From: Zopfochytrium polystomum
Lineage: Eukaryota; Chytridiomycota; Chytridiomycetes; Chytridiales; Chytridiaceae
Length of the DNA stretch: 64,000 bases
Reading direction: 5' to 3'
Assembly (NCBI GenBank): GCA_025765615.1
Contig: JAIVFJ010000177.1
Location: 62,001-126,000 of the forward strand
In this document: positions 1 to 64,000 of the stretch, one piece after another
Layout: each line of letters begins with the position of its first letter
How positions within the stretch are numbered: the stretch's first letter is position 1
The notes under the pieces: generated by a model
Database searches by the model: none
What the model saw: only the letters and a program-made list of their open reading frames with translations
What the model was told of the DNA's origin: nothing
Made by a program: the position numbers and the translations under genes

Positions 1-1412
1 GGAATGTCGTTTCCTGCGGTTGCCCCGCTGTGATCCACGGGTGCGCTCTGACCTGGGTGATGGTGAGGCGCTTTTTCGGGTTTATGGTGAGGAGCTTGGA
101 AATGAGGTCTCGGCAGTCTGTTTGCGGGAGTCCGCATGGATGGTGTTGTTTTATTAGTGTTAAAGCGTCGCTGCCCACTCGCTAATACAATGCACACACA
201 CTCTTTCGCGAAACCATCAACCGTGAATCTACATCCTTGATCACCTCTCACTCACCCGGCGACACAAAGTCTGGCACATCGTACACGCCCTTCATGATCG
301 AGTCGTACAGCGCCGTAATATTGCTGTCCGCAAAGGGCAGGTCCCCGACGACCATCGCGTAAATGTTAATACCAAGAGACCACATATCCACTTCCGGCCC
401 GATGTAGCGCTTGCCCTCGATCAGCTCGGGCGCTGAGTACACCGGCGACCCGCAGCACGTCTTTAGCGTCCTATTCTTGTCAAAGACGTTGGATAGGCCA
501 AAGTCTGCCCGAACGAAGAGTGTTTTTACAATAATACGATAAGTAGTTAAATGAACGTTTGAGATTCTTAAAGCCCTCTCAGCCCTCCAATCTTCCCAAA
601 CGCCAGCTTCTACTTGGCCGTCAGAGCACGAAAAAAATGTGAGGGAAAAGCGGCTTCATTTCTCTTACCTGACAGCTTTGCGCGGCCTCTCGCATCCAGC
701 AGGATATTCTCAGCCTTGAGGTCCCTGTGCACGACCCCTCGGCCGTGGCAAAACGCGAGCGCGTCGACGACCTGCCGCGTCAGCACCCTCGCCTCCTCTT
801 CATCCAGCCGCCCCTTGCTCACAATGTAGTCCAGCAGCTCCCCGCCCGGAGCGTGCTCCACCACCAAGCATAGCTCCCGCCGCGTCTCCATCACCTCGTA
901 CAGCCGAATAATGTGTGGGTGGTCCAGCATCGCCATGATCTGCGCTTCCCGATGGATGTTGCGCAGAGAGTACTCGTCGGGGAGGCGCACCTTCTCGATC
1001 GACTTGATCGCGACCTGTATTCGCGTTAATCGTGAGGAGGGACGGGGTGAGCGGAGTCACCAACAAAGTGCACCAAGCCCTAACACCGATGAAGAGAGAG
1101 AATCAAGAGAACCTGGTAGTTCGTCAGCCGGTGCACCGCCAGCTTGACCCGCGCAAACGACCCCTCGCCAATCGTCCGCACGATCTCGTAGTTGCCGACA
1201 AACCTGTGCTTCTCCTGCCCCGCAGCCGCCACCGCCACCGAGGTCGCTGTCGCCCCGTTCGCTGCCGCCACGCCGCCAGCCGCCCCTGATCCGCCCGTCC
1301 CACCCGCTTGCACCGCGCTGGATGACGACGGCGTTCGACTGCTGCTGGGGATGACCGACGGACGCCGCGAGACGGTTGGGCCTGGGATTGCCCTCGACGG
1401 CTCCAGCTGCAT
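1..1412 (-). CDS. Ser/Thr protein kinase, Snf1/AMPK-related (CAMK group), 3' partial
   Basis: Four minus-strand exons join in frame: 1412-1113, 1014-669, 504-256 and 117 to beyond the left edge. The introns (1015-1112, 118-255, 505-668) all have GT-AG ends. About 337 residues are visible. A Ser/Ala-rich leader of about 70 residues precedes the kinase domain. The Gly-loop is IGEGSFARV (81-89), the ATP lysine is in VAIK (K104), the helix C Glu is E123, the catalytic loop is HRDLKAEN (196-203), DFG is at 216-218, then SAPEL and WSLGINIYAM in the activation and F-helix region. The last exon reads DCRDLISKLL through HPWI, which is subdomain XI. All catalytic residues are present, so it should be active. 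The helix C and GINIYAM signatures resemble AMPK-related kinases of the HUNK/KIN type. I cannot name an orthologue. The start at 1412 is the first in-frame ATG of a well-formed exon. Confidence 0.9.
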
Positions 1413-2951
1413 CGTCTCCTGGCCCAGAGTAGGTTTCCTATCTTCTAACCTCGAGCTCGTCCGATTTTACCGCTGCTAGTCCTCGTTTGGGGGCAGCTGG
1501 TGTTGTTCGCGCCCCCCACCAGCCTGCTGCGGTTTCCTGGCTCGGTACACACCGCACACGTTATGGGCTCTCGGCTTGGGGTTTTTTTTTTGTGACCCTG
1601 CTCCCAGGCCTCTTCTTCGGGGGCTTATACCAAAAAAGCGATGAGATCGAAGCTCCGCCCGCAGTGTTTTGCCGGCTGTGCTGGGCTCACGCTGAAGAAG
1701 CGGCGCTGGGGTAGACCTCGCTGGATAATGTGGTGCGCGTGAGCAGGCCCCTTGGTGTGGCTTTGTGGGTCAGTTGACGGGTTGCTGGGTGTACTCGCGC
1801 TGGGAAAACGCGTAGTCGCGTTTCGCGCCTGAGTTTTTGCGTGATTTTTCGCTGAAAAGAAAAAGTTTCTTTTCCGTCCGCATTCGCTTCCTCGCGTACA
1901 GCTCCGTTTTATTAATGAACCTTTCAGTGTCATATGCGAGAGAAAAGAGTAGAGGGAGTGGCTACGCGGTACAAGACGTTGAACAACCACGATGCGTCGG
2001 CAAGCGAACTATCGTACTTGCACCTTCATAAGTTGTTGAGAGTTTTACACAAGGACGGAGCGGCGTTTGGCAGAACGTTTCAAGGAATAAATACGGTCAC
2101 TATCCGCCAAAAACGACAACGGCGATTCAGGAGGTTGTTACCATGAGCTGACGGTAGCGACCGGCGACCGCGTAGCGCCAACAGATTGAGGGTGCGTACT
2201 ATAGTGCCGCGTTCTCAGCGACTACGCGTACAGCGCGAGCGGCTCACTCTTTCTGGTTTGGTCTGTCTTCGTGTCGATCGCCGAACGCGAGGGACAATTT
2301 GCACTAAAAGAAAGCCAAAAAAGCCAAAAACTTAAATTCGAAAATAAGGAGCGAGACAGAGACAGAGAGACAGAGACAGAGAGACAGACAGAGAAAGAAA
2401 GAGAGAGAGAGAGAGAGTGTGTGTGTGTGTGTGGGTGTGTGTTTGTGCGAGGGTAGCGAGTGGACAAACGAGGAAGCCGATTATTCCACGCATTCTACTA
2501 CTCTCACGGGCATCGTCGCCACCATCATCGCCGAGCCCTTTCCACGGCTGCAGCTCATCGCGCTTCCCCGTGAACGAAAACGCGCGCGCAGGTCTGATCA
2601 ACCGGGCTCCTGCCCGATCACACGAGTGAGATCATTTCACCGCCTTCATTGTGTGTCACCCTCGCCAAGGCTGCCCTGCCCGATACGCTTCATTTTTCAG
2701 TTCCCCTTTGATCGCTCGGTCTAGGTCTTGCCTGACCCGCTGCCTCAACATGCCCTAGATCTCCGGTGGTCTCTCCTCGGTTTCCTGTCCATCAGCACCG
2801 CTTGCAGTTTTCATCGAGCTTGTTGGACCGTCCCCGATCTCCTCACCACCAACCCGACCTCGCCCCCTCCATAAAATCATCGAAGGTTCCGATCGTCCCA
2901 CAACGAACATCCGCATAACCTAGATTGCTTCACACAAGAGCGAAAAGCACA
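1413..2951. other. Divergent intergenic region between kinase and RSP3
   Basis: The two flanking genes diverge, so both promoters lie here. The stretch is unremarkable except for a purine/GT simple-sequence tract near 2344-2450. No convincing gene is seen: open frames here cross the microsatellite or lack homology. Confidence 0.5.
2344..2452. repeat. Compound microsatellite (GACAGA / GA / GT)
   Basis: Runs of GACAGA and GA units pass directly into a GT run. The tract creates spurious Ser/Leu- or Arg/Glu-rich frames on both strands. Confidence 0.9.
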
Positions 2952-4305
2952 ATGCTAACCGCCCCTGCCCAACCGCCAAACCCGATGGCGGGCCCTCGCG
3001 CCTCGGCCGCCGGCCTCGACGGCCAGAGTCACAACATGAGCTCCACCGTAGCCGCAGGCGCGGCCCCCGCCGCGGCTCCAACGGCGGCAGACCCGTACTC
3101 GTTCGCGTCGCACCCGAAAGCGATCTCCGCAGCAGCTGGTCACCGCGCAAAGTATCGCGATCCTTACGAGAAGGAGCCGGCGCCTGCGTGAGTGCCACAC
3201 TCTTTCGGCGGGTGGAATTTCGGTTGTGCCCTCTGTTGCGCAAAAAATAGACAGGGACCTCGTAACACGCAACACTTTCGTCCTGACTTCTGAGCAGGCC
3301 CGTCAACATTATGTTCGACCGACGTATCCACCGTGGAAACACGTACGCGTCGCCAGCGATTCCACTCGTGAGAGCTCTTTCTTTTCTTCGCTCGATCCCA
3401 TTAGAGTTTTCTAATCGACACCATACTGACACCCCTTCGTATTTGCACACACCACCGCAACGTTCAGAACGCGCAACCCGACCCAGTCCAGCTGCAAAAG
3501 CAAAACGACCTCAAACGCCGGCTCAAAGCGCACCGGCGTCTCCAAGCGCAGCGCCGCCTGCGCACACCGGAGCCCGCCGAGGGCCGCCGCCACATCGACG
3601 TCCAGACCGACCTCTACCTCGAAGAGCTAACCGACAAGGTCCCCGAGTCGCAGCACGCCACCCAGACCGACGCCTTCCTCGACCGCGCCCCGAGCCCGCT
3701 CTACATCCCGCAAAAGTCGGGCGTCGACGCCGCCACCCAGGTCCGCGACGGCGAGCTGTTTGACTTTGACTACGAGGTCGGCCCCGTGCTCGAAGTCCTT
3801 GTTGGGAAGACACTCGAGCAGGCCGTGATGGAGGTGCACGAAGAGGAGGAGCTTGAAATGTTGAAGAAGCATCAGGTTTGTGCGAGTTCGAGTAGCTGTT
3901 GCGTTCCTTCCTATCCTCCGCGTCATTGATCGCGACCCACTTCTCACTGAACGCTGCAAACAAAAAAGATGGCGTTCGAAGCGCGACGACACGCCGAAGC
4001 CGCCGAAGTCCAGCGGCTGGAAGACGCCGAGCGGCGGCGCACCGAGGAGAAGGAGCGGCGGCTGGCCGAGCAGATTCGGATCCTGCGCGAGAAGCAGGAG
4101 GCCGCAGAAAAGATCTCGGCGCGCGCGTTCGCGCAGTCGTATCTCAACAACCTCGTGCCGTCTGTGTTTGACTCGCTCTCCACGAACGGCTACTTTTACG
4201 ACGTCGTCGAGAAGGAGGTCGAAGGGCTCTTTCTGCCGTGGCTCAACACGCAGGTTGATGCGGCGGTGGATAGACTCGTGCTGGCGAGGGCATTGGTGGA
4301 TGGTA

Positions 4306-4343
<38 letters not shown>

Positions 4344-4552
4344 GCAAGAGAATACACTTCCCTTCACTTTCCGACTCTCTTATCACTAATCTCGCCTCAC
4401 TTTCACTTACTCGACTCCTCCCAAACACTTTCAATGCCCATGTTCATCCGCGATGCGCCGACAAAACTATTTCCAACGATCCAGATATTATTCTCAACTC
4501 TTTGAGATCGTTCAAAAGCAAACGAAGTGAAAGTCTAAAGAAGAAAAAGTAA
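2952..4552 (+). CDS. RSP3: Radial spoke protein 3 (axonemal AKAP-like, RSPH3 family)
   Basis: Exons 2952-3187, 3298-3367, 3468-3875, 3969-4302 and 4485-4552 join in frame to 371 residues. RSP3 is the stalk dimer of the radial spoke that links outer doublets to the central pair in motile 9+2 flagella. The family core is clear: NIMFDRRIHRGNTYA, then GRRHIDVQTDLYLEELTDK, then CQTDAF-type and FDFDYEV blocks, a long charged coiled coil (about 240-290), and ARAFAQSYLNNLVPSVFDSL followed by GYFYD. These are the conserved RSP3 segments in their usual order. The last exon encodes only DIILNSLRSFKSK and a Lys-rich tail. Intron 4 starts four bases before a (GT)n tract. The start follows an A-rich leader; an in-frame ATG at 2925 is possible. 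The N-terminal 60 residues are Ala/Pro-rich and not conserved. An intact gene implies a flagellated zoospore stage. Confidence 0.93.
4310..4342. repeat. (GT)n microsatellite inside RSP3 intron 4
   Basis: A pure GT run begins a few bases after the intron 4 donor at 4303. It offers many alternative GT dinucleotides, although only the first has a good donor consensus. Confidence 0.95.
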
Positions 4553-5201
4553 ACCGGAATGTGAATGAAAAATTGAGAGCGAAAATAAAGTGGATAGTTG
4601 TTGCCTCCTAGAAGTTGAACTCCACTCTTTCATCGTCCTATCATTTTCCTGTTCCTTGCTGTATTATTCGTGAGTTCTTTTACGTCCTTCGTAGAAGCAT
4701 ATGTAACTTTGGCGATAGAACTCAAGCGGTCACGCTCATTTTCAACAGTGTGGCTGCCGGGCCACGCGTGGCAACGCGTGAGGCGCCGCGACGCGACGGG
4801 ACGCGAAAAGCCATTGACGAGCTCGTCGCGTGTGGCCTCCGATCGCTTCTGTCTGTCTGTCTCTGCTCTGGACAATTTTAAATTATCTATCACCCTGTAT
4901 TGTTTTTGCAAAAGGAGACGCAAGGGCAGAGGCAGGAACAGGAATAGCAGTTGCAATTGGATTCGTGGCATTCCATTCGCGAAGACTCTTGCCCGTCAGA
5001 TATGCTGAGGAAAGATCAGCGACCCGCCCACTCTCCTGCATACATATCGGCTTTCGCTCCTTGCCATCCTGTAATCGCAAAGGCGCCAGCGCGGCTCTCC
5101 CGCCCAGTTCTATTTCTGCAGTTTTCCCTCCAACTGGCAATCAAACAGTCGTTTCCTCGGCCGCTCGCCACTGCCGCTGCGAGGCTCCCGATCCGGTTGA
5201 A
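4553..5201. other. Intergenic, RSP3 to G-alpha
   Basis: About 650 bases with no supported gene. It should hold the RSP3 3' end and the G-alpha promoter and leader. No RNA gene or repeat is recognised. Confidence 0.4.
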
Positions 5202-6589
5202 ATGCCGCTCTCCTCATCACCGCCGTCCGTGGGCGGCGGTTGCGGTTGTGGAGGCGGTGGGGTCCTCGCGGAGGAGCAGCAGCTTCAGCGAACCGCCATG
5301 TCCGAGGAGGCTGCTCGTAGAAACAAAGAGATCGAAAGGCAGATCCATGAAGACGCTCTCAAGAGAGGCACCGCGCCGCGTATACTGCTGCTGGGTGAGT
5401 TGGAGTACGCGCGGTTGCAGATAAACGTTGAGTCTATTGGCGAGCCGGTATTGAATCCTTTCTCCACCAACGACGACAAAATTCAGGAACCGGCGACGCC
5501 GGCAAGTCGACCATCATGAAACAGCTCCGCCTCCTTTACGGCAACGACTATTCCCGAGACGAGCGCCTGCAGTTCCGTATGGCCCTCCTCGACAATCTTT
5601 TTACCACGGCCCGCCTCCTCGTCGCGTCGATGCAGACCTTGCAGATTCCTTATGGAAACGGCGACAGCGGCTTGGGACTCTCCCGCGACATCCATACCGA
5701 CGAAGAGGGAGCCAAAGAGCTTGATCGTAGTGCGACGGGCGCAGCACCAACAGTCGAGGGGATGGAGGCAACCACGCCGGCAGACTCTGTCCAACACGCC
5801 GCAGAGCGAATCGTCGCGTTCACTATGCCACCAGCCCTCACCCCTTCAGAACAGCAAGCGACCCCAACATTTTCAACAGCACCAACAACCCTCGCCGCTC
5901 CACCTGAAGACATTGTGGACGCGCTCGAGGTGCTCTGGCGAGACCCGGGTGTGCGCACTTGCGCCGCCCGCGGGAACGAGTTTGGGCTGATGGATTCGTG
6001 CGAGTTGTGAGTTCTTTCCCTTTCTTAGACCCTTGCCCCTCCAACTAACACCAGATGTTCAAGTTTGATGACCCATTGCCGTGAGATCTGCAGCGCCTCC
6101 TACATCCCCCCCAACGACCACATTGTCCGCATCCGCAAGGTCACCACCGCCGTATCAGAAACTCGCCTGACGATGCTCGGCAAACCAGTCCTATTCTACG
6201 ACGTGGGCGGTCAAAAACGATTCAGGACAAAGTGGGCTCCGTTCTTCGACGACGTCACCGCCATCATCTTTGTCGCCTCGCTAAGCTGCTACGATCAGAA
6301 CCTGGATGAGGATAGCTCAATTAATCGAAGTACGGTTGTGCGGTTTTGCAGATGGCTGTTGCAAATGACTGACTCGCTTCGCTTCTCGCTCCTGATAAAA
6401 AAAAAAAAAAATAAAAAAAAGTGACCGACTCGCTGTCCGCTTTCGGCTGCATCTGCAACCACACCCTACTCCAGAAAATCCCGGTGATTCTGTTTCTGAA
6501 CAAGACTGACGTTTTTGGTACGAAGGTCAAGACCTCACCGATCGCCAAGTACTTTCCTGATTACACTGGTAACGAGCGTCATGATCATG

Positions 6590-6625
<36 letters not shown>

Positions 6626-6879
6626 GAGAAAGAAAGAAAGACTTACCTCCCAACCTCCCTCCTTTCGACTCGCACGAATCGATTGCACAAGGTGGTTCAT
6701 CGCGGTCAGCAGGAGCAAAGTTCTTCCAAAACAAGTTCCTGGCAATGGCGCGCAATCCCGACAAGGAAATTAACGTGCACTTTACGTGGGCGACGGACAC
6801 CACACAGACGCGAAAGATCCTGAACGAGGTGTTTGAGGCAGTTTTCGACGCCAACTTGAGGGACTTGGGTGTTTCATAG
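5202..6879 (+). CDS. Heterotrimeric G-protein alpha subunit, divergent
   Basis: Exons 5202 (or 5298)-5394, 5487-6006, 6064-6329, 6422-6568 and 6692-6879 join in frame. The product is 405 residues from the ATG at 5298, or 437 from 5202; the usual length is about 353. Numbering here is from 5298. The P-loop is GTGDAGKST (33-41), where most family members have GAGESGKST. Switch I has IRKVTT with a candidate Arg finger R230. Switch II is DVGGQ with the catalytic Gln Q256. NKTD is at 321-324. The guanine-binding TCAT motif is TWAT (W376). The C-terminus is NLRDLGVS, without the Cys four from the end that pertussis toxin modifies in Gi types. An Ala/Thr/Pro-rich insert sits in the helical domain (about residues 85-180). 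No Met-Gly start for myristoylation is visible. The acceptor at 6063 was chosen because it restores helical-domain spacing. It probably acts at the plasma membrane below a GPCR. Confidence 0.92.
6592..6623. repeat. (GA)n microsatellite in G-alpha intron 4
   Basis: A GA run lies within the intron between 6569 and 6691. It is non-coding if the splice model is right. Confidence 0.9.
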
Positions 6880-7680
6880 AGCTTCGGGAGTATGAAAAAA
6901 AAAAAAACAACAACATATTCTGATGAGCGCGCACAAATCTTCAATGCTACATTTCAGAAAGCCCGCAATTTTCCGCACTCGCCTTTACTTGATTCCCTGT
7001 AATGCCATTTGTTCTTCATCGCGGTTTAACTTTTTTCGCCCGCCTGCGGTACGTTGCCGCCGCACCCTAGACGGACGCGCGCGCCCTTCACTGTTCGTTG
7101 TTTCTCCAAGAAATGTGAGACTGTGCTCTCTAACTCCTCACCTTGGGCCAAAGGTGGAAACTAGAGCATGGACCTAAATACCAAACCTGACTAATGAAGA
7201 GGGGCAAAAGGAGGGTGTCCAGGGGCACTAGACAGGAAAGTGTATTTGGAGTCTGAAAAAAAGGCAAAGAAAAAAACAAAGAAATCAATCTCCAACACAA
7301 AATATGCCCCCACGTATCACGTGATAATCGAAGGAGGGAATAAAAGAAAAGAACTTGTGCTTTGATCCCATCTCCGTCTCACCTCCGGCCGTGGTCGTCT
7401 CGTCCCCATCACGCTCGTCGCCCCCCATTTTCTGCCAATCACCACCTGGATCTCAACTGTTTCTGGGACAGTAGTTTGGGGAGGTTGTCTCCAATTTTTG
7501 GGTATCCGAGCCATCTCACCTCATCATGACGTGCTGCTCAATGCAGCATCAGCACCACCTGCCATTTCGATGTCGTCACAGTCTGTCTTGTCCTCATCCT
7601 CATCGTCCTTGCAGCCAGCAACGAAACCATCGTGTCCAGCAACTGCAGCCCCAGCTGGGGGAATGGAAAAGCCCTTTCAC
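6880..7680. other. Intergenic with degraded sequence before the hAT relic
   Basis: This includes the G-alpha 3' end (A-rich run near 6896) and about 700 bases without a supported gene. I see no tRNA, terminal inverted repeat or intact ORF. Confidence 0.4.
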
Positions 7681-7689
7681 ACATGTGAC

Positions 7690-8620
7690 TGCTGACGCTG
7701 CCACCAGTAACGAAGCATTTGGCGCTGTATAGTCTTCGGTGCCAAACTGCAACGAGTTGGGGGGATGAGATCAACACCAGCTGTGAAGATGCGCCAGTGG
7801 GAGCGCTGGACACAAACGAAACGTTGGGACTCTTTCGACAGTGTCGGGTACCTCGATCCCTCGCATACTTTTGAGCACACCTTCTAGTCCTATCAGGTAT
7901 GTGGAGATTGGTGTGGAGAGGAGAGGTGAGAGGACAACTCAGGTGGCCAATCTGCAAGCTTGGACTCTACCTGGAGCAAACCATTGATATGAACGACGAT
8001 GCCCCAGTTATTGTTGCTGAGTGCGAGATCCTGGAAGTTTACAGCGTGCCTCGCACTGCCTTCCTCCTCCTGCTCACAGAAGGATGCAATGACCTACACA
8101 AGGAGTGTGAGACAAACGGGGCGCGTGCAGTGCTTCACCCGACGGTACTCGATCGCAAACTTCGTCATGTAGTAGGTTGAGTTCCATCTTGTTGAGACGC
8201 CAATGGGGGGTACCCAAGGCTTCTTGTTCGCATAGCCGCAATGCTTGGCCCATCTTTCTCGTCTTGCAGGAGATTTCCGCACGGTACGGAAGATTCGACG
8301 CAAGGAGTTGGCAGGGTGATAGATGGTTGTGGTCGGCTGCATGTGTGCAGCCCCGGTCTTGGAGTCACCATCTTCCTCAATCTCCTTGATTCCCAGTGCT
8401 TTGATGAAGTCTTGTGCAGATCGATTGAGGCCCGTGGCGGATGCAGCGAAGAAAGTAGTCCCCGCTTAACCATCATGAACACTCTTGGCGATTGCCCATT
8501 TACGATGGCCAGGGGCAGTACGCATCTTAGTCCATATGTTGCCTGTGCTGCGATCTTCACCAAGGTAGAATACTGTGGGACGATGGATGTGGGGGAAAAG
8601 TACTGTCACGTCACAGTCTG
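7690..8620 (-). pseudogene. hAT-superfamily transposase relic (catalytic to dimerisation region)
   Basis: Reading the minus strand, about 8320-8165 encodes SPARRERWAKHCGYANKKPW, then IGVSTRWNSTYYM. The latter matches the conserved TRWNSTY block of hAT transposases. Further downstream (about 7850-7690) RYPTLSKESQRFVCV is followed, one frame over, by IFTAGVDLIPPTRCSLAP, which corresponds to the C-terminal hAT dimerisation domain (PTLS, then SERxFS/TAG and NRLSP). Several frameshifts and stops separate the pieces, so the copy is dead. I could not define terminal inverted repeats or an 8-bp target duplication. The family is securely recognised; the borders are not. Confidence 0.8.
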
Positions 8621-8639
8621 ATGGTGAAGTGAACCAAGC

Positions 8640-9058
8640 AGCCCCCCCCGCTCACCTTTACTGGATTGTGTAACAACACCTACTCGAACCAGCATCAATC
8701 CTCTATTGCCCAGAGCAGGACTGGCAGTGTCCCCAATATCCTCCAAATTTACGTGTACCTCAACCTCCTCGTCCCCATCCTCACCTTCACTGTATTCATT
8801 TCCCTCACTCTCAACCTCAACCCTGGCCCTCTCTCCTCGACGCTGTTCCCCTCTGGTAGTGCTCTTACTGCGCGATCAGGGAGTTGGTGTTTGAGTGCGA
8901 GTCCCAGTCAAATGAACTCGTCCCTTGGGTGGTGGTGTGGCAGCAGGAGTGATTTCATCGCCTTTGCCCTTCCCTTAACTGCGACAGCTGGTTTACGGAT
9001 AAAGTGCAAGAAAAACCTGATTTTTGGCCATATGTGAGGTTAGTGCACCTTTGGAGGC
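8640..9058. other. Probable 5' part of the hAT element, unreadable
   Basis: This lies between the recognisable transposase core and the PB1-like fragment. The minus strand shows short Lys/Arg-rich and SKGALTSHMAKN-like pieces that might be a decayed BED zinc finger. That is too weak to call separately. Confidence 0.3.
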
Positions 9059-9357
9059 CTATAGCTCACTGAAGTGATTGGCGACATGTGATTTTGAGGT
9101 AAGTGACTGTGATGTACTTTTTGAAGAGGAATACGATGACGCAGTTGGCTGCGAACGCTTGCTTGGTAAAATTTCTTGTGTGAGTTCTACAAAAACCAAC
9201 TCAATGGGAACAGCAATCTTCCAACAGGTAACAACAAGCTGAAGCAAATCTTCGAGACCAGTGGTGGTAGGAACAGAGATCTTTCTGTTCTTGCCACCAT
9301 ACTCAAAGATTTTAGTCCACGCAGTCACCACTTCTGCTGGAGAGCTTTTGGCAGATT
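9059..9357 (-). pseudogene. PB1/ubiquitin-like domain fragment, related to the NLR N-terminus at 48.8 kb
   Basis: The minus strand reads AWTKIFEYGGKNRKISVP, TTGLEDLLQLV, then CWKIAVPIELVFVE. This matches the N-terminus of the TIR-NACHT protein at 48774 (SWTVVFELGDTGRKIEVP, STSFADLHQLV, RWNITGPIELVYVD) at roughly half of about 50 aligned positions with no internal gap. The fold is suggested by the beta-strand, helix, LVYVD pattern typical of PB1 domains. A plausible acceptor (TTTTCAG, ending at 9358) precedes the fragment. After the conserved block it becomes Ser/Lys-rich (SKSHVANHFSEL) and stops. It may be the first domain of the adjacent hAT transposase or an independent gene piece. Confidence 0.6.
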
Positions 9358-9359
9358 CT

Positions 9360-10353
9360 GAAAACAGAGTGTGAGACCAGTGAGAATCGTAATAAGAAAA
9401 ATTGAGAGAGGGCAGGGAGGTCTGGACTGTGGAGGGGAGTCAGTTGTTTGGAGATGGGTTGAGTTGTTCAACTGATTCCTGGTTAGTGCCAGAAAAAGCA
9501 GCGAGAAGGCGCAAAACTGTTTCTTTGATGGGTGATTGCCCGCCGTTAGATCCAGCAATAAAACGGTCGACGCCCTGCATCTTTTCTCGTCGCTCATGCC
9601 GTAACTGCCGAGAAAAACGAGCGGGAGAATGCAAGGGGGGGAAGGGTGCGCGGATACAGGTGCAGGGCAGTGCGTCAATTGAGTCCTTTCATTTGTTGTG
9701 TGTGTGGCGGCGCGCCTCCTCCGCCAAACAACATCGTCGCTGTCCTAACCCTTCCGCCCGCCCCGCGCTTGATCGACATCGTCCTTGAACAAAGCCGAGC
9801 GCTGTTTATACTGCGTCCCTTCCATCCCCGCAGTGCGTGGTCAAGATGGTGCAAGTCGTGCTGGTCGACGACGACGCCCGTTTGCGAGGTCTCGCGGAAA
9901 ACAATCCCACAGCTTCTCTTCGTCCAGCCCGTCTGCTCGCGCTGCGCGACGCGCAACCAGCGGCGTCCCCGGGACGTCCCCCGATCGCGACATCGATCGG
10001 CTCCACGCGGACAGGCGGGAGAGCGATGGCCAGTGCGGAGCTTTCCTTTTTGGCCATTGCCATCGCGACAGGCGCAAGAGGGAGCTCGAGGCGGAGTGTG
10101 GACTTGGTAGTGGCGGCGTTGGTAATTGGAGGCGTCGAATCCAACCGACCGTTTCACGAATAGTAGCGGCTTGCCCGGTCCAGTGTGTAATTTATGCAAC
10201 GGTCCTGGTTGTCGCGCGGCGTCGTCGTGGTCGTTCGAGATCGCCACACGTGAGTGCTTGCAACGCGATGCGACGAACGAAGACGCGAGTTCGATCGATC
10301 GAGGGTTGAGGAGGCCCCCCTTACACCACACCACTCACTATTTACAAACCAGA
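9360..10353. other. Intergenic, unresolved long open frames
   Basis: Several overlapping open frames cover 9640-10330 on both strands. None shows a recognisable motif and all are Arg/Ala-rich in the manner of GC-rich shadow frames. The F-box gene promoter should lie in the last few hundred bases. Confidence 0.3.
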
Positions 10354-11867
10354 ATGGGCAACAATACCCCCAACACCCCCGATCGCGACACCAGATCCGC
10401 CGCTGCGCCAACAGCCAACGCCCCACCACACCTTCGCGATCACCCAGCTGCCGACCAGCGCGACCTCCTCTCCCGCCTGGCCCCCGAAATCGCCCATCGC
10501 ATCGTCAATTACGTTGCAGACCACCGCTCCCTCGGCCGCCTCTGCTGCGTCTCCAAGCTGTGGTCCGTCCTCGCCTCGCGCGACGCACACTGGCAGTCAT
10601 TGTTCCTCGGGCAGTGGGAAATGCCGCGGATGCCAGCGCGGCGTTTGCGAGCCGCTGGAAACGAGACCCGCGGCGCGGAAGCGGGCTGCGGAAGTCGGAA
10701 CGATCCAGCTGAAGCCGCAACTCCCGTCATGGAAACCCTCGGCTCGGACCCTGGCGGCAGCAGCATCGATCCAGCTACAGCCATGCCACCGATCGAGGAC
10801 GTGGCTTGGAAGAAGCTGTACGAGTACAGGCTGGCGCTTGAGCGACGATGGACAAATGGGCTACCAGTGAGGAGAGAGTTTCCGCTCGACTCGATGATCG
10901 TCTGTCTTCACTGGAAGTACATCGTCAAAGGTGACATAACGGGATCGCGAAGCCTCCACGGCTATACAGTCGTGCAGCGATCGGACTTGCGCACCATTCT
11001 GTCAATACCCACACCTCCTCATCTAGACGACTTTGTTCCCAAGGCTAAAGTCAATCCAGAAGGCACCGCCGTCCTTGTAAACGCGTGCAACAGCGGGACA
11101 TCGCTGCAGCTGTGGGACTTAGCTACAGGTAGTTGCAAGATGGTTATTACCGATCCCCAAGCCTCTTTCGACGCATATGGGTGGGTCGGCCACTTCATTT
11201 TCTCCGTGTCGAAGCACGGAGCCAAAGTGTGGGACGAATCTATTGGTACCTTGCTCCAGACTATTGAGAATTTTCCATATGGTATACGCTGGTGGAGCGC
11301 GAACGGGGAGAGGCTTCTCTCATTGTCGATCGACGGCACAATCCGCGTCTGGAGTCCGGAAACTGGGAGATGTGAACGGGCGACGATGCAAGCTGGCGAT
11401 CTTACCCACCAAGTTGAGTCCATCCACTTCGTGGCTGACGGAAAGCACGTCCTGGTCGCCAGGCCCGCGTACGTGTTTGTCAACAGGCCGGTGAAAATTT
11501 CCGTGTGGAACGTCGAGACAGGCTACGAGGTGTCGTCAATCACCACGGAACTAGGGGGTAGTTATCATACGATTGGGATGAACGGAAGACGAATCTTTGG
11601 CGCTTTGTGGCAGAAAGTTGAACTGTGGGACATTCCTTCTGGAAGGAAAGTGTGCTGCATTAAGGAGCCTGCTGGTTTAAGGATTGGGCGGCTGGTTACA
11701 AGCACCGCCATCGCCTTTTTCAATCAGGTGAGTCAAAAATGAGAAGTCGTCAGCTACAATTGTAAAAGTTAAGTGCTAATCATTCTCAATTTCTTCCTTG
11801 ATAGCGCAAGCAAGTTGAAACGCTCCTTGATTTTGGATTTGGCATACCCTATTCAAGTCACTTTTGA
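10354..11867 (+). CDS. F-box protein with WD-like repeats
   Basis: Exon 10354-11727 joins exon 11805-11867 across a 77-nt GT-AG intron that has a GCTAAT branch-like motif. The product is 478 residues. The F-box is at about 37-85 (LLSRLAPEIAHRIVNYV, then LCCVSKLWSVLAS and HWQSLF). This is the Skp1-binding element of SCF ubiquitin ligases. A Gly/Ala-rich linker follows, then degenerate WD-type blades ending in LQLWDL, AKVWDE, IRVWSP, ISVWNV and VELWDI. The likely role is substrate recognition by a beta-propeller in an SCF complex; the substrate is unknown. The ATG at 10354 is chosen because the coding style of the open frame changes there; the same frame stays open further upstream to 10126. 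Confidence 0.85.
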
Positions 11868-12539
11868 GCTTCTGTTTGAGAAATAAAAGCAGAAAGAAAC
11901 ACGCTTGCGACTGCTGCCTTCTCTTTCACTTTTCCCTGCTTTGGGAATAAAGCGCCATGCGATCGACTTGCGACCTTCCCCTTCAGGGAAACCTGTTTCC
12001 ACTTCCCGTTACTCTTTAGTTTATTTGGCTCTTCAGTTTACACGTACTCCCTCAGCGCCTCGCTTATTGGCAAATCTGTAATGGAAGTTTTCGTTACCCA
12101 CCCAACTCCAACACATCACTGACAAAAGGACAATCACGTCTCGTAACTGAATGGAATTGGATCCATTGGTTGGACTCATCCGTTTGTCGGAGACCACCTA
12201 TATTGCTGCTGGAAGCATCCCATCCCCGAGTTCTCAACCAAAATTTGATAGGCCTTGCCCTTGACCGTGCAGATAGTGCAGCGGCTCCTTTGCTGGTCTC
12301 GACCAACTACCACTGCTCCGTCCTGCATCCGTCAAATCAAACGCTCTCTTCACTGGTTCTTCTTTACCAGGCCCTCCCTCGTCTCTGTATCCTGGACGAG
12401 ACAATCTTATCCAATCCCCTATCGCTCTCTTGGATGACACGGTTTGCGCGAAAGTCCAAAGTGGCCTTCATCGGTTTGAGAATTTTTCGTTTTCTCTTTT
12501 TTTTGGTGAAAAGGCACGCGATCCCACCCATACTCAAGC

Positions 12540-12580
12540 TTTCTCTCTCTCTCACTCTGTCTCTCTCTCTCTCTTTCTCA

Positions 12581-12656
<76 letters not shown>

Positions 12657-12694
12657 CTCTCTCTCTCACTCTCTCACTCTTTCTCTCCCTCTTT
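12540..12694. repeat. (CT)n tract
   Basis: About 150 bases of nearly pure CT with occasional A or G interruptions. Confidence 0.95.
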
Positions 12695-14126
12695 TGACCA
12701 TCTGCGATGAAACTTCTTGGCCTGCTGGAGGAACTGATGGCAGATTACGCAAAAATAAGCCTGCATAAAGAAATGGACACAATGCCACGGAGCGTGGACA
12801 GTTTTGCCCTCAAAGACAACCTCAGCCTGAGCACACAGGGATCCTCATTCCTGTCTCATCAAGATAATCTGAATGCTTTTCCAGCAGGACTGGATATGAC
12901 GAGCTGGGCAACAGCATTCTTCTTTGACAAAGTTGACCAGGGCTCCTCCAAGAAAAGCATGATGAGGAAGATGAAGAATAAGCAGAAGGTGGTATGCCTG
13001 TCTGAGAACCAGGAGAATACCATGTGCTCAGTAGAAAAAAAAATTTACAAAATGGCCCAGTGAGAGCGTGTTCCCCCTGAGTCTCCTCCTTCTGCTGGTA
13101 GGAATCTTTAGTGCGAGCCGCCACTGTTTTAGCAGGTGCTCCCATTTTCCTTTCTTGTTTGATAGTACATTATGTTATTCTTTTCCTTTTTAATTTATCG
13201 TAGGCATTCATCACTGGTGCATTTCTTCGATTGGACAGTGAAAAGAAGCACTAACTGGAACAAAGGCCCTTTTCCTCATTGAACTGTACAGTATGCATTG
13301 TCCCCCTGCGTCACTGGGGGCGTTGTTTTTCAAGGCAGATCCCAATCTGATTGGAACCATCATCGCCTCAGTTCTGTCAACCTGACAAACCTTGCTGCTG
13401 GACTGCAAGTCAGTCCAGCGTAATTTGGTCGATGTCAGTAGCTGGAAATTCGCACCTGAAAACACCAGCAGCCACACATGCTACAGCAAAACCAGGCCTC
13501 AGCATGCTCTGCACGTTGCAGAGAATACGTTAACATTGCAAGAACTGGGCAGGAGGAGTTAAGTATTGGAATTTGAACAGGCAGAATTTTGGGTCTGTGT
13601 ATGTGGCACCTTCCTCTTTGAGAGATGGCCCAAGAAGTTCTCAAATTATCATTCCCCTGGAAAGTATAAAAAGGCTGAATAAATACCCCTTCAGAGGGCC
13701 TCCACCCAACAACATCCCTCCTATTTCCCAGTACACAGTCAGCCTGCAACTCTGGTAGTGGGCTCGAATTCCCATTAGTTAGACGCAATGTCGCAGTAGT
13801 CGCATTGCAAAAGCACTACCCCAACTGACTTTGTTTTTGTGGTCCTTCTTTCTTCTAACCCTAAACAAACAAACAAACAACCTCCTTTTGACGTCAAATC
13901 CGCGGGTAGGTGGTTGGGCGCACCAATGAATTGATTGGTGCTTGGTGACGGACGGATGATTGCCCCTCCTTGATTGATGTTGAATCTGCCAGTTGGGAAC
14001 GATTTGAAGTAAAACAAAAAAATTAATTTTTTTTTTCCCGATTGAAATTGACTGCCAAACACGGAAAGGGGGGCTCGCATTAATTGTGATGCATCCCAAG
14101 AAGAAGATTTGTTTGCAAAGGAAGAA

Positions 14127-14249
<123 letters not shown>

Positions 14250-14745
14250 CCACCTGTCCCCATGCATTTCAAAGAAAGAAAAATATGCCAGCGTCGACAC
14301 ACGACTCTGTTGGTCTGTCTATCCGTCTGTCGGTCTGCCTGCCAGCCGATCCGCGTGGAGGGTGCAAGGCAGCGAAAGACAGACCGTGCGAGACCCTCAC
14401 TGCATCGTTGGTGCGGACAGACGGACTTGTTGAGGAGCGTGTCTGCTGGCATGAATTGTGGGGAATTGGCGACCAAGGAAACAGCCGACAGACAGACAAT
14501 GTATCGAAAGACCAGCAGACAGACAGACAGACAGTCCTTCACACAGCAAGACCAGCAGACAGGCCGACCAGCAGAACTGACAGACAGAGCCGTCTAATCT
14601 GCGCCTCGCACACACGCACACACACACACTGGCGCCACGACTGTTGCCACGCAAGCTCGTTGATAGATCGAGAATGAAATACAAATCCCCTCCACTCCGT
14701 TCGTTCGTGTTCTCTCCGACATTTGTCACACTCCCACTGGCTGAC

Positions 14746-14803
14746 GTTCTCACGCTCTAACGTTCTCACGCTCTCACGTTCTCACGCTCTCTCACGTTCT
14801 CAC
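14746..14803. repeat. Short tandem repeat CTCACGTTCTCACG, upstream of the Zn2Cys6 gene
   Basis: Four to five imperfect copies of a CACGTTCTCACGCT-like unit lie about 50-110 bases before the start codon. Each carries a CACGTT half-E-box-like core. A regulatory role is only a guess. Confidence 0.6.
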
Positions 14804-14854
14804 GCAGCACCACTGCAATAACTACCCACCGCCACTCAAAAGCAAAGCCAGCTT

Positions 14855-17800
14855 ATGTCGTCGCTACGGCCGCCGCACCAAAGCGTGCAGACGGGAACGG
14901 CAGCACAAGCAACACAACCACCACCACAGGCCGCAACAACAACAACCACACAACCACCCCCGCCCGCGACGATGACAATGGCGACGGCGAGCTTGCACCA
15001 CCACCAGCAGCATCAGCAGCATCAGCAGCACCAGCTTCCCCTCCCTCAAGCTCACCCGCACCGGCAGATCGCCGCCCTTATGCACCAGCAGCAGCAGCAG
15101 TATCAGTTACAACAGCAGCACCACCAACAACAGCATAATCTCCATCTGCTGCAGCTGCAGCAACAACAACAACAATACCACCTGTACCACCACCAACAGC
15201 AGTTGCAGCCGCAGCCGCTTCGTGCGCCATTTCAGATCAACCTCTCTGCCGCTGCCGCCGCCCCTGCCCCACCGTCTGCTGTCCACCGCACCGACGCATT
15301 GCAGGCAGGTTTTCCTTCTACTCTGGCCTTTCCCTTTCCGGCACCCTCGCCATCGTCCTCGTCATCGTCCTCTGCCTCCGCGTCCATCCCACGGAGCGGA
15401 ACAACACCTCCTTCCGGCAGTAACATGAACGGGCCACCACTCAGCTCCAGAATCCAAGTTGCCCTTCCACAACCGCCAGCACCATCCCTTCCTTCACAGC
15501 AGCAGCAGCAGCAACCGTTCGCCTTTCAGTTTTCGAACTTTGGCTGGACGCCCTCCCATCCATCGGCCGCCACCGACGCGACTGCGCCGTCGCCGCCGGA
15601 AGCGCTTCCACCTTTGTTATCATCGTCAACTCCATCTTCCTCATTACCGTCCTTGCCCTCCTCGTCATCGTCGTCGTTGTCGTCGTTGTCGACTGCAGCT
15701 CCAACACCTTGCCTGGAGGGTGTGGCGCTGACGCCGCCATCGACCCAGATCGCACGACGATGGTGAGTGGGAAGCGCGCCATCCGTTCCTCCGATTCGAG
15801 ACTCTAACCGCCACCCCCCACCTCCCCCACCTTCCCCACCAGGTCCTGCGAAGCATGCCGCCTCCGCAAGCGCAAGTGTGACGGGGTGCGCCCGCGTTGC
15901 GGGTTCTGCGCGAAAAAGAACTCGGCCGATCCGTGCGTGTTCCTTGGTGTGCGTGTGCGCACGGACCCAGAGCTGAGCCGCCGGAACCAGATGGAGATTG
16001 CAGAGAAGCGGCAGAAGTGGCAGGCAATGCTAGGTGAGTTTTGTCGGCTTTTCTTCTTCCTCTTTTTGGTACGGTGATTGCCCACGTCTTATCATTCACC
16101 ACCCAGGCAAGGTGGACCCCGAGTGGCACGTCACCCCCGACACCCTCGAGCAGATGCTAGTCAAGATGAGCATGCAGGGCAACCTCTTCCGTCCGGCGTT
16201 CTACCCAGCCGCCGACGAGGCTCCATACTCCTTCTCTGCCGCACTTGCATCGTCTGACACCGGCGGGTCGTCCGCCGCGGCGGCGGCACTGACGTCGCTT
16301 TCCCTGTCGCTGCCGCGCGGGGTCGGGACCGGCAGCGGGTCCGCGGCGGTGGCGGCGATGCACCAGCTGCCGACGCGGCCAGGCGCGGACGCACGCGAGG
16401 AGGACTTGCTGGTCGACGCGTTCTTCCACACGGTCAATATGCCGATGGTGATCGTGCATCGGGCGTCGTTTATGGAGAATTACAGCCGCGTGCCTGTATT
16501 TCTTAAGTAAGGCTCGGATCCACCCTCTCCTGCGATTCCCCCGTGGTGTCCCTTGAAATTCTCTGATACAACCCGCTTCCCCCTACCCCGCAGAGCGGCT
16601 GTATGTGCGATGGGCGCCAGCGCGCCCACTTTCATGTCTCTGCCCAAACGGGTGATGTTATACTACTATTCGATTGCGCGGTCCAAAGCTCTCGAGAGCT
16701 GCGACGCGCCGTCGGTCGAAAACATCCAGGCACTGCTGATCCTATCGGCGTTGTCGTACCGTTGAGTTTTATGTTGTTTTTTTTCTTTTCAGCCATTTTC
16801 TTTTGGCATTACACCTTAGGCGGAAGGAACACCACTAACCCAAGCGAATCGTCCCAACGCACAACAGTGATTGGGAAGCGCAAAGCTGGACGCATCTTGC
16901 TGGGAATGGCATGCGGAATGGTGAGGGTATACCTGCCCACCACCTGCCCCCCCACCACCCCAACCTCGGCTCTTCGCACACCGAAGCTAACTGCCAGCCC
17001 CACAGGTGCAATACCTACGACTCGACACCGACCCGGATGACCTCCCAAACCTGCGGCTGACCCCCATCGAAAAAGAGACGCGCCGCCGCTGCTGGTGGAC
17101 GTGCTATATCTCGGAGCGATGTGAGTCTCTTCATAACACCTCGACTCCCACTTAGCAAACAACCTCTACCACAAAAAGATATTTCCATTAACGGCACTCA
17201 GCCGCCCTTCATCCCGCCGCCCTCGGTGGTGCGCGCGCCGCGCGACGACGCGCAGTGGGCGTCTTCGTCGTCGACGACGACAGACACGTCCGACAGGGAC
17301 GATGACGGCGACGGCGACGGCGGATGGCTTGCGGCGCTGACGGGGCTCCTGGCGGTGCACCTGGAGATCGTTTGTGCGACGCGCGCGGGATTCGAAGCCG
17401 GAACGGCTGGCTGCTCAACCGCTTCGGGGCATTCTGGGCAGGGGTCGGGGCGCGTGGTTGTAGAGGGCGGGGTGGTGCGGCGCGTGGCTGAGGCGGAGGG
17501 GGCCGACGGTGATGAGAAGGTTGACGATGAGGCGGAGGAGCGGGCCGACGAGCTGTGGCGGCGGCTGGAGGAGTGGCGACGCGGGCTACCCGCGGGGTTG
17601 TGGGTTGGCCGGGATGGCGGGGACGGCGACCGCGAGCGCGAAGACAGCGGCAATGGTGACGACGCGTGGGACGCGGTGCTTGCTGTTGGCCAGCGGGACG
17701 CAGCGGGGGCTGGCGGCGGGGTTGCGGTGTGGCGGCGGCTGGGGCCGCTGTTTTGCATGTACCACGGGTCGGTGGTGCAGCTAGCGCGGAGCGGGGTAGA

Positions 17801-18692
17801 GACGGTGCTGCGACGGCTGGTGTCGGCATCGTCGTCGAGCGGTCGCTCGCCGCCCCCACCGCACCCTTCCGGGTGGGAGTACCGAGCGCTGGGGCGCGGT
17901 GTGCGCAGCGCTGTGGCGCTGGCGCGGCTGACGGGGACGCTCTCGCGGCGCGGTGTGCTGAGCGTACCAATGTGCACGCTGCCGTTCATGCTTGCGGCGG
18001 AGCAGCTGATTATCGTTGAGCGCGTCTGCGCGCTGGCGCCGCCGTGGCTGAATGTTGGCATCGGGCACGAAGAGGCCAGCGAGCTTGTGGAGACGATGGT
18101 GGCGTTTTTCGCGGCGCAGCGTGCGGGGCGACCGGTGTATTCTGCGGTGCTGGTTGCGATGACGGCGATGCGGGGCGGGGACGGCGGCGCGGGGGAGGAG
18201 GATAGGAACGGCGAAGACGGCGATGGCGAGGGGCAGTGGGCGGAAGGCGGCGGCGTGGAGGGGGACGGGGACGATGGCGAGACGATGGTGGAGGCGTCGG
18301 AGCGGGCGTGGCGGCAGACGTGTCGTCCTGAGCACCGGCTTCGGCAGGGGCTGTTCCAGCTGATGCAGCGGTCGCGTGATGTCGAGGCGGCGGGTGGGCG
18401 TGCGGGTGCGGGCACGGCGGCAGGTGACGACGACGACGACGACGGCGGTAGTGGCGGGGACGGCGGCAGCGGAGAAGGGTCTGGCGGCCGCAAAGGGCCG
18501 GGACGGGGGGGCAGCGGCGGCGGCGGCGGTGGTGGTGGCGGCGGGTCAGCGTCGGGCGAAGGGCCGCGGGGGGGTGATGGGCGCGACGCGGCGGGCGACG
18601 GGTGGGATTTCTGGGCGCTGTTGTCGAGCGAGTGGGCGCCTGCGACCTCGGCGGCGGCGGCGGCCGCCGCTGTAGGGGCAGCCGCAGTGTGA
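14855..18692 (+). CDS. Zn2Cys6 fungal transcription factor with polyQ/polyH leader
   Basis: Seven exons join in frame: 14855-15762, 15843-16033, 16107-16506, 16594-16760, 16820-16920, 17006-17120 and 17179-18692, giving 1131 residues. Residues 50-120 are Gln/His-rich. The binuclear cluster is C305-x2-C308-x6-C315-x6-C322-x2-C325-x8-C334, with basic RLRKRK between Cys 2 and 3; it binds two zinc ions and DNA. A fungal-specific regulatory domain follows: DAFFHTVNMPMVIVHRASF, then ALLILSALSYR, GRILLGMACGMVQYLRL, RRRCWWTCYISERY and PPFIPPPSV, matching the family order. The C-terminal 180 residues are Gly/Asp-rich and low complexity. The target genes are unknown. Exon 5 is short and its acceptor at 16819 was chosen to continue the LLGMA block. 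Confidence 0.9.
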
Positions 18693-18964
18693 TAGGGCGT
18701 GTGGTCTGCGGTTTAACTGTTTTCGAATCGACTTTGTTTTTAATGCTCTCCCCCTCTCACGAGTTGAGTCTGTAACCCATCCTTTTTTCTTTTTCTTTTT
18801 TTTTTCTTTTTCTTTTTGGTGGCAGTGTTGGCAACTAGATATGCGTGTCTGGGCCAAGTGTGGGGCTGGTTTGTGATGACCGAGCGTGTGGGTTGAACAG
18901 CGTGGCTCTTCGAAAAATAGCGGTAACAATTTTAGAAGTGCCACAACTATACACTCCCCGTAAC
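18693..18964. other. Spacer between Zn2Cys6 gene and tRNA-Ala
   Basis: A T-rich run (18780-18820) may be part of the 3' region. No gene is seen. Confidence 0.4.
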
Positions 18965-19036
18965 GGGGGTATATATCAGTGGTAGATAGCTCGCTTTGCA
19001 TGCGAGATGCCGTGGGTTCGAACCCCACTGCCTCCA
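18965..19036 (+). tRNA. tRNA-Ala (anticodon TGC)
   Basis: A 72-nt cloverleaf. Acceptor GGGGGTA pairs with TGCCTCC and the discriminator is A. D-stem TATC/GATA encloses a GG-containing loop. Anticodon stem CTCGC/GCGAG encloses TTTGCAT. T-stem GTGGG/CCCAC has loop TTCGAAC. There is no intron and no encoded CCA. Confidence 0.93.
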
Positions 19037-19604
19037 TGTCGACAACTTCGAAACCACTGAGTGATCTGGTGCGCTTGAGCGAGGCCTCTCTGCCTGCCTT
19101 GTCGCCTAATCGAAGCGATCGTAATCGGGCTGTTATATCCTAGATTCGATGCTGGACCTAACTCCTCGTAGCCTCGTACTTGTCTTTTTCTGCTTAGTCT
19201 TGTTGTCGTCATATTCCTCCTGCCCTACTTGATTCCGCGATTCAATAAAACCCGGCACATCACATAACTACCCCCTTGGAGCATCAATGCCTTCGCTGTC
19301 CAGGGTGGCACCAGCACAACCCGGTCCCCATCTCAAATTATCGCCGCCACGGTCAGTTCCTGAATCTTCTTTAAGTGGGCATCTTTTCAGTGGTAAGCGA
19401 TCGTAGTTTCAAGTTCCACCTCGAGCCGATCCGTCAGTCAACGAGATTGCCCGTTACGGGTTGATATGCTGGTCCGCTTGGCCTCTTCTTTCGGCTCCGA
19501 GGACCAGCCTTTCCGGGTGCTCAGTTATCAAGTTTGGGTCAACGGGCCCGTTGCGTCAGTGAGTTATTTTAGATAGAAATTATTGTACCACGAATGTGGC
19601 CACC
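19037..19604. other. Spacer between tRNA-Ala and tRNA-His
   Basis: No protein gene is supported. A hairpin with an 8-bp stem (GCTGGTCC near 19467, GGACCAGC near 19500) is the only structure noticed. Confidence 0.3.
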
Positions 19605-19676
19605 GCAGTATTCGTATAGTGGCTAGTACGCCTCGTTGTGGCCGAGGCAACGGTGGTTCGATTCCACCATACTGCA
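19605..19676 (+). tRNA. tRNA-His (anticodon GTG)
   Basis: Acceptor GCAGTAT pairs with ATACTGC. Anticodon loop TTGTGGC sits on stem CCTCG/CGAGG. T-arm GGTGG/CCACC has loop TTCGATT. There is no intron. The extra 5' G of mature tRNA-His is not encoded and would be added after transcription, as usual in eukaryotes. Confidence 0.93.
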
Positions 19677-20889
19677 CTTTCTGGCGTACGCTGGGTGGGC
19701 ATTTTAAACAAACTTTTGTAACGGATCCGAGTGTGATACAGGCGATATCCCCTGGCTTTGTTTGTCTCCGAGGTTACGCTCGCCTTCCAGAACCAAGGCA
19801 TTAGGTCAGCTAGTTACACAGCACGCCATTTTTGAAAGGCACGCCAGTGCAGACTCGGAGGCAGGGCTGCAGGGAGATGTAAGTCAAACAATGGACCACT
19901 TCGAAAAACAATTGGACTTCACAAAATGCAATGCAGTCAGGTTTTCTGTCTGCACCTGTGTCAGCAAATCTGTCTGACACAATTTGCAAAACTGCTGCAC
20001 CAGGTGGCCCAATGCTGGCTTGCTGGGGTTGATCCAGTGGCCTGACGGTGGTGTGCACGTCTCAAGCGTGCGGACAGGTCACAGGCTAAAATCTTAGCAC
20101 ACAAACAGAAGACTTTCAGAATAAAGAAAGATGCGCGTAGAGGCACACTCATTAAGAATGTTCACAGGTATCATGGTCCAAGACAGGGAGTGAACCCAGT
20201 GCAAGCATCAAAGGGAACTGTGAGACGACACCCTGGTCTCAGTGATAAAGACTAGGGATTTTATTTGCAAACACAAGCGTACCTGTCATAAAACCACAAG
20301 GATCAGGACCCCTATTATTATTCCTGGTTCTTTAGTTTCCAAGGCGTTATCAAAGTGTATTTGCAGCTAACCCGTCTTTATTATTGGGCCTGCTTTTACT
20401 ACTTTTGTCTTAACAGTTTCCGTTGCGCCAGGGTTTTCTCAACATATTTTCTTTTTAGTGACTAACAGAAACTGCCCGACTGCCTAGGGATGGGGTGCCT
20501 GACAGGCTGTACCCCACGCCCACCTAATTTATCATTTATTTTTGGTACTTGTACATACACGCATAGAGTTGGGGGGACTTAGAGCATTTGTGGTGGATGC
20601 TCCAAGTCAGGGGGGGGTTGACTTGTCAATTTTCTCTCTCTCTGGTTTTGGGCCATTTCTCTTTTTCGTTTTTTCTTCAATCTGATTTCTGTCCTTTGGC
20701 ACCCAGACAGAGTCCCTTCAAATCCATCTGGCTCGCAACAGTGGGGTAGTGAGAGGTGGTACACATCCAGGTGAGTACATGGTCCCTTCAGGGGCTCCTC
20801 TTAAGGGGCTGCGGGTGGGGAATGCAGCTGGCCCCACCACCAACTGTGTGACACTGCTGGCTCTGTGTTGGAGTGAGGATCATGGGCGC
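19677..20889. other. Intergenic, no supported gene
   Basis: Mixed-composition sequence with only short frames. No recognisable coding motif, RNA gene or terminal repeat was seen. Confidence 0.35.
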
Positions 20890-21591
20890 TTGGCTGCCGC
20901 AGAGGCGACGGCGGTGGCATCGTCGACCCTGCGAAGGTGTTGGTTGCTGCGCCCTGCGCAGTCCCCGACACCTGAGAGTTCGATCTACAAGTGCCTTTCC
21001 TCGGTCCTATTGCTGTGAGAGTGAGACGTGTGAGTATGAGTGCGATGCGATAAAGCCCGTTGGTCAAGTTATCATGCCAACACAGCCCAGCAGGGTGCAT
21101 GTACGATTGCAAGTGTTTCTGCGTGGGGGTTCCCTGCTGGCAACCTTCTGACCCCTACATAGCTGACTCCCTTCTCTCTCTCCCCCATGTCACTGGCGAC
21201 GACGAGGGCTACTGCAGAACTGTCCACGACAAGGGGCGCTAGGTCATGCTCTGTCTGTCTTGTAGCTATTAACCGCTCCTGTTATGTTTGAGATTAGGTT
21301 CCTGTGATAAAAACCCTTGTTTCCCTCTTCTCTCTCTCTTTTTTCTGCGGTTGTGTTGCGCCCTTGGGAGCCCACACCGATCCCTCAGAAGATTGGCCCT
21401 CTGAATGTTCATTCTTTGTGTTTGAGGGCCTTGTTAGACAGATCAGTAGGGATACTTCGTGGACTAGGCAAGTAGTAGGGTTGAAACACCCCCTAGACAA
21501 CAGCTCAATAAAGTTAGTTTTACCCTATTATTTGCTTTCCCTCACTCTAGGGCCGAGATCCCAGGTTCAAAGGGGTGAGTGTAGTTTCATA
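20890..21591 (+). repeat. ~700-bp dispersed repeat, copy 1 (LTR-like)
   Basis: This block reappears in reverse orientation at about 45985-46730 with long stretches of near identity. Both copies contain a TATA-like GATAAAAACCC (21307), then about 200 bases on a CAATAAAG poly(A)-type signal (21508). Both end in a conserved GATCCCAGGxTCAAAG box and finish at ..CA. This arrangement resembles a solo LTR, but I could not find a clean target duplication or the TG start, so the element class is open. The 21360-21395 segment is about 70 bases shorter than in copy 2. Confidence 0.7.
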
Positions 21592-21615
21592 TGGTGTCTG
21601 AATGGAGGATGTTAG

Positions 21616-21686
21616 TGCAACAGCCGGGAATCGGACCCGGGTCTACCGCGTGGCAGGCGATAATTCTACCACTGAACCACTGTTGC
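21616..21686 (-). tRNA. tRNA-Gly (anticodon GCC)
   Basis: A minus-strand 71-nt cloverleaf. Acceptor GCAACAG pairs with CTGTTGC, discriminator A. The D-arm is TGGTTCAGTGGTAGAATT, the anticodon loop carries GCC in CCTGCCACGCGG, and the T-arm is CCCGGGTCCGATTCCCGG. It lies 25 bases from the dispersed repeat copy. Confidence 0.93.
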
Positions 21687-23410
21687 TGTTAAAAATTAAA
21701 ATTCTGACCGTAACATTTCGACCTTCTAAAGTGCAGTACACGCAAGCTGCTATTGCTTGCAATAGACTCAAATGACACACACAGATTCCTTGCTCAGGTT
21801 GGGAGCAATTCTGCTGTGGCAGCAGTTGATGAGCAATGTTCACCTTTCACACACTGGCTTGCCTAGAAGAATCTACCACCCCTCCAACAGAACCCGACTT
21901 TCTAAGCGTGACTAAGCACTTGAAAAGTGGCTCATGACTCAAGCAGACTGTTAAGCTTCTTCCTGCTCCACGTTGCCTGTGGCCTAACTCCATGTCCCTT
22001 TTAATCCTTGGCTTCCAGGATTTGTGGAAGCGGAAGGATGCTTTCATGTGGGTTTTAATACGTGTTCTCTCATAGATCAACGGTCCCCAGACACTGGCTT
22101 CCTTGACAATGCTGGGGCTCAGTGCTCACCATGTGGCACGCAGTGCCATGGGGAATCGCCTTGCTGCCATGCAAATCTTAGAGATTCAGACCAAGCAGGG
22201 GACGCTGCTGGCCATGGTGGTGGCGCTCACTGCATCAGAGATGGGCACAGGGACCATCTGCACTGTACAGTTGGTTGGTGCACGGTAAGTACCACTCCCT
22301 GGCACTGCCGCAAGACAGGTCACACGTTATGTAAGGAAAAGAACAGTGTTGTGCTCAATCCAAAATACGCCCTCTGTGAAAACAGTCACTGATTGACATC
22401 ACAAGGCCACAAGGGCGCTAAAGCCAGCTGCCGTCTCCCAGGATTGGGCCAGGTGCCTCAAGAGATGGCCAGGCCAGCTGGTGTGGGATTCCAGGGACCA
22501 GATGGCTTCTTCAGTCTCACGCTCTCCCAGATGAGCTAAGATGGCTGCATCTGCCTAGTTGTGCCTCCTGCACCCTGCTATAAAAGGGGGCAGATGGGCA
22601 ACCCACAGTAAAGCAGCAACTGGATACTCAGCAAAAACAAACCACTATTGCAACACACAACGTCTCAAACAACCAACACTTGGGTAATCAATCTGCAATG
22701 TCAGCACACATCAGACACACTTGCGACAGTCCAGTCACCACTTTAACACAATTTTCGCACTACTATCGCACAGTTGAGTCTTGCAACTTTGGCGGCTTGT
22801 AGGGTCCGCCACAGACCAAATCAGGTCAAATCTGAGGAAAATTCGATTTTGATTTGAAAATTCGAATCAAACTCGAACCAAATGAATTTTCCAGAACAAA
22901 TTAATTTAATTCGATTTGATTCAGGTTTTATTCGAAGAAAATCGAATTTACATTTGATTTAGCGCAATTCAAGTGCAAAAATGGCCATTTGTCAAATTTG
23001 AATGTCCAGAAAATACTATTTTCTTGTCATTTAGGTTCGAAAAGTTGAATCAAATCAAATCAAACCCAAATGGAGGTCCAGTCTGCTGTGAACCCTATCC
23101 GCTCGATACTTTTAACACAAGTTGACCTTCGCTTAGGAGCAAACTCCAATAGTCACAGAGCCCCAGAAGATTACAGCAAACAAGGAACACTGCTGCACAG
23201 ACTGTAAAAAAAGGCAAAGCACCAAAACCCCTTTTATTCAGGAGCAAATTGCTGCCAGCTTCTGGCCAAAAGTTTGATTGATTCCACGCAAGAAAATGTT
23301 GGTCAACTTTGTTCAAATTGGCCTCCAAGTGAGTGTAATAATCAGTAACAGTGCACCAGCCTCTGGAGAAACTCAAACTGCGATCTTACTTGACAAACAA
23401 TACCCACAAT
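21687..23410. other. Intergenic with AT-rich TTCGAATT-like block and a TATA-containing segment
   Basis: 22822-23070 is AT-rich and built of overlapping AATTCGAATC / TTTGATTT words. 22567-22585 has GCTATAAAAGGGGG followed by a tandem-like CAAACAAC region and could be an LTR or promoter remnant. No protein gene is supported. Confidence 0.35.
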
Positions 23411-23470
23411 GGCTGCATAGTGTAGGGGTTATCACATCAGATTCTGATTCTGGGGACCCCGGTTCTTTCC
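23411..23470 (+). pseudogene. tRNA-Gln (CTG) relic, 3' arm lost
   Basis: GGCTGCATAGTGTAGGGGTT is a proper acceptor and D-arm start. The anticodon stem TCAGA/TCTGG encloses TTCTGAT (CTG). The T-arm degenerates (GGTTCTTTCC) and the expected TGCAGCC acceptor strand is absent. It is a truncated gene or a tRNA-derived SINE head with A- and B-box remnants. Confidence 0.65.
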
Positions 23471-25561
23471 ACATTCAATTAGTGGCACCGGGCTGTGGGG
23501 GGGTGTGGGAAAGGGAAAATCAATAAGCGAGAAATTTCAAGAAAACGCCCCGCCCCCTGTCATGTCAAACTCACCCCACTCTCGAACGCAGCACGAAACG
23601 CCCCGTCGCACGCATGCTGACACAGGCAGCACAGCACAGAGGCTTTAATCACCAACAGCCGCTTTGAAATGCAACTAAACCCGCGCGATTTCCCCTTCCT
23701 GAGGGTTTCCTTCTGTCGCTTTTGCCTCGTATTCACTATCTTTTCGCACAATCTCCCTGTTCCTGATCAAATCACGCTTGCCTCCAGCAGGCCGTCATCT
23801 TGATTGTTGCCCTCTACAACCGCTTAAGCTGGCACTCTTCACGGCCACCCTGCGTCAGGCATCTGCACCCCAACGCAGCTGTTTCGCACTGAATGAAGGA
23901 GGTGATGACGACAGCAAGGACAAGACGCACACGTTGTTGAGCAGTCCACGCCATCGCTGTCGACATCATGTTACAGAAGATCCTCACGTCGCTCACAGTT
24001 CCACCCAGAACAGCCACCTTGCTGGAAGCTGGATCCAATGGCAACAGCTGCCCCAGCAGCAGCTGCGGCACAGGGCCGCCCCTGATCGCGCCACTGATCT
24101 CGCCGCTGCAAGGCTGTGGACTTTGGCCACTTGATGATTGTGCAGAACCTGCGGGCTTGCAGCTGGCAGAAAGTATGGTTAAAGATGGCAGGTCGCTCCA
24201 GCTGAGGATCACGGACTTTTTGAGTTAACCTCCTCAGGCTGCTGCCATTCTTGTTGTCGTCGCTGGACGCGGCCAGCGCCAATTCTCCTCCCTCTTAGCA
24301 CTGTCGCCATCACCATCCTCATTGTCCACTCCTGCGCCCTCTGCACACGTTGTGAGCTTCCCACTAAGGGCCGTTTCGCCAACTCTTGGACCTCGATGCC
24401 TCTTCCTCTTCTTTCGCCACCGCCCCCCGAATCGCTCCGGTCAATGGCCGTCATAGCGGGAGAGAGGAGCGCGTCTTAGGGAGGCTTGTGATGAGGGGAT
24501 AAGAGCAAGTGGAGATCGAATAGGAGCCAATCAACATCACCAATGTTTGACAAGCCTGCGGGCGGCCTGCCAGGCAACAAGACTGTGTCATTTCGAGTTG
24601 GAGCCAGGATCAAGGAAATCTGGGCAAACAATTGCGTCTCAGGCTGTTCTGCGAGGGATGTGGGAGGTGCGAAATGAGTGGCTAGATCAAAATAAACGAC
24701 ATAAGATCTCAACCTGCTGCAGCCATGAAGCTACCTGCTGTCCCGTCGAACTTGTTGCGTCGCCAGGTATGAAGTAGCCAAGTAAGATGCAGCCAGACGA
24801 AGCTGCGACAATCTGGATGGCTGGTATGTTCTGGCGGGGACGCCCAGGCCGCAGAGGCCGCCGTATCATCCAGGGACAGAGAAAACAGCTGCAGATCAGT
24901 GCAGAGATCCAACCCTGCAAGGCAAGGATCAAGTTGCGGTGATCCAAAGGCGATCTTGGAGCACCAGCTGCAGATCAGCAAGAAGCGTGTCGAGCAGCTC
25001 GAGCGCGATCAACCAACAGCTGTGCCAGAGTTGCACTTTGGGGAGTGACACGCACCCGCAGGTTGGAATTGTTGCGCTGCGTTCGATCTGACCATCTGTT
25101 GAAAATGAGCCTGTCCAACCTTCCCTCACATAGCTGATTGTCATTTGCAGATGGCAGGAGTGGACAAGGAGGTTGGGCAATGCTCCCGATGGACAAGGAG
25201 AGGGGGCCGCAACAAAAGAGGGCAAAGAATAATAGATTCGAGTTTGACCCACGACACCTCGGTGTTCCTGTCTGACTACGAATAAATGAGGTCTATTTAT
25301 TGGGAGTTACTTCAATTGGTGTTCTGGGTATAATTTTCCCTCCCAAGGATAGCCAGAAGGTTGAACTCAATACCTGGATTATTAAGTTAATCCCACTCAT
25401 AACCAAGGTCTGCAGTGAGCATGGCTGCACGGCGACGGCAGGCACGCTCAAAGCAGGCTTGAGACTGGTCGGAGTTTGTGCTTGGGCGCATCTCCCCTGA
25501 GAAGGATTCCATCATTTTCTCTCTAAAAATGAAAAGTTAATAGAGCTGCGTGGAGGAGTAG
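23471..25561. other. Intergenic, degraded repetitive sequence
   Basis: Many short overlapping frames appear on both strands (for example 23814-24212 minus and 24929-25252 minus). None has a recognisable domain and none stays open for long. Probably decayed transposon sequence; nothing specific can be supported. Confidence 0.35.
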
Positions 25562-25857
25562 TGTCAGAAACAGGGCAGGACAGGACAAGGTAGACAAGGA
25601 ACTGAGAGGAGTGATGATTGTATTGGACAATAATTCACTTGAGGGATGGCCATCCCCCTTTTATACCTTTGGAGAGTCTTCCTTGTCAAGACTCAAAGAA
25701 AGTTCCAGAAAGAGCAATTAGTAATACAATGATACCAATGGTACCAATGACAACAAGACAAGTCAGGAAAGCAAAGAAGGTTCCAGAAGGTTCCACAAGG
25801 TTCCATGAAGGAATGTTCTAGAAGGTTCCAGAGGTTTCCAGAGGGTGATTCATAACA
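25562..25857 (-). repeat. 3' LTR of the minus-strand chromovirus
   Basis: 296 bp. It is shorter than its partner because of small deletions, notably near 25645 where the palindromic GGGACAGGTCCC-type segment has collapsed. It is preceded by the polypurine tract at 25861-25872 (minus strand). Confidence 0.93.
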
Positions 25858-28800
25858 TCATCTCCCCCTTTTAGGCCTCTTCTGCAACTTGGTGGGGTAC
25901 CTGGTCTTGAACTCGAGCAGAAGGTCTTGGCAGTGAGTGAGGTTTGACTCAGGCTCCCAGGTGTTGTCGGCATCTGAGTAACCTTTCCACTTAACAAGGA
26001 ACTTGAGTGTCCTTCCAAACCACTTGGCATCCAAGATTTGTTCAACCTCAAATTCCTCTTCACCTTCTACCTCAACTGGAGGAGGAGGAGGAACAACTCT
26101 GCCTGGAATGGAATTGGCCACAAACTTCTCTAAAAGGCTGACATGGAAAACTGGGTGGATCTTCATGGATGCAGGGAGATCCAGCTTGAAGGTGACTGGA
26201 TTGATTTGCTCCAAGATCTTGAAAGGACCCAACTTGAGGTTGTCTAGCTTGGGACTTGGTCTTTTGGTCTGCAAGTTCTTCCTCAGAAGCCAAACTTGCT
26301 GACCCACAGCAAGGTCATGGTCCATTCTGTGAGTGTTGGCAAATCTTGAGGCATCTTCTTGGGCTTGCTTCAGGGTGGAGTCCAGGAAGGTGCTGATGAT
26401 CTTGAGCTTATGCAAGTGTGAAGCCACAGCAGGAGCTTGGACATTGGATAGGGTCTCTTGTCCCACAAGGTCTCCTCTTGGATTGAAGCCATAGGTTGCA
26501 AAGAAGGGAGATAGCTGGGTGCTTGAGCGGAGAGAATTGTTGAGAGCAAATTCTGCCAGTGGTAGGAGGGTGGGCCAATCATCCTGTTGATAGCTGACAT
26601 AGCACCTCAAATACTGCTCCAGAGTCTGGTTTGTTCTTTCTGTTTGTCCATCAGTCTGAGGGTGATAAGCAGTTGACAGTTGAGACTTGATTCCAAGGGC
26701 TACTGTGAGTGCTTTCCAAAATTGAGATCTGAACTGTGGTCCTCTGTCACTGACGATTGACTGAGGCAGCCCATGGAGCCTGAATATGTGCTGCAAAAAC
26801 AGGTCTGCTGTTCCTTGTGCATCTATATTCTCAGTGCAGGGGATGAAATGGGCCAACTTTGTCCTTCTGCAGATGACAACAAGGATAGAGTCAAATCCAT
26901 GGGATGGGGGCAGTTTCACAATGAAGTCCATGGATATTGATGACCAAGGGCTGATGGCAATTGGGAGGGGCTCCAGAAGTCCATAGGGCTTGTGTCTGCT
27001 GGATTTGTTTCTTTGACAGGTTTCACAGCTGCTGACATAGTTCTTGATGTACTTCCTCATGCCTGGCCAGTAGAAGTCTCTGGAAACAAGCTCATATGTC
27101 TTGTGCTCTCCTGGGTGTCCAGCTGTTGCTGCATCATTCCTTGTCTTGAGTATCTCAAGTTTTTCCTCTTCTTGGCTGATTTGAATCTTGTGAGGCTTGG
27201 GATCCTTGGAAATAGCATGGGCCCACACACTGTCAGGAAGCAATGAAAGGTGTGTCTTGGATGGTGGGGTGAAACCATCTCCCCCTTCAGGTGCAAGGTC
27301 TGTTCTTCTTGACAGGGCATCAGCCACAGTGTTAAGGTGGCCAGGAGAATAGCACAGCTTAAAGTCATACTCAGAGAGCAGTTCAGCCCACCTGGCATGC
27401 CTCTCCTTGAGCAACCTCCTTGCCCTGAAGAAGGTGAGGTTCTTGTGATCAGAATAGACAGAGATGCCTTTAGAACCAGCCAAGTAGTGTCTCCAGAATT
27501 TGAATGCTTCCACAATTGCAAGCAACTCCTTGTCATGGACTGTGTAGTTACACTCAGCACTGTTCAGCTTCCTGGAGTAATATGCCACTGGATGCAGAGG
27601 AGCAGAGGGGTCCTGAGAGCTTGGCTGGGACAGAACAGCACTGAGGGCATAGTCTGAGGCATCAGTTTCCAAGGTGAAGGGAAGCAAGGGATCCACATGC
27701 TTAAGGAGTGGTGCACTTGTGGTTGCTGTCTTAAGAGCTAGCCAGGCTTGCTCTGCTGCTGGGGTCCATTCAAACTTGGTGGTCTTCTTGGTGAGATCAG
27801 TGAGAGGCTTGGCTATGGCAGAATAGTTGGCAATGAAGATTCTGTAGAAGTTGCAAAACCCAAGGAAGCTTTGAACATCCTTGATTGAATTTGGAGCCTT
27901 CCATTCAAGAATAGTTTGGATCTTGTCTGGTGCCATGGAGATCCCTTTGTCAGACACAATGAACCCCAAAAACTCAATGGAGGTCTTGTGGAATTCACAC
28001 TTCTCCAGCTTTGCATAGAGGTGATGCTGTCTGAGTCTCTCCAAGACAGTCTTGACATGTCCCATATGGCTTGCAGTGTCAGATGAAAATACCAGGATAT
28101 CATCCAGGTAGACAATGACAAAAAGGTCCAGAATATCCCTGAAGATGTCATTCATCATGCCTTGGAAAATAGCTGGAGCATTGGTAAGTCCAAAGGGCAT
28201 GACCAAGTACTCAAAGTGACCGTATTTGCATCTGAAGGCAGTCTTCCATTGATCCTGGGGCTTAATTCTGACCAAATTGTAGGCACCTCTGAGGTCAATC
28301 TTGGAAAATATCCTTGCATGGCTCAGTTTGTCCAGTAATTCAGAGATGAGAGGCAGTGGATAGCGGTTCTTGACTGTCATCTCATTGAGATCTCTGTAGT
28401 CCACGCAGGGTCTCAGTCCCCCATCCTTCTTCTTGACAAAAAAGATGGGAGCTCCAGCTGGAGACTTGGAAGGTTGGATGAATCCCTTGTTCAGCATTTC
28501 TTCAATGTATTCTTGGAGGGCCTTGGCTTCTGGTGGAGAGAGGTGGTACAGTGGCTTGAAAGGTGGGCTGCAAGTTTCATCCTTGAGTGGAATTTCACAG
28601 TCATAAGGCCTCTGAGCTGGTAGCAGGTGTGCCTTGGTCTTGGAAAACACATCAGCATAAGGGAGATATTCTTTTGGTAGCTTGGATGCCAGCAAAAGGT
28701 CACTCTTCAGCAGTGGGGCATGAATTCTTGACTGGGAACTGTGATTCTTGAATCTTTGACTGAGAGTTCTGTTCTTGGCAAAGACTGTGAGCTGTGGAAC

Positions 28801-29400
28801 TTGAATCTTGAATGTGGACTGTGAACTGTGGTACTTGAATCTTTGACTGTGGGTTCTGTGAACTAGAGTCTTGGCCATGACTGTGAGCTCTGTGAGCTCT
28901 ACTTGAATCTTGACTGTGAACTGTGAACTGTGGAACTTGAGTCTTGGCTGGCTGTGAATCTTGAATCAAGGGCTTGAGAGCATGAGACTTGGGGGCTTGA
29001 CTTGAGTTTTGGGTGACTGTTCCGATTGGTGGAGGTTGGACTTGACCAGTGACCCAATCAATGGCAGGGTTCTGGGCTTGCAGCCATGGTAATCCCAGGA
29101 TGACAGAGAATGTGGGTGAGCCAAGATCCAATACTTCCAGGTTGACCATGGATGGTGGAAAGTTCTTGGATGTGGAGGTTTAGCTTGGTTTCATGGCTGA
29201 TTTCCTTGAACAGAGCATGATTGGCAAAGTGGACCTTGAGGGGTGTGGATTTCTTGATGGTGGGAATGGCACAAGACTTGGCAAGGGTGGCATCAATGAT
29301 GTTGTAGGATGATCCAGAGTTGATAAGGGCCTTGGTTGTGATGGTTGACTTGGGTGAGAGTTGAATCTTGACATCCATGGTGAGTTGGTGGGGCTTGGAA
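25858..29400 (-). pseudogene. pol: pol of the older chromovirus (protease-RT-RNase H-integrase-chromodomain), frameshifted
   Basis: The long 3' frame (to 25858) has intact RT (LPFGLTNAPAIFQ-type block, YLDDILVFS), RNase H (LETDASDYAL), an HHCC integrase finger (GHPGEHKTY then CETCQRNK), the integrase D-D-E (SMDFI, SDRGPQF, QTERTN) and a C-terminal chromodomain (FLVKWKGYSDADNTWEPE). Upstream it is broken. Compared with the plus copy there is an extra A near 29150 and a deletion of about 25 bases near 28700, each shifting frame. The protease reads INSGSS (near 29315), replacing the catalytic Asp of the plus copy's IDSGSS with Asn. This copy cannot make a functional Pol by itself. Confidence 0.9.
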
Positions 29401-29473
29401 TCTGAGGTGTTTGTGGTGCTGGTGGTGGTGATGAAACAGGGGCAGCTTGGAGGAGGGTCCAGGGAATTGCCCC

Positions 29474-30397
29474 TCAGTGAGCCTGGACCTGGGAGTTTGG
29501 GTGCTTCTTCCTTGGGCAGTCCTTGACAGCGTGTTCCTTGGAGCCACAGTAGAAACACAGTCCCTGCTGGGCCCTCCTTGTTTTCTCCTCTTGGCTCAGA
29601 GGACCCTTAGGAAGTGTCTCAACTGCATCCACTTGCATGGGTTCAGGAACTGTGAGAGCTTGAGGAACTGGGGTAGGTCTTGATGTAGTTCCTACTTGTC
29701 TTTGCTTCAGCCTCTTGGAGTAGAGTCTGTTGTCAATCTTGATGGCAAGGAGAATGTACTCTTCCAAGGTCTCAGGGATGTGCAGAGACTGGGAGAGCAT
29801 GTCTTGGATGGACTCATGGAGACCATCATGGTACAGCTCCATCAGAGCTGCATCATTGTATCCAGAGTCTCTGGCTAGTTGCTTGAATTGGTTGGTGTAG
29901 GCCACACAAGATTGCTTTCCTTGCTTGATATGCTTGAGCTTGGATCTTGCTGTCCAAGATGCGTAGGGGTCACCAAAGGTAGCCTGCAGCCCTTCCCAGA
30001 GCTCTTGCAGGGTGGTGGGTGTGCTTGGGAGAGATCTGTACCATGATTGAGCTTGACCAGACAGGAGGGTGCTTGTGAAAAGAACCTTGACTTGCTCACT
30101 GGGGAATCTTGAAGGTTGGAGAAGGATGACATTCTCCACAGTGGCCATAAAGTTCCTGAGGTCTTTGGCCAGCCCAGTGAACTTGTCAGGGCTGGGAACC
30201 TTGGGCTCTCTTGCTTGGTTGGCTTGGGGCAGGGGAAGAGCTTGATGTTCTTGTTGGTGAAGTTGTTGTTGAAGCTGGTGCTGCTGGTGAAGGACTTGTT
30301 CTTGAAGTTGGTGTGTCTGTCTTGAAAGGGCTTGTAATTGGTCCATCAAGGCTTGGAAGGCAGTTGCATCAGGGAAGGTGTTGTTTGGGTCAAACAT
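29474..30397 (-). CDS. gag: gag of the older chromovirus
   Basis: 307 residues, intact. A Gln-rich N-terminal third (about 20-70) may form a coiled coil. The central retrotransposon gag region includes YRSLPSTPTTLQELWEGLQ and ARSKLKHIKQG. A single CCHC zinc knuckle lies near the C-terminus (CFYCGSKEHAVKDC) and binds RNA for packaging. The stop lies inside the frameshift stem described for the plus copy. Confidence 0.93.
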   Translation of the reverse strand: MFDPNNTFPDATAFQALMDQLQALSRQTHQLQEQVLHQQHQLQQQLHQQEHQALPLPQANQAREPKVPSPDKFTGLAKDLRNFMATVENVILLQPSRFPSEQVKVLFTSTLLSGQAQSWYRSLPSTPTTLQELWEGLQATFGDPYASWTARSKLKHIKQGKQSCVAYTNQFKQLARDSGYNDAALMELYHDGLHESIQDMLSQSLHIPETLEEYILLAIKIDNRLYSKRLKQRQVGTTSRPTPVPQALTVPEPMQVDAVETLPKGPLSQEEKTRRAQQGLCFYCGSKEHAVKDCPRKKHPNSQVQAH

Positions 30398-30437
30398 GAT
30401 GGCAGAGAGTAGTAGGAGAGGGTGAAGTGAATTATGA

Positions 30438-30750
30438 TGTCAGGAACATGGCAGGACATGGCAAGGCAAGGCAGAGAAGGAACTGAGAGGAGTGATGATT
30501 GTATTGGAAACAATAATTCACTTGAGGGATGGGACAGGTCCCCCATCCCCCTTTTATACCTTTTGAGAGTCTTCCTTGTCAAGACTCACAGAAAGTTCCA
30601 GAAAGAGCAATTAGTAATACAATGATACCAATGGTACCAACGACAACAAGACAAGTCAGGAAAGCAAAGAAGGTTCCAGAAGGTTCCACAAGGTTCCATG
30701 AAGGAATGTTCTAGAAGGTTCCAGAGGTTTCCAGAGGGTGATTCATAACA
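30438..30750 (-). repeat. 5' LTR of the minus-strand chromovirus
   Basis: 313 bp, TG..CA ends. The minus strand has a TATAAAAG box (about 30550-30558) followed by the presumed transcript start near AAGTGAATTAT. Confidence 0.93.
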
Positions 30751-31618
30751 AGTAGCTGTACAAACGAACAAGTGGTAGCCAATGTAGCGAGTCTTTCGTC
30801 GCTTGTCACAGTTTCGCACTCGTGAGGCAGCCTGGCTGTGCATTCTGTAGTAGGCTCTATCCCCTGGTCGGTGACGAAACACTCGTAAACGAGAGAGGGT
30901 GCTTGCAAATGGGTGGTGCCGTTGAATGTGCCGGTTGGTGTTGAATCTCTTGTTACTGGCGTACACACACCCTGACCTAGTGCAACTGAACGTGAACTTC
31001 ATATGGCAGGTAAGGTCTTCCTCCTGGTAACACCATTAGCTTCGCTGCGCATGCGGAACGCGATAACCATGGGTTTGTGAGGCAAGTGCACATACCCTTT
31101 CCCACGCTTTCCCGCACTTTCCCGTCATTTTTCAATGTGTATTGAGAACGCATGGTTCGATTCCGGGTGCGGCCTAGGGTGTAATTCGAGGCGCTGGGGC
31201 AATCTGCTGGTTTGTGCACTGCACATTTGGCCCAGTAGCTGCATTGCTCAATGTGAGCAGTAGTCCCTCCGTCTTAAGGGATCTCTGACTATTGGATTTT
31301 GCTGTAAACCTCCTTCCACCTGACACTTGGCCGGATTTGATGCAAGCACATCATAAACTTATCATGACTTGTGCACCCTTCCAGTGGTTCCCAGTCTATG
31401 CTATAAAAAGTCTACTCTGAGTGAGTGAGTGGACGGAGTGAATGAAGTGGAGATGTGTTTGTGGGTGGTCCTTCTCCCCAACTTGGAGAGAAAGAGCAAT
31501 ACGCTGTTATGAATGGTAGGGGCAGCCAGTCGGTGCAGCAGGCCATTACCCTGTTGGACTCTAAGAGGAGTTTCTTTGTTTTTGGTATTTGTTCATCTGT
31601 GATTGCCTCCGAAATGAC
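30751..31618. other. Spacer between the two head-to-head chromoviruses
   Basis: Unique-looking sequence. A TATA-like GCTATAAAAAG lies at 31400 and a GAGTGAGTGAG run after it. No protein gene is supported. Confidence 0.4.
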
Positions 31619-31690
31619 GGGGGTATATATCAGTGTTAGATAGCTCGCTTTGCATGCGAGATGCCGTGGGTTCGAACCCCACTGCCTCCA
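31619..31690 (+). tRNA. tRNA-Ala (TGC), second copy with a D-loop substitution
   Basis: Identical to the copy at 18965 except that the D-loop GTGGTA is GTGTTA, so one of the two conserved D-loop G residues that contact the T-loop is replaced by T. All stems are intact. It may be functional but weakened, or an early pseudogene. The young chromovirus is inserted 95 bp downstream. Confidence 0.75.
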
Positions 31691-31785
31691 TATTTGTAAG
31701 ATTTACAAATTAGTAGTACACACTCCAAACGGTATTTAAGCGATGGGCAAGTACTTGGTAAGGTCTTCCAGGTTTAATTCCACAG

Positions 31786-32138
31786 TGTTATGAATCACCC
31801 TCTGGAAACCTCTGGAACCTTCTAGAACATTCCTTCATGGAACCTTCTGGAACCTTCTGGAACCTTCTAGAACATTCCTTCATGGAACCTTGTGGAACCT
31901 TCTGGAACCTTCTTTGCTTTCCTGACTTGTCTTGTTGTCATTGGTATCATTGGTATCATTGCATTACTAATTGCTCTTTCTGGAACTTTCTTGGAGTCTT
32001 GACAAGGAACACTCTCAAAAGGTATAAAAGGGGGATGGGGGACCTGTCCCATCCCTCAAGTGAATTATTGTTTCCAATACAATCATCACTCCTCTCAGTT
32101 CCTTGTCTGCCTTGTCCTGTCCTGCCCTGTTCCTGACA
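31786..32138 (+). repeat. 5' LTR of the younger chromovirus
   Basis: 353 bp, TGTT..GACA. Compared with the older element's LTR it contains an extra ~40-bp tandem copy of the CATTCCTTCATGGAACCTT segment (31817-31895). GAACCTTCTGGAACCTTCTAGAAC words recur; they contain inverted GAAnnTTC elements resembling heat-shock-factor sites. The TATA box is at 32023-32029. Confidence 0.95.
32023..32058 (+). promoter_or_regulatory. LTR core promoter: TATA box and inferred transcript start
   Basis: TATAAAAG at 32023-32030. A start about 30-35 bases on falls at 32053-32058, immediately at AAGTGAATTAT, the segment complementary to the primer-binding site. Confidence 0.65.
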
Positions 32139-32140
32139 TC

Positions 32141-32151
32141 ATAATTCACTT
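32141..32151 (+). promoter_or_regulatory. Self-priming primer-binding site
   Basis: ATAATTCACTT begins two bases after the 5' LTR end. It is an exact reverse complement of 32058-32068 (AAGTGAATTAT) at the predicted 5' end of the element's own transcript. No tRNA 3' end complement is apparent. The same pair is conserved in the minus-strand copy. Confidence 0.75.
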
Positions 32152-32178
32152 CACCCTCTCCTACTACTCTCTGCCATC

Positions 32179-33102
32179 ATGTCTGACCCAAACAACACCT
32201 TCCCTGATGCAACTGCCTTCCAAGCCTTGATGGACCAATTACAAGCCCTCTCAAGACAGACACACCAACTTCAAGAACAAGTCCTTCACCAGCAGCACCA
32301 GCTTCAACAACAACTTCACCAACAAGAACATCAAGCTCTTCCCCTGCCTCAAGCCAACCAAGCAAGAGAGCCCAAGGTTCCCAGCCCTGACAAGTTCACT
32401 GGGCTGGCCAAAGACCTTAGGAACTTCATGGCCACTGTGGAGAATGTCATCCTTCTCCAACCTTCAAGATTTCCCAGTGAGCAAGTCAAGGTTCTTTTCA
32501 CAAGCACCCTCCTGTCTGGTCAAGCTCAATCATGGTACAGATCTCTCCCAAGCACACCCACCACCCTGCAAGAGCTCTGGGAGGGGCTGGAAGCTACCTT
32601 TGGTGACCCCTACGCATCTTGGACAGCAAGATCCAAGCTCAAGCATATCAAGCAAGGAAAGCAATCTTGTGTGGCCTACACCAACCAATTCAAGCAACTT
32701 GCCAGAGACTCTGGATACAATGATGCAGCTCTGATGGAGCTGTACCATGATGGTCTCCATGAGTCTATCCAAGACATGCTCTCCCAGTCTCTGCACATCC
32801 CTGAGACCTTGGAAGAGTACATTCTCCTTGCCATCAAGATTGACAACAGACTCTACTCCAAGAGGCTGAAGCAAAGACAAGTAGGAACTACATCAAGACC
32901 TACCCCAGTTCCTCAAGCTCTCACAGTTCCTGAACCCATGCAAGTGGATGCAGTTGAGACACTTCCTAAGGGTCCTCTGAGCCAAGAGGAGAAAACAAGG
33001 AGGGCCCAGCAGGGACTGTGTTTTTACTGTGGCTCCAAGGAGCATGCTGTCAAGGACTGCCCAAGGAAGAAGCACCCAAACTCCCAGGTCCAGGCTCACT
33101 GA
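32179..33102 (+). CDS. gag: gag of the younger chromovirus
   Basis: 307 residues, differing from the older copy's Gag at only a few positions. It forms the particle and packages element RNA. The Gln/His-rich N-terminal segment, the central gag domain and one CCHC knuckle (CFYCGSKEHAVKDC, near residue 280) are intact. The frame ends at 33102 within the loop of a predicted hairpin, downstream of an in-phase slippery heptamer at 33075. Confidence 0.94.
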   Translation: MSDPNNTFPDATAFQALMDQLQALSRQTHQLQEQVLHQQHQLQQQLHQQEHQALPLPQANQAREPKVPSPDKFTGLAKDLRNFMATVENVILLQPSRFPSEQVKVLFTSTLLSGQAQSWYRSLPSTPTTLQELWEGLEATFGDPYASWTARSKLKHIKQGKQSCVAYTNQFKQLARDSGYNDAALMELYHDGLHESIQDMLSQSLHIPETLEEYILLAIKIDNRLYSKRLKQRQVGTTSRPTPVPQALTVPEPMQVDAVETLPKGPLSQEEKTRRAQQGLCFYCGSKEHAVKDCPRKKHPNSQVQAH

Positions 33103-33120
33103 GGGGCAATTCCCTGGACC
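33075..33120 (+). promoter_or_regulatory. Predicted -1 ribosomal frameshift signal (gag to pol)
   Basis: The heptamer C CCA AAC (33075-33081) is in the gag zero frame. A 5-base spacer follows, then an 8-bp perfect stem GGTCCAGG (33087-33094) with CCTGGACC (33113-33120). The gag stop lies in the 18-base loop. The overlapping protease frame is -1 relative to gag, which fits. Confidence 0.7.
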
Positions 33121-33189
33121 CTCCTCCAAGCTGCCCCTGTTTCATCACCACCACCAGCACCACAAACACCTCAGATTCCAAGCCCCACC

Positions 33190-36100
33190 AACTCACCATG
33201 GATCAAGATTCAACTCTCACCCAAGTCAACCATCACAACCAAGGCCCTTATAGACTCTGGATCATCCTGCAACATCATTGATGCCACCCTTGCCAAGTCT
33301 TGTGCCATTCCTACGATCAAGAAATCCACACCCCTCAAGGCCCACTTTGCCAATCATGCTCTGTTCAAGGAAATCAGCCATGAAACCAAGCTAAACCTCC
33401 ACATCCAAGACTTTCCACCATCCATGGTCAATCTGGAAGTATTGGATCTTGGCTCACCCACATTCTCTGTCATCCTGGGATTACCATGGCTGCAAGCCCA
33501 GAACCCTGCCATTGATTGGGTCACTGGTCAAGTCCAACCTCCACCAATCGGAACAGTCACCCAAAACTCAAGTCAAGCCCCCAAGTCTCATGCTCTCAAG
33601 CCCTTGATTCAAGATTCACAGCCAGCCAAGACTCAAGTTCCACAGTTCACAGTTCACAGTCAAGATTCAAGTAGAGCTCATAGAGCTCACAGTCATGGCC
33701 ATGACTCTTGTTCACAGAACCCACAGTCAAAGATTCAAGTACCACAGTTCACAGTCCACATTCAAGATTCAAGTTCCACAGCTCACAGTCTTTGCCAAGA
33801 ACAGAACTCTCAGTCAAAGATTCAAGAATCACAGTTCCCAGTCAAGAATTCAAGCCCCACTGCTGAGGAGCACAACAACCTGGACCCATCAGACCTTTTG
33901 CTGGCATCCAAGCTACCAAAAGAATATCTCCCTTATGCTGATGTGTTTTCCAAGACCAAGGCAGACCTGCTACCAGCTCAGAGGCCTTATGACTGTGAAA
34001 TCCCACTCAAGGATGAAACTTGCAGCCCACCTTTCAAGCCACTGTACCACCTCTCTCCACCAGAAGCCAAGGCCCTCCAAGAATACATTGAAGAAATGCT
34101 GAACAAGGGATTCATCCAACCTTCCAAGTCACCAGCTGGAGCTCCCATCTTTTTTGTCAAGAAGAAGGATGGGGGACTGAGACCCTGTGTGGACTACAGA
34201 GATCTCAATGAGATGACAGTCAAGAACCGCTATCCACTGCCTCTCATCTCTGAATTACTGGACAAACTGAGCCATGCAAGGATATTTTCCAAGATTGACC
34301 TCAGAGGTGCCTACAATTTGGTCAGAATTAAGCCCCAGGATCAATGGAAGACTGCCTTCAGATGCAAATACGGTCACTTTGAGTACTTGGTCATGCCCTT
34401 TGGACTTACCAATGCTCCAGCTATTTTCCAAGGCATGATGAATGACATCTTCAGGGATATTCTGGACCTTTTTGTCATTGTCTACCTGGATGATATCCTG
34501 GTATTTTCATCTGACACTGCAAGCCATATGGGACATGTCAAGACTGTCTTGGAGAGACTCAGACAGCATCACCTCTATGCAAAGCTGGAGAAGTGTGAAT
34601 TCCACAAGACCTCCATTGAGTTTTTGGGGTTCATTGTGTCTGACAAAGGGATCTCCATGGCACCAGACAAGATCCAAACTATTCTTGAATGGAAGGCTCC
34701 AAATTCAATCAAGGATGTTCAAAGCTTCCTTGGGTTTTGCAACTTCTACAGAATCTTCATTGCCAACTATTCTGCCATAGCCAAGCCTCTCACTGATCTC
34801 ACCAAGAAGACCACCAAGTTTGAATGGACCCCAGCAGCAGAGCAAGCCTGGCTAGCTCTTAAGACAGCAACCACAAGTGCACCGCTCCTTAAGCATGTGG
34901 ATCCCTTGCTTCCCTTCACCTTGGAAACTGATGCTTCAGACTATGCCCTTGGCGCTGTTCTGTCCCAGCCAAGCTCTCAGGACCCCTCTGCTCCTCTGCA
35001 TCCAGTGGCATATTACTCCAGGAAGCTGAACAGTGCTGAGTGTAACTACACAGTCCATGACAAGGAGTTGCTTGCAATTGTGGAAGCATTCAAATTCTGG
35101 AGACACTACTTGGCTGGTTCTAAAAACATCTCTGTCTATTCGGATCACAAGAACCTCACCTTCTTCAGGGCAAGGAGGTTGCTCAAGCAGAGGCATGCCA
35201 GGTGGGCTGAACTGCTCTCTGAGTATGACTTTAAGCTGTGCTATTCTCCTGGCCACCTTAACACTGTGGCTGATGCCCTGTCAAGAAGAACAGACCTTGC
35301 ACCTGAAGGGGGAGATGGTTTCACCCCACCATCCAAGACACACCTTTCATTGCTTCCTGACAGTGTGTGGGCTCATGCTATTTCCAAGGACCCCAAGCCT
35401 CACAAGATTCAAATCAGCCAAGAAGAGGAAAAACTTGAGATACTCAAGACAAGGAATGATGCAGCAACAGCTGGACACCCAGGAGAGCACAAGACATATG
35501 AGCTTGTTTCCAGAGACTTCTACTGGCCAGGCATGAGGAAGTACATCAAGAACTATGTCAGCAGCTGTGAAACCTGTCAAAGAAACAAATCCAGCAGACA
35601 CAAGCCCTATGGACTTCTGGAGCCCCTCCCAATTGCCATCAGCCCTTGGTCATCAATATCCATGGACTTCATTGTGAAACTGCCCCCATCCCATGGATTT
35701 GACTCTATCCTTGTTGTCATCTGCAGAAGGACAAAGTTGGCCCATTTCATCCCCTGCACTGAGAATATAGATGCACAAGGAACAGCAGACCTGTTTTTGC
35801 AGCACATATTCAGGCTCCATGGGCTGCCTCAGTCAATCGTCAGTGACAGAGGACCACAGTTCAGATCTCAATTTTGGAAAGCACTCACAGTAGCCCTTGG
35901 AATCAAGTCTCAACTGTCAACTGCTTATCACCCTCAGACTGATGGACAAACAGAAAGAACAAACCAGACTCTGGAGCAGTATTTGAGGTGCTATGTCAGC
36001 TATCAACAGGATGATTGGCCCACCCTCCTACCACTGGCAGAATTTGCTCTCAACAATTCTCTCCACTCAAGCACCCAGCTATCTCCTTTCTTTGCAACCT

Positions 36101-36735
36101 ATGGCTTCAATCCAAGAGGAGATCTTCTGGGACAAGAGACCCTATCCAATGTCCAAGCTCCTGCTGCGGCTTCACACTTACATAAGCTCAAGATCATCAA
36201 CTCCTTCCTGGACTCCACCCTGAAGCAAGCCCAAGAAGATGCCTCAAGATTTGCCAACACTCACAGAATGGACCATGACCTTGCTGTGGGTCAGCAAGTT
36301 TGGCTTCTGAGGAAGAACTTGCAGACCAAAAGACCAAGTCCCAAGCTAGACAACCTCAAGTTGGGTCCTTTCAAGATCTTGGAGCAAATCAATCCAGTCA
36401 CCTTCAAGCTGGATCTCCCTGCATCCATGAAGATCCACCCAGTTTTCCATGTCAGCCTTTTAGAGAAGTTTGTGGCCAATTCCATTCCAGGCAGAGTTGT
36501 TCCTCCTCCTCCTCCAGTTGAGGTAGAAGGTGAAGAGGAATTTGAGGTTGAACAAATCTTGGATGCCAAGTGGTTTGGAAGAACACTCAAGTTCCTTGTT
36601 AAGTGGAAAGGTTACTCAGATGCTGACAACACCTGGGAGCCTGAGTCAAACCTCACTCACTGCCAAGACCTTCTGCTCGAGTTCAAGACCAGGTACCCCA
36701 CCAAGTTGCAGAAGAGGCCTAAAAGGGGGGGATGA
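33190..36735 (+). CDS. pol: pol of the younger chromovirus, one frameshift in the protease leader
   Basis: The open frame from about 33190 to 36735 encodes protease (ALIDSGSSCNIID), RT (YLDDILVFS), RNase H (LETDASDYALGAVLSQ), integrase with HHCC finger and D-D-E triad (SMDFI, SDRGPQF, QTERTN), and a C-terminal chromodomain (FLVKWKGYSDADNTWEPE). The segment from 33424 alone is 1103 residues and intact. A two-base deletion relative to the older copy (ATGGATGTCAAG there, ATGGATCAAG here, near 33199) moves this frame into register with gag instead of -1, so frameshifting at 33075 would now run into a stop at 33281. The chromodomain probably directs integration to marked chromatin. Confidence 0.93.
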   Translation, partial: NSPWIKIQLSPKSTITTKALIDSGSSCNIIDATLAKSCAIPTIKKSTPLKAHFANHALFKEISHETKLNLHIQDFPPSMVNLEVLDLGSPTFSVILGLPWLQAQNPAIDWVTGQVQPPPIGTVTQNSSQAPKSHALKPLIQDSQPAKTQVPQFTVHSQDSSRAHRAHSHGHDSCSQNPQSKIQVPQFTVHIQDSSSTAHSLCQEQNSQSKIQESQFPVKNSSPTAEEHNNLDPSDLLLASKLPKEYLPYADVFSKTKADLLPAQRPYDCEIPLKDETCSPPFKPLYHLSPPEAKALQEYIEEMLNKGFIQPSKSPAGAPIFFVKKKDGGLRPCVDYRDLNEMTVKNRYPLPLISELLDKLSHARIFSKIDLRGAYNLVRIKPQDQWKTAFRCKYGHFEYLVMPFGLTNAPAIFQGMMNDIFRDILDLFVIVYLDDILVFSSDTASHMGHVKTVLERLRQHHLYAKLEKCEFHKTSIEFLGFIVSDKGISMAPDKIQTILEWKAPNSIKDVQSFLGFCNFYRIFIANYSAIAKPLTDLTKKTTKFEWTPAAEQAWLALKTATTSAPLLKHVDPLLPFTLETDASDYALGAVLSQPSSQDPSAPLHPVAYYSRKLNSAECNYTVHDKELLAIVEAFKFWRHYLAGSKNISVYSDHKNLTFFRARRLLKQRHARWAELLSEYDFKLCYSPGHLNTVADALSRRTDLAPEGGDGFTPPSKTHLSLLPDSVWAHAISKDPKPHKIQISQEEEKLEILKTRNDAATAGHPGEHKTYELVSRDFYWPGMRKYIKNYVSSCETCQRNKSSRHKPYGLLEPLPIAISPWSSISMDFIVKLPPSHGFDSILVVICRRTKLAHFIPCTENIDAQGTADLFLQHIFRLHGLPQSIVSDRGPQFRSQFWKALTVALGIKSQLSTAYHPQTDGQTERTNQTLEQYLRCYVSYQQDDWPTLLPLAEFALNNSLHSSTQLSPFFATYGFNPRGDLLGQETLSNVQAPAAASHLHKLKIINSFLDSTLKQAQEDASRFANTHRMDHDLAVGQQVWLLRKNLQTKRPSPKLDNLKLGPFKILEQINPVTFKLDLPASMKIHPVFHVSLLEKFVANSIPGRVVPPPPPVEVEGEEEFEVEQILDAKWFGRTLKFLVKWKGYSDADNTWEPESNLTHCQDLLLEFKTRYPTKLQKRPKRGG
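36721..36731 (+). promoter_or_regulatory. Polypurine tract
   Basis: AAAAGGGGGGG directly before the 3' LTR, inside the last codons of pol. It is the second-strand primer. Confidence 0.85.
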
Positions 36736-37088
36736 TGTTATGAATCACCCTCTGGAAACCTCTGGAACCTTCTAGAACATTCCTTCATGGAACCTTCTGG
36801 AACCTTCTGGAACCTTCTAGAACATTCCTTCATGGAACCTTGTGGAACCTTCTGGAACCTTCTTTGCTTTCCTGACTTGTCTTGTTGTCATTGGTATCAT
36901 TGGTATCATTGCATTACTAATTGCTCTTTCTGGAACTTTCTTGGAGTCTTGACAAGGAACACTCTCAAAAGGTATAAAAGGGGGATGGGGGACCTGTCCC
37001 ATCCCTCAAGTGAATTATTGTTTCCAATACAATCATCACTCCTCTCAGTTCCTTGTCTGCCTTGCCCTGTCCTGCCATGTTCCTGACA
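36736..37088 (+). repeat. 3' LTR of the younger chromovirus
   Basis: 353 bp. It differs from the 5' LTR only in the last 30 bases (TTGCCC for TTGTCC, GCCATG for GCCCTG), and shares the 40-bp internal duplication. Confidence 0.95.
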
Positions 37089-37376
37089 CACAGGCCTGAC
37101 ACCACATCATTTTGCTTTACACTGACAAGTTGATAGGAATTGATCCAGAGCCATGACCCCTACTTTGCTCACATACTCCATGGAGTTTCAGCCTCATCAG
37201 CTTGATGCAACAGGGTGTCTTAGTCTCCTAGAAAGACCAGGGTTGCTGTTCGCCAATTGTCTTTGGATGTTTGGCTTCTGTTTGGCTGCTGCAAAAGTTA
37301 CTCCTGGGGAGGGCTTTCTGCCAACAGCTGCATATCAATATGGGAAATAACGTCATTATGACTGTATCATCGTGCG

Positions 37377-37458
37377 GACAACGTGGCCGAGCGGTTAAGG
37401 CGACAGACTCGAAATCTGTTACTCTTTGGGTGCGCAGGTTCGAGTCCTGCCGTTGTCG
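37377..37458 (+). tRNA. tRNA-Ser (anticodon CGA)
   Basis: 82 nt with the long variable arm of class II tRNAs. Acceptor GACAACG/CGTTGTC, discriminator G. Anticodon stem CAGA/TCTG with loop CTCGAAA. T-arm GCAGG/CCTGC with loop TTCGAGT. There is no intron. It lies 284 bp beyond the young chromovirus. Confidence 0.93.
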
Positions 37459-38334
37459 TGAAATTGGAACGAAATCAGGTTAGCAGTGCTCTGGTTAGAC
37501 CTAATCCTCAATCTTGTACCTATGCCTTTTCTCGGTGGTCGTTCTCTGTTAATTGGAGGGTGGTGGAAATGACTAAGGGTCAGGACCTTCCACGAATCGA
37601 CTCAGGTCTGACTTTGGTATTGTTCGCATTTGGTTGTAAATGATTTCTTCAACTTGTAAAAAATCTTCCATTTGAGTTCAATTTGACAAATTGTAATTAG
37701 TAAATTTTCGGATATCTGGCTGCTTGAAGGTCATTTGGCCAAAAAGTGGTCATTTTATCAAATTAAATGCCAGAGCCCTTGCTAAAAGTATCAATTTGAG
37801 TCCAAAAACCCAAATCATGTCCAATTGGGCTTTGAATCCTGCCTGATTCTTGTAAGACCTTACTAAGGATCCAATCGACATCCAATACCGGAGAATTTTG
37901 CATTTATTGTATTGCAATAAACCTAGTGGTATGTGAGGACAACACAGAGCTTCTCTGGGTAGCGCTTCAGGCTGGCATCCTCCAGATTTTGGAGTGGATA
38001 CTTGGATCTCTGGATCCTGAAATGGTTTTGATCAATGTCCAGGTATCTAGCCATTTGATCAAGCAATACAATATAGGAGACCAAATGATTGGATATTCTA
38101 TTGATTTGGATCCGGTTTCAAATTGGCAGTTACTGGTTGCTGGTGGCTGGGTAGAAAAATTTTCACGCAATCTGAATGCCTGATGACTGTGCCATTGTCT
38201 TGCGTACCCACCGCCTAATCGGGTTTCGAAAAAGAGCAAAAAGGGCGAAAGGACAGCGAAAAAACTTTTTAGCCGCGACGAAGCGGCAAAATGAGCGGAA
38301 AACTCTAAAAAAAATCAAAAACTCGTTCCCACCA
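37459..38334. other. Intergenic, AT-rich, no supported gene
   Basis: 37630-37850 is AT-rich with CAATTTGA/TTGAGTCC words somewhat like those at 22.9 kb. Only short frames appear. Confidence 0.35.
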
Positions 38335-38703
38335 TTCGAGTCAATCAAAGTCATGTCAGCCACCTCCGCTACAGTCAGCTTTTGCGTCCTGTATTTGCCC
38401 TCCTCTACGAGCGCGACAAACGCCTTCCAAAACTTCTTCGCCAAATCCGGGAACACCCACGACGAACCCCACGCCTGCGCATTCCGCCTGTTTGGCTTAC
38501 GCCCAGCTGAGTACTTTGACTACGACCTCATTGTCGGCGAGGGTTGCCGGGGAGTGAGGGAAGTCGCGCACGACCTGGTCGCTGCGGATGGCCTCTGCGA
38601 TGAGGGCCTTGTTGGCTGCGGGGATGGAGGCGGCGGAAGATGGGCTGGCGGGGATTGTGGCGGCGCAGAAGTTGCAGATGGAAGGGAAGGTCTCGGGGTT
38701 CAA
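38335..38703 (-). pseudogene. MDR-family (zinc-type alcohol dehydrogenase / enoyl reductase) relic with internal deletion
   Basis: The minus strand from 38703 reads ANKALIAEAIRSDQVVRDFP, then ADNEVVVKVLSWA and a stop. This resembles the start of MDR reductases (a KALI..strand followed by the EVVVKV..A GroES strand). One frame over, VFPDLAKKFWKAFVALVEEG then KYRTQKLTVAE resembles the extreme C-terminus of toxD-like MDR proteins. The whole Rossmann middle is missing between them, so this is a deletion relic, not a short gene. Confidence 0.6.
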
Positions 38704-40152
38704 GTATGTTGTCAGGGTCCACGAGTGATTGGGCGGAAGGTGAAAGCTTGGCTGGTTGGATCAGTGAGGTTTTGCTCTACTCGATGACTATTTGTTCGTG
38801 TGGCTACATTGCTCGTTCAAATACAGCGATTGCGACATTCTACTGGTTGGGGTTGTGTCAGTGTGGTTGTAATTGTTGTTCGTTATTTTTTGAATGACTG
38901 ACTGTTCATATTTGTAATGAAAAATTCCCCCTTGGTCCGGTGGAGGATTCCTTCACTAGTGCCAGGTCTTTCATTTGGCCGTTAGGTAGGAATGAAGGTG
39001 TCATGTAGCGTGAAGGTGATCAGTCCTTGAATACGCAAAGCAGACCTTTGGACGGACCTAATAAGACATCAGAAAAGTAATTTTAGGGTTTTGCACCAGT
39101 TCCTACACCTTCAATCACCTTTTGCTAAAGCCAAAGCCAATGTGGCTGTTTCGCTTGCGCAGGAGCGATGTCTTTTAGACTTCTTAGAGGCAGTGGCAGT
39201 GAAATTTTGTCGCAGGAAGAGATTCGGTGAATATCGGCGTTCCATACGTATGGGTTCACAGATTCGAAGTTGTGACCCTCATTACGTCACGGCTCGCAAC
39301 CTATTCCGGACACCTTAAGAACAATTTCGGGCTGCTGATATATTTATGGTAAAATGCCGTCTGGGGAAGATTTGATGGATTCACTTCGTCTGCCTAAAAT
39401 GATGGCAATACGGCCCATTTGGAATTTTTCAATACCATTGTTTCTTGGTTTTTGTATGCCGTTCCTTCGCTCGCCCACCGCAGAAGGAGATATTACGACA
39501 AAGCTTGCTCTCCTCCTCCTCCTTTGCTAAATAAACTCCAGAGGCTCGGCCGCCGCACGTCTGACCGCGCCCATCGCACCCGGTCCCTCAAACTTGTCCC
39601 CCTCGTCGGTCCGCACGTCCGACGGGGGCACCAACCCACATTCGCGCCGTAGCGCGTCGAGTCCGCCGAATACCGTGACTCTGCTCACTCACGAGCCGGA
39701 AAAACTTGCGAAGCACCGTTTCGCGCTTCGTGAGGCGTGCAGTCTGTCAGCCGCACCCGCCGCCGACGCCTCTGTTGGACCATCAGCAACATTGACTGAT
39801 TCCCGTTCACTGATTGAGGTAGTAAGCAGTGAGTATGACCGCTTGTGCATCGCGGTACATTTTTCTGGCGTTCATCAGTAGGTTTACTTGTAAGGCATCC
39901 CGCCAGAATGCCATTAAGGCCTGTTCTTTTTCCATATTGGGGCTCCACTGGAGAAGCTCGAGGGTTTGCCCAGTGAACATAAGAGATACACTCAGATTTC
40001 TCATTCTGGACCGAAGGAAGCAACGCGGCCAAATAGAGAGTCAGAATCTTTGGCGGCACCAAATACATGAACATCGACTGCATGCCCGAAAGGTAGTTCA
40101 TGACAAGAAGAAATTGTCCCGATAACGTGCACACCAAAACCACCTGGGTTAC
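38704..40152. other. Intergenic with unassigned peptide-like fragments
   Basis: The minus strand 40004-39807 reads a helix-rich peptide (NMEKEQALMAFWRDALQVN, NARKMYRDAQAVILTAYYL) with natural protein composition but no family I recognise. 39640-39540 (minus) has GLVPPSDVRTDEGDKFEG. These may be exons of a lost gene or of an element. Nothing else is supported. Confidence 0.3.
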
Positions 40153-40683
40153 TCAAAGAAGCTCCAGAGAAGGGAATCTCGATCTGAGCAGTGCTTTGAC
40201 ATTGTCTGTTGCATCGCTCGCAGCTGCCTCCACTTCCCTTTCCATACTCAACTCACGTTTTCCCGCTACCGGCACCGATGCGTCCAGCAAGGTTTCCACC
40301 ATCGGAACACGGCTTGTGCTGATCGCGTGGCCGAGGGCTTTCTTGGCTGATGGCGACAGCCGGTCTGCGCCGCGTTCCAGACAGAACGTCACCATGTCGA
40401 GGCTGCCTGCCAATGCCGCGTCGTGAAGCGCGCCAGTCACCAGCCTTTTTGGTTCGTCGCGGTCGGGGAGGAGCTTGAAATCGCTCTTTTGCCCCGCCGC
40501 TCCGCACCGCGAAACCCGGCGTTCCGACGCAATCGCTCGAGGAGGTTGGGGAGGGTCAGCGTCTCCGCCACCCTGCCTCGACCAACCACCCAAGCCCGGC
40601 AATTCTGCTTTCTTGCTGCAACGGCAACTCCCGCCGCAAACACCCTTGAAAGCGAGACTGCAAAGCGCGAGCAGCCACCCCAT
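40153..40683 (-). CDS. Ankyrin-repeat protein fragment
   Basis: The minus strand frame ends at 40153. The last 100 residues contain two ankyrin-type helix-loop-helix units: ALHDAALAGSLDMVTFCLERGAD and KKALGHAISTSRVPMVETLLDA, then DATDNVKALLRSRF. The first 60 residues of the open frame (Cys/Pro/Arg-rich) do not look like protein and probably represent an intron or another frame. An upstream frame (40775-40660) gives AGIDAFGRAVARAGDAKVV, perhaps a further ankyrin exon. I cannot set the 5' end. Probably a small ankyrin scaffold gene, complete or partly decayed. Confidence 0.5.
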   Translation of the reverse strand: MGWLLALCSLAFKGVCGGSCRCSKKAELPGLGGWSRQGGGDADPPQPPRAIASERRVSRCGAAGQKSDFKLLPDRDEPKRLVTGALHDAALAGSLDMVTFCLERGADRLSPSAKKALGHAISTSRVPMVETLLDASVPVAGKRELSMEREVEAAASDATDNVKALLRSRFPSLELL

Positions 40684-42012
40684 CGTCTAAATCCGCTCCA
40701 ACGACGACCACTTTGGCGTCGCCCGCTCTTGCGACGGCACGGCCAAAGGCGTCGATGCCCGCAGCCATCGACAACCTCGCATGAAGAAGACACGGAAACA
40801 ACAGTGGCAGCAAAGGTCGCACCTTCACAACGACGAACGGTTTCGAAAAGGCACCGCCGGTAGCGCCAATGGAGGCAGAGGTGGTGACCCCGTCGTCGAG
40901 GCGCTGCTCTTCGGCGTCTTAGCCTCGGTGTTGCTGCGACTTTGAAACCCGGTGGAACAGGGACTGGTGGGCTGAGTGGTCGGTTGTTTGACGTGTGAGA
41001 TGGTGGAAACGTCCCTGTTAAAATTTGTTTGCCCCGATTGTTCCATTACGCCAGTAATCCCATTTTCCAGAGCAGTCGCTTCTCGTCCTCATTGATGGCG
41101 GACTTGATATTGGAGCTTGCGTACGAAAGGGGCTCAGGTATCACTGACCCACGTCTCAGTCAAAAAAGAGCCCGCCTTCCCCTTTTTTTTTTGCAGCAAC
41201 GATCAATAGAAGCCATAACTTGCCGTTCATGGGATTGCTTTGTTGGCGGAGCACACTTGCGGTCGCTCTTCTCCAGCAGTTTTGGCGCTGCCTCCTCTTT
41301 TCCGATCGACACAAAGCATTCACCGAAGAGGAGGCAGCGTGTCTAATTCTTCCGCGTCGGCAGCTCGCCGGCTCCCGACGGCGACGAGCGACGGGGATGG
41401 AGACACTGGGGCGAAAAAAGAAGAAAAAAAGAAAAAAGAAAAAAAAAGGAAAGTGGCCCAGCCTGTTAATAGCCGGGCGCGGGCGGACCCGCGGATAATA
41501 TTGAAGACAAAAAAAGACAAAAAAAAAAATTTCTCGATTTCCGGTAAGGCCGTATCCGGTACTGCTGCGGAGACAAGGAGCTGTATCAACTGCAGCGCTG
41601 ACTTGGCGAGGCTGGCAAGGCGGGCTGGAAAGGCCGTCTCTCCCATACGGATTCTTATGCAGGAAATACGGCTTCGATGGTGGCTCAGCCTGGCGTCTTC
41701 GCATTCCCTGTGGCGTTTGGTGTGTGTGTGTGTGGTTTGTACGCTGTTGGCGGAGCACATTTCCTTAGATTCCGTGGTGTGTGTGTCTTTCTTCTTCCGC
41801 ACCCACTTCGGTTGGTTTGCGGATCCGCCCTCACACACTGCTGAAGCTGGGCCAACGGCAGACACGCAGACACCGACGGCAACTGAAACAAGCTGCCGCG
41901 GTGCTCAGCCTGTGGTGAGTTGGAGAAAACTATTTATTTGCTGAAAATAATAGTAAGAGAAAGATTTTCAGTAAACGCTGCCCATCAACCATCTTCAACA
42001 GCGGGCACGACC
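40684..42012. other. Intergenic, possible upstream exons unresolved
   Basis: This contains A-rich runs (41405-41450, 41500-41530) and a short GT run (41719-41735). No recognisable gene. Any 5' exons of the flanking genes here could not be joined in phase. Confidence 0.3.
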
Positions 42013-42951
42013 ATGCAAGCAGGGCTCCGTCCACTCCCCACCACCCAGCCAGAACAACCACCGTCTCCAGCCGCGGTGCCCGTGGGTCAAAGTCAAACGG
42101 CCCAGGTGGTCAACGTCGTCTTTCAAATCGCCGTGCCTGCCAACCAGTCGTTGCAGAACGACCCCGCAGCAGCATTCCAGCTCATTGTGCAGCAGCTGTT
42201 GTTCCCGATCTTCGCCCGCCACTCTGGCCAAGTAATCCAGCTACAACCGTTGCCGTCACCTTCCGCAACCGCGTCGACTTCCCCGCCGCCCCCCTTTCCC
42301 GCACCACACCGCGTACAAGACCGAGCCACTATCCTTCCACCCCACCAGCCTCAGCAGCCGCAAGCGCAACCGACCCCAACGTCGAGTCCAACTCCAATCA
42401 AGTCCGAACCCACTCCCGACACACCAACACCCCCTTCCACAAGAGCCTCCACCCCACCTTCCCCCTCGCGCAGCCCCACACCCTACACCCACACCCCAAC
42501 CTCCAGCCTCCGCGCTTCCGCCCCCTACTCCCATCCCTGCACCCACAACTGCAGCCGCTCGCGCAGTAACACTCACTTCGAGCCGGGCCACGGTGGCGGG
42601 CCTATCCGCATCCACCGGCCTACCACGGCCGGATCCGGCTTCTGTTGCTCCGAGGCGCGGCATCGTGGAGACCGGTCAAGGCGCTGGACCTTCGACCCGA
42701 GCAAATATGTGGCGCCCCCACCGCCTCCGCCACAAGTGGCTGTTGAGCATCGCATCGAGGGGAAGATTAAAGAGGCCACGAAGGTTTCCAAGGGGATCGA
42801 CCGCGTGCCCGTGGCGTTGCGAACGAGGTCGAGTGTGTTGAGCGTCGAGGCGCTCTGCGGGGGCTCGACTGCCGCTCTTCCGGAACTCAAGTCTCCCGCG
42901 TCCTTTCGAGGCTCGCCGTTTTTTGGTTCACCGACGCCAGAGCTGGAGTAG
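42013..42951 (+). CDS. Proline/serine-rich hypothetical protein
   Basis: 312 residues from the ATG at 42013. It has no domain I recognise. Residues 35-75 look folded (VVNVVFQIAVPANQSL, AAAFQLIVQQLLFPIFA). Residues 85-190 are Pro/Ser/Thr-rich and probably disordered. The C-terminal third has RRWTFDPSKYVAPPPPPP, a charged helix and a Ser-rich tail. An acceptor-like TTTTCAG ends at 41971, and the frame stays open before the ATG, so an upstream exon is possible. Codon choice is GC-rich like the 1-19 kb genes, which supports it being real. Confidence 0.55.
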   Translation: MQAGLRPLPTTQPEQPPSPAAVPVGQSQTAQVVNVVFQIAVPANQSLQNDPAAAFQLIVQQLLFPIFARHSGQVIQLQPLPSPSATASTSPPPPFPAPHRVQDRATILPPHQPQQPQAQPTPTSSPTPIKSEPTPDTPTPPSTRASTPPSPSRSPTPYTHTPTSSLRASAPYSHPCTHNCSRSRSNTHFEPGHGGGPIRIHRPTTAGSGFCCSEARHRGDRSRRWTFDPSKYVAPPPPPPQVAVEHRIEGKIKEATKVSKGIDRVPVALRTRSSVLSVEALCGGSTAALPELKSPASFRGSPFFGSPTPELE

Positions 42952-43342
42952 CGGTTATAGAAATCCAGGAGGACGGTGTGGGAACATGGTGTATGGTTTG
43001 AGAGGGGGGGTTTTTGTACGGATAATTATGTAACGTTCCAATACAGCACGTTTCAACTTGTATTTACTCTGTCGAGGAGAGAAGTGATGAGCAGCAAACT
43101 CCCACATTGATCATCCCGAGAAGTGACCTAGCTTTCGCTTCGCTGGGACGCAGCGCGTGACGGAGCCAAGGCATCAGCAACGCAAAAGCTCACAATCCCG
43201 ATATACGGAGTGGACAACAGAAAAAGTTAGTGGTCAGAAAGCTCCATCAAATTTTTGAACACTCCAGCACTTCAGTGAGTCAGCTCCAAAAAACCGCATT
43301 AACCACAGATACTGTACGCCGTCTTGAGGTGGTTTACCACTA
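42952..43342. other. Intergenic, no supported gene
   Basis: Short spacer before the tRNA-Met-like relic. No features seen. Confidence 0.4.
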
Positions 43343-43412
43343 AGTAGTGGAACGTTCGATCGTTCGATCTTTGGGTTATGAGCCCAACGTGCCTCCACTA
43401 CAGTACGCTGCT
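43343..43412 (-). pseudogene. Initiator tRNA-Met-like relic (anticodon CAT)
   Basis: The minus strand from 43412 reads AGCAGCG as acceptor, then a D-arm-like segment, then TTGGG/CCCAA around CTCATAA and a GATCGAAC T-loop. The GGGCTCATAACCC core and GATCGAA T-loop are initiator-type features. The 3' acceptor strand is CACTACT where CGCTGCT is needed to pair, so two positions mismatch through G-to-A changes. It looks like a tRNA-iMet gene decayed mainly by transitions. Confidence 0.6.
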
Positions 43413-44449
43413 CATTACAGGAGGCTACAGCAAAACAAATCTATTTCTGATCGCACACGAGAAAAAGTCACAAGCCAGTCTCTCAGCACTGGACGACAGT
43501 GGGTCTGGAGTTATCTCGATGCACGTTTTTGTACTTTGCGACCCTGCTTCAACTGGATCCTTGACCGTTTTTGGAGCGTTGCTGTGATGCAAGTATGCGT
43601 TGGGGCGGATATTAGACGTACGGCGAGTAACGGCACTCATATCAAGGTTATGATTGGAAGCGCCACGACTTACCTTCGTGAGATGAGAGAAAAAGACAAG
43701 GAACCTCTTTGACAGCGATCATTTAGATGGACGGTTTGCCAGCTTTGTCCTGTTGTCGACCAAGCAGGCCCTTGAGAGATAAAAGCAGTTGTGCCAATAC
43801 AATCGGGCTTGTGGCAACATGTACAAAAACATTGCTTCCGGCGTTCGCGCTTTGTTTACTTGTATATCTCTCTCGCTCGCTGAAACCGCTGTGAGCCCTC
43901 AAAATAAAGAAACGACGGATTTGAAGCTTGAGTCCCTGATGGTCGCCCCCAATCGGATGCGTGCGCAACGGCCACACTGGTGAAGACGGTAGGGTCGCCC
44001 TGCCCTCACCGCGACCTCAGCTGCTACGCTTCTGCGTCCGGCACCACTCGACTGTCGCACGTTGTCAACCCTCAGCGTCGACTGCGACGTCGGTGAGTCA
44101 GCCAGTGCCGCGACGCAACCGTTTTTCTGAGCTTCGTCGCAGATCCGGCGACGGAACGCGAGACATTCTTTGTTTGTTGGCACGGTTGTACGATTGATTG
44201 GATGTCTGGGAGAGTCTTGAGAGCTGATGTTGGCGCAAGTAGGTTCATCAATGTGATCAAAGCTAGGTCCGAAGAAGACGCCAGCGACCGAGGTGCGAAT
44301 GAGGACCGTGAGGAGCCCAGTTACTCTGGAAAGATGGTTGCAGTGAAGAAATGGATGGTAAGCAAGGAGAACCTATCGCCCGAGCGTTGTGGACAAACGA
44401 TTTCGCAAAATCCCGAAGGAGAGCGTTTTTATGATTACAGTACAGGGCC
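43413..44449. other. Intergenic, no supported gene
   Basis: Open frames at 43347-43712 and 44202-44549 lack recognisable motifs. The latter may include a leader of the Cys-rich relic that follows. Confidence 0.3.
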
Positions 44450-44907
44450 AGCGGCGAACACTTACATGACGTCTGCCGGCAACCCCATAAAACGGGCAAC
44501 TTCAAGTTCGTGGTCGGTACGACGGCGGCGACAACGTCCACGTCCGTGACAGCGCTCTTCGGGCGATCGTCTTCGACCTGCGACACGAGCGGCGGCATAA
44601 CGCGCTTCATGGCGACACTTCCTGCAACGTGCACCATCAACGCCGGGCTCAAGAACGAGTGCAACGTGGTGGCTTGCGCTACGAGCTCAACGGTGGCGGC
44701 GACGGGCCTGGCCCAGGCGCCGTGCCGGGTATGTTGGACCGATCGACTACGGGTCGGTTGCGGACGGCAGCTGCTTGGCCGTCGGGACAGCTTCTTTCGC
44801 TCAAGGTGACTATCGGCCTGACGGTAAGGCGACGGCGAGCAGGTACACGTCGCAGGACTGCTCCGACACCTCGGTCGACGTACGGTGTTACCACGTACGC
44901 CGGTTAA
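44450..44907 (+). pseudogene. Cys-rich secreted-type protein relic
   Basis: Two frames together give a natural-looking Cys-rich extracellular sequence: SVTALFGRSSSTCDTSGG, LPATCTINAGLKNECNVVAC, then, after a frame change near 44727, YVGPIDYGSVADGSCLAVG, ATASRYTSQDCSDTSVDVRC. Evenly spaced Cys pairs with small polar residues suggest a secreted or wall-associated domain. I do not recognise the family. The frame change and the lack of a start or signal peptide indicate a pseudogene or an unannotated intron. Confidence 0.45.
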
Positions 44908-45984
44908 GGCAGTCACATGGAGTGTGAGAAAGTCTAATGTCTGTGGGAACCAGCCACCACATTCGTCAACCCAAACAAGAAAGGCGCAGTCAAGCACCAA
45001 CATTCTGCGTCAAAGCTCACTGTTCAAAGCCACAGCCTTGGGGCAGACTGCAAAGGCATCAAAAGTTCATGGGAAAAAAAGAAAAAGAAAAATAGTTGTC
45101 TGACAAACAGTGAAAACTCTGGAAACATAGAAACAAGACTTACGGGCCAGCCATGCACTGCAATGAGGCAGACCACCCATCAAATCAGGGGGAAAAAGTG
45201 CAAAAGAAAGGAAAAGAATAAATTAAAAGTTGTAGAAATGAACTACTAGCAAATAAAGAAAAGAATGGATTATACACCAGTGTCCAGCGATTCCACCAAT
45301 GAGAGGCAGTGTCATTCTCCAGCTTTGATTGCCAATACAAACATTGAAGCAAACAGAGAAGCAATTCCCAGTGGAGGTTGATTCTCATACAAAAAAGGAA
45401 CTGTCTGAAATCCATGCAGTTGAGAGTATGCAGCAGCAGCTCCGACACAGACTGAGCCATGTGGCTTTACATGTCCTCCTTCTATGTCAGGTGGCTATTC
45501 CCTGATGTACCCCCTGTCAGGCAGCGAGGAGCAGTGTGGGAGGTGACTACTTGTTGCTCAGCTGGTACTGTTCTCTTGTCGTGAAAAGGGAGTTCTGCCT
45601 TTTTCAACAGGAGTCAAGGATCCCAGGGTGCTTCCACACTGAACAAGTTGGGGGGTTTGGCCAAAGTCAAAGGCGACAAGCAGGTTCCTCAGGAAGAAGC
45701 ACGGAAATAAGAGGAGTGAGTCAAGGCGCCAGGAGCTGACAGTGGCACAACCAACCAACCAACCGCCGGCAGGCATCAGGTGGCTGGTTCTTCCCAGACG
45801 GTGAATTGAACTGAAAGGGCGGAATCTTAACTGTTAGACCTAATCTCATATGTTAGGCGGAACTGAATGGTTAGCAGCAAGAGGCACAAGACAGACTCGA
45901 ACCTATTGTGACTGTATTATCGTTCTCACAATGCCCATGGGAGAGCGAGCCTCTGCCAATGCAGACCTGGGCGCTGGCTTGCTG
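44908..45984. other. Intergenic; a tRNA-Glu-like fragment at 45805-45870 (minus)
   Basis: The minus strand includes TCTAACAGTTAAGATTCCGC followed by CCTTTCA, reminiscent of the D-arm to anticodon part of tRNA-Glu (TTC), but the rest is missing. No protein gene is supported. Confidence 0.35.
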
Positions 45985-46730
45985 TGAGACTATACTCACT
46001 CCTTTGACCCTGGGATCTGGGCCCTAGAGTGAGGGAAAGCAAATAATAGGCTAAAACAACTTTATTGGGCTGTTGTCTAGGGGGTGTTTCAACCCTACCA
46101 CTTGCCTAGTCCACGAAGTATCCCTACTGATCTGTCTAACAGGGGTCTCAAACACAAAGAATGAACACTCAGAGGGACAATCCTCTGAGGGATCGGTGCT
46201 GGAGCACCGATTACTCGCGTGGCTGCGGGCCGATGCGAGGGGGAACGGAAGGGCACTCCCGAGGGCTCAACACAACCGCAGAATAAAGAGAGAGAAGAGG
46301 GAAACGGGGGTTTTTATCTCAGGAACCTAATCTCAAACACAATGGACAGGGCGCGACCTAGCGCCCCTCGTCGCAGACAGTGCTGCAGGAGCTCTCGTCG
46401 TCGCCAGCAACGGGGGGGAGAGAGAGAAGGGAGTCGACTATGTAGGGGTCGGAAGGTCGCCAGCAGGGAATTCGCACGCAGAAACACCTGCAATCGTACA
46501 CGCACCCCACCAGGCTGCGTCAGCACGATCACTTGGCCAACAGGCCTTATCGCATTGCACTCGTACTCACACATCTCACTCTCACAGCAATAGGACTGAG
46601 GCAGGCACTCGCAGATCGAGCTCTCAGGTGTCGGGGGCTGCACCAAGCGCAGCCACCAACACCCTCGCAGGGACGGGAAGGTTGGGGACGACGATGCCGT
46701 CGTTGTTGCCACCACCTCCACCGGTCACTA
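45985..46730 (-). repeat. ~700-bp dispersed repeat, copy 2 (LTR-like)
   Basis: Inverted relative to copy 1 at 20890-21591. Shared landmarks on the minus strand are GAGAGTGAGATGTGTGAGTA, GTGTTTCTGCGTG, GATAAAAACCC and CAATAAAG, ending at TAGTCTCA. It contains about 70 extra bases (46190-46260) including a GGTGCTGGAGCACC palindrome. Confidence 0.7.
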
Positions 46731-46844
46731 CATCAAATCAAAAAGGGAATCTGAAACAAACCAAGCTTTCCCAACAGCGCCAGAATGCCTCCTTCACTGG
46801 TGGCCAAGCAAGTGAGAGACGTACGAAGAAGGCTTGCACAAATA

Positions 46845-47255
46845 CAACTCGATCAGGTCTGGGAACGCGAAATTGATCTGCAGCTCCCTATTCTCCTTGA
46901 CAGGCTTAATCCTAATTTCTGTCCTCAGCGCACCAACTGACAGCAGATGCCTCGGGAAAGCCGGGACGGGGTTGGCGCTTCAGTGCTCCCTGTACCAGGA
47001 GACGACCTCGTTGCAGACGTTGCGGCCGCCGCAGCTGCCCTCGGCGCCCTTGAGCGTCTCGTCGTTGCCCGTGACAAAATTGCGGTACGGGAGGGTCTTT
47101 TTGGACAAATCCTTCTTCAGCTGGTGGATGCGCCAGCCGTCGGACTGGAGGTTCTTTTTCTGCTCCAAGTCGACGGCGAGGAGCTCACGCTCCGTGACGG
47201 ACGGGGAGAAGAGGGGGGTTGTGACGAAGAGGTGGATGAATCTGCGGGTTTTTTG
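46845..47255 (-). pseudogene. M16 metallopeptidase (insulin-degrading-enzyme-like) relic
   Basis: The minus strand reads RRFIHLFVTTPLFSPSVTER, then ELLAVDLEQKKNLQSDGWRI, HQLKKDLSKKTLPYRNFVTG and NDETLKG. These match the N-terminal M16 domain (the ERE..AVDSENKKNLQSD block and HP(Y/F)..F.TGN). VVSWYREH is followed by a stop where the family has HYSAN. Then IRIKPVKENRELQINFAFPD matches the next M16 segment after a deletion. The zinc-binding HxxEH part is absent. A dead fragment. Confidence 0.75.
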
Positions 47256-48773
47256 ATGTGACGAACAGCGGGTGTTCGTGAGTAAATATGGTTTGCCCTC
47301 CCGTGGTGGGCAGGGCACACGAGCTGTGGTGACGAAGGGAAGCGAGCAAGGCAACGGCAACGAACGGCCCCGCCCCATCGAATCGGGGTTGGCTGTGCAG
47401 GGCAAAGCGACAAGGGCGAAGAAGAGGAGGAGCGTACAGTGGTGGTATCCGGTACCCGGCAGACCACTGTCATAATATGAAGAGTAATCGCAACCAGAAG
47501 AGGGTGCGGCGATTGATGGACGATGGGTGGGTCGGTCTGTCTAGACAGAGAGGCAGACAGACAGACAGACAGGGAAATTTAAAACCAAAAGCAAAAACGA
47601 GAAACAAAAAACGAACGAACGAACGAACGAACCACCGGTGAGCGCCGATCGACCGTCCTCCCCGCCCCCGCCCAAGCCGCCCACCCCCAACGCAGGCGCT
47701 TTCCGTGGACCCATCAAGGCTGCAGATGGATCCACCAGCCAGGACAAAGTACGATCCTGTCGAGGTCAAGTTTTGCGGAATGAGCGATCCGACGAGTGGA
47801 CCGACCGCCGGGCCGAGTGTCGGCCCGAGCTAGTACATGTTGACAGCCACACCAAACTTTTCGGCGGCCGCCAGGTCATCGAGCTCGCCGCCTGCATCCT
47901 CGGGTGCGGCTCCGTCGTCAACGCCGGTCAGCTCTCACCCACCCAACAGGTACCGGGACAGATACTACAGCGGGTTGAAGACCGCAGACATGGTCGCCGC
48001 CCAGGACAAGGTATCGGCCGGCTGCTCTGCAAGGCCCATTACAAGCCTGGACGGCACCGAGTCTCACATTGAGATTTACCCTGTCCTCAAAGATATCTTT
48101 TGTCAAGGATTTTTATAGAGGTCGTAACTGAGGTGGAGTACAACAAAAAGGTGGGTACGAGAAGTGTCCAAGACGTGTTGCGAGTTCGTTGACAGCATGA
48201 ATCTCTTCTTCCTCTTCCCCCCTCGTAGCCACTGCGGCGTCCAAGGGTTTTCCGGGACGACGGAAAAGGCATTCGATTCGCCATATGAGCCTCCAATCAA
48301 CATGGATTATCTCCTGCAAACCCATTCTCCTCAGGGTGGCTGGCTGGAGGTGTTCTTTCTCGTGCCTTTTGTAATGATCTGAAATGCTGCCCCCCCCCCG
48401 CAAGCCACGTTTTGCAAGATGCAGACCTTGCACTCCACTTCATCCAGAACGACATTCATGTTGTTGATCTTGCGAGGACAGGCTCCGATGCTGGCCAGTG
48501 ATGAGACAGCCACCTTCCACCCTCCCAACGCAGGCGCACTTTGTCTGTGGCTACAGGCCAGTCCTGCTAACTTTGTTCAGTTTCAACATGCTTGAAAGAA
48601 ACTTCTGAATATTAGCTATCTGTTGCTAAAGCTAATGCAAATACTCTCTCGTTTAAACTGTCTCACTGTCCCAATGCCATGTTTTCCAAATCTCCCTCTT
48701 CTCTTATTACCACCCAATCTTACTTTCATTTCCTTTTTCACAGAATCCGCAATTGATTGTGCTTGTGAAAAAT
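47256..48773. other. Intergenic before the NLR gene
   Basis: This holds an (AACG)n run near 47612-47630 and a C-run at 48392-48401. No gene could be supported. The NLR promoter and perhaps a 5' exon (an acceptor-like TTTTTCACAG ends at 48742) should lie in the last part. Confidence 0.35.
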
Positions 48774-51700
48774 ATGACAAGCAAAGTGAATTCCTGGACT
48801 GTGGTTTTTGAGCTTGGTGATACTGGAAGGAAGATTGAAGTTCCTGCCAGCACCAGCTTTGCCGACCTGCACCAGCTTGTGGCTTCACGATGGAATATCA
48901 CTGGTCCCATTGAATTGGTGTATGTGGACTCTGCAACTGGTGGTAAAATGATCCTCGATGTGAAAGATGACCTGGCAAGCCTGCTTTCTCAGCATTTGAA
49001 GTGGAAAGTACGTTTGCTTCTCATCAGTTGTTCTGCTTTTTTCATTTCTTTCTGAAAAATTTTTTTAAGGTGCTTGCTGTTCCTGTTTCGAACCTACCTG
49101 GAGTGACCCAGACTGTTCCCACTGCATCTGGAGCAAGCACAACCACGGCTGCTGCTGGTGGTGGTAATGGCACTGTTCCAGTTGCTAACGCTCCTGGAGT
49201 TCCCCATCCCACTGCTGCATCGGCTGATGGTGATAGCTTTGATGAGAGCCTTGTGCCTGACAAGGGTGAGTTGTGCAGTTCAGGAATGATCATCAGAGAC
49301 TCACCCTTGTTGTTTCAAACTCTCCTTCAGATAAGTGGATGGGGTTGATTCCAAGAGATTGGGAGTGTGAGACTGGTGTTCAAAGGCATCCTTTCTTTAT
49401 CAGGTCTGAGCATTGCATGTTTTGTTCCAACAATCATCTGACCCTCAAACAGCTACCGCCAGGCATCAGAAACCGTGTTTGCCAAGGAACTTTTCCATGA
49501 ATTAGAGAAAGCCTTGTTGAAATCTTTCAGTGGCACTGCTCTTCCCAAAGAGACCAAAATGAGCGGTCTCCATGCTTTTTGGGATGCAAAGTGCCTTGCT
49601 TTTGGCCAGAAGTGGGACATCAACTTCATGTCAGGCTTGTATCACTCTTCAGTTATTATTCTGCTGTGTTCTGATTCGAGCATGAAGTGGATGCTTGAGG
49701 CTGACAAAAAGCTGGACAATTGCTTGTTGGAGGTGAGCTTGTTGATCTGATTTCTGATGTTGCTAAACGTGACTGTTAGTGGGAACTTGCACTTCAGATG
49801 AAGGAAGAGAGAGGAGTTGACATCCTGCCAGTTCTTCTTTCTGAGCAGACGACTGCAACTCTCGACGATGGGAGGAAGGAGTTGTTGGAGAACAAGTTCA
49901 GCACTTTTGATTACTCCAAGTTTCCAAAATCACTTCATGCTCATCCTTTGAGCCCTCGGCGCCACACTGTGTCTGAAACTGTCAAGATGGTGCTGGAGCT
50001 GAATGGCCCCTTTGCAGATAGAAAAAGCGATGATGTCCTCAAGTATGCACTTGCATTTTGTGTTTGTTGTGTTTCTTGAACCCTCCTCACACAACTTTAA
50101 CTTTGGATATACAACAGGGTTGTCACTGTTGCAAGGAATGTGTACAGTCGTAGGAAAGCTGAAATGAAGACTCTCTATGCAAGTTCAGATATTTCACTCT
50201 CCAGACCCAGATTGAATGAATTGGAAACGTGGCTGACTCCCCTGTCTGACATCATGGACGATGAAAGGCAGGCCCTTCTGAAGAATTTGCTTTCTGGATC
50301 CAGGCAGTGGCTCCTCAACAGAGTATTTCAGTTCCTGTCACCAGACAAACCCTCAGCAGCCAGCACCAACAGGGTGATGTGGTTGAAGGGTGTGGCTGGA
50401 GTGGGCAAGTCTGTGATGGCTGCCATGGTCTCCAGAGAGCTGGAGGCTTTTGGAATGCTTGGTGGCATGTTCTTTTGCAAGCATGACGATGAATGTCGCA
50501 ACAGTGCTTGCAACCTGGTCCTGACCCTGGTTTTCAGTCTAGCAAAGTTTAGCTTTCAGTTTGGGGTAATTCTTCTTCAAGTCAAGCAAGACAATCCAGA
50601 TATTTTGTCCAGATCTGTGTTTGAGATGATGAAGGTGCTGCTTATTCAGCCACTGCAGAGTGTTGTTGACACCAAGCAGCTGGATGTGCCTGTTGTGCTT
50701 GTTGTGGATGCCCTGGACGAGTGTGGTGCTGTTGGCAAGAGGAGTGGCATTCTGTCACTGTTTTAGGAACTGAACAGGATGCTTCCTTCAAATGTGAAGA
50801 TGCTGGTGACTGGACGCCCCGAAGAAGATATATCAAAGGCCTTTGAAAAGATTCCAATCACTGAAATTGAGCCAACTGCCGAGGAGAACACTCAAGACCA
50901 GATTGAGTACACACAAGCTTTCCTCAAATCCTTGAATGCTGCACAACCTGTGGTTGATGAGGGATCCAAGCTTCTTGTTTCAAAGTCCTCTGGGATTTTT
51001 GTCTGGCTTGTGACTGCTTGCACGTACCTGAGGGACTCCTGCACTGAGGTCATCTCTCTTGACAAGATCAACGCCCTGCCAGAGGGTGACCAGATGAATG
51101 GCCGCATTGACACAATGTATGACAGAATCTTTGCTGGCATTTGGGACTCAGCCAAATTGAGCCAGTTGGAACCTTTGCTTCACACAGTGCTGTCCATCAT
51201 TGTCCTTGCCTATGAACCGCTGACTGCAGCAGCCATGGTGTCGCTGCTGGATGGGAAGAGCCCTGGAAACGTGAAAAGATGCATCGGAATGCTTGATCCG
51301 ATCCTTGTACTTGACGGCTCCTCCAAGAAGATCAGGATTTTCCACAAGTCTGTGAAGGATTACCTGACTGACCCATCGCGATGTGGGCTGTCTGTCAGGA
51401 CTGAGGTGAATGAGGGTCATGCACGATTTGCAAGACTGCGCATCAGTGCACTGAACAAGAATCTAAAGTTCAACATGTGTGATCTGCCATTTGACGAATT
51501 TCACACTGAAATCCCTGATTTCAATGAAAAAGTTGCAAAAGGGATCCCAGAGCTTGTCCAATATGCAGTGAAGCACTTCTGGGAGCACTGCTTTGACGCC
51601 TCAAGGGAATGCTCCCCAAAGGTGTTTTCTGTGGAGAATCAGACGACCAAAAACAGTCTCTTGGATGAGTTGCAAGATTTTCTTGAAAATCATGGACATC

Positions 51701-53817
51701 ACTTCATGGAGGCCTGCAGCTTGTTGGACTCGCTCAACCTGGTGATTCCTGCCATGACAAAACTTCAGACTTTGTTGAATGGTTCTGCAAAGAAAAGCTT
51801 GGAAACGTTGATGACGGACATGAAAAGAGTTTTGCAAAAGTTTCTCATTCCACTCAAGGCATCAGCTTTGCAGGTCTATTTCACTGCCATTCCTTTCTCT
51901 CCAAGTGGCTGTGAATTTCACAGGAAATTTGAAGGGATGTTGCCAGCAGATTTGTTGTGCCCAAGAGTTGTCAAAGGGCAGCCAACAGCTTGGCCTGCTT
52001 GCATGAATGTCCTTGAGGGACACAACGAGTGGGTCTTCACTGCAGCATTCAGTCCCGATGGGCAGTTTATTGTGTCTGGAAGTGTTGACATGACAGTCAG
52101 GATTTGGAATGCATCCACTGGCCAGGAGATGCACAAGCTGGAGGGACACAGCAACGGAGTCTGGTCTGCAGCATTCAGTCCTGATGGGCAGTTTGTTGTG
52201 TCTGGAAGTGCTGACAATACAGTTAGGATTTGGAATGCATCCACTGGCCAGGAGATGCACAAGCTCGACGGACACACCAGTTCTGTCACCTCTGCAGCAT
52301 TCAGTCCTGATGGGCAGTTTGTTGTGTCTGGAAGTGGGGACGGGACAGTCAGGATTTGGAATGCATCCACTGGCCAGGAGATGCACAAATTCGACGGACA
52401 CACCAGTTCTGTCACCTCTGCAGCATTCAGTCCTGATGGGCAGTTTATTGTGTCTGGAAGTTTTGACAAGACAGTCAGGATTTGGAATGCATCCACCGGC
52501 CAGGAGATGCAGAAGCTGGAGGGGCACACCAAACAGGTCAGGTCTGCAGCATTCAGTCCTGATGGGCAGTTTGTTGTGTCTGGAAGTGATGACATGACTG
52601 TCAGGATTTGGAATGCATCCACTGGCCAGGAGATGGACAAGCTGGAGGGACATAACAAAAGGGTCAACTCTGCAGCATTTAGTCCTGATGGGCAGTTTGT
52701 TGTGTCTGGAAGTGATGATATGACAGTCCGGATTTGGAATGCATCCACTGGCCAGGAGGTGGACAAGCTGGAGGGACATAACAGAATGGTCACCTCTGCA
52801 GCATTCAGTCCTGATGGGCAGTTTGTTGTGTCTGGAAGTTGGGACAATACAGTCAGGATTTGGAATGCATCCATTGGCCAGGAATGCAAGAAGCTGGTGG
52901 GACTCTCTGATGTTGTTTACTCTGCAAAATTCAATCCTGATGGGCAGTTTGTTGTGTCTGGAAGTGGGGACGGGACAGTCAGGATTTGGAATGCATACAC
53001 TGGCGAGGAGATGCACAAGCTTGTGGGACACACCAATTTAGTCATCTCTGCAGCATTCAGTCCTGATGGGCAGTTTGTTGTGTCTGGAAGTTTTGACAAG
53101 ACAGTCAGGATTTGGAATGCAACCACCGGCCAGGAGATGCACAAGCTGGAGGGACACACAGAACGTGTCTTCTCTGCAGCATTCAATCCTGATGGGCAGT
53201 TTGTTGTGTCTGGAAGTGATGACATGACAGTCAGGATTTGGAATGCATCCACTGGCCAGGAGATGGACAAGCTGGAGGGACATAACAAAAGGGTCACCTC
53301 TGCAGCATTCAGTCCTGATGGGCAGTTTGTTGTGTCTGGAAGTTGGGACAATACAGTCCGGATTTGGAACAGATCCACTGACAGAGCTGATTCAAGCTGG
53401 TTTAAGGAGGCGACCAAGGCCCACTGGCAGTTGATGCACACAATTAAATATTTCACTTTCACAGTAACTGATGGATTCAGTGCTGATGGGCGGTCTGTTG
53501 TTTTGAGGGACAAGGTTGGAACAGCAATTTGCATCAACCTTGCAACTGCTCTCCAATTACAAGAGAATGCTGGTTTTTCTGGAACTGTTTCTTGCAGCCA
53601 ACAATCGAGTTTTTGTGTTCGTGATGTGTCAGGGAGGAAACTGCAGGGTGGTAAAACTGCCTCTGTGTCTGTTATGAAAAATGGTGTTTGGTTCTCTCCC
53701 ACCAACACCAAATCCTTTTTCTGGCTTCCTCCTGAATTTCGATGTGGTCAACAATTCCTCACCAAACATTCAATTCTTCTCCTTGGCAGTGGCATTTCCT
53801 CTGTCATTCAGTTTTGA
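48774..53817 (+). CDS. NLR-type STAND receptor: PB1-like, TIR, NACHT, 11 WD40 repeats; one in-frame TAG
   Basis: Exons 48774-49007, 49070-49265, 49331-49403, 49453-49732, 49780-50042 and 50118-53817 join in frame to 1581 codons. Residues 1-78: PB1/ubiquitin-like (FELGDTGRKIEVP, then GPIELVYVDS). About 80-140: Thr/Ala/Gly linker. About 164-300: TIR domain, starting FISYR (166-170), with HAFWDAKCLAFGQKWD, VIILLCSDS, then LLEWELAL; E263 is the candidate NADase Glu. About 430-620: NACHT with Walker A GVAGVGKS (440-447), Walker B VLVVDALDE (to 550) and the TGRPEED sensor region. 982-1443: eleven WD40 repeats. TAG (50764-50766) falls at codon 565 between LSLF and ELNRM, where homologous NACHT domains continue without a gap. 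The likely role is intracellular non-self recognition with TIR signalling or cell death. The start could be in an upstream exon. Confidence 0.85.
52015..53400 (+). repeat. Eleven tandem 126-bp WD40-coding repeats
   Basis: Exact 42-codon periodicity from 52015. Each unit reads (E/D)GH, three to four variable residues, SAAFSPDGQFVVSGS, two variable residues, TVRIWNASTGQE and a short variable tail. Unit 8 is the most diverged (VGLSDVVYSAKFNPDG). Unit 11 loses the tail (NRSTDRAD). Confidence 0.95.
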
Positions 53818-55191
53818 TTTTGTTTCTGTTATGGAAAGCGTGTTTTTGTTGATGAGGCTTTGGAGGTTGTGGTTGTCCTGCCCTTCTGCTTCAGAGAGTG
53901 GCTTTGATGACTTGATGGCTTGGAGGGCTGATTGTGACATGAGACTGGTGCCAAAATTGCTCTGAAAGCATTGGGATTTTCATGCACGACAATTAACCTT
54001 GAGTTCTTTAGAGCCTCTTGAGTAGAGACACTTTGTTTCTTCCTGTCCTTTTTTTTTCTTTTTTTGGTTTTGTTGGCCCATGTTGCTTGTACATGGGAAA
54101 CAAAAAATCGCAGCACAAAGATGATACTGAATGGAGCCCTTTTTATGTGCTTTACAACAATTTGAGTTTGATTGGCGTAATGGAGCTGGACTTCTTTGCA
54201 TTCTTTGAGGTTCCCATTCTCTATCTGAATCTGGTGTGACGTTGGCAAAACTCATAATTCAATTCCAAAATCCAAACAAAGCCTCCAAAATTCAGTTGCA
54301 TTGGATGTTTGCAGTCGTCAAATGAGTCATTTTACCTTCTAATCCCCAACATCCTACCAGTGGTAGAAAAAAGGTTTCTTTTTTTTTCTCTTGCACTAGC
54401 TCTCGCAACTAAGCGTAAATTCCAATATGTAGTAAATTAGAAATACAAATACCCATTGCATTTTCTGTTTGCCACGCTCTTTTTTCGACGTGCTAGCACT
54501 CTTAGCATTCAGGGGAGACTTTCAAAGTAGACAAGGACAATTAGTTTTGTCAGGGTTACGGTTATTCGCAAGTCCTCCACACTAAATGCGCATCTGCACA
54601 ATCATCCTGGGCAGCTGCATTCCCTTCTTCTTTGAGGCAATGCAAGTCTCCTTAGAGATCTTGTCCTCAGCTTTGGCACTGTAGGGGCCCAAAAAACCAG
54701 CGACTATAAGCCCAAATCCACGGCTGAAATGTTCAAATCCCGTTGCTCTGCAGTGGGAATCAACTTGGGGTGCAGCCTCTCCAGCCTGTCCTTAACCCCT
54801 GAGCACTCCAAAACATGCCTCCTAGTGCATTTCTCTGCACAGTCTGCCCACACACAGGGTTGGTGGAACGCTACCATCCCAGCCAGGGTTAGGGTTCAGA
54901 AGACATCAGTCCCAGTTGTCTCAAGACCTATGGTTGTGCAGAAATGGTCTTTGTAGTGGCCCATCTTCTGGGGGTCAAGCGCACACTGGCTCCTATCTGA
55001 ACACGCCTTCTGACACTTGATGCGCTTGGCCTTCCCAGCAAAGTCGCACACAGCAGAGTCCTGAACAGCTGAATAACACGCTTCCTGTACTGCTTGATGG
55101 GAATCTTCACAATCTTGTTCCACTGACAAAACTGGATCCAGGCCATCGTCTGCCCCACAGGATCATCATCTGAGTGAGCCACAGCAGCCCT
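53818..55191. other. NLR 3' flank and unassigned sequence
   Basis: The minus strand at 55170-54930 shows DPVGQTMAWIQFCQWNKIVK in one frame and a Cys-containing tail in another. I do not recognise it; it may be a gene relic. The remainder is AT-rich with T runs (54048-54064, 54378-54388) and holds no supported gene. Confidence 0.35.
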
Positions 55192-56296
55192 TCACGCCTC
55201 CACGCAACAGCGCTTTAACTCCTCCAGATGCTTCTCCTTTACAACGTGGAAACTGAGCCCCATCGTGTCGCCCGTTGAGAGGACGAAGCGAGGCTCGTCG
55301 CGGTTGGCGTGGAACGGGTAGCAGTTCAGGTCGCCGGCGTGGAAAAGAACCTCGATGAAGATTTTCACTATGTTGCAAACCAAAAAAAAAAAAAAAAAAA
55401 AAACAAAAAAAACGAGAGTTTGGTTGTCGTTGGATGAAATCGGAGTCCGCGCACCTAGCCGCGTCGGGTGGGTCGACGGGCAGTCCCCTCCGTCGAACGC
55501 GATTGTCCCGTCGTTGTTGTACGCGTAGGAAACGTGTGACTTTCCGAAGGATTGAGGGGCTGGTCGGTTAACCAAAAACCCGGGGGGGGGTGGGGTTGTC
55601 CACCAAAAAGAAGAACAAAACACTCACCTGATCCCCCGCAAACCCCCTCCCGTCCGCGCACACCGGAAACTGCACCTGCGCCCTCACGTCCCGCTCGCAG
55701 TCCCGCGGTATCCCCGCCCCATCCGCGTTCCCCGGGTTCTCCCGCCCGATGCAGATCCACCCCACCGCCCGCTCCACCTGAGTTCTCCCTTGCCCCCGCC
55801 GCGTGTAGTTCCCCGCTATCATACCGAACCATCGCGGGAACTCATGGTTGTATAGGTTGCCACGCGTCTCGTAGAAGGTCGTGATGCCCGCGGGGATGTA
55901 GGTGTAGGTGTTGTTCGGGTTGATGTAGAAGAGGGAGGGGTACCAGTAGCTTAGGACGGGATGGGGGGAGGGGGCTTACTCGGAGTTGTCCACGCTGACT
56001 GCGCACGACGTGCACCCCGACGCCTGCACCGCGTCGAACCCCGCCGTCGGCGAGAATCCGGAAGCCCCCGCCACAGTGTTCGCGTGCGACGACGTCGCAC
56101 CGGGCGACACCACTGACGAAATAGAGAGAGTTCAGCGGGGGGAAAAAGGTTCTGGGTCGGTGATCATCGCACCTCCGTCTAAAGAATCACCAGGTAATAG
56201 AAGAAACAAAAAGAATCAGAGGGCTGCTTACTCACTGGGGTTGTTCCGCGCCGCGTCCAGCACCGCCGAGCACCTCTGCCGGAACAACTGTCCGAA
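55192..56296 (-). CDS. DUF1996-domain secreted-type protein, 5' end unresolved
   Basis: Minus-strand exons 56296-56236, 56112-55980, 55949-55628, 55539-55455 and 55367-55192 join in frame. Recognisable DUF1996 landmarks run in order: NNPMVSPGATSSHANTVAG, then CTSCAVSVDNSDYWYPSLFY, ERAVGWICIG, PRDCERDVRAQVQFPVCADG, SHVSYAYNNDGTIAFDGGDC, PSTH and VKIFIEVLFHAGDLN, ending FVLSTGDTMGLSFH. The family occurs in fungal extracellular proteins; its activity is not established. The visible part is about 258 residues. A stop in frame before 56296 shows that at least one exon with the signal peptide lies upstream. A short intron (55950-55979) of 30 bases is unusually small. No frameshift is needed, so it may be functional. 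Confidence 0.75.
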
Positions 56297-57810
56297 CTAT
56301 ACGGGGTCACCGCGGCGCCGGCGGCGGGCGGCGGAGGCGGTTGCGGCAACGTGCTGAACGCCGTCGCCGTCCTCGCCGATTGGTTGGATAGGCGGGTAGA
56401 ACGAGGAACCGTCCCGCTTTTTTTATGGTGGAATTTTCAAAGTTCGATAGGAATGACCCACCCTTGCCTGCCTTTTGGCGCCACCAGCCCCCGTACCCGT
56501 ACCCCCACCCCGTTTTGGGCAAAAATAAAAAGCAGGCTTGGCCGGGTAGCCACCGGGACTCCCATCAACACCGCAGCCGCCGGGGAGAACCGCTTCGAGC
56601 AGAACACAAGAAGCGATCGGGCGAATCACGCAAGTAGTCAAGCGCGAGCATAAATGCGAGTGGCGTTGTTTCGATGCGCAAAAGTGAGTGAGTGAAGTGA
56701 GCGAGTGAATGGCGAGTAAAGCGATCGGCTCGCACGCACGCAATTGGTCAAAGCACAAAGCCCAAGTGACACCCCCCGGAAACGAACCCGAAAGAGGAAA
56801 AAGAACACGACAGCGAAGGAGCGCCACAGAACAGAGAGAAAAAGACTGCCAAACATCGACGAAGCAACTTCTTCAATCACTTCCCCTCCCCCCCCCCCCC
56901 CCCACACGGACCAGACCAATTACATCTTCTTGAACACGCTCCGATCCTGAATAACGCGCACCGCCAGCACGAACCCGGCCGCGATCAGGACTGTGTGATT
57001 TTTTGTGTGTGAGAGAGGTGGTGAGAAAGAAGGGGGGGGTTGAAAAGACAGGGAAGGAAGCGTACTTAGACTGAAGGACTGGCTGAGGTTGCGGCTACCA
57101 AAGACGATGGCGATTGTTCCTGGAAAAAGGCTGAACATGCCGCCTGGTGAGGGGGGTTTTTTTTGGGGGGGGGAGGGGAAGGGTGCGGTTACTTTCGGCG
57201 CTAGATGCAATATGTTGAGATTCGACCCACAGGGTACACTATGCCCGTTACTGATGATCCCTTTGAGTACTCCATCCAATCACATTGGATGGGGTGTTTG
57301 AAGGGCTCAGTAGATTCAATACTTGAATGGGGCGCTCGGTATGCTAATCTGTTCTCAATTAAAAGAGATAGGCAAAGGCAGCTGTTGTTCTAGCTTTGTT
57401 CATCCTACTGGTAGGAACAATGCAATTAGAACCTGCACAAAAATGCTCAAAGTACGCACTCTGCACGTGCAACACAGTACAGCAAGCATTTAGAAGCAGT
57501 GTACCACTGCCCCCTGCATTGGAATTCCGCTCCCTTATCTCGAATTCCGCTCTCTGCTTCGGAGGTCTGCTCTTTGATCTGGAATTCCAGCTTCCCTGCT
57601 GTGCTGTGCAATCTGAGCAATGCAACAGGCATTTAGGAATCAGGGAATGTACCAATCACTGCATTTCTAAAGTGAGATAAAAACTGAGCTCACCAGAGAT
57701 TGCACCAATCATTGGATTTCTAAAAACAAGGAAAAAAGCGGCTTGTTTCCCAAACAAGCTTCCTGATTTGGAAACAAACCAATTTACAAGCAACTGTTTC
57801 TCAAACAAGC
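56297..57810. other. Upstream region of the DUF1996 gene; possible membrane exons
   Basis: The missing first exon(s) should be here. The minus strand 57139-56920 can be read as MFSLFPGTIAIVFGSRNLSQ, an intron, then VLIAAGFVLAVRVIQDRSVF as a membrane segment with a stop; it may be a small separate membrane protein. A C-run lies at 56888-56902. The rest shows nothing supported. Confidence 0.3.
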
Positions 57811-57814
57811 TGTA

Positions 57815-57985
57815 AAGTGGTTCTTGGTGGTACTCAGCTCATACAAAGTACTCAGCCCAAGGTGGTACTCAGCCCTGGCTGGTACTTAGCCCTGGGTGGT
57901 GCACAGCCCAGGCTGGTACTCAGCCCTGGTTGGTACTCAGCCCTGAATGGGTACTTAGCCCAGGCTGGGGGTTGGTGCTCAGCCT
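57815..57985. repeat. Tandem repeat, ~18-20 bp GGTACTCAGCCCTGGCT unit
   Basis: About nine imperfect units of (T)GGTACT(C/T)AGCCC(T/A)GG. TATA-like AGTATAAAAGCAGC follows at 58060, so the array may be the upstream part of an LTR or promoter. Confidence 0.85.
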
Positions 57986-59147
57986 GTTTTATCTCATTTC
58001 TGTGGCCTGCTCTGTGCAGCCCACTCCTCCCTCTGTTTTCTGATGGCTCCAACCTGCAGGAGTATAAAAGCAGCAACCTCTCACAGAGGTCAAACAAGGA
58101 ATCCAACCCCCTCCTTGCTGCTTTGACAGAATCCAGTGCAAAACAAGCCAATCTCTCTTCCTCCATTTGCTCTCTCTTCCCTCTCTGCCCACTCACTCCT
58201 CTCTCCTCTCTCCATCCTCTCACTCCCCTCCCTTTTCCATCATCACTGCTCTCTCTCTCTCTCTTCCTCTCCACACACACCAAGTCCCTCCAGTCCTGGG
58301 TGGGATTTCATCACAAAACAGACTCCTCTCCTGCCCTACCTGCGCCACAGCCCGTTCACGATTGCAAAAACGACCCTGCATGGTGGTTATCGGTCGTTAA
58401 AATTTTGAACGAGAACATTCTCAGCACGGCGACGTTGTCGTCACAAGGAACGAGAGAAAAGGACTGTTTTCGTACAGCGGCGCGACCGACGTGGCCAGCG
58501 GCCAAATGACGAGTGTCGAAATGCCGACGAGAAAGAGGAACACGACGAAGCTGGTGGTGCGAAGAAGAGCTGCCGCTGCCGCCTCGAAGGACGATTTCGG
58601 CCGTGGCTGCCGTCGCCGCCGCCGCAGGAACAATGGTCGCCGTGGCCAACGGAGCATTGTGTCTCGGGTGGGCGAAGTCAAAATACAGCAAAGTAGTGCG
58701 ATGGAGGAGAAAGGGCGGTTGGTAATACTGATCGTGGCCGCGGCGGCAGCTGGTGGAGTAAGGGGCTGCTGTCAATTACATCATGCGCTGTCCTGAGGAC
58801 CGGGTGGAGCAGGAGGAGAACGAAGGAGGGTGTGCGAGGGAGACAGAAGGACAGGCACATTCGAGACAGATTTTTCCTTTCCTTTGGCGCCAAAACTTGG
58901 TGTTTGTGTCTCTTCACAATCCGTCTGGCTCCCTCGCTCTTTGCGCCTGGTGGGATGATGGTGCAGTGGGGAAAAAGCCACCGAGCGAGGGGTCGGCGAT
59001 CGAACTAGAAACGGTTTATAAGCGACTCGGCCCCATCCCATCCCATCCCCCTTCGTCAACACACAAACACACGCCCGCACACACACACACCCGCACACAC
59101 ACACACACACACACACACACAGCAAACAACAACAGCAACAACCAAAC
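57986..59147. other. Intergenic with CT-rich and CA-rich tracts
   Basis: CT-rich sequence covers 58140-58280. 59065-59121 is an (AC)n tract immediately before the secreted-protein start. GGTTTATAAG at 59012 could be its TATA element. No gene was supported between. Confidence 0.4.
59077..59121. repeat. (CA)n microsatellite in the 5' leader of the secreted His/Asp-rich gene
   Basis: ACAC repeats end about 27 bases before the ATG at 59148. Confidence 0.92.
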
Positions 59148-59873
59148 ATGAAGACCCTCTCCCTGCTCCTTGTCGCCTTCCTCGCGGCCTCCTGCGTCGT
59201 CGCCGCCCCCCCTCCGCGGCTCCGACGTCTCGCTCAACGCCCAGAACCCCGCCGCCGCACCCCTCGACGGGACCGTCGACCTCGAGCGCCGCGACCGTGG
59301 GTTTCTTGCGGCTGTCGACGTTGTCGACGTATCGAAAAAAGCACCCTGGTTTTAATCACGTCTCCCTCATTAACATAGACCACCACCACCACCACCACCG
59401 CAGCGACCACGGCCATCACGGGCACCACGGCCACGGAGGACGACACCACCACCACCGCAAGCACCGTGGCGACGACGGTAAAATGGGAACTCTCCGCTCG
59501 CTCTTTACTCCTCCCCTCCACCCTCCACTGTGGACCGTCTGACACCTCTCCTTCCGCGCCAAACAAATCACCAGAAAAACCCCCGTCCCAGGACTCCTCC
59601 TCGTCCTCCGACGCCGCCCCCGCCGCCGACGCCTCCTCCGCCGACTCTGCCGCCGCCGCCGCGCTCTTTGACGACGACGCCGCCTTTGACGACGACGAGT
59701 ACGCGGAGGTTGAAGGGTTTGTCGACGACGACGCGGCGCTGTTTGATGACGACGCGGCGTTTGACGACGACGCGGCGTTTGACGAGAGCGAGGCCATGGA
59801 CGACGACGACTTCGTGGAGGATGAGGCGTTTGAGGATGATGATGCTGTGGAGGAGGACGGGGTGGACGAGTGA
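59148..59873 (+). CDS. Secreted His-rich/Asp-rich protein with a homopolymer frameshift
   Basis: The ATG at 59148 opens a classic signal peptide (MKTLSLLLVAFLAASCVVAA). A run of seven C (59205-59212 region) then puts the frame off by one. With the run read in the other frame the protein continues RGSDVSLNAQNPAAAPL, then DLERRD. Splicing 59300 region (donor GTGGGT) to the acceptor at 59377 gives a His cluster (HHHHHHRSDHGHHGHHGHGG), and a second intron (about 59480-59572, GT-AG) gives the acidic tail EKPPSQDSSSSSD and repeated (A/L)FDDDAAFDDD motifs to the stop at 59873. Both low-complexity parts would bind metal ions. The function is unknown. It is either an allele broken by a one-base indel or an assembly error. 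Confidence 0.6.
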
Positions 59874-60094
59874 GCGCGCGTGGGGGGGCCGGATGGGTCT
59901 TTTTGGGTGTGGGTAGAGGTGTGGTTGACAGGTTTGTTTGGTTTTGGTTGTTGTATCGTGCATCTCGGATAAAATATCCAATACATTTTCCTTTCTTTTT
60001 CGATCGAGAACGAGAGCCTTTCGGCAAAGTTTTTCGACTTTTTTTTCCTGAGCAAAGTCTTTAACTATTTAAATGGAAGTACAACTGTTTCTAA
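59874..60094. other. Spacer before tRNA-Glu
   Basis: T-rich 3' region with no gene. Confidence 0.4.
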
Positions 60095-60179
60095 GCCCCT
60101 GTCGTCCAATGGCTAGGACATCACCACCTCAATCAAACAAATCTCGGTGAAGATCGGCGTTCAAATCGTCGTAGGGGCG
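60095..60179 (+). tRNA. tRNA-Glu (anticodon CTC) with a 13-nt intron
   Basis: Acceptor GCCCCTG/TAGGGGC, D-stem GTCC/GGAC, anticodon stem TCACC/GGTGA, T-stem CGGCG/CGTCG with loop TTCAAAT, discriminator G. The anticodon loop region is 20 nt; removing 60132-60144 at the canonical site one base 3' of the anticodon leaves ACCTCAC with CTC as anticodon. Position 33 would be C rather than the near-universal T. Confidence 0.7.
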
Positions 60180-60339
60180 AACTTAGCCTCCTCTTTTTCG
60201 TGTTTTTTTGGGTTGAGCCAGCTGTCGTTCGCTTACTTGTCAGTTGTCCACGAAAGAATATCCTTTGCTTTCCAATCGAGCGTTTTTTCTTCTTTTTGGA
60301 GCTGGTCTCCAAGAGCTTCAGGAGCAGGAGGAAGAGTTC

Positions 60340-60810
60340 CTACATCTCGAAACGTCTCCTTGAAAACTCAAGCATCGATGCAAGCGCATCGTCCCGGGCC
60401 GTCCTCACGACGGGATCGTCTTCGTCTCCCCGCAGTGCAAAGCCGTGCGCCGTTCCCTTAAACCACTTGAGCTGAACTTTTGGTGCAGTGTCGGCGTCCG
60501 GCCGCGACGCAAAGACCTGCAACGCCTCCGCCACCTGGTCTCTCAATGTACCCCGACCGCTTAACCTCCTTCACCGCCAGACACATCAGCCCGGGCCTCG
60601 TCGCCGCCAGCAGGTCCTTTGGCACCGCCACGTTCGACGCGTGGCGCCGTCGCAAACGCGTCAACCTTGTCCGAGCCGCCCATCAGCACCGCGTACTGCC
60701 CGCCAAAGCAGTACCCGATCGTCCCGATCCTTGTCGCGCCCAGTCTGGCGCGCACGTCGTCGGCGAACGCCAGGACGTGCGGGAGCACTTTGTACGCCCG
60801 CGGCGCTGAA
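60340..60810 (-). pseudogene. Dienelactone hydrolase-family relic
   Basis: Minus strand: KVLPHVLAFADDVRARLG then TRIGTIGYCFGGQYAVLMGG, which holds the family's nucleophile motif (G-Y-C-F-G-G), then KVDAFATA. One frame over, HASNVAVPKDLLAATRPGLM continues. After another shift, RDQVAEALQVFASRPD, then VQLKWFKGTAHGFALRGDED carries the catalytic His region (HGF). At least two frameshifts, near 60640 and 60570, break it. The N-terminal strand region is missing. Confidence 0.8.
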
Positions 60811-60854
60811 GGACGCGGGTTTGCTCTTGAGGGAGTCCATTTGCGAACCCTCCA

Positions 60855-61250
60855 CCCTTCGGCCACGGCCACTCCTACGCCTCCTTCGCCTACTCAAACT
60901 TTCAAATCTCGTCCCGCGTCTCCCCGAGACACATCGCCTACACCGTCTCCGTCGACGTTAGAAACACCGCGGCCGTATTTAGCCATGAGGTCGTCCAGCT
61001 GTACACGTCAAGCTGCCCAAGTCCACCTGCCAGCCTCAGGGATGCTCAAAGGAGCTTAGGGACTTTGATCGTAACCGACTCATCCCCGGCGAGACAAGAA
61101 CCGTCCGGTTCAACGTCTACAAGGAAAGTATTACGATGTTACAAAGGCGGGTGGACCGTGCTCCAGGGCGAGGTCAAGGTCTTCGTTGGCCTCCGCCACT
61201 GGTATACGCGGATCCGGTTCGTTCACCATCTCATGATGTTGGAGGCGCAA
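60855..61250 (+). pseudogene. GH3 beta-glucosidase C-terminal (FnIII-like) relic
   Basis: Plus strand: FGHGHSYASFAYSNFQ, then VSPRHIAYTVSVDVRNTAAV and FSHEVVQLYTS match the FGxGLSYT..F.Y and VTNTG..GxEVVQLY landmarks of GH3 C-terminal domains. One frame over, KLPKSTCQPQGCSKELRDFD then PGETRTVRFNVYK matches PxKxLxGFxR..L.PGE..TV.F. Then YYDVTKAG and WTVLQGEVKVFVG in further frames match the final strand. It has at least two frameshifts and the catalytic domains are absent. Confidence 0.75.
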
Positions 61251-62115
61251 GACAGGGTCTGTCCTCTTCTGGATAGTCCCTTGTATCGATGGTAGGAGCT
61301 GGGACTTGTCCCATTGTTTTTTGTTTTTTCCTTTCGTCACTCTCCTAGGCCTTCACTGCCGCCTTCCCTATTTCGCCACTTTTGTCCATCCCGCCCTTGT
61401 TAAATAGCCACTGTTCATTCTTAATCGCCATAGATCTATGACACCCGAAGCACGCCCCTCCTCCACCTGCCCCGGACCCTACCCTCGGTACGTAACGCTC
61501 GTCCCCAACGAAGGTAGACGAAAAACGAAAGCAATCAATGATGCGTCGGGAAGGCGAGTGGGTGGAGGGGGAGTCTTTGCAGGCGTTCTCCTTTCTCGCC
61601 ACTGCCTGTGACCTGAAGTTAAAATGCTCGCATTCCTGAACGGCGTGTGGGAGAGCATCCAGGTTCTTCTCAACGCTCAATCGGGATTCCTGTTTCCTTT
61701 TTTCCGAGCCTGCGCAGCAGGGGAGGATTTAATTCTACATGTGAATCCCCCAGGGCCCGATTTTTGATTAGTGAATTAGGGGAACCAATCATTAATTCGC
61801 TTAGGGGTTTTGTCAGAAATGTTTAGAAAACAGGAAGGAAAAAAAAAGCAGATAAAGTAGAAAAAAAAGCAGACAAAATAGAAAAAAAAGCAAAAAAAAG
61901 AGTAGAAAAAATAGAAAAGAGGAGAAAAGGAAAAAAAGGAAAATTACAACAACCCCAACCGTCCGCCGTCCAACCACCGCAACCGACTCGTTGTCATCGT
62001 CTGTAAGTCTGCTGTCGTTGTCTGCAGCTGCCACCACCACCACCACTGCCGTCAGGTCCCAACACAGCCTGCCATCCCTGAATCGCAGGCTGCTGCTGCT
62101 GGCCCGTGCATGTGA

Positions 62116-62194
<79 letters not shown>

Positions 62195-62322
62195 TGGTGT
62201 TTGCGCAGAAAATTTTTTTTTTTTGTTCTGTCACTTTTCCTCATTGGAATCATGGTGAAAGCCAAAAAAACAAAAAAAAAAAAAAAAAAAAAGGAAAAGG
62301 AAAATCAGACCTGCTACACAGA
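61251..62322. other. Intergenic with purine-rich tract and long GT microsatellite
   Basis: 61840-61940 is AAAAAG-rich. 62120-62190 is (GT)n and an A-run follows at 62265-62292. No gene is supported before 62323. Confidence 0.45.
62118..62191. repeat. (GT)n microsatellite
   Basis: About 70 bases of nearly pure GT, the longest dinucleotide GT run in the window. Confidence 0.95.
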
Positions 62323-64000
62323 ATGGGTCCAAAACAATCAAGAGCTGGCAGACCGAAACTGACTGAAGAACAAAAGGAAGCCAATCGTCGCGCTCGAAAG
62401 GCTGCTGTTCAGGTCCAAGCTGCCACTGATGCTGTGCTGCGCCAAGCAGTCTCAAGGGCCTCCGCACAGAGAAGACTTCCAGTTGGAGCAGCAACTCAAG
62501 CACCAATTCATCCACCCATTCGTGTTCAAGCACGTGCTCATAGTGAAGCACAAGTTGCAGCAGAGGAAGTTTCGCAGCACAACCAAGCAGTTGCACAGCC
62601 TGAGAATGAGAGTCATGAGGCAAATGAGCCAACACTACAGGTTTCGCTCTCTTTGACTAACTTTTCATATTTGCTTCAGTCAAACTAATTATTGGCATTC
62701 TGTAGGACCAAATTCCTCAAGGCGACTACTTGCAGCAGTTTGATGCAGCAGAAAATGGTCCTCTGATTGAGCAGCTTTTTGCAAAGACTGCTATGACTCA
62801 ATTTCACGAGAAAATGGCTTGATACAACTCACTTCACTGCACTGTTTGCAGAGAGCTTTGGCCAGCAAAAGACATGCCACTTCCAGTGGCCAACAACTTT
62901 AAGCGTGACCAGTGCAAAAAAGGTAAGTTAACCAGTGCTGACTGTTTTTGTTCTGAAGTCCATTCAGATCTGATGAAACACCAGAATGCTGGGTTCCCCT
63001 TTTTGGAATTGAGAATGACATGATCCCAGAATTCTCCACCATTGATTTGGAAATAAGACAAGCTCTGAGATCTCTCACTATGGTTGAAGAAATGCTGCTT
63101 TCTCCTGTTCCTCCCATCATGACTGTCTATCAGCTGCGCATGGCCGAAATGTGCACCAAGGCTTTGTGGCAAACTTTCGCCAGCAGAATATTGAGTTTGT
63201 GAAGCAAGTCCCTCGCCTCCCAGCAGCAGTTTCAGTTATTGTTGTTCGCAGAGCAAATCAAGATGAACACGGCCAACCTAGAGACTTGACTGTTTGTAGA
63301 GCAAGAGTGCAGATGATTGCAAGGTTTTTGGTGGAGAACCACCCTGACTTTATTGAGCATTGTGTTCAGTTTGACCAGGCTGCTTGTGATGGTCTTCAAG
63401 AGAATGGTGTTCCTCCAGACTTGCCTGTTGCTTTGGATAATGAAGATGAAGGTCAGGGATTGGTTGATGAGAATGCTGTTGTGGATCAGGATCTTGAAGA
63501 GCAGGACCTTAACCCCTATGGAACTATTGTGGATGAAGAAGGGGCAGAGGAGCTTCTTACAGAGCAGAACTCTGCAGTTGAGGAGCATAACCGCGGCCAG
63601 CTGCAGCAGCTTCGCTCTCCAATTGTTCGGGTAACTGCATTCAATAATCCTGAATGCAAGAAGTAAGGATTCCAAGGACTTTCAAAACTTGGAGAACTTC
63701 ATTTACATTGCCATTGGGGCAAGGGTTGCCCTAACATCAAATATGTGGAAGCGTGTTGGGCTTACAAATGGTGCACTTGGTACTGTCCAGGATATAGTTT
63801 TTGGATCTGACAACGCTGCAATGCCGCTGTTTGTGGTGGTTGAAATGGACCAATATGCTGCTCCTGGTCCCTCTTTTGACAACAGTGTTGAGGGACATGA
63901 GAAATATGTGGCTATTGCTCCGATATCAGTTGATGGCACTAATGGAGGAACACGTACACAGTTGCCCTTGAGGCTGGCCTATGCCATGACAATTCACAAG
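62323..64000 (+). pseudogene. Helitron/PIF1-type element protein, internally deleted, runs off the right edge
   Basis: Exon-like 62323-62640 encodes a basic leader (GPKQSRAGRPKLTEEQKEAN). 62706-62922 continues with DQIPQGDYLQQFDAA, an in-frame TGA at 62820, then LHCTVCRELWPAKDMPLPVA. 62960-63150 has ECWVPLFGIENDMIPEFSTI and SLTMVEEMLLSPVPPIMTVY, the DUF6570-type block found at the N-terminus of Helitron proteins. A one-base shift near 63138 leads to VANFRQQNIEFVKQVPRLPA. At about 63580 it jumps directly to VEEHNRGQLQQLRSPIVRVT, then (after a frame break at 63665) ENFIYIAIGARVALTSNMWK, GLTNGALGTVQDI and LPLRLAYAMTIHK, the C-terminal motifs of PIF1-like helicases. The Rep nuclease and the helicase core are missing. 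It is a non-autonomous remnant. Confidence 0.8.

Follow-up and report, generated by a model that had tools for sequence, protein, structure and literature searches.

A probably disabled member of a large family of predicted PB1-TIR-NACHT-WD40 receptor genes in the chytrid Zopfochytrium polystomum

Results

Gene model and reading frame

The window analysed here is a stretch of 64,000 nucleotides from Zopfochytrium polystomum, a chytrid, in keeping with the flagellated fungus assumed as host in the first-pass annotation. At positions 48,774 to 53,817 it carries a copy of a receptor-like gene whose six exons join in one frame across five introns of 47-75 nt, with GT-AG at every border in a sequence check of the exon model. 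Its features are as follows.

48774..49007, forward strand: exon 1, encoding residues 1-78 from the start codon through most of PB1, based on PF00564 matches in 11 of 12 copies and on the exon-1 structure model; borders kept in paralogs
Y50-L67, in exon 1: acidic OPCA-like stretch
49070..49265, forward strand: exon 2, final PB1 strand, then a low-complexity linker (residues 79-143); borders kept in paralogs
49331..49403, forward strand: exon 3, start of the TIR domain (FIS of FISYR); borders kept in paralogs
49453..49732, forward strand: exon 4, TIR body, ending on the codon (49730-49732) of E261, which aligns with the catalytic glutamate of SARM1
49780..50042, forward strand: exon 5, TIR end, then linker to NACHT; E263 at 49783-49785; borders kept in paralogs
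50118..53817, forward strand: exon 6, NACHT, post-NACHT region, WD40 array, C-terminal tail and stop TGA
50293..50895, forward strand: NPHP3_N/NACHT NTPase (residues about 408-608; PF24883 E 2.2e-24, PF05729 E 1.1e-6)
50389-50412, forward strand: P-loop GVAGVGKS (residue 440), Walker A motif
50707-50721, forward strand: Walker B motif DALDE (residue 546)
50764-50766, forward strand: in-frame TAG stop, codon 565; a sense codon here in intact relatives
52012..53397, forward strand: eleven 42-aa (126-bp) WD40 repeats (TRF period 126, 10.8 copies), variable at positions 5-7, 9, 25 and 27
53398..53814, forward strand: C-terminal tail, about 140 aa outside the canonical repeats, possibly degenerate blades

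The gene had been described as an intact four-part gene. The joins of the six-exon model stood, but the frame is not open: the TAG at codon 565 had been overlooked, and it cuts the copy to 564 aa holding PB1, TIR and part of NACHT. No continuous reading frame runs through NACHT, and the four-part protein is therefore not encoded by the sequence as given.

The exon model is well supported by the relatives of this copy. In 19 of 27 aligned paralogous loci, two of them identical to each other, the six-exon frame is kept down to about 72% nucleotide identity, with each border on GT or AG and the frame open through the NACHT region; seven others have broken or misaligned frames (L024, L025, L032, L033, L034, L042, L044) and one starts at a contig end (L039). 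Because borders and frame recur in this way, the model is not a product of chance, and the conserved exon structure, together with the Pfam matches, supports the proposed domain order of PB1, TIR, NACHT and WD40. The PB1, TIR and NACHT domains show purifying selection, with median pairwise dN/dS of 0.29, 0.20 and 0.18, respectively (141-164 of 171 pairs kept), against 0.61 in the linker. The eight loci just named, as well as L037, which is identical to L036, were omitted from these estimates and from the residue counts, and the retrieved sequences of near copies reach about 150-250 bases upstream of the ATG.

PB1 domain

The PB1-like N-terminus proposed earlier is a property of the family more than of this copy, which alone scores below the Pfam cut-off for PF00564 (14.4 vs 23.6 bits, E 0.038), while 11 of 12 family peptides match the profile (best E 2.5e-6). 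A genome search gave 35 PB1 matches, all over the curated cut-off, 17 of which lie just upstream of a family TIR or NACHT match and 18 outside such neighbourhoods; with both counts in hand, a chance match was rejected. In the alignment of 12 of the 20 open copies, which includes the window copy and leaves out L030, an open copy lacking the acidic end of PB1, residues D52, G56, D62 and D65 are invariant, as they are in 18 of 19 copies in a wider count, L030 being the exception. We take this acidic stretch to be OPCA-like.

Polymerising (type I/II) PB1 domains combine a lysine in strand beta-1 with an OPCA. The position corresponding to NBR1 K11, the beta-1 lysine, is V, I, T or S in all 12 aligned copies, so the family lacks that combination, and the suggested nucleation by PB1 polymerisation is not supported. 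The nearest PB1 sequence is plant NBR1, at an E value (0.051) not significant alone. The structure model of exon 1 has intermediate confidence, and Foldseek ranks a Ras-binding domain, not a PB1, first against it, with NBR1, MEKK3 and PKC-iota as the nearest PB1 folds.

Another Z. polystomum protein, P0007, begins with a stretch resembling PB1 (hhalign probability 92.5); its first 95 residues scanned alone reach 19.4 bits for PF00564, below cut-off, and the domain is unlisted in the whole-protein scan. In a model of residues 1-319 of this protein the PB1 part lies mostly under pLDDT 50, and therefore only the TIR part of the model was used. A second independent genus with PB1 was considered on the basis of P0007 and P0008 and rejected, both being from Z. 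polystomum. The PB1 profile matched neither the N-terminus of Rhizophlyctis P0003 nor the inner stretch of P0008, Pfam gave no match in either, and PB1 is absent among the best 25 of 57 Pfam families for Cladochytrium replicatum P0002, whose N-terminus does not align with PB1. Since P0007 and P0008 share a species and P0003 and the P0008 stretch have no PB1 match, PB1 before TIR is shown in one species only. A protein search with region 1-349 gave no match at E 0.001; words from the linker may have crowded out other candidates.

TIR and NACHT domains

A Pfam scan bore out the TIR assignment of residues 160-300, with TIR_2 above its cut-off at about residues 165-285 (40.1 bits vs 28, E 5.9e-10), FISYR at 166 and LLEWEL at 259-264. 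TIR_2 is the only Pfam match in the N-terminal piece, where no HET domain is found; HET has been regarded as distantly related to TIR (PMC4986451). All nine sequences scanned match TIR_2 at E 0.1 or better, whole Rhizophlyctis P0003 lying below cut-off. Among TIRs of solved structure, those of SARM1 come closest in sequence to the family profile (PDB, E 0.0015), and the TIR part of the P0007 PB1-TIR fragment model matches plant, nematode and human TIRs in structure comparison. The annotation rightly placed a glutamate at the NADase position within LLEWEL, but it named E263; in the HMMER alignment it is E261 that corresponds to the SARM1 catalytic glutamate (helix alpha-C; E642 in a PDB title). 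All 19 aligned copies, the window copy among them, carry E261, as do the relatives from Cladochytrium and Rhizophlyctis. A few copies depart from FISYR, with R170 replaced by H or C in three of the 19. The family TIR is a putative NADase, its glutamate standing at the catalytic position.

As previously noted, GVAGVGKS and DALDE are present, and PF24883 and PF05729 both score above cut-off in a scan run with X at the stop, so the window copy shows the NACHT with Walker A and B that defines an NLR/STAND protein. NB-ARC is not listed in the Pfam scan of this copy, where NACHT/NPHP3_N stands instead, and WD40 takes the place of LRR.

WD40 sensor

The eleven WD40 units already recognised were confirmed, each 42 aa long. 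In the C-terminal tail, which is similar by eye in all six paralogs whose 3' end was retrieved, no additional unit is clearly recognised by the repeat profile. Within loci, the most variable repeat positions are 7, 25, 9, 6, 27 and 5, so that 7, 9, 25 and 27 all fall within the top five. At these four positions pN exceeds pS in 23 of 24 loci, as opposed to 1 of 24 at the other free positions, and 195 residue combinations occur among 219 distinct repeats. The excess over the silent rate of the same codons is only 1.1-1.5 fold, and the ratio is no formal selection test, because it was counted pairwise and the repeats recombine. These counts omit L037, as well as L029 and L039, which have fewer than five repeats each; the collecting pattern misses some repeats (10, 9 and 9 in L020, L021 and L022, compared with 11, 12 and 12 by profile).

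The window copy shares 98-99% identity with its three nearest relatives across the initial 1.9 kb of exon 6, yet its eleven six-residue repeat codes have none in common with L020, one with L021 and two with L022. High-identity WD40 repeats hypervariable at positions 7, 9, 25 and 27, the signature of the Podospora HNWD genes, are thus found here, and this within-locus variability gives the suggested allorecognition-style sensor stronger evidence than it had when proposed. As regards concerted evolution of the repeats, mean identity inside the window array (84%) is about that to near loci (0.82-0.86 to L020, L021, L023, L026, L027 and L030; 0.68-0.82 to five more distant loci), a comparison that does not decide the matter.

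The family in the genome

The draft assembly of Z. polystomum holds about 70 NACHT loci, at least 63 of them with a TIR upstream; 28 were read in sequence, and the copy counts include L036 and L037, identical over 4908 bases. Only three Z. polystomum proteins were returned from the protein collection, as against 69 NACHT loci in the genome, many of which are closer to the query than the returned protein of 59%. The window copy is, as judged from these sequences, one member of a large, apparently fast-diversifying NLR-type receptor family that is nearly missing from the protein collection searched. A second class of TIR/NACHT loci, with frames of about 405 aa, is also present. In Cladochytrium replicatum, P0002 is a TIR-NACHT-WD40 protein with 34% identity over 86% of the query.

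The in-frame stop

The TAG is the only lesion found in the 1581-codon frame of the window copy, which has no frameshift, differs from the codons agreed among L020-L023 by five silent and three replacing private changes, and is otherwise undecayed. Decoding of TAG as an amino acid in this species was rejected, 67 of 69 NACHT loci having no stop within the matched stretch and 145 of 150 NPHP3_N matches being without one. With a premature stop in its NACHT domain, the copy is most likely recently disabled; at the most it would yield a shortened PB1-TIR protein unable to sense through WD40.

Other explanations of the stop were weighed against this one. The TAG could be an error of assembly or sequencing, or one of two alleles at a heterozygous position, in which case the receptor would be intact, and a sole lesion among undecayed domains, in a family with long near-identical stretches where assemblies can err, would fit; isolated base errors are uncommon in consensus sequences, however, and we hold this explanation to be somewhat unlikely. 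The stop might instead be functional, yielding a 564-aa PB1-TIR-P-loop protein that acts as a sensorless TIR in a signalling or helper role, comparable to the truncated TIR-NLRs of plants. PB1, TIR, E261, P-loop and Walker B all lie upstream of the TAG, and truncated TIR-NB proteins with a PB1 domain are reported from Arachis (available text of PMC9786959), but the frame past the TAG stays open through the end of the WD40 array and just one more of the 69 loci has a TAG in the matched stretch, making such a role improbable. Least credible, and in our estimate very improbable, is an unannotated intron, such as 50721-50777 (57 nt) or 50731-50766 (36 nt), whose removal would restore the receptor frame at the cost of 19 or 12 codons behind Walker B. 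GT-AG pairs in the right phase are available, and the TAG sits in an acceptor-like TTTTAG context; against this, the stretch is open and aligned in paralogs, and the candidates delete Walker B, or are 36 nt long and so shorter than the gene's five introns, or use donors (GTGTGG, GTTGGC) unlike the five in use.

Discussion

Taken together, our data are probably best explained by a fast-diversifying chytrid NLR family in which WD40 sensing would be relayed through a NACHT switch to a TIR NADase, with PB1 as an adaptor, the window copy being a disabled member. The WD40 domain of intact members, with exposed residues that vary between copies, may bind a foreign or altered protein, upon which the NACHT NTPase, judging from its family, would switch and oligomerise. 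The TIR domains brought together in this way could hydrolyse NAD through E261, leading to cell death or growth arrest. Because the beta-1 lysine is missing, PB1 is more plausibly an acidic OPCA-type adaptor, most likely docking a basic PB1 partner, than a self-polymerising module.

What such receptors might recognise can be approached from two sides. The family may serve self/non-self recognition at fusion, as HET-D and HET-E do in Podospora, rather than parasite sensing, and the same 42-aa repeat, the same variable positions and the same number of repeats speak for it. However, about 70 loci lie far above the 10-member Podospora family (available text of PMC1805685). A further point against allorecognition, which we regard as unlikely, is that to our knowledge chytrids are not known for heterokaryon formation. 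A possible though not a probable reading starts from the fact that this zoosporic fungus is not known for hyphal fusion: its roughly 70 NACHT-type receptors, of which most have TIR and many also PB1, would then represent a general fungal parasite or virus sensor built on a hypervariable WD40 clamp. Such a sensor would predate allorecognition or stand apart from it, with a TIR NADase in the place that HET takes in Dikarya and PB1 linking to a partner. A screen of 146 Chytridiomycota isolates reported viruses in 16.4%, and both dsRNA and total RNA were sequenced from Z. polystomum strain WB228, although the strain of the assembly used here may be another (available text of PMC7482067). Fungal incompatibility genes have been argued to be recruited from the innate immune repertoire (PMC12881547, in the text available), and the chytrid family, in which a true TIR is combined with the sensor signature of HNWD proteins, offers a place to test this. 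The family links TIR domains of animal, plant and bacterial type to fungal NLR sensors and illustrates that so large a group of genes can be almost unrepresented in protein collections.

Comparison with known systems

The family resembles the animal TIR NADases SARM1 and TIR-1 in its nearest solved TIR sequences and its aligned glutamate. SARM1 consists of ARM and SAM domains besides its TIR and has no NACHT or WD40, both of which the chytrid family carries. Among PB1 domains, plant NBR1 is the closest in sequence, and NBR1, MEKK3 and PKC-iota are the closest in fold to the exon-1 model, but plant NBR1 has the beta-1 lysine at the aligned position and the chytrid family does not. A plant TNL combines NB-ARC with LRR, whereas the chytrid gene combines NACHT with WD40 and is not a plant TNL. 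In Arachis, a PB1 proposed to oligomerise is reported at the N-terminus of the TIR-NLR AsTIR19 and is treated as an integrated domain in two proteins (available text of PMC9786959); PB1 precedes TIR as it does here, but in a truncated plant NB-ARC protein.

TIR on a chytrid NLR is not itself new, contrary to the first impression. TIR-bearing NLRs of the same phylum have already been mentioned (PMC9815663, citing a 2020 chapter among others), in the sole paper on the subject found by our literature search on NACHT, TIR and chytrids; the name Zopfochytrium was absent among the matches listed. The word PB1 does not appear in PMC9815663, and no PB1 on a fungal NLR was found in the literature searched on PB1, TIR and NACHT in fungi, the 2020 chapter by Daskalov and others excluded.

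The closest counterpart of the sensor is the HNWD family of Podospora anserina (HET-E, HET-D, HET-R), in which, as far as the available text of PMC1805685, PMC2873952 and PMC12222747 describes it, NACHT is followed by 11 high-identity WD40 repeats and a degenerate C-terminal stretch, with codons 7, 9, 25 and 27 diversifying and 8 and 26 conserved. The chytrid family shares the NACHT followed by 42-aa WD40 repeats, their number and the variable positions, but HNWD proteins begin with HET and occupy 10 loci in an ascomycete, whereas the family described here begins with PB1 plus a TIR_2-type TIR and occupies about 70 loci in a member of the Chytridiomycota. The new points are thus the PB1 in front, the expansion of the family and an HNWD-like sensor on a true TIR.

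Gene structure and domain architecture

In the flagellated fungus Zopfochytrium polystomum, placed by NCBI in Chytridiales, Chytridiomycota, our analysis upheld the proposed six-exon structure at 48774–53817 (plus strand), encoding PB1, TIR, NACHT, and eleven WD40 repeats of 126 bp each, with GT-AG borders, in-frame joins, and the motifs where the first-pass annotation had placed them. The TIR domain of the window copy matched the TIR_2 profile above cut-off, a profile that matched 9/9 sequences tested, Cladochytrium and Rhizophlyctis proteins included, and the NACHT domain exceeded the respective cut-offs of PF24883 (E 2.2e-24) and PF05729 (E 1.1e-6). SARM1 TIR domains were the best solved relatives in a sequence search (E 0.0015), and the predicted structure of the PB1-TIR fragment of the Z. 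polystomum protein P0007 matched the TIRs of flax L6, nematode TIR-1, RPS4, SNC1, and RUN1 (E < 0.001). The LLEWEL motif does hold a glutamate at the NADase position, but it is not E263, as had been suggested; the first glutamate, E261, two residues earlier, aligns with the SARM1 catalytic Glu. Both residues are invariant in 19/19 copies, and the position of E261 is independent of whether the exon 5 acceptor before 49780 or that before 49798 is chosen, because its codon closes exon 4.

Exon borders were transferred from the window gene onto 27 aligned NACHT loci (the 19 nearest plus the final 8 on a list of 69), among which 19 showed GT/AG at every border and a frame open through the end of the NACHT region, seven had broken or misaligned frames, and one begins at a contig end. 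Two details concern the open loci: the aligned first codon of L038 is not ATG, and L036 equals L037 in sequence. Among 18 distinct open copies plus the window copy, median pairwise dN/dS (over 141 to 164 of 171 pairs) was 0.29 for PB1, 0.20 for TIR, 0.18 for NACHT, 0.22 for the post-NACHT region, and 0.61 for the linker. The retention of borders and open frames in paralogs, together with the low dN/dS (0.18–0.29 in PB1, TIR, and NACHT), indicates that exons 1–5 and exon 6 constitute one gene under selection, as first proposed.

Family size and annotation

A search of the 80.2-Mb draft genome, in which the window lies in contig C177, with the window protein encoded after the fifth intron returned 69 NACHT loci, the closest three at 98% protein identity to the window copy; one more locus brings the family count to 70. 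The family's TIR lies upstream within 1.2 kb on the same strand in at least 63 of the 70 loci, a PB1 match in at least 33, and both in at least 32. The loci L036 and L037 (contigs C66 and C191) are identical over 4908 bp, reflecting either recent duplication or an uncollapsed haplotype, and may be one locus. Since only three Z. polystomum proteins of the family were recovered from the protein collection, though the genome has loci nearer the query than the 59% match recovered there, the family seems largely unannotated, for which repeat masking before gene prediction would be an explanation. The NCBI protein P0001 of Z. polystomum is 100% identical to contig C118 in two pieces jointly spanning its full length, and the flagellated fungus suggested as host at first is thereby confirmed.

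The whole genome contains at least 150 NPHP3_N matches. A second class, present in many copies, has TIR_2 adjoining NPHP3_N in frames of ~405 aa (e.g., C57:327447-328568 and C98:201695-202817), and one annotated protein, P0008, carries TIR and P-loop units, two of each, in tandem, being perhaps two fused gene models.

A premature stop in the window copy

The frame across the window gene, initially taken as open, is interrupted at codon 565 by a TAG (50764–50766), where the stop-to-stop frames 50101–50766 and 50767–53817 abut, within the NACHT domain after Walker B (DALDE) and before the VTGRPE motif. We lean toward a recently disabled copy. The TAG is the sole lesion of the window copy, and its private changes, relative to codons where the near relatives L020–L023 agree, comprise five silent and three replacing ones. 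That this single TAG is an assembly or allele artefact is conceivable but doubtful, and it is unlikely that the window copy makes a working truncated PB1-TIR protein ending there. Bypass by splicing appears very improbable; the in-phase introns able to excise the TAG delete Walker B, or measure 36 nt, or measure 57–84 nt and have donors that do not resemble those the gene employs.

Surroundings of the gene

Elsewhere in the window, three features were labelled by eye:

10126–11742, plus strand, 538-aa open frame containing WD-like repeats and a stretch resembling an F-box
25858–30439, minus strand, Ty3/Gypsy-like gag-pol element
32137–36735, plus strand, Ty3/Gypsy-like gag-pol element

The two oppositely oriented elements are mutually similar and are accompanied by short tandem arrays that match, at 25775/30668 and 31797/36747. 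Homology with L021 and L022 extends ~1.07 kb past the stop codon of the window gene (53818–54885) and then ceases within the retrieved sequence; the start of contig C95 matches the first 783 bases of this stretch at 98% and is perhaps one more family copy, cut by the contig end. A 35-bp stretch (54564–54598) recurs in at least 22 other genomic places at 97% identity.

The WD40 sensor array

From 27 loci, 234 repeats (219 distinct) were collected with a pattern that fixed positions 3, 8, 13, 16, 26, and 32 and left 36 positions free. Non-silent variability within 24 loci was highest at positions 7, 25, 9, 6, 27, and 5. In Podospora, PMC1805685 and PMC2873952 describe diversifying selection at repeat codons 7, 9, 25, and 27, which lie on the propeller's ligand face, and conservation of 8 and 26; the same four positions all rank in the top five in Z. 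polystomum, and a blind draw would have a probability of 2.5e-4 of ranking all four of a named set among the top six of 36. At these four positions, pN exceeded pS at the other free positions in 23/24 loci, and pN at the other free positions exceeded pS there in 1/24. These patterns are strong though not formal evidence that diversifying selection acts on the repeats, because repeats recombine and the pN excess is only 1.1–1.5 fold when those codons' own silent rate is the reference.

In the first 1.9 kb of exon 6, L020 matches the window copy at 98.8% identity and L021 and L022 each at 98.4%, yet of the window copy's eleven six-residue repeat codes L020 shares 0, L021 1, and L022 2. Profile counts of repeats are 11 in the window copy and L020, 12 in L021, L022, L023, and L027, and 25 in L026. 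According to PMC12222747, reactive Podospora alleles likewise carry 11 of these repeats, after which come three cryptic blades, and the whole has been modelled as a pair of 7-bladed propellers; in the window protein, 11 repeats precede a ~140-residue tail, similar in six paralogs, which by analogy might form three blades.

Comparison with known receptors

The sequences establish the domain order, the conservation of a Glu at the catalytic position and of the NTPase motifs, and the hypervariability of sensor positions. Such a receptor would bind a ligand, oligomerise, and hydrolyse NAD, with cell death as the putative outcome, and its PB1 domain would engage a partner. The TIR on chytrid NLRs is the known part, since Chytridiomycota NLRs with TIR are already stated in PMC9815663. 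The literature searched yielded no report of PB1 ahead of TIR in a fungal NLR, of an expansion to about 70 loci, or of a TIR receptor carrying a hypervariable array of the Podospora type. In this analysis, PB1 before TIR was seen in Z. polystomum only, and PB1 before a TIR-NLR is reported for Arachis in PMC9786959. No HET domain was found in the receptor, which is therefore not a member of the Podospora anserina HET-NACHT-WD40 (HNWD) family. The family is one of fungal NLRs with TIR and would work like receptors of the HET-E type, a true TIR standing where those carry HET.
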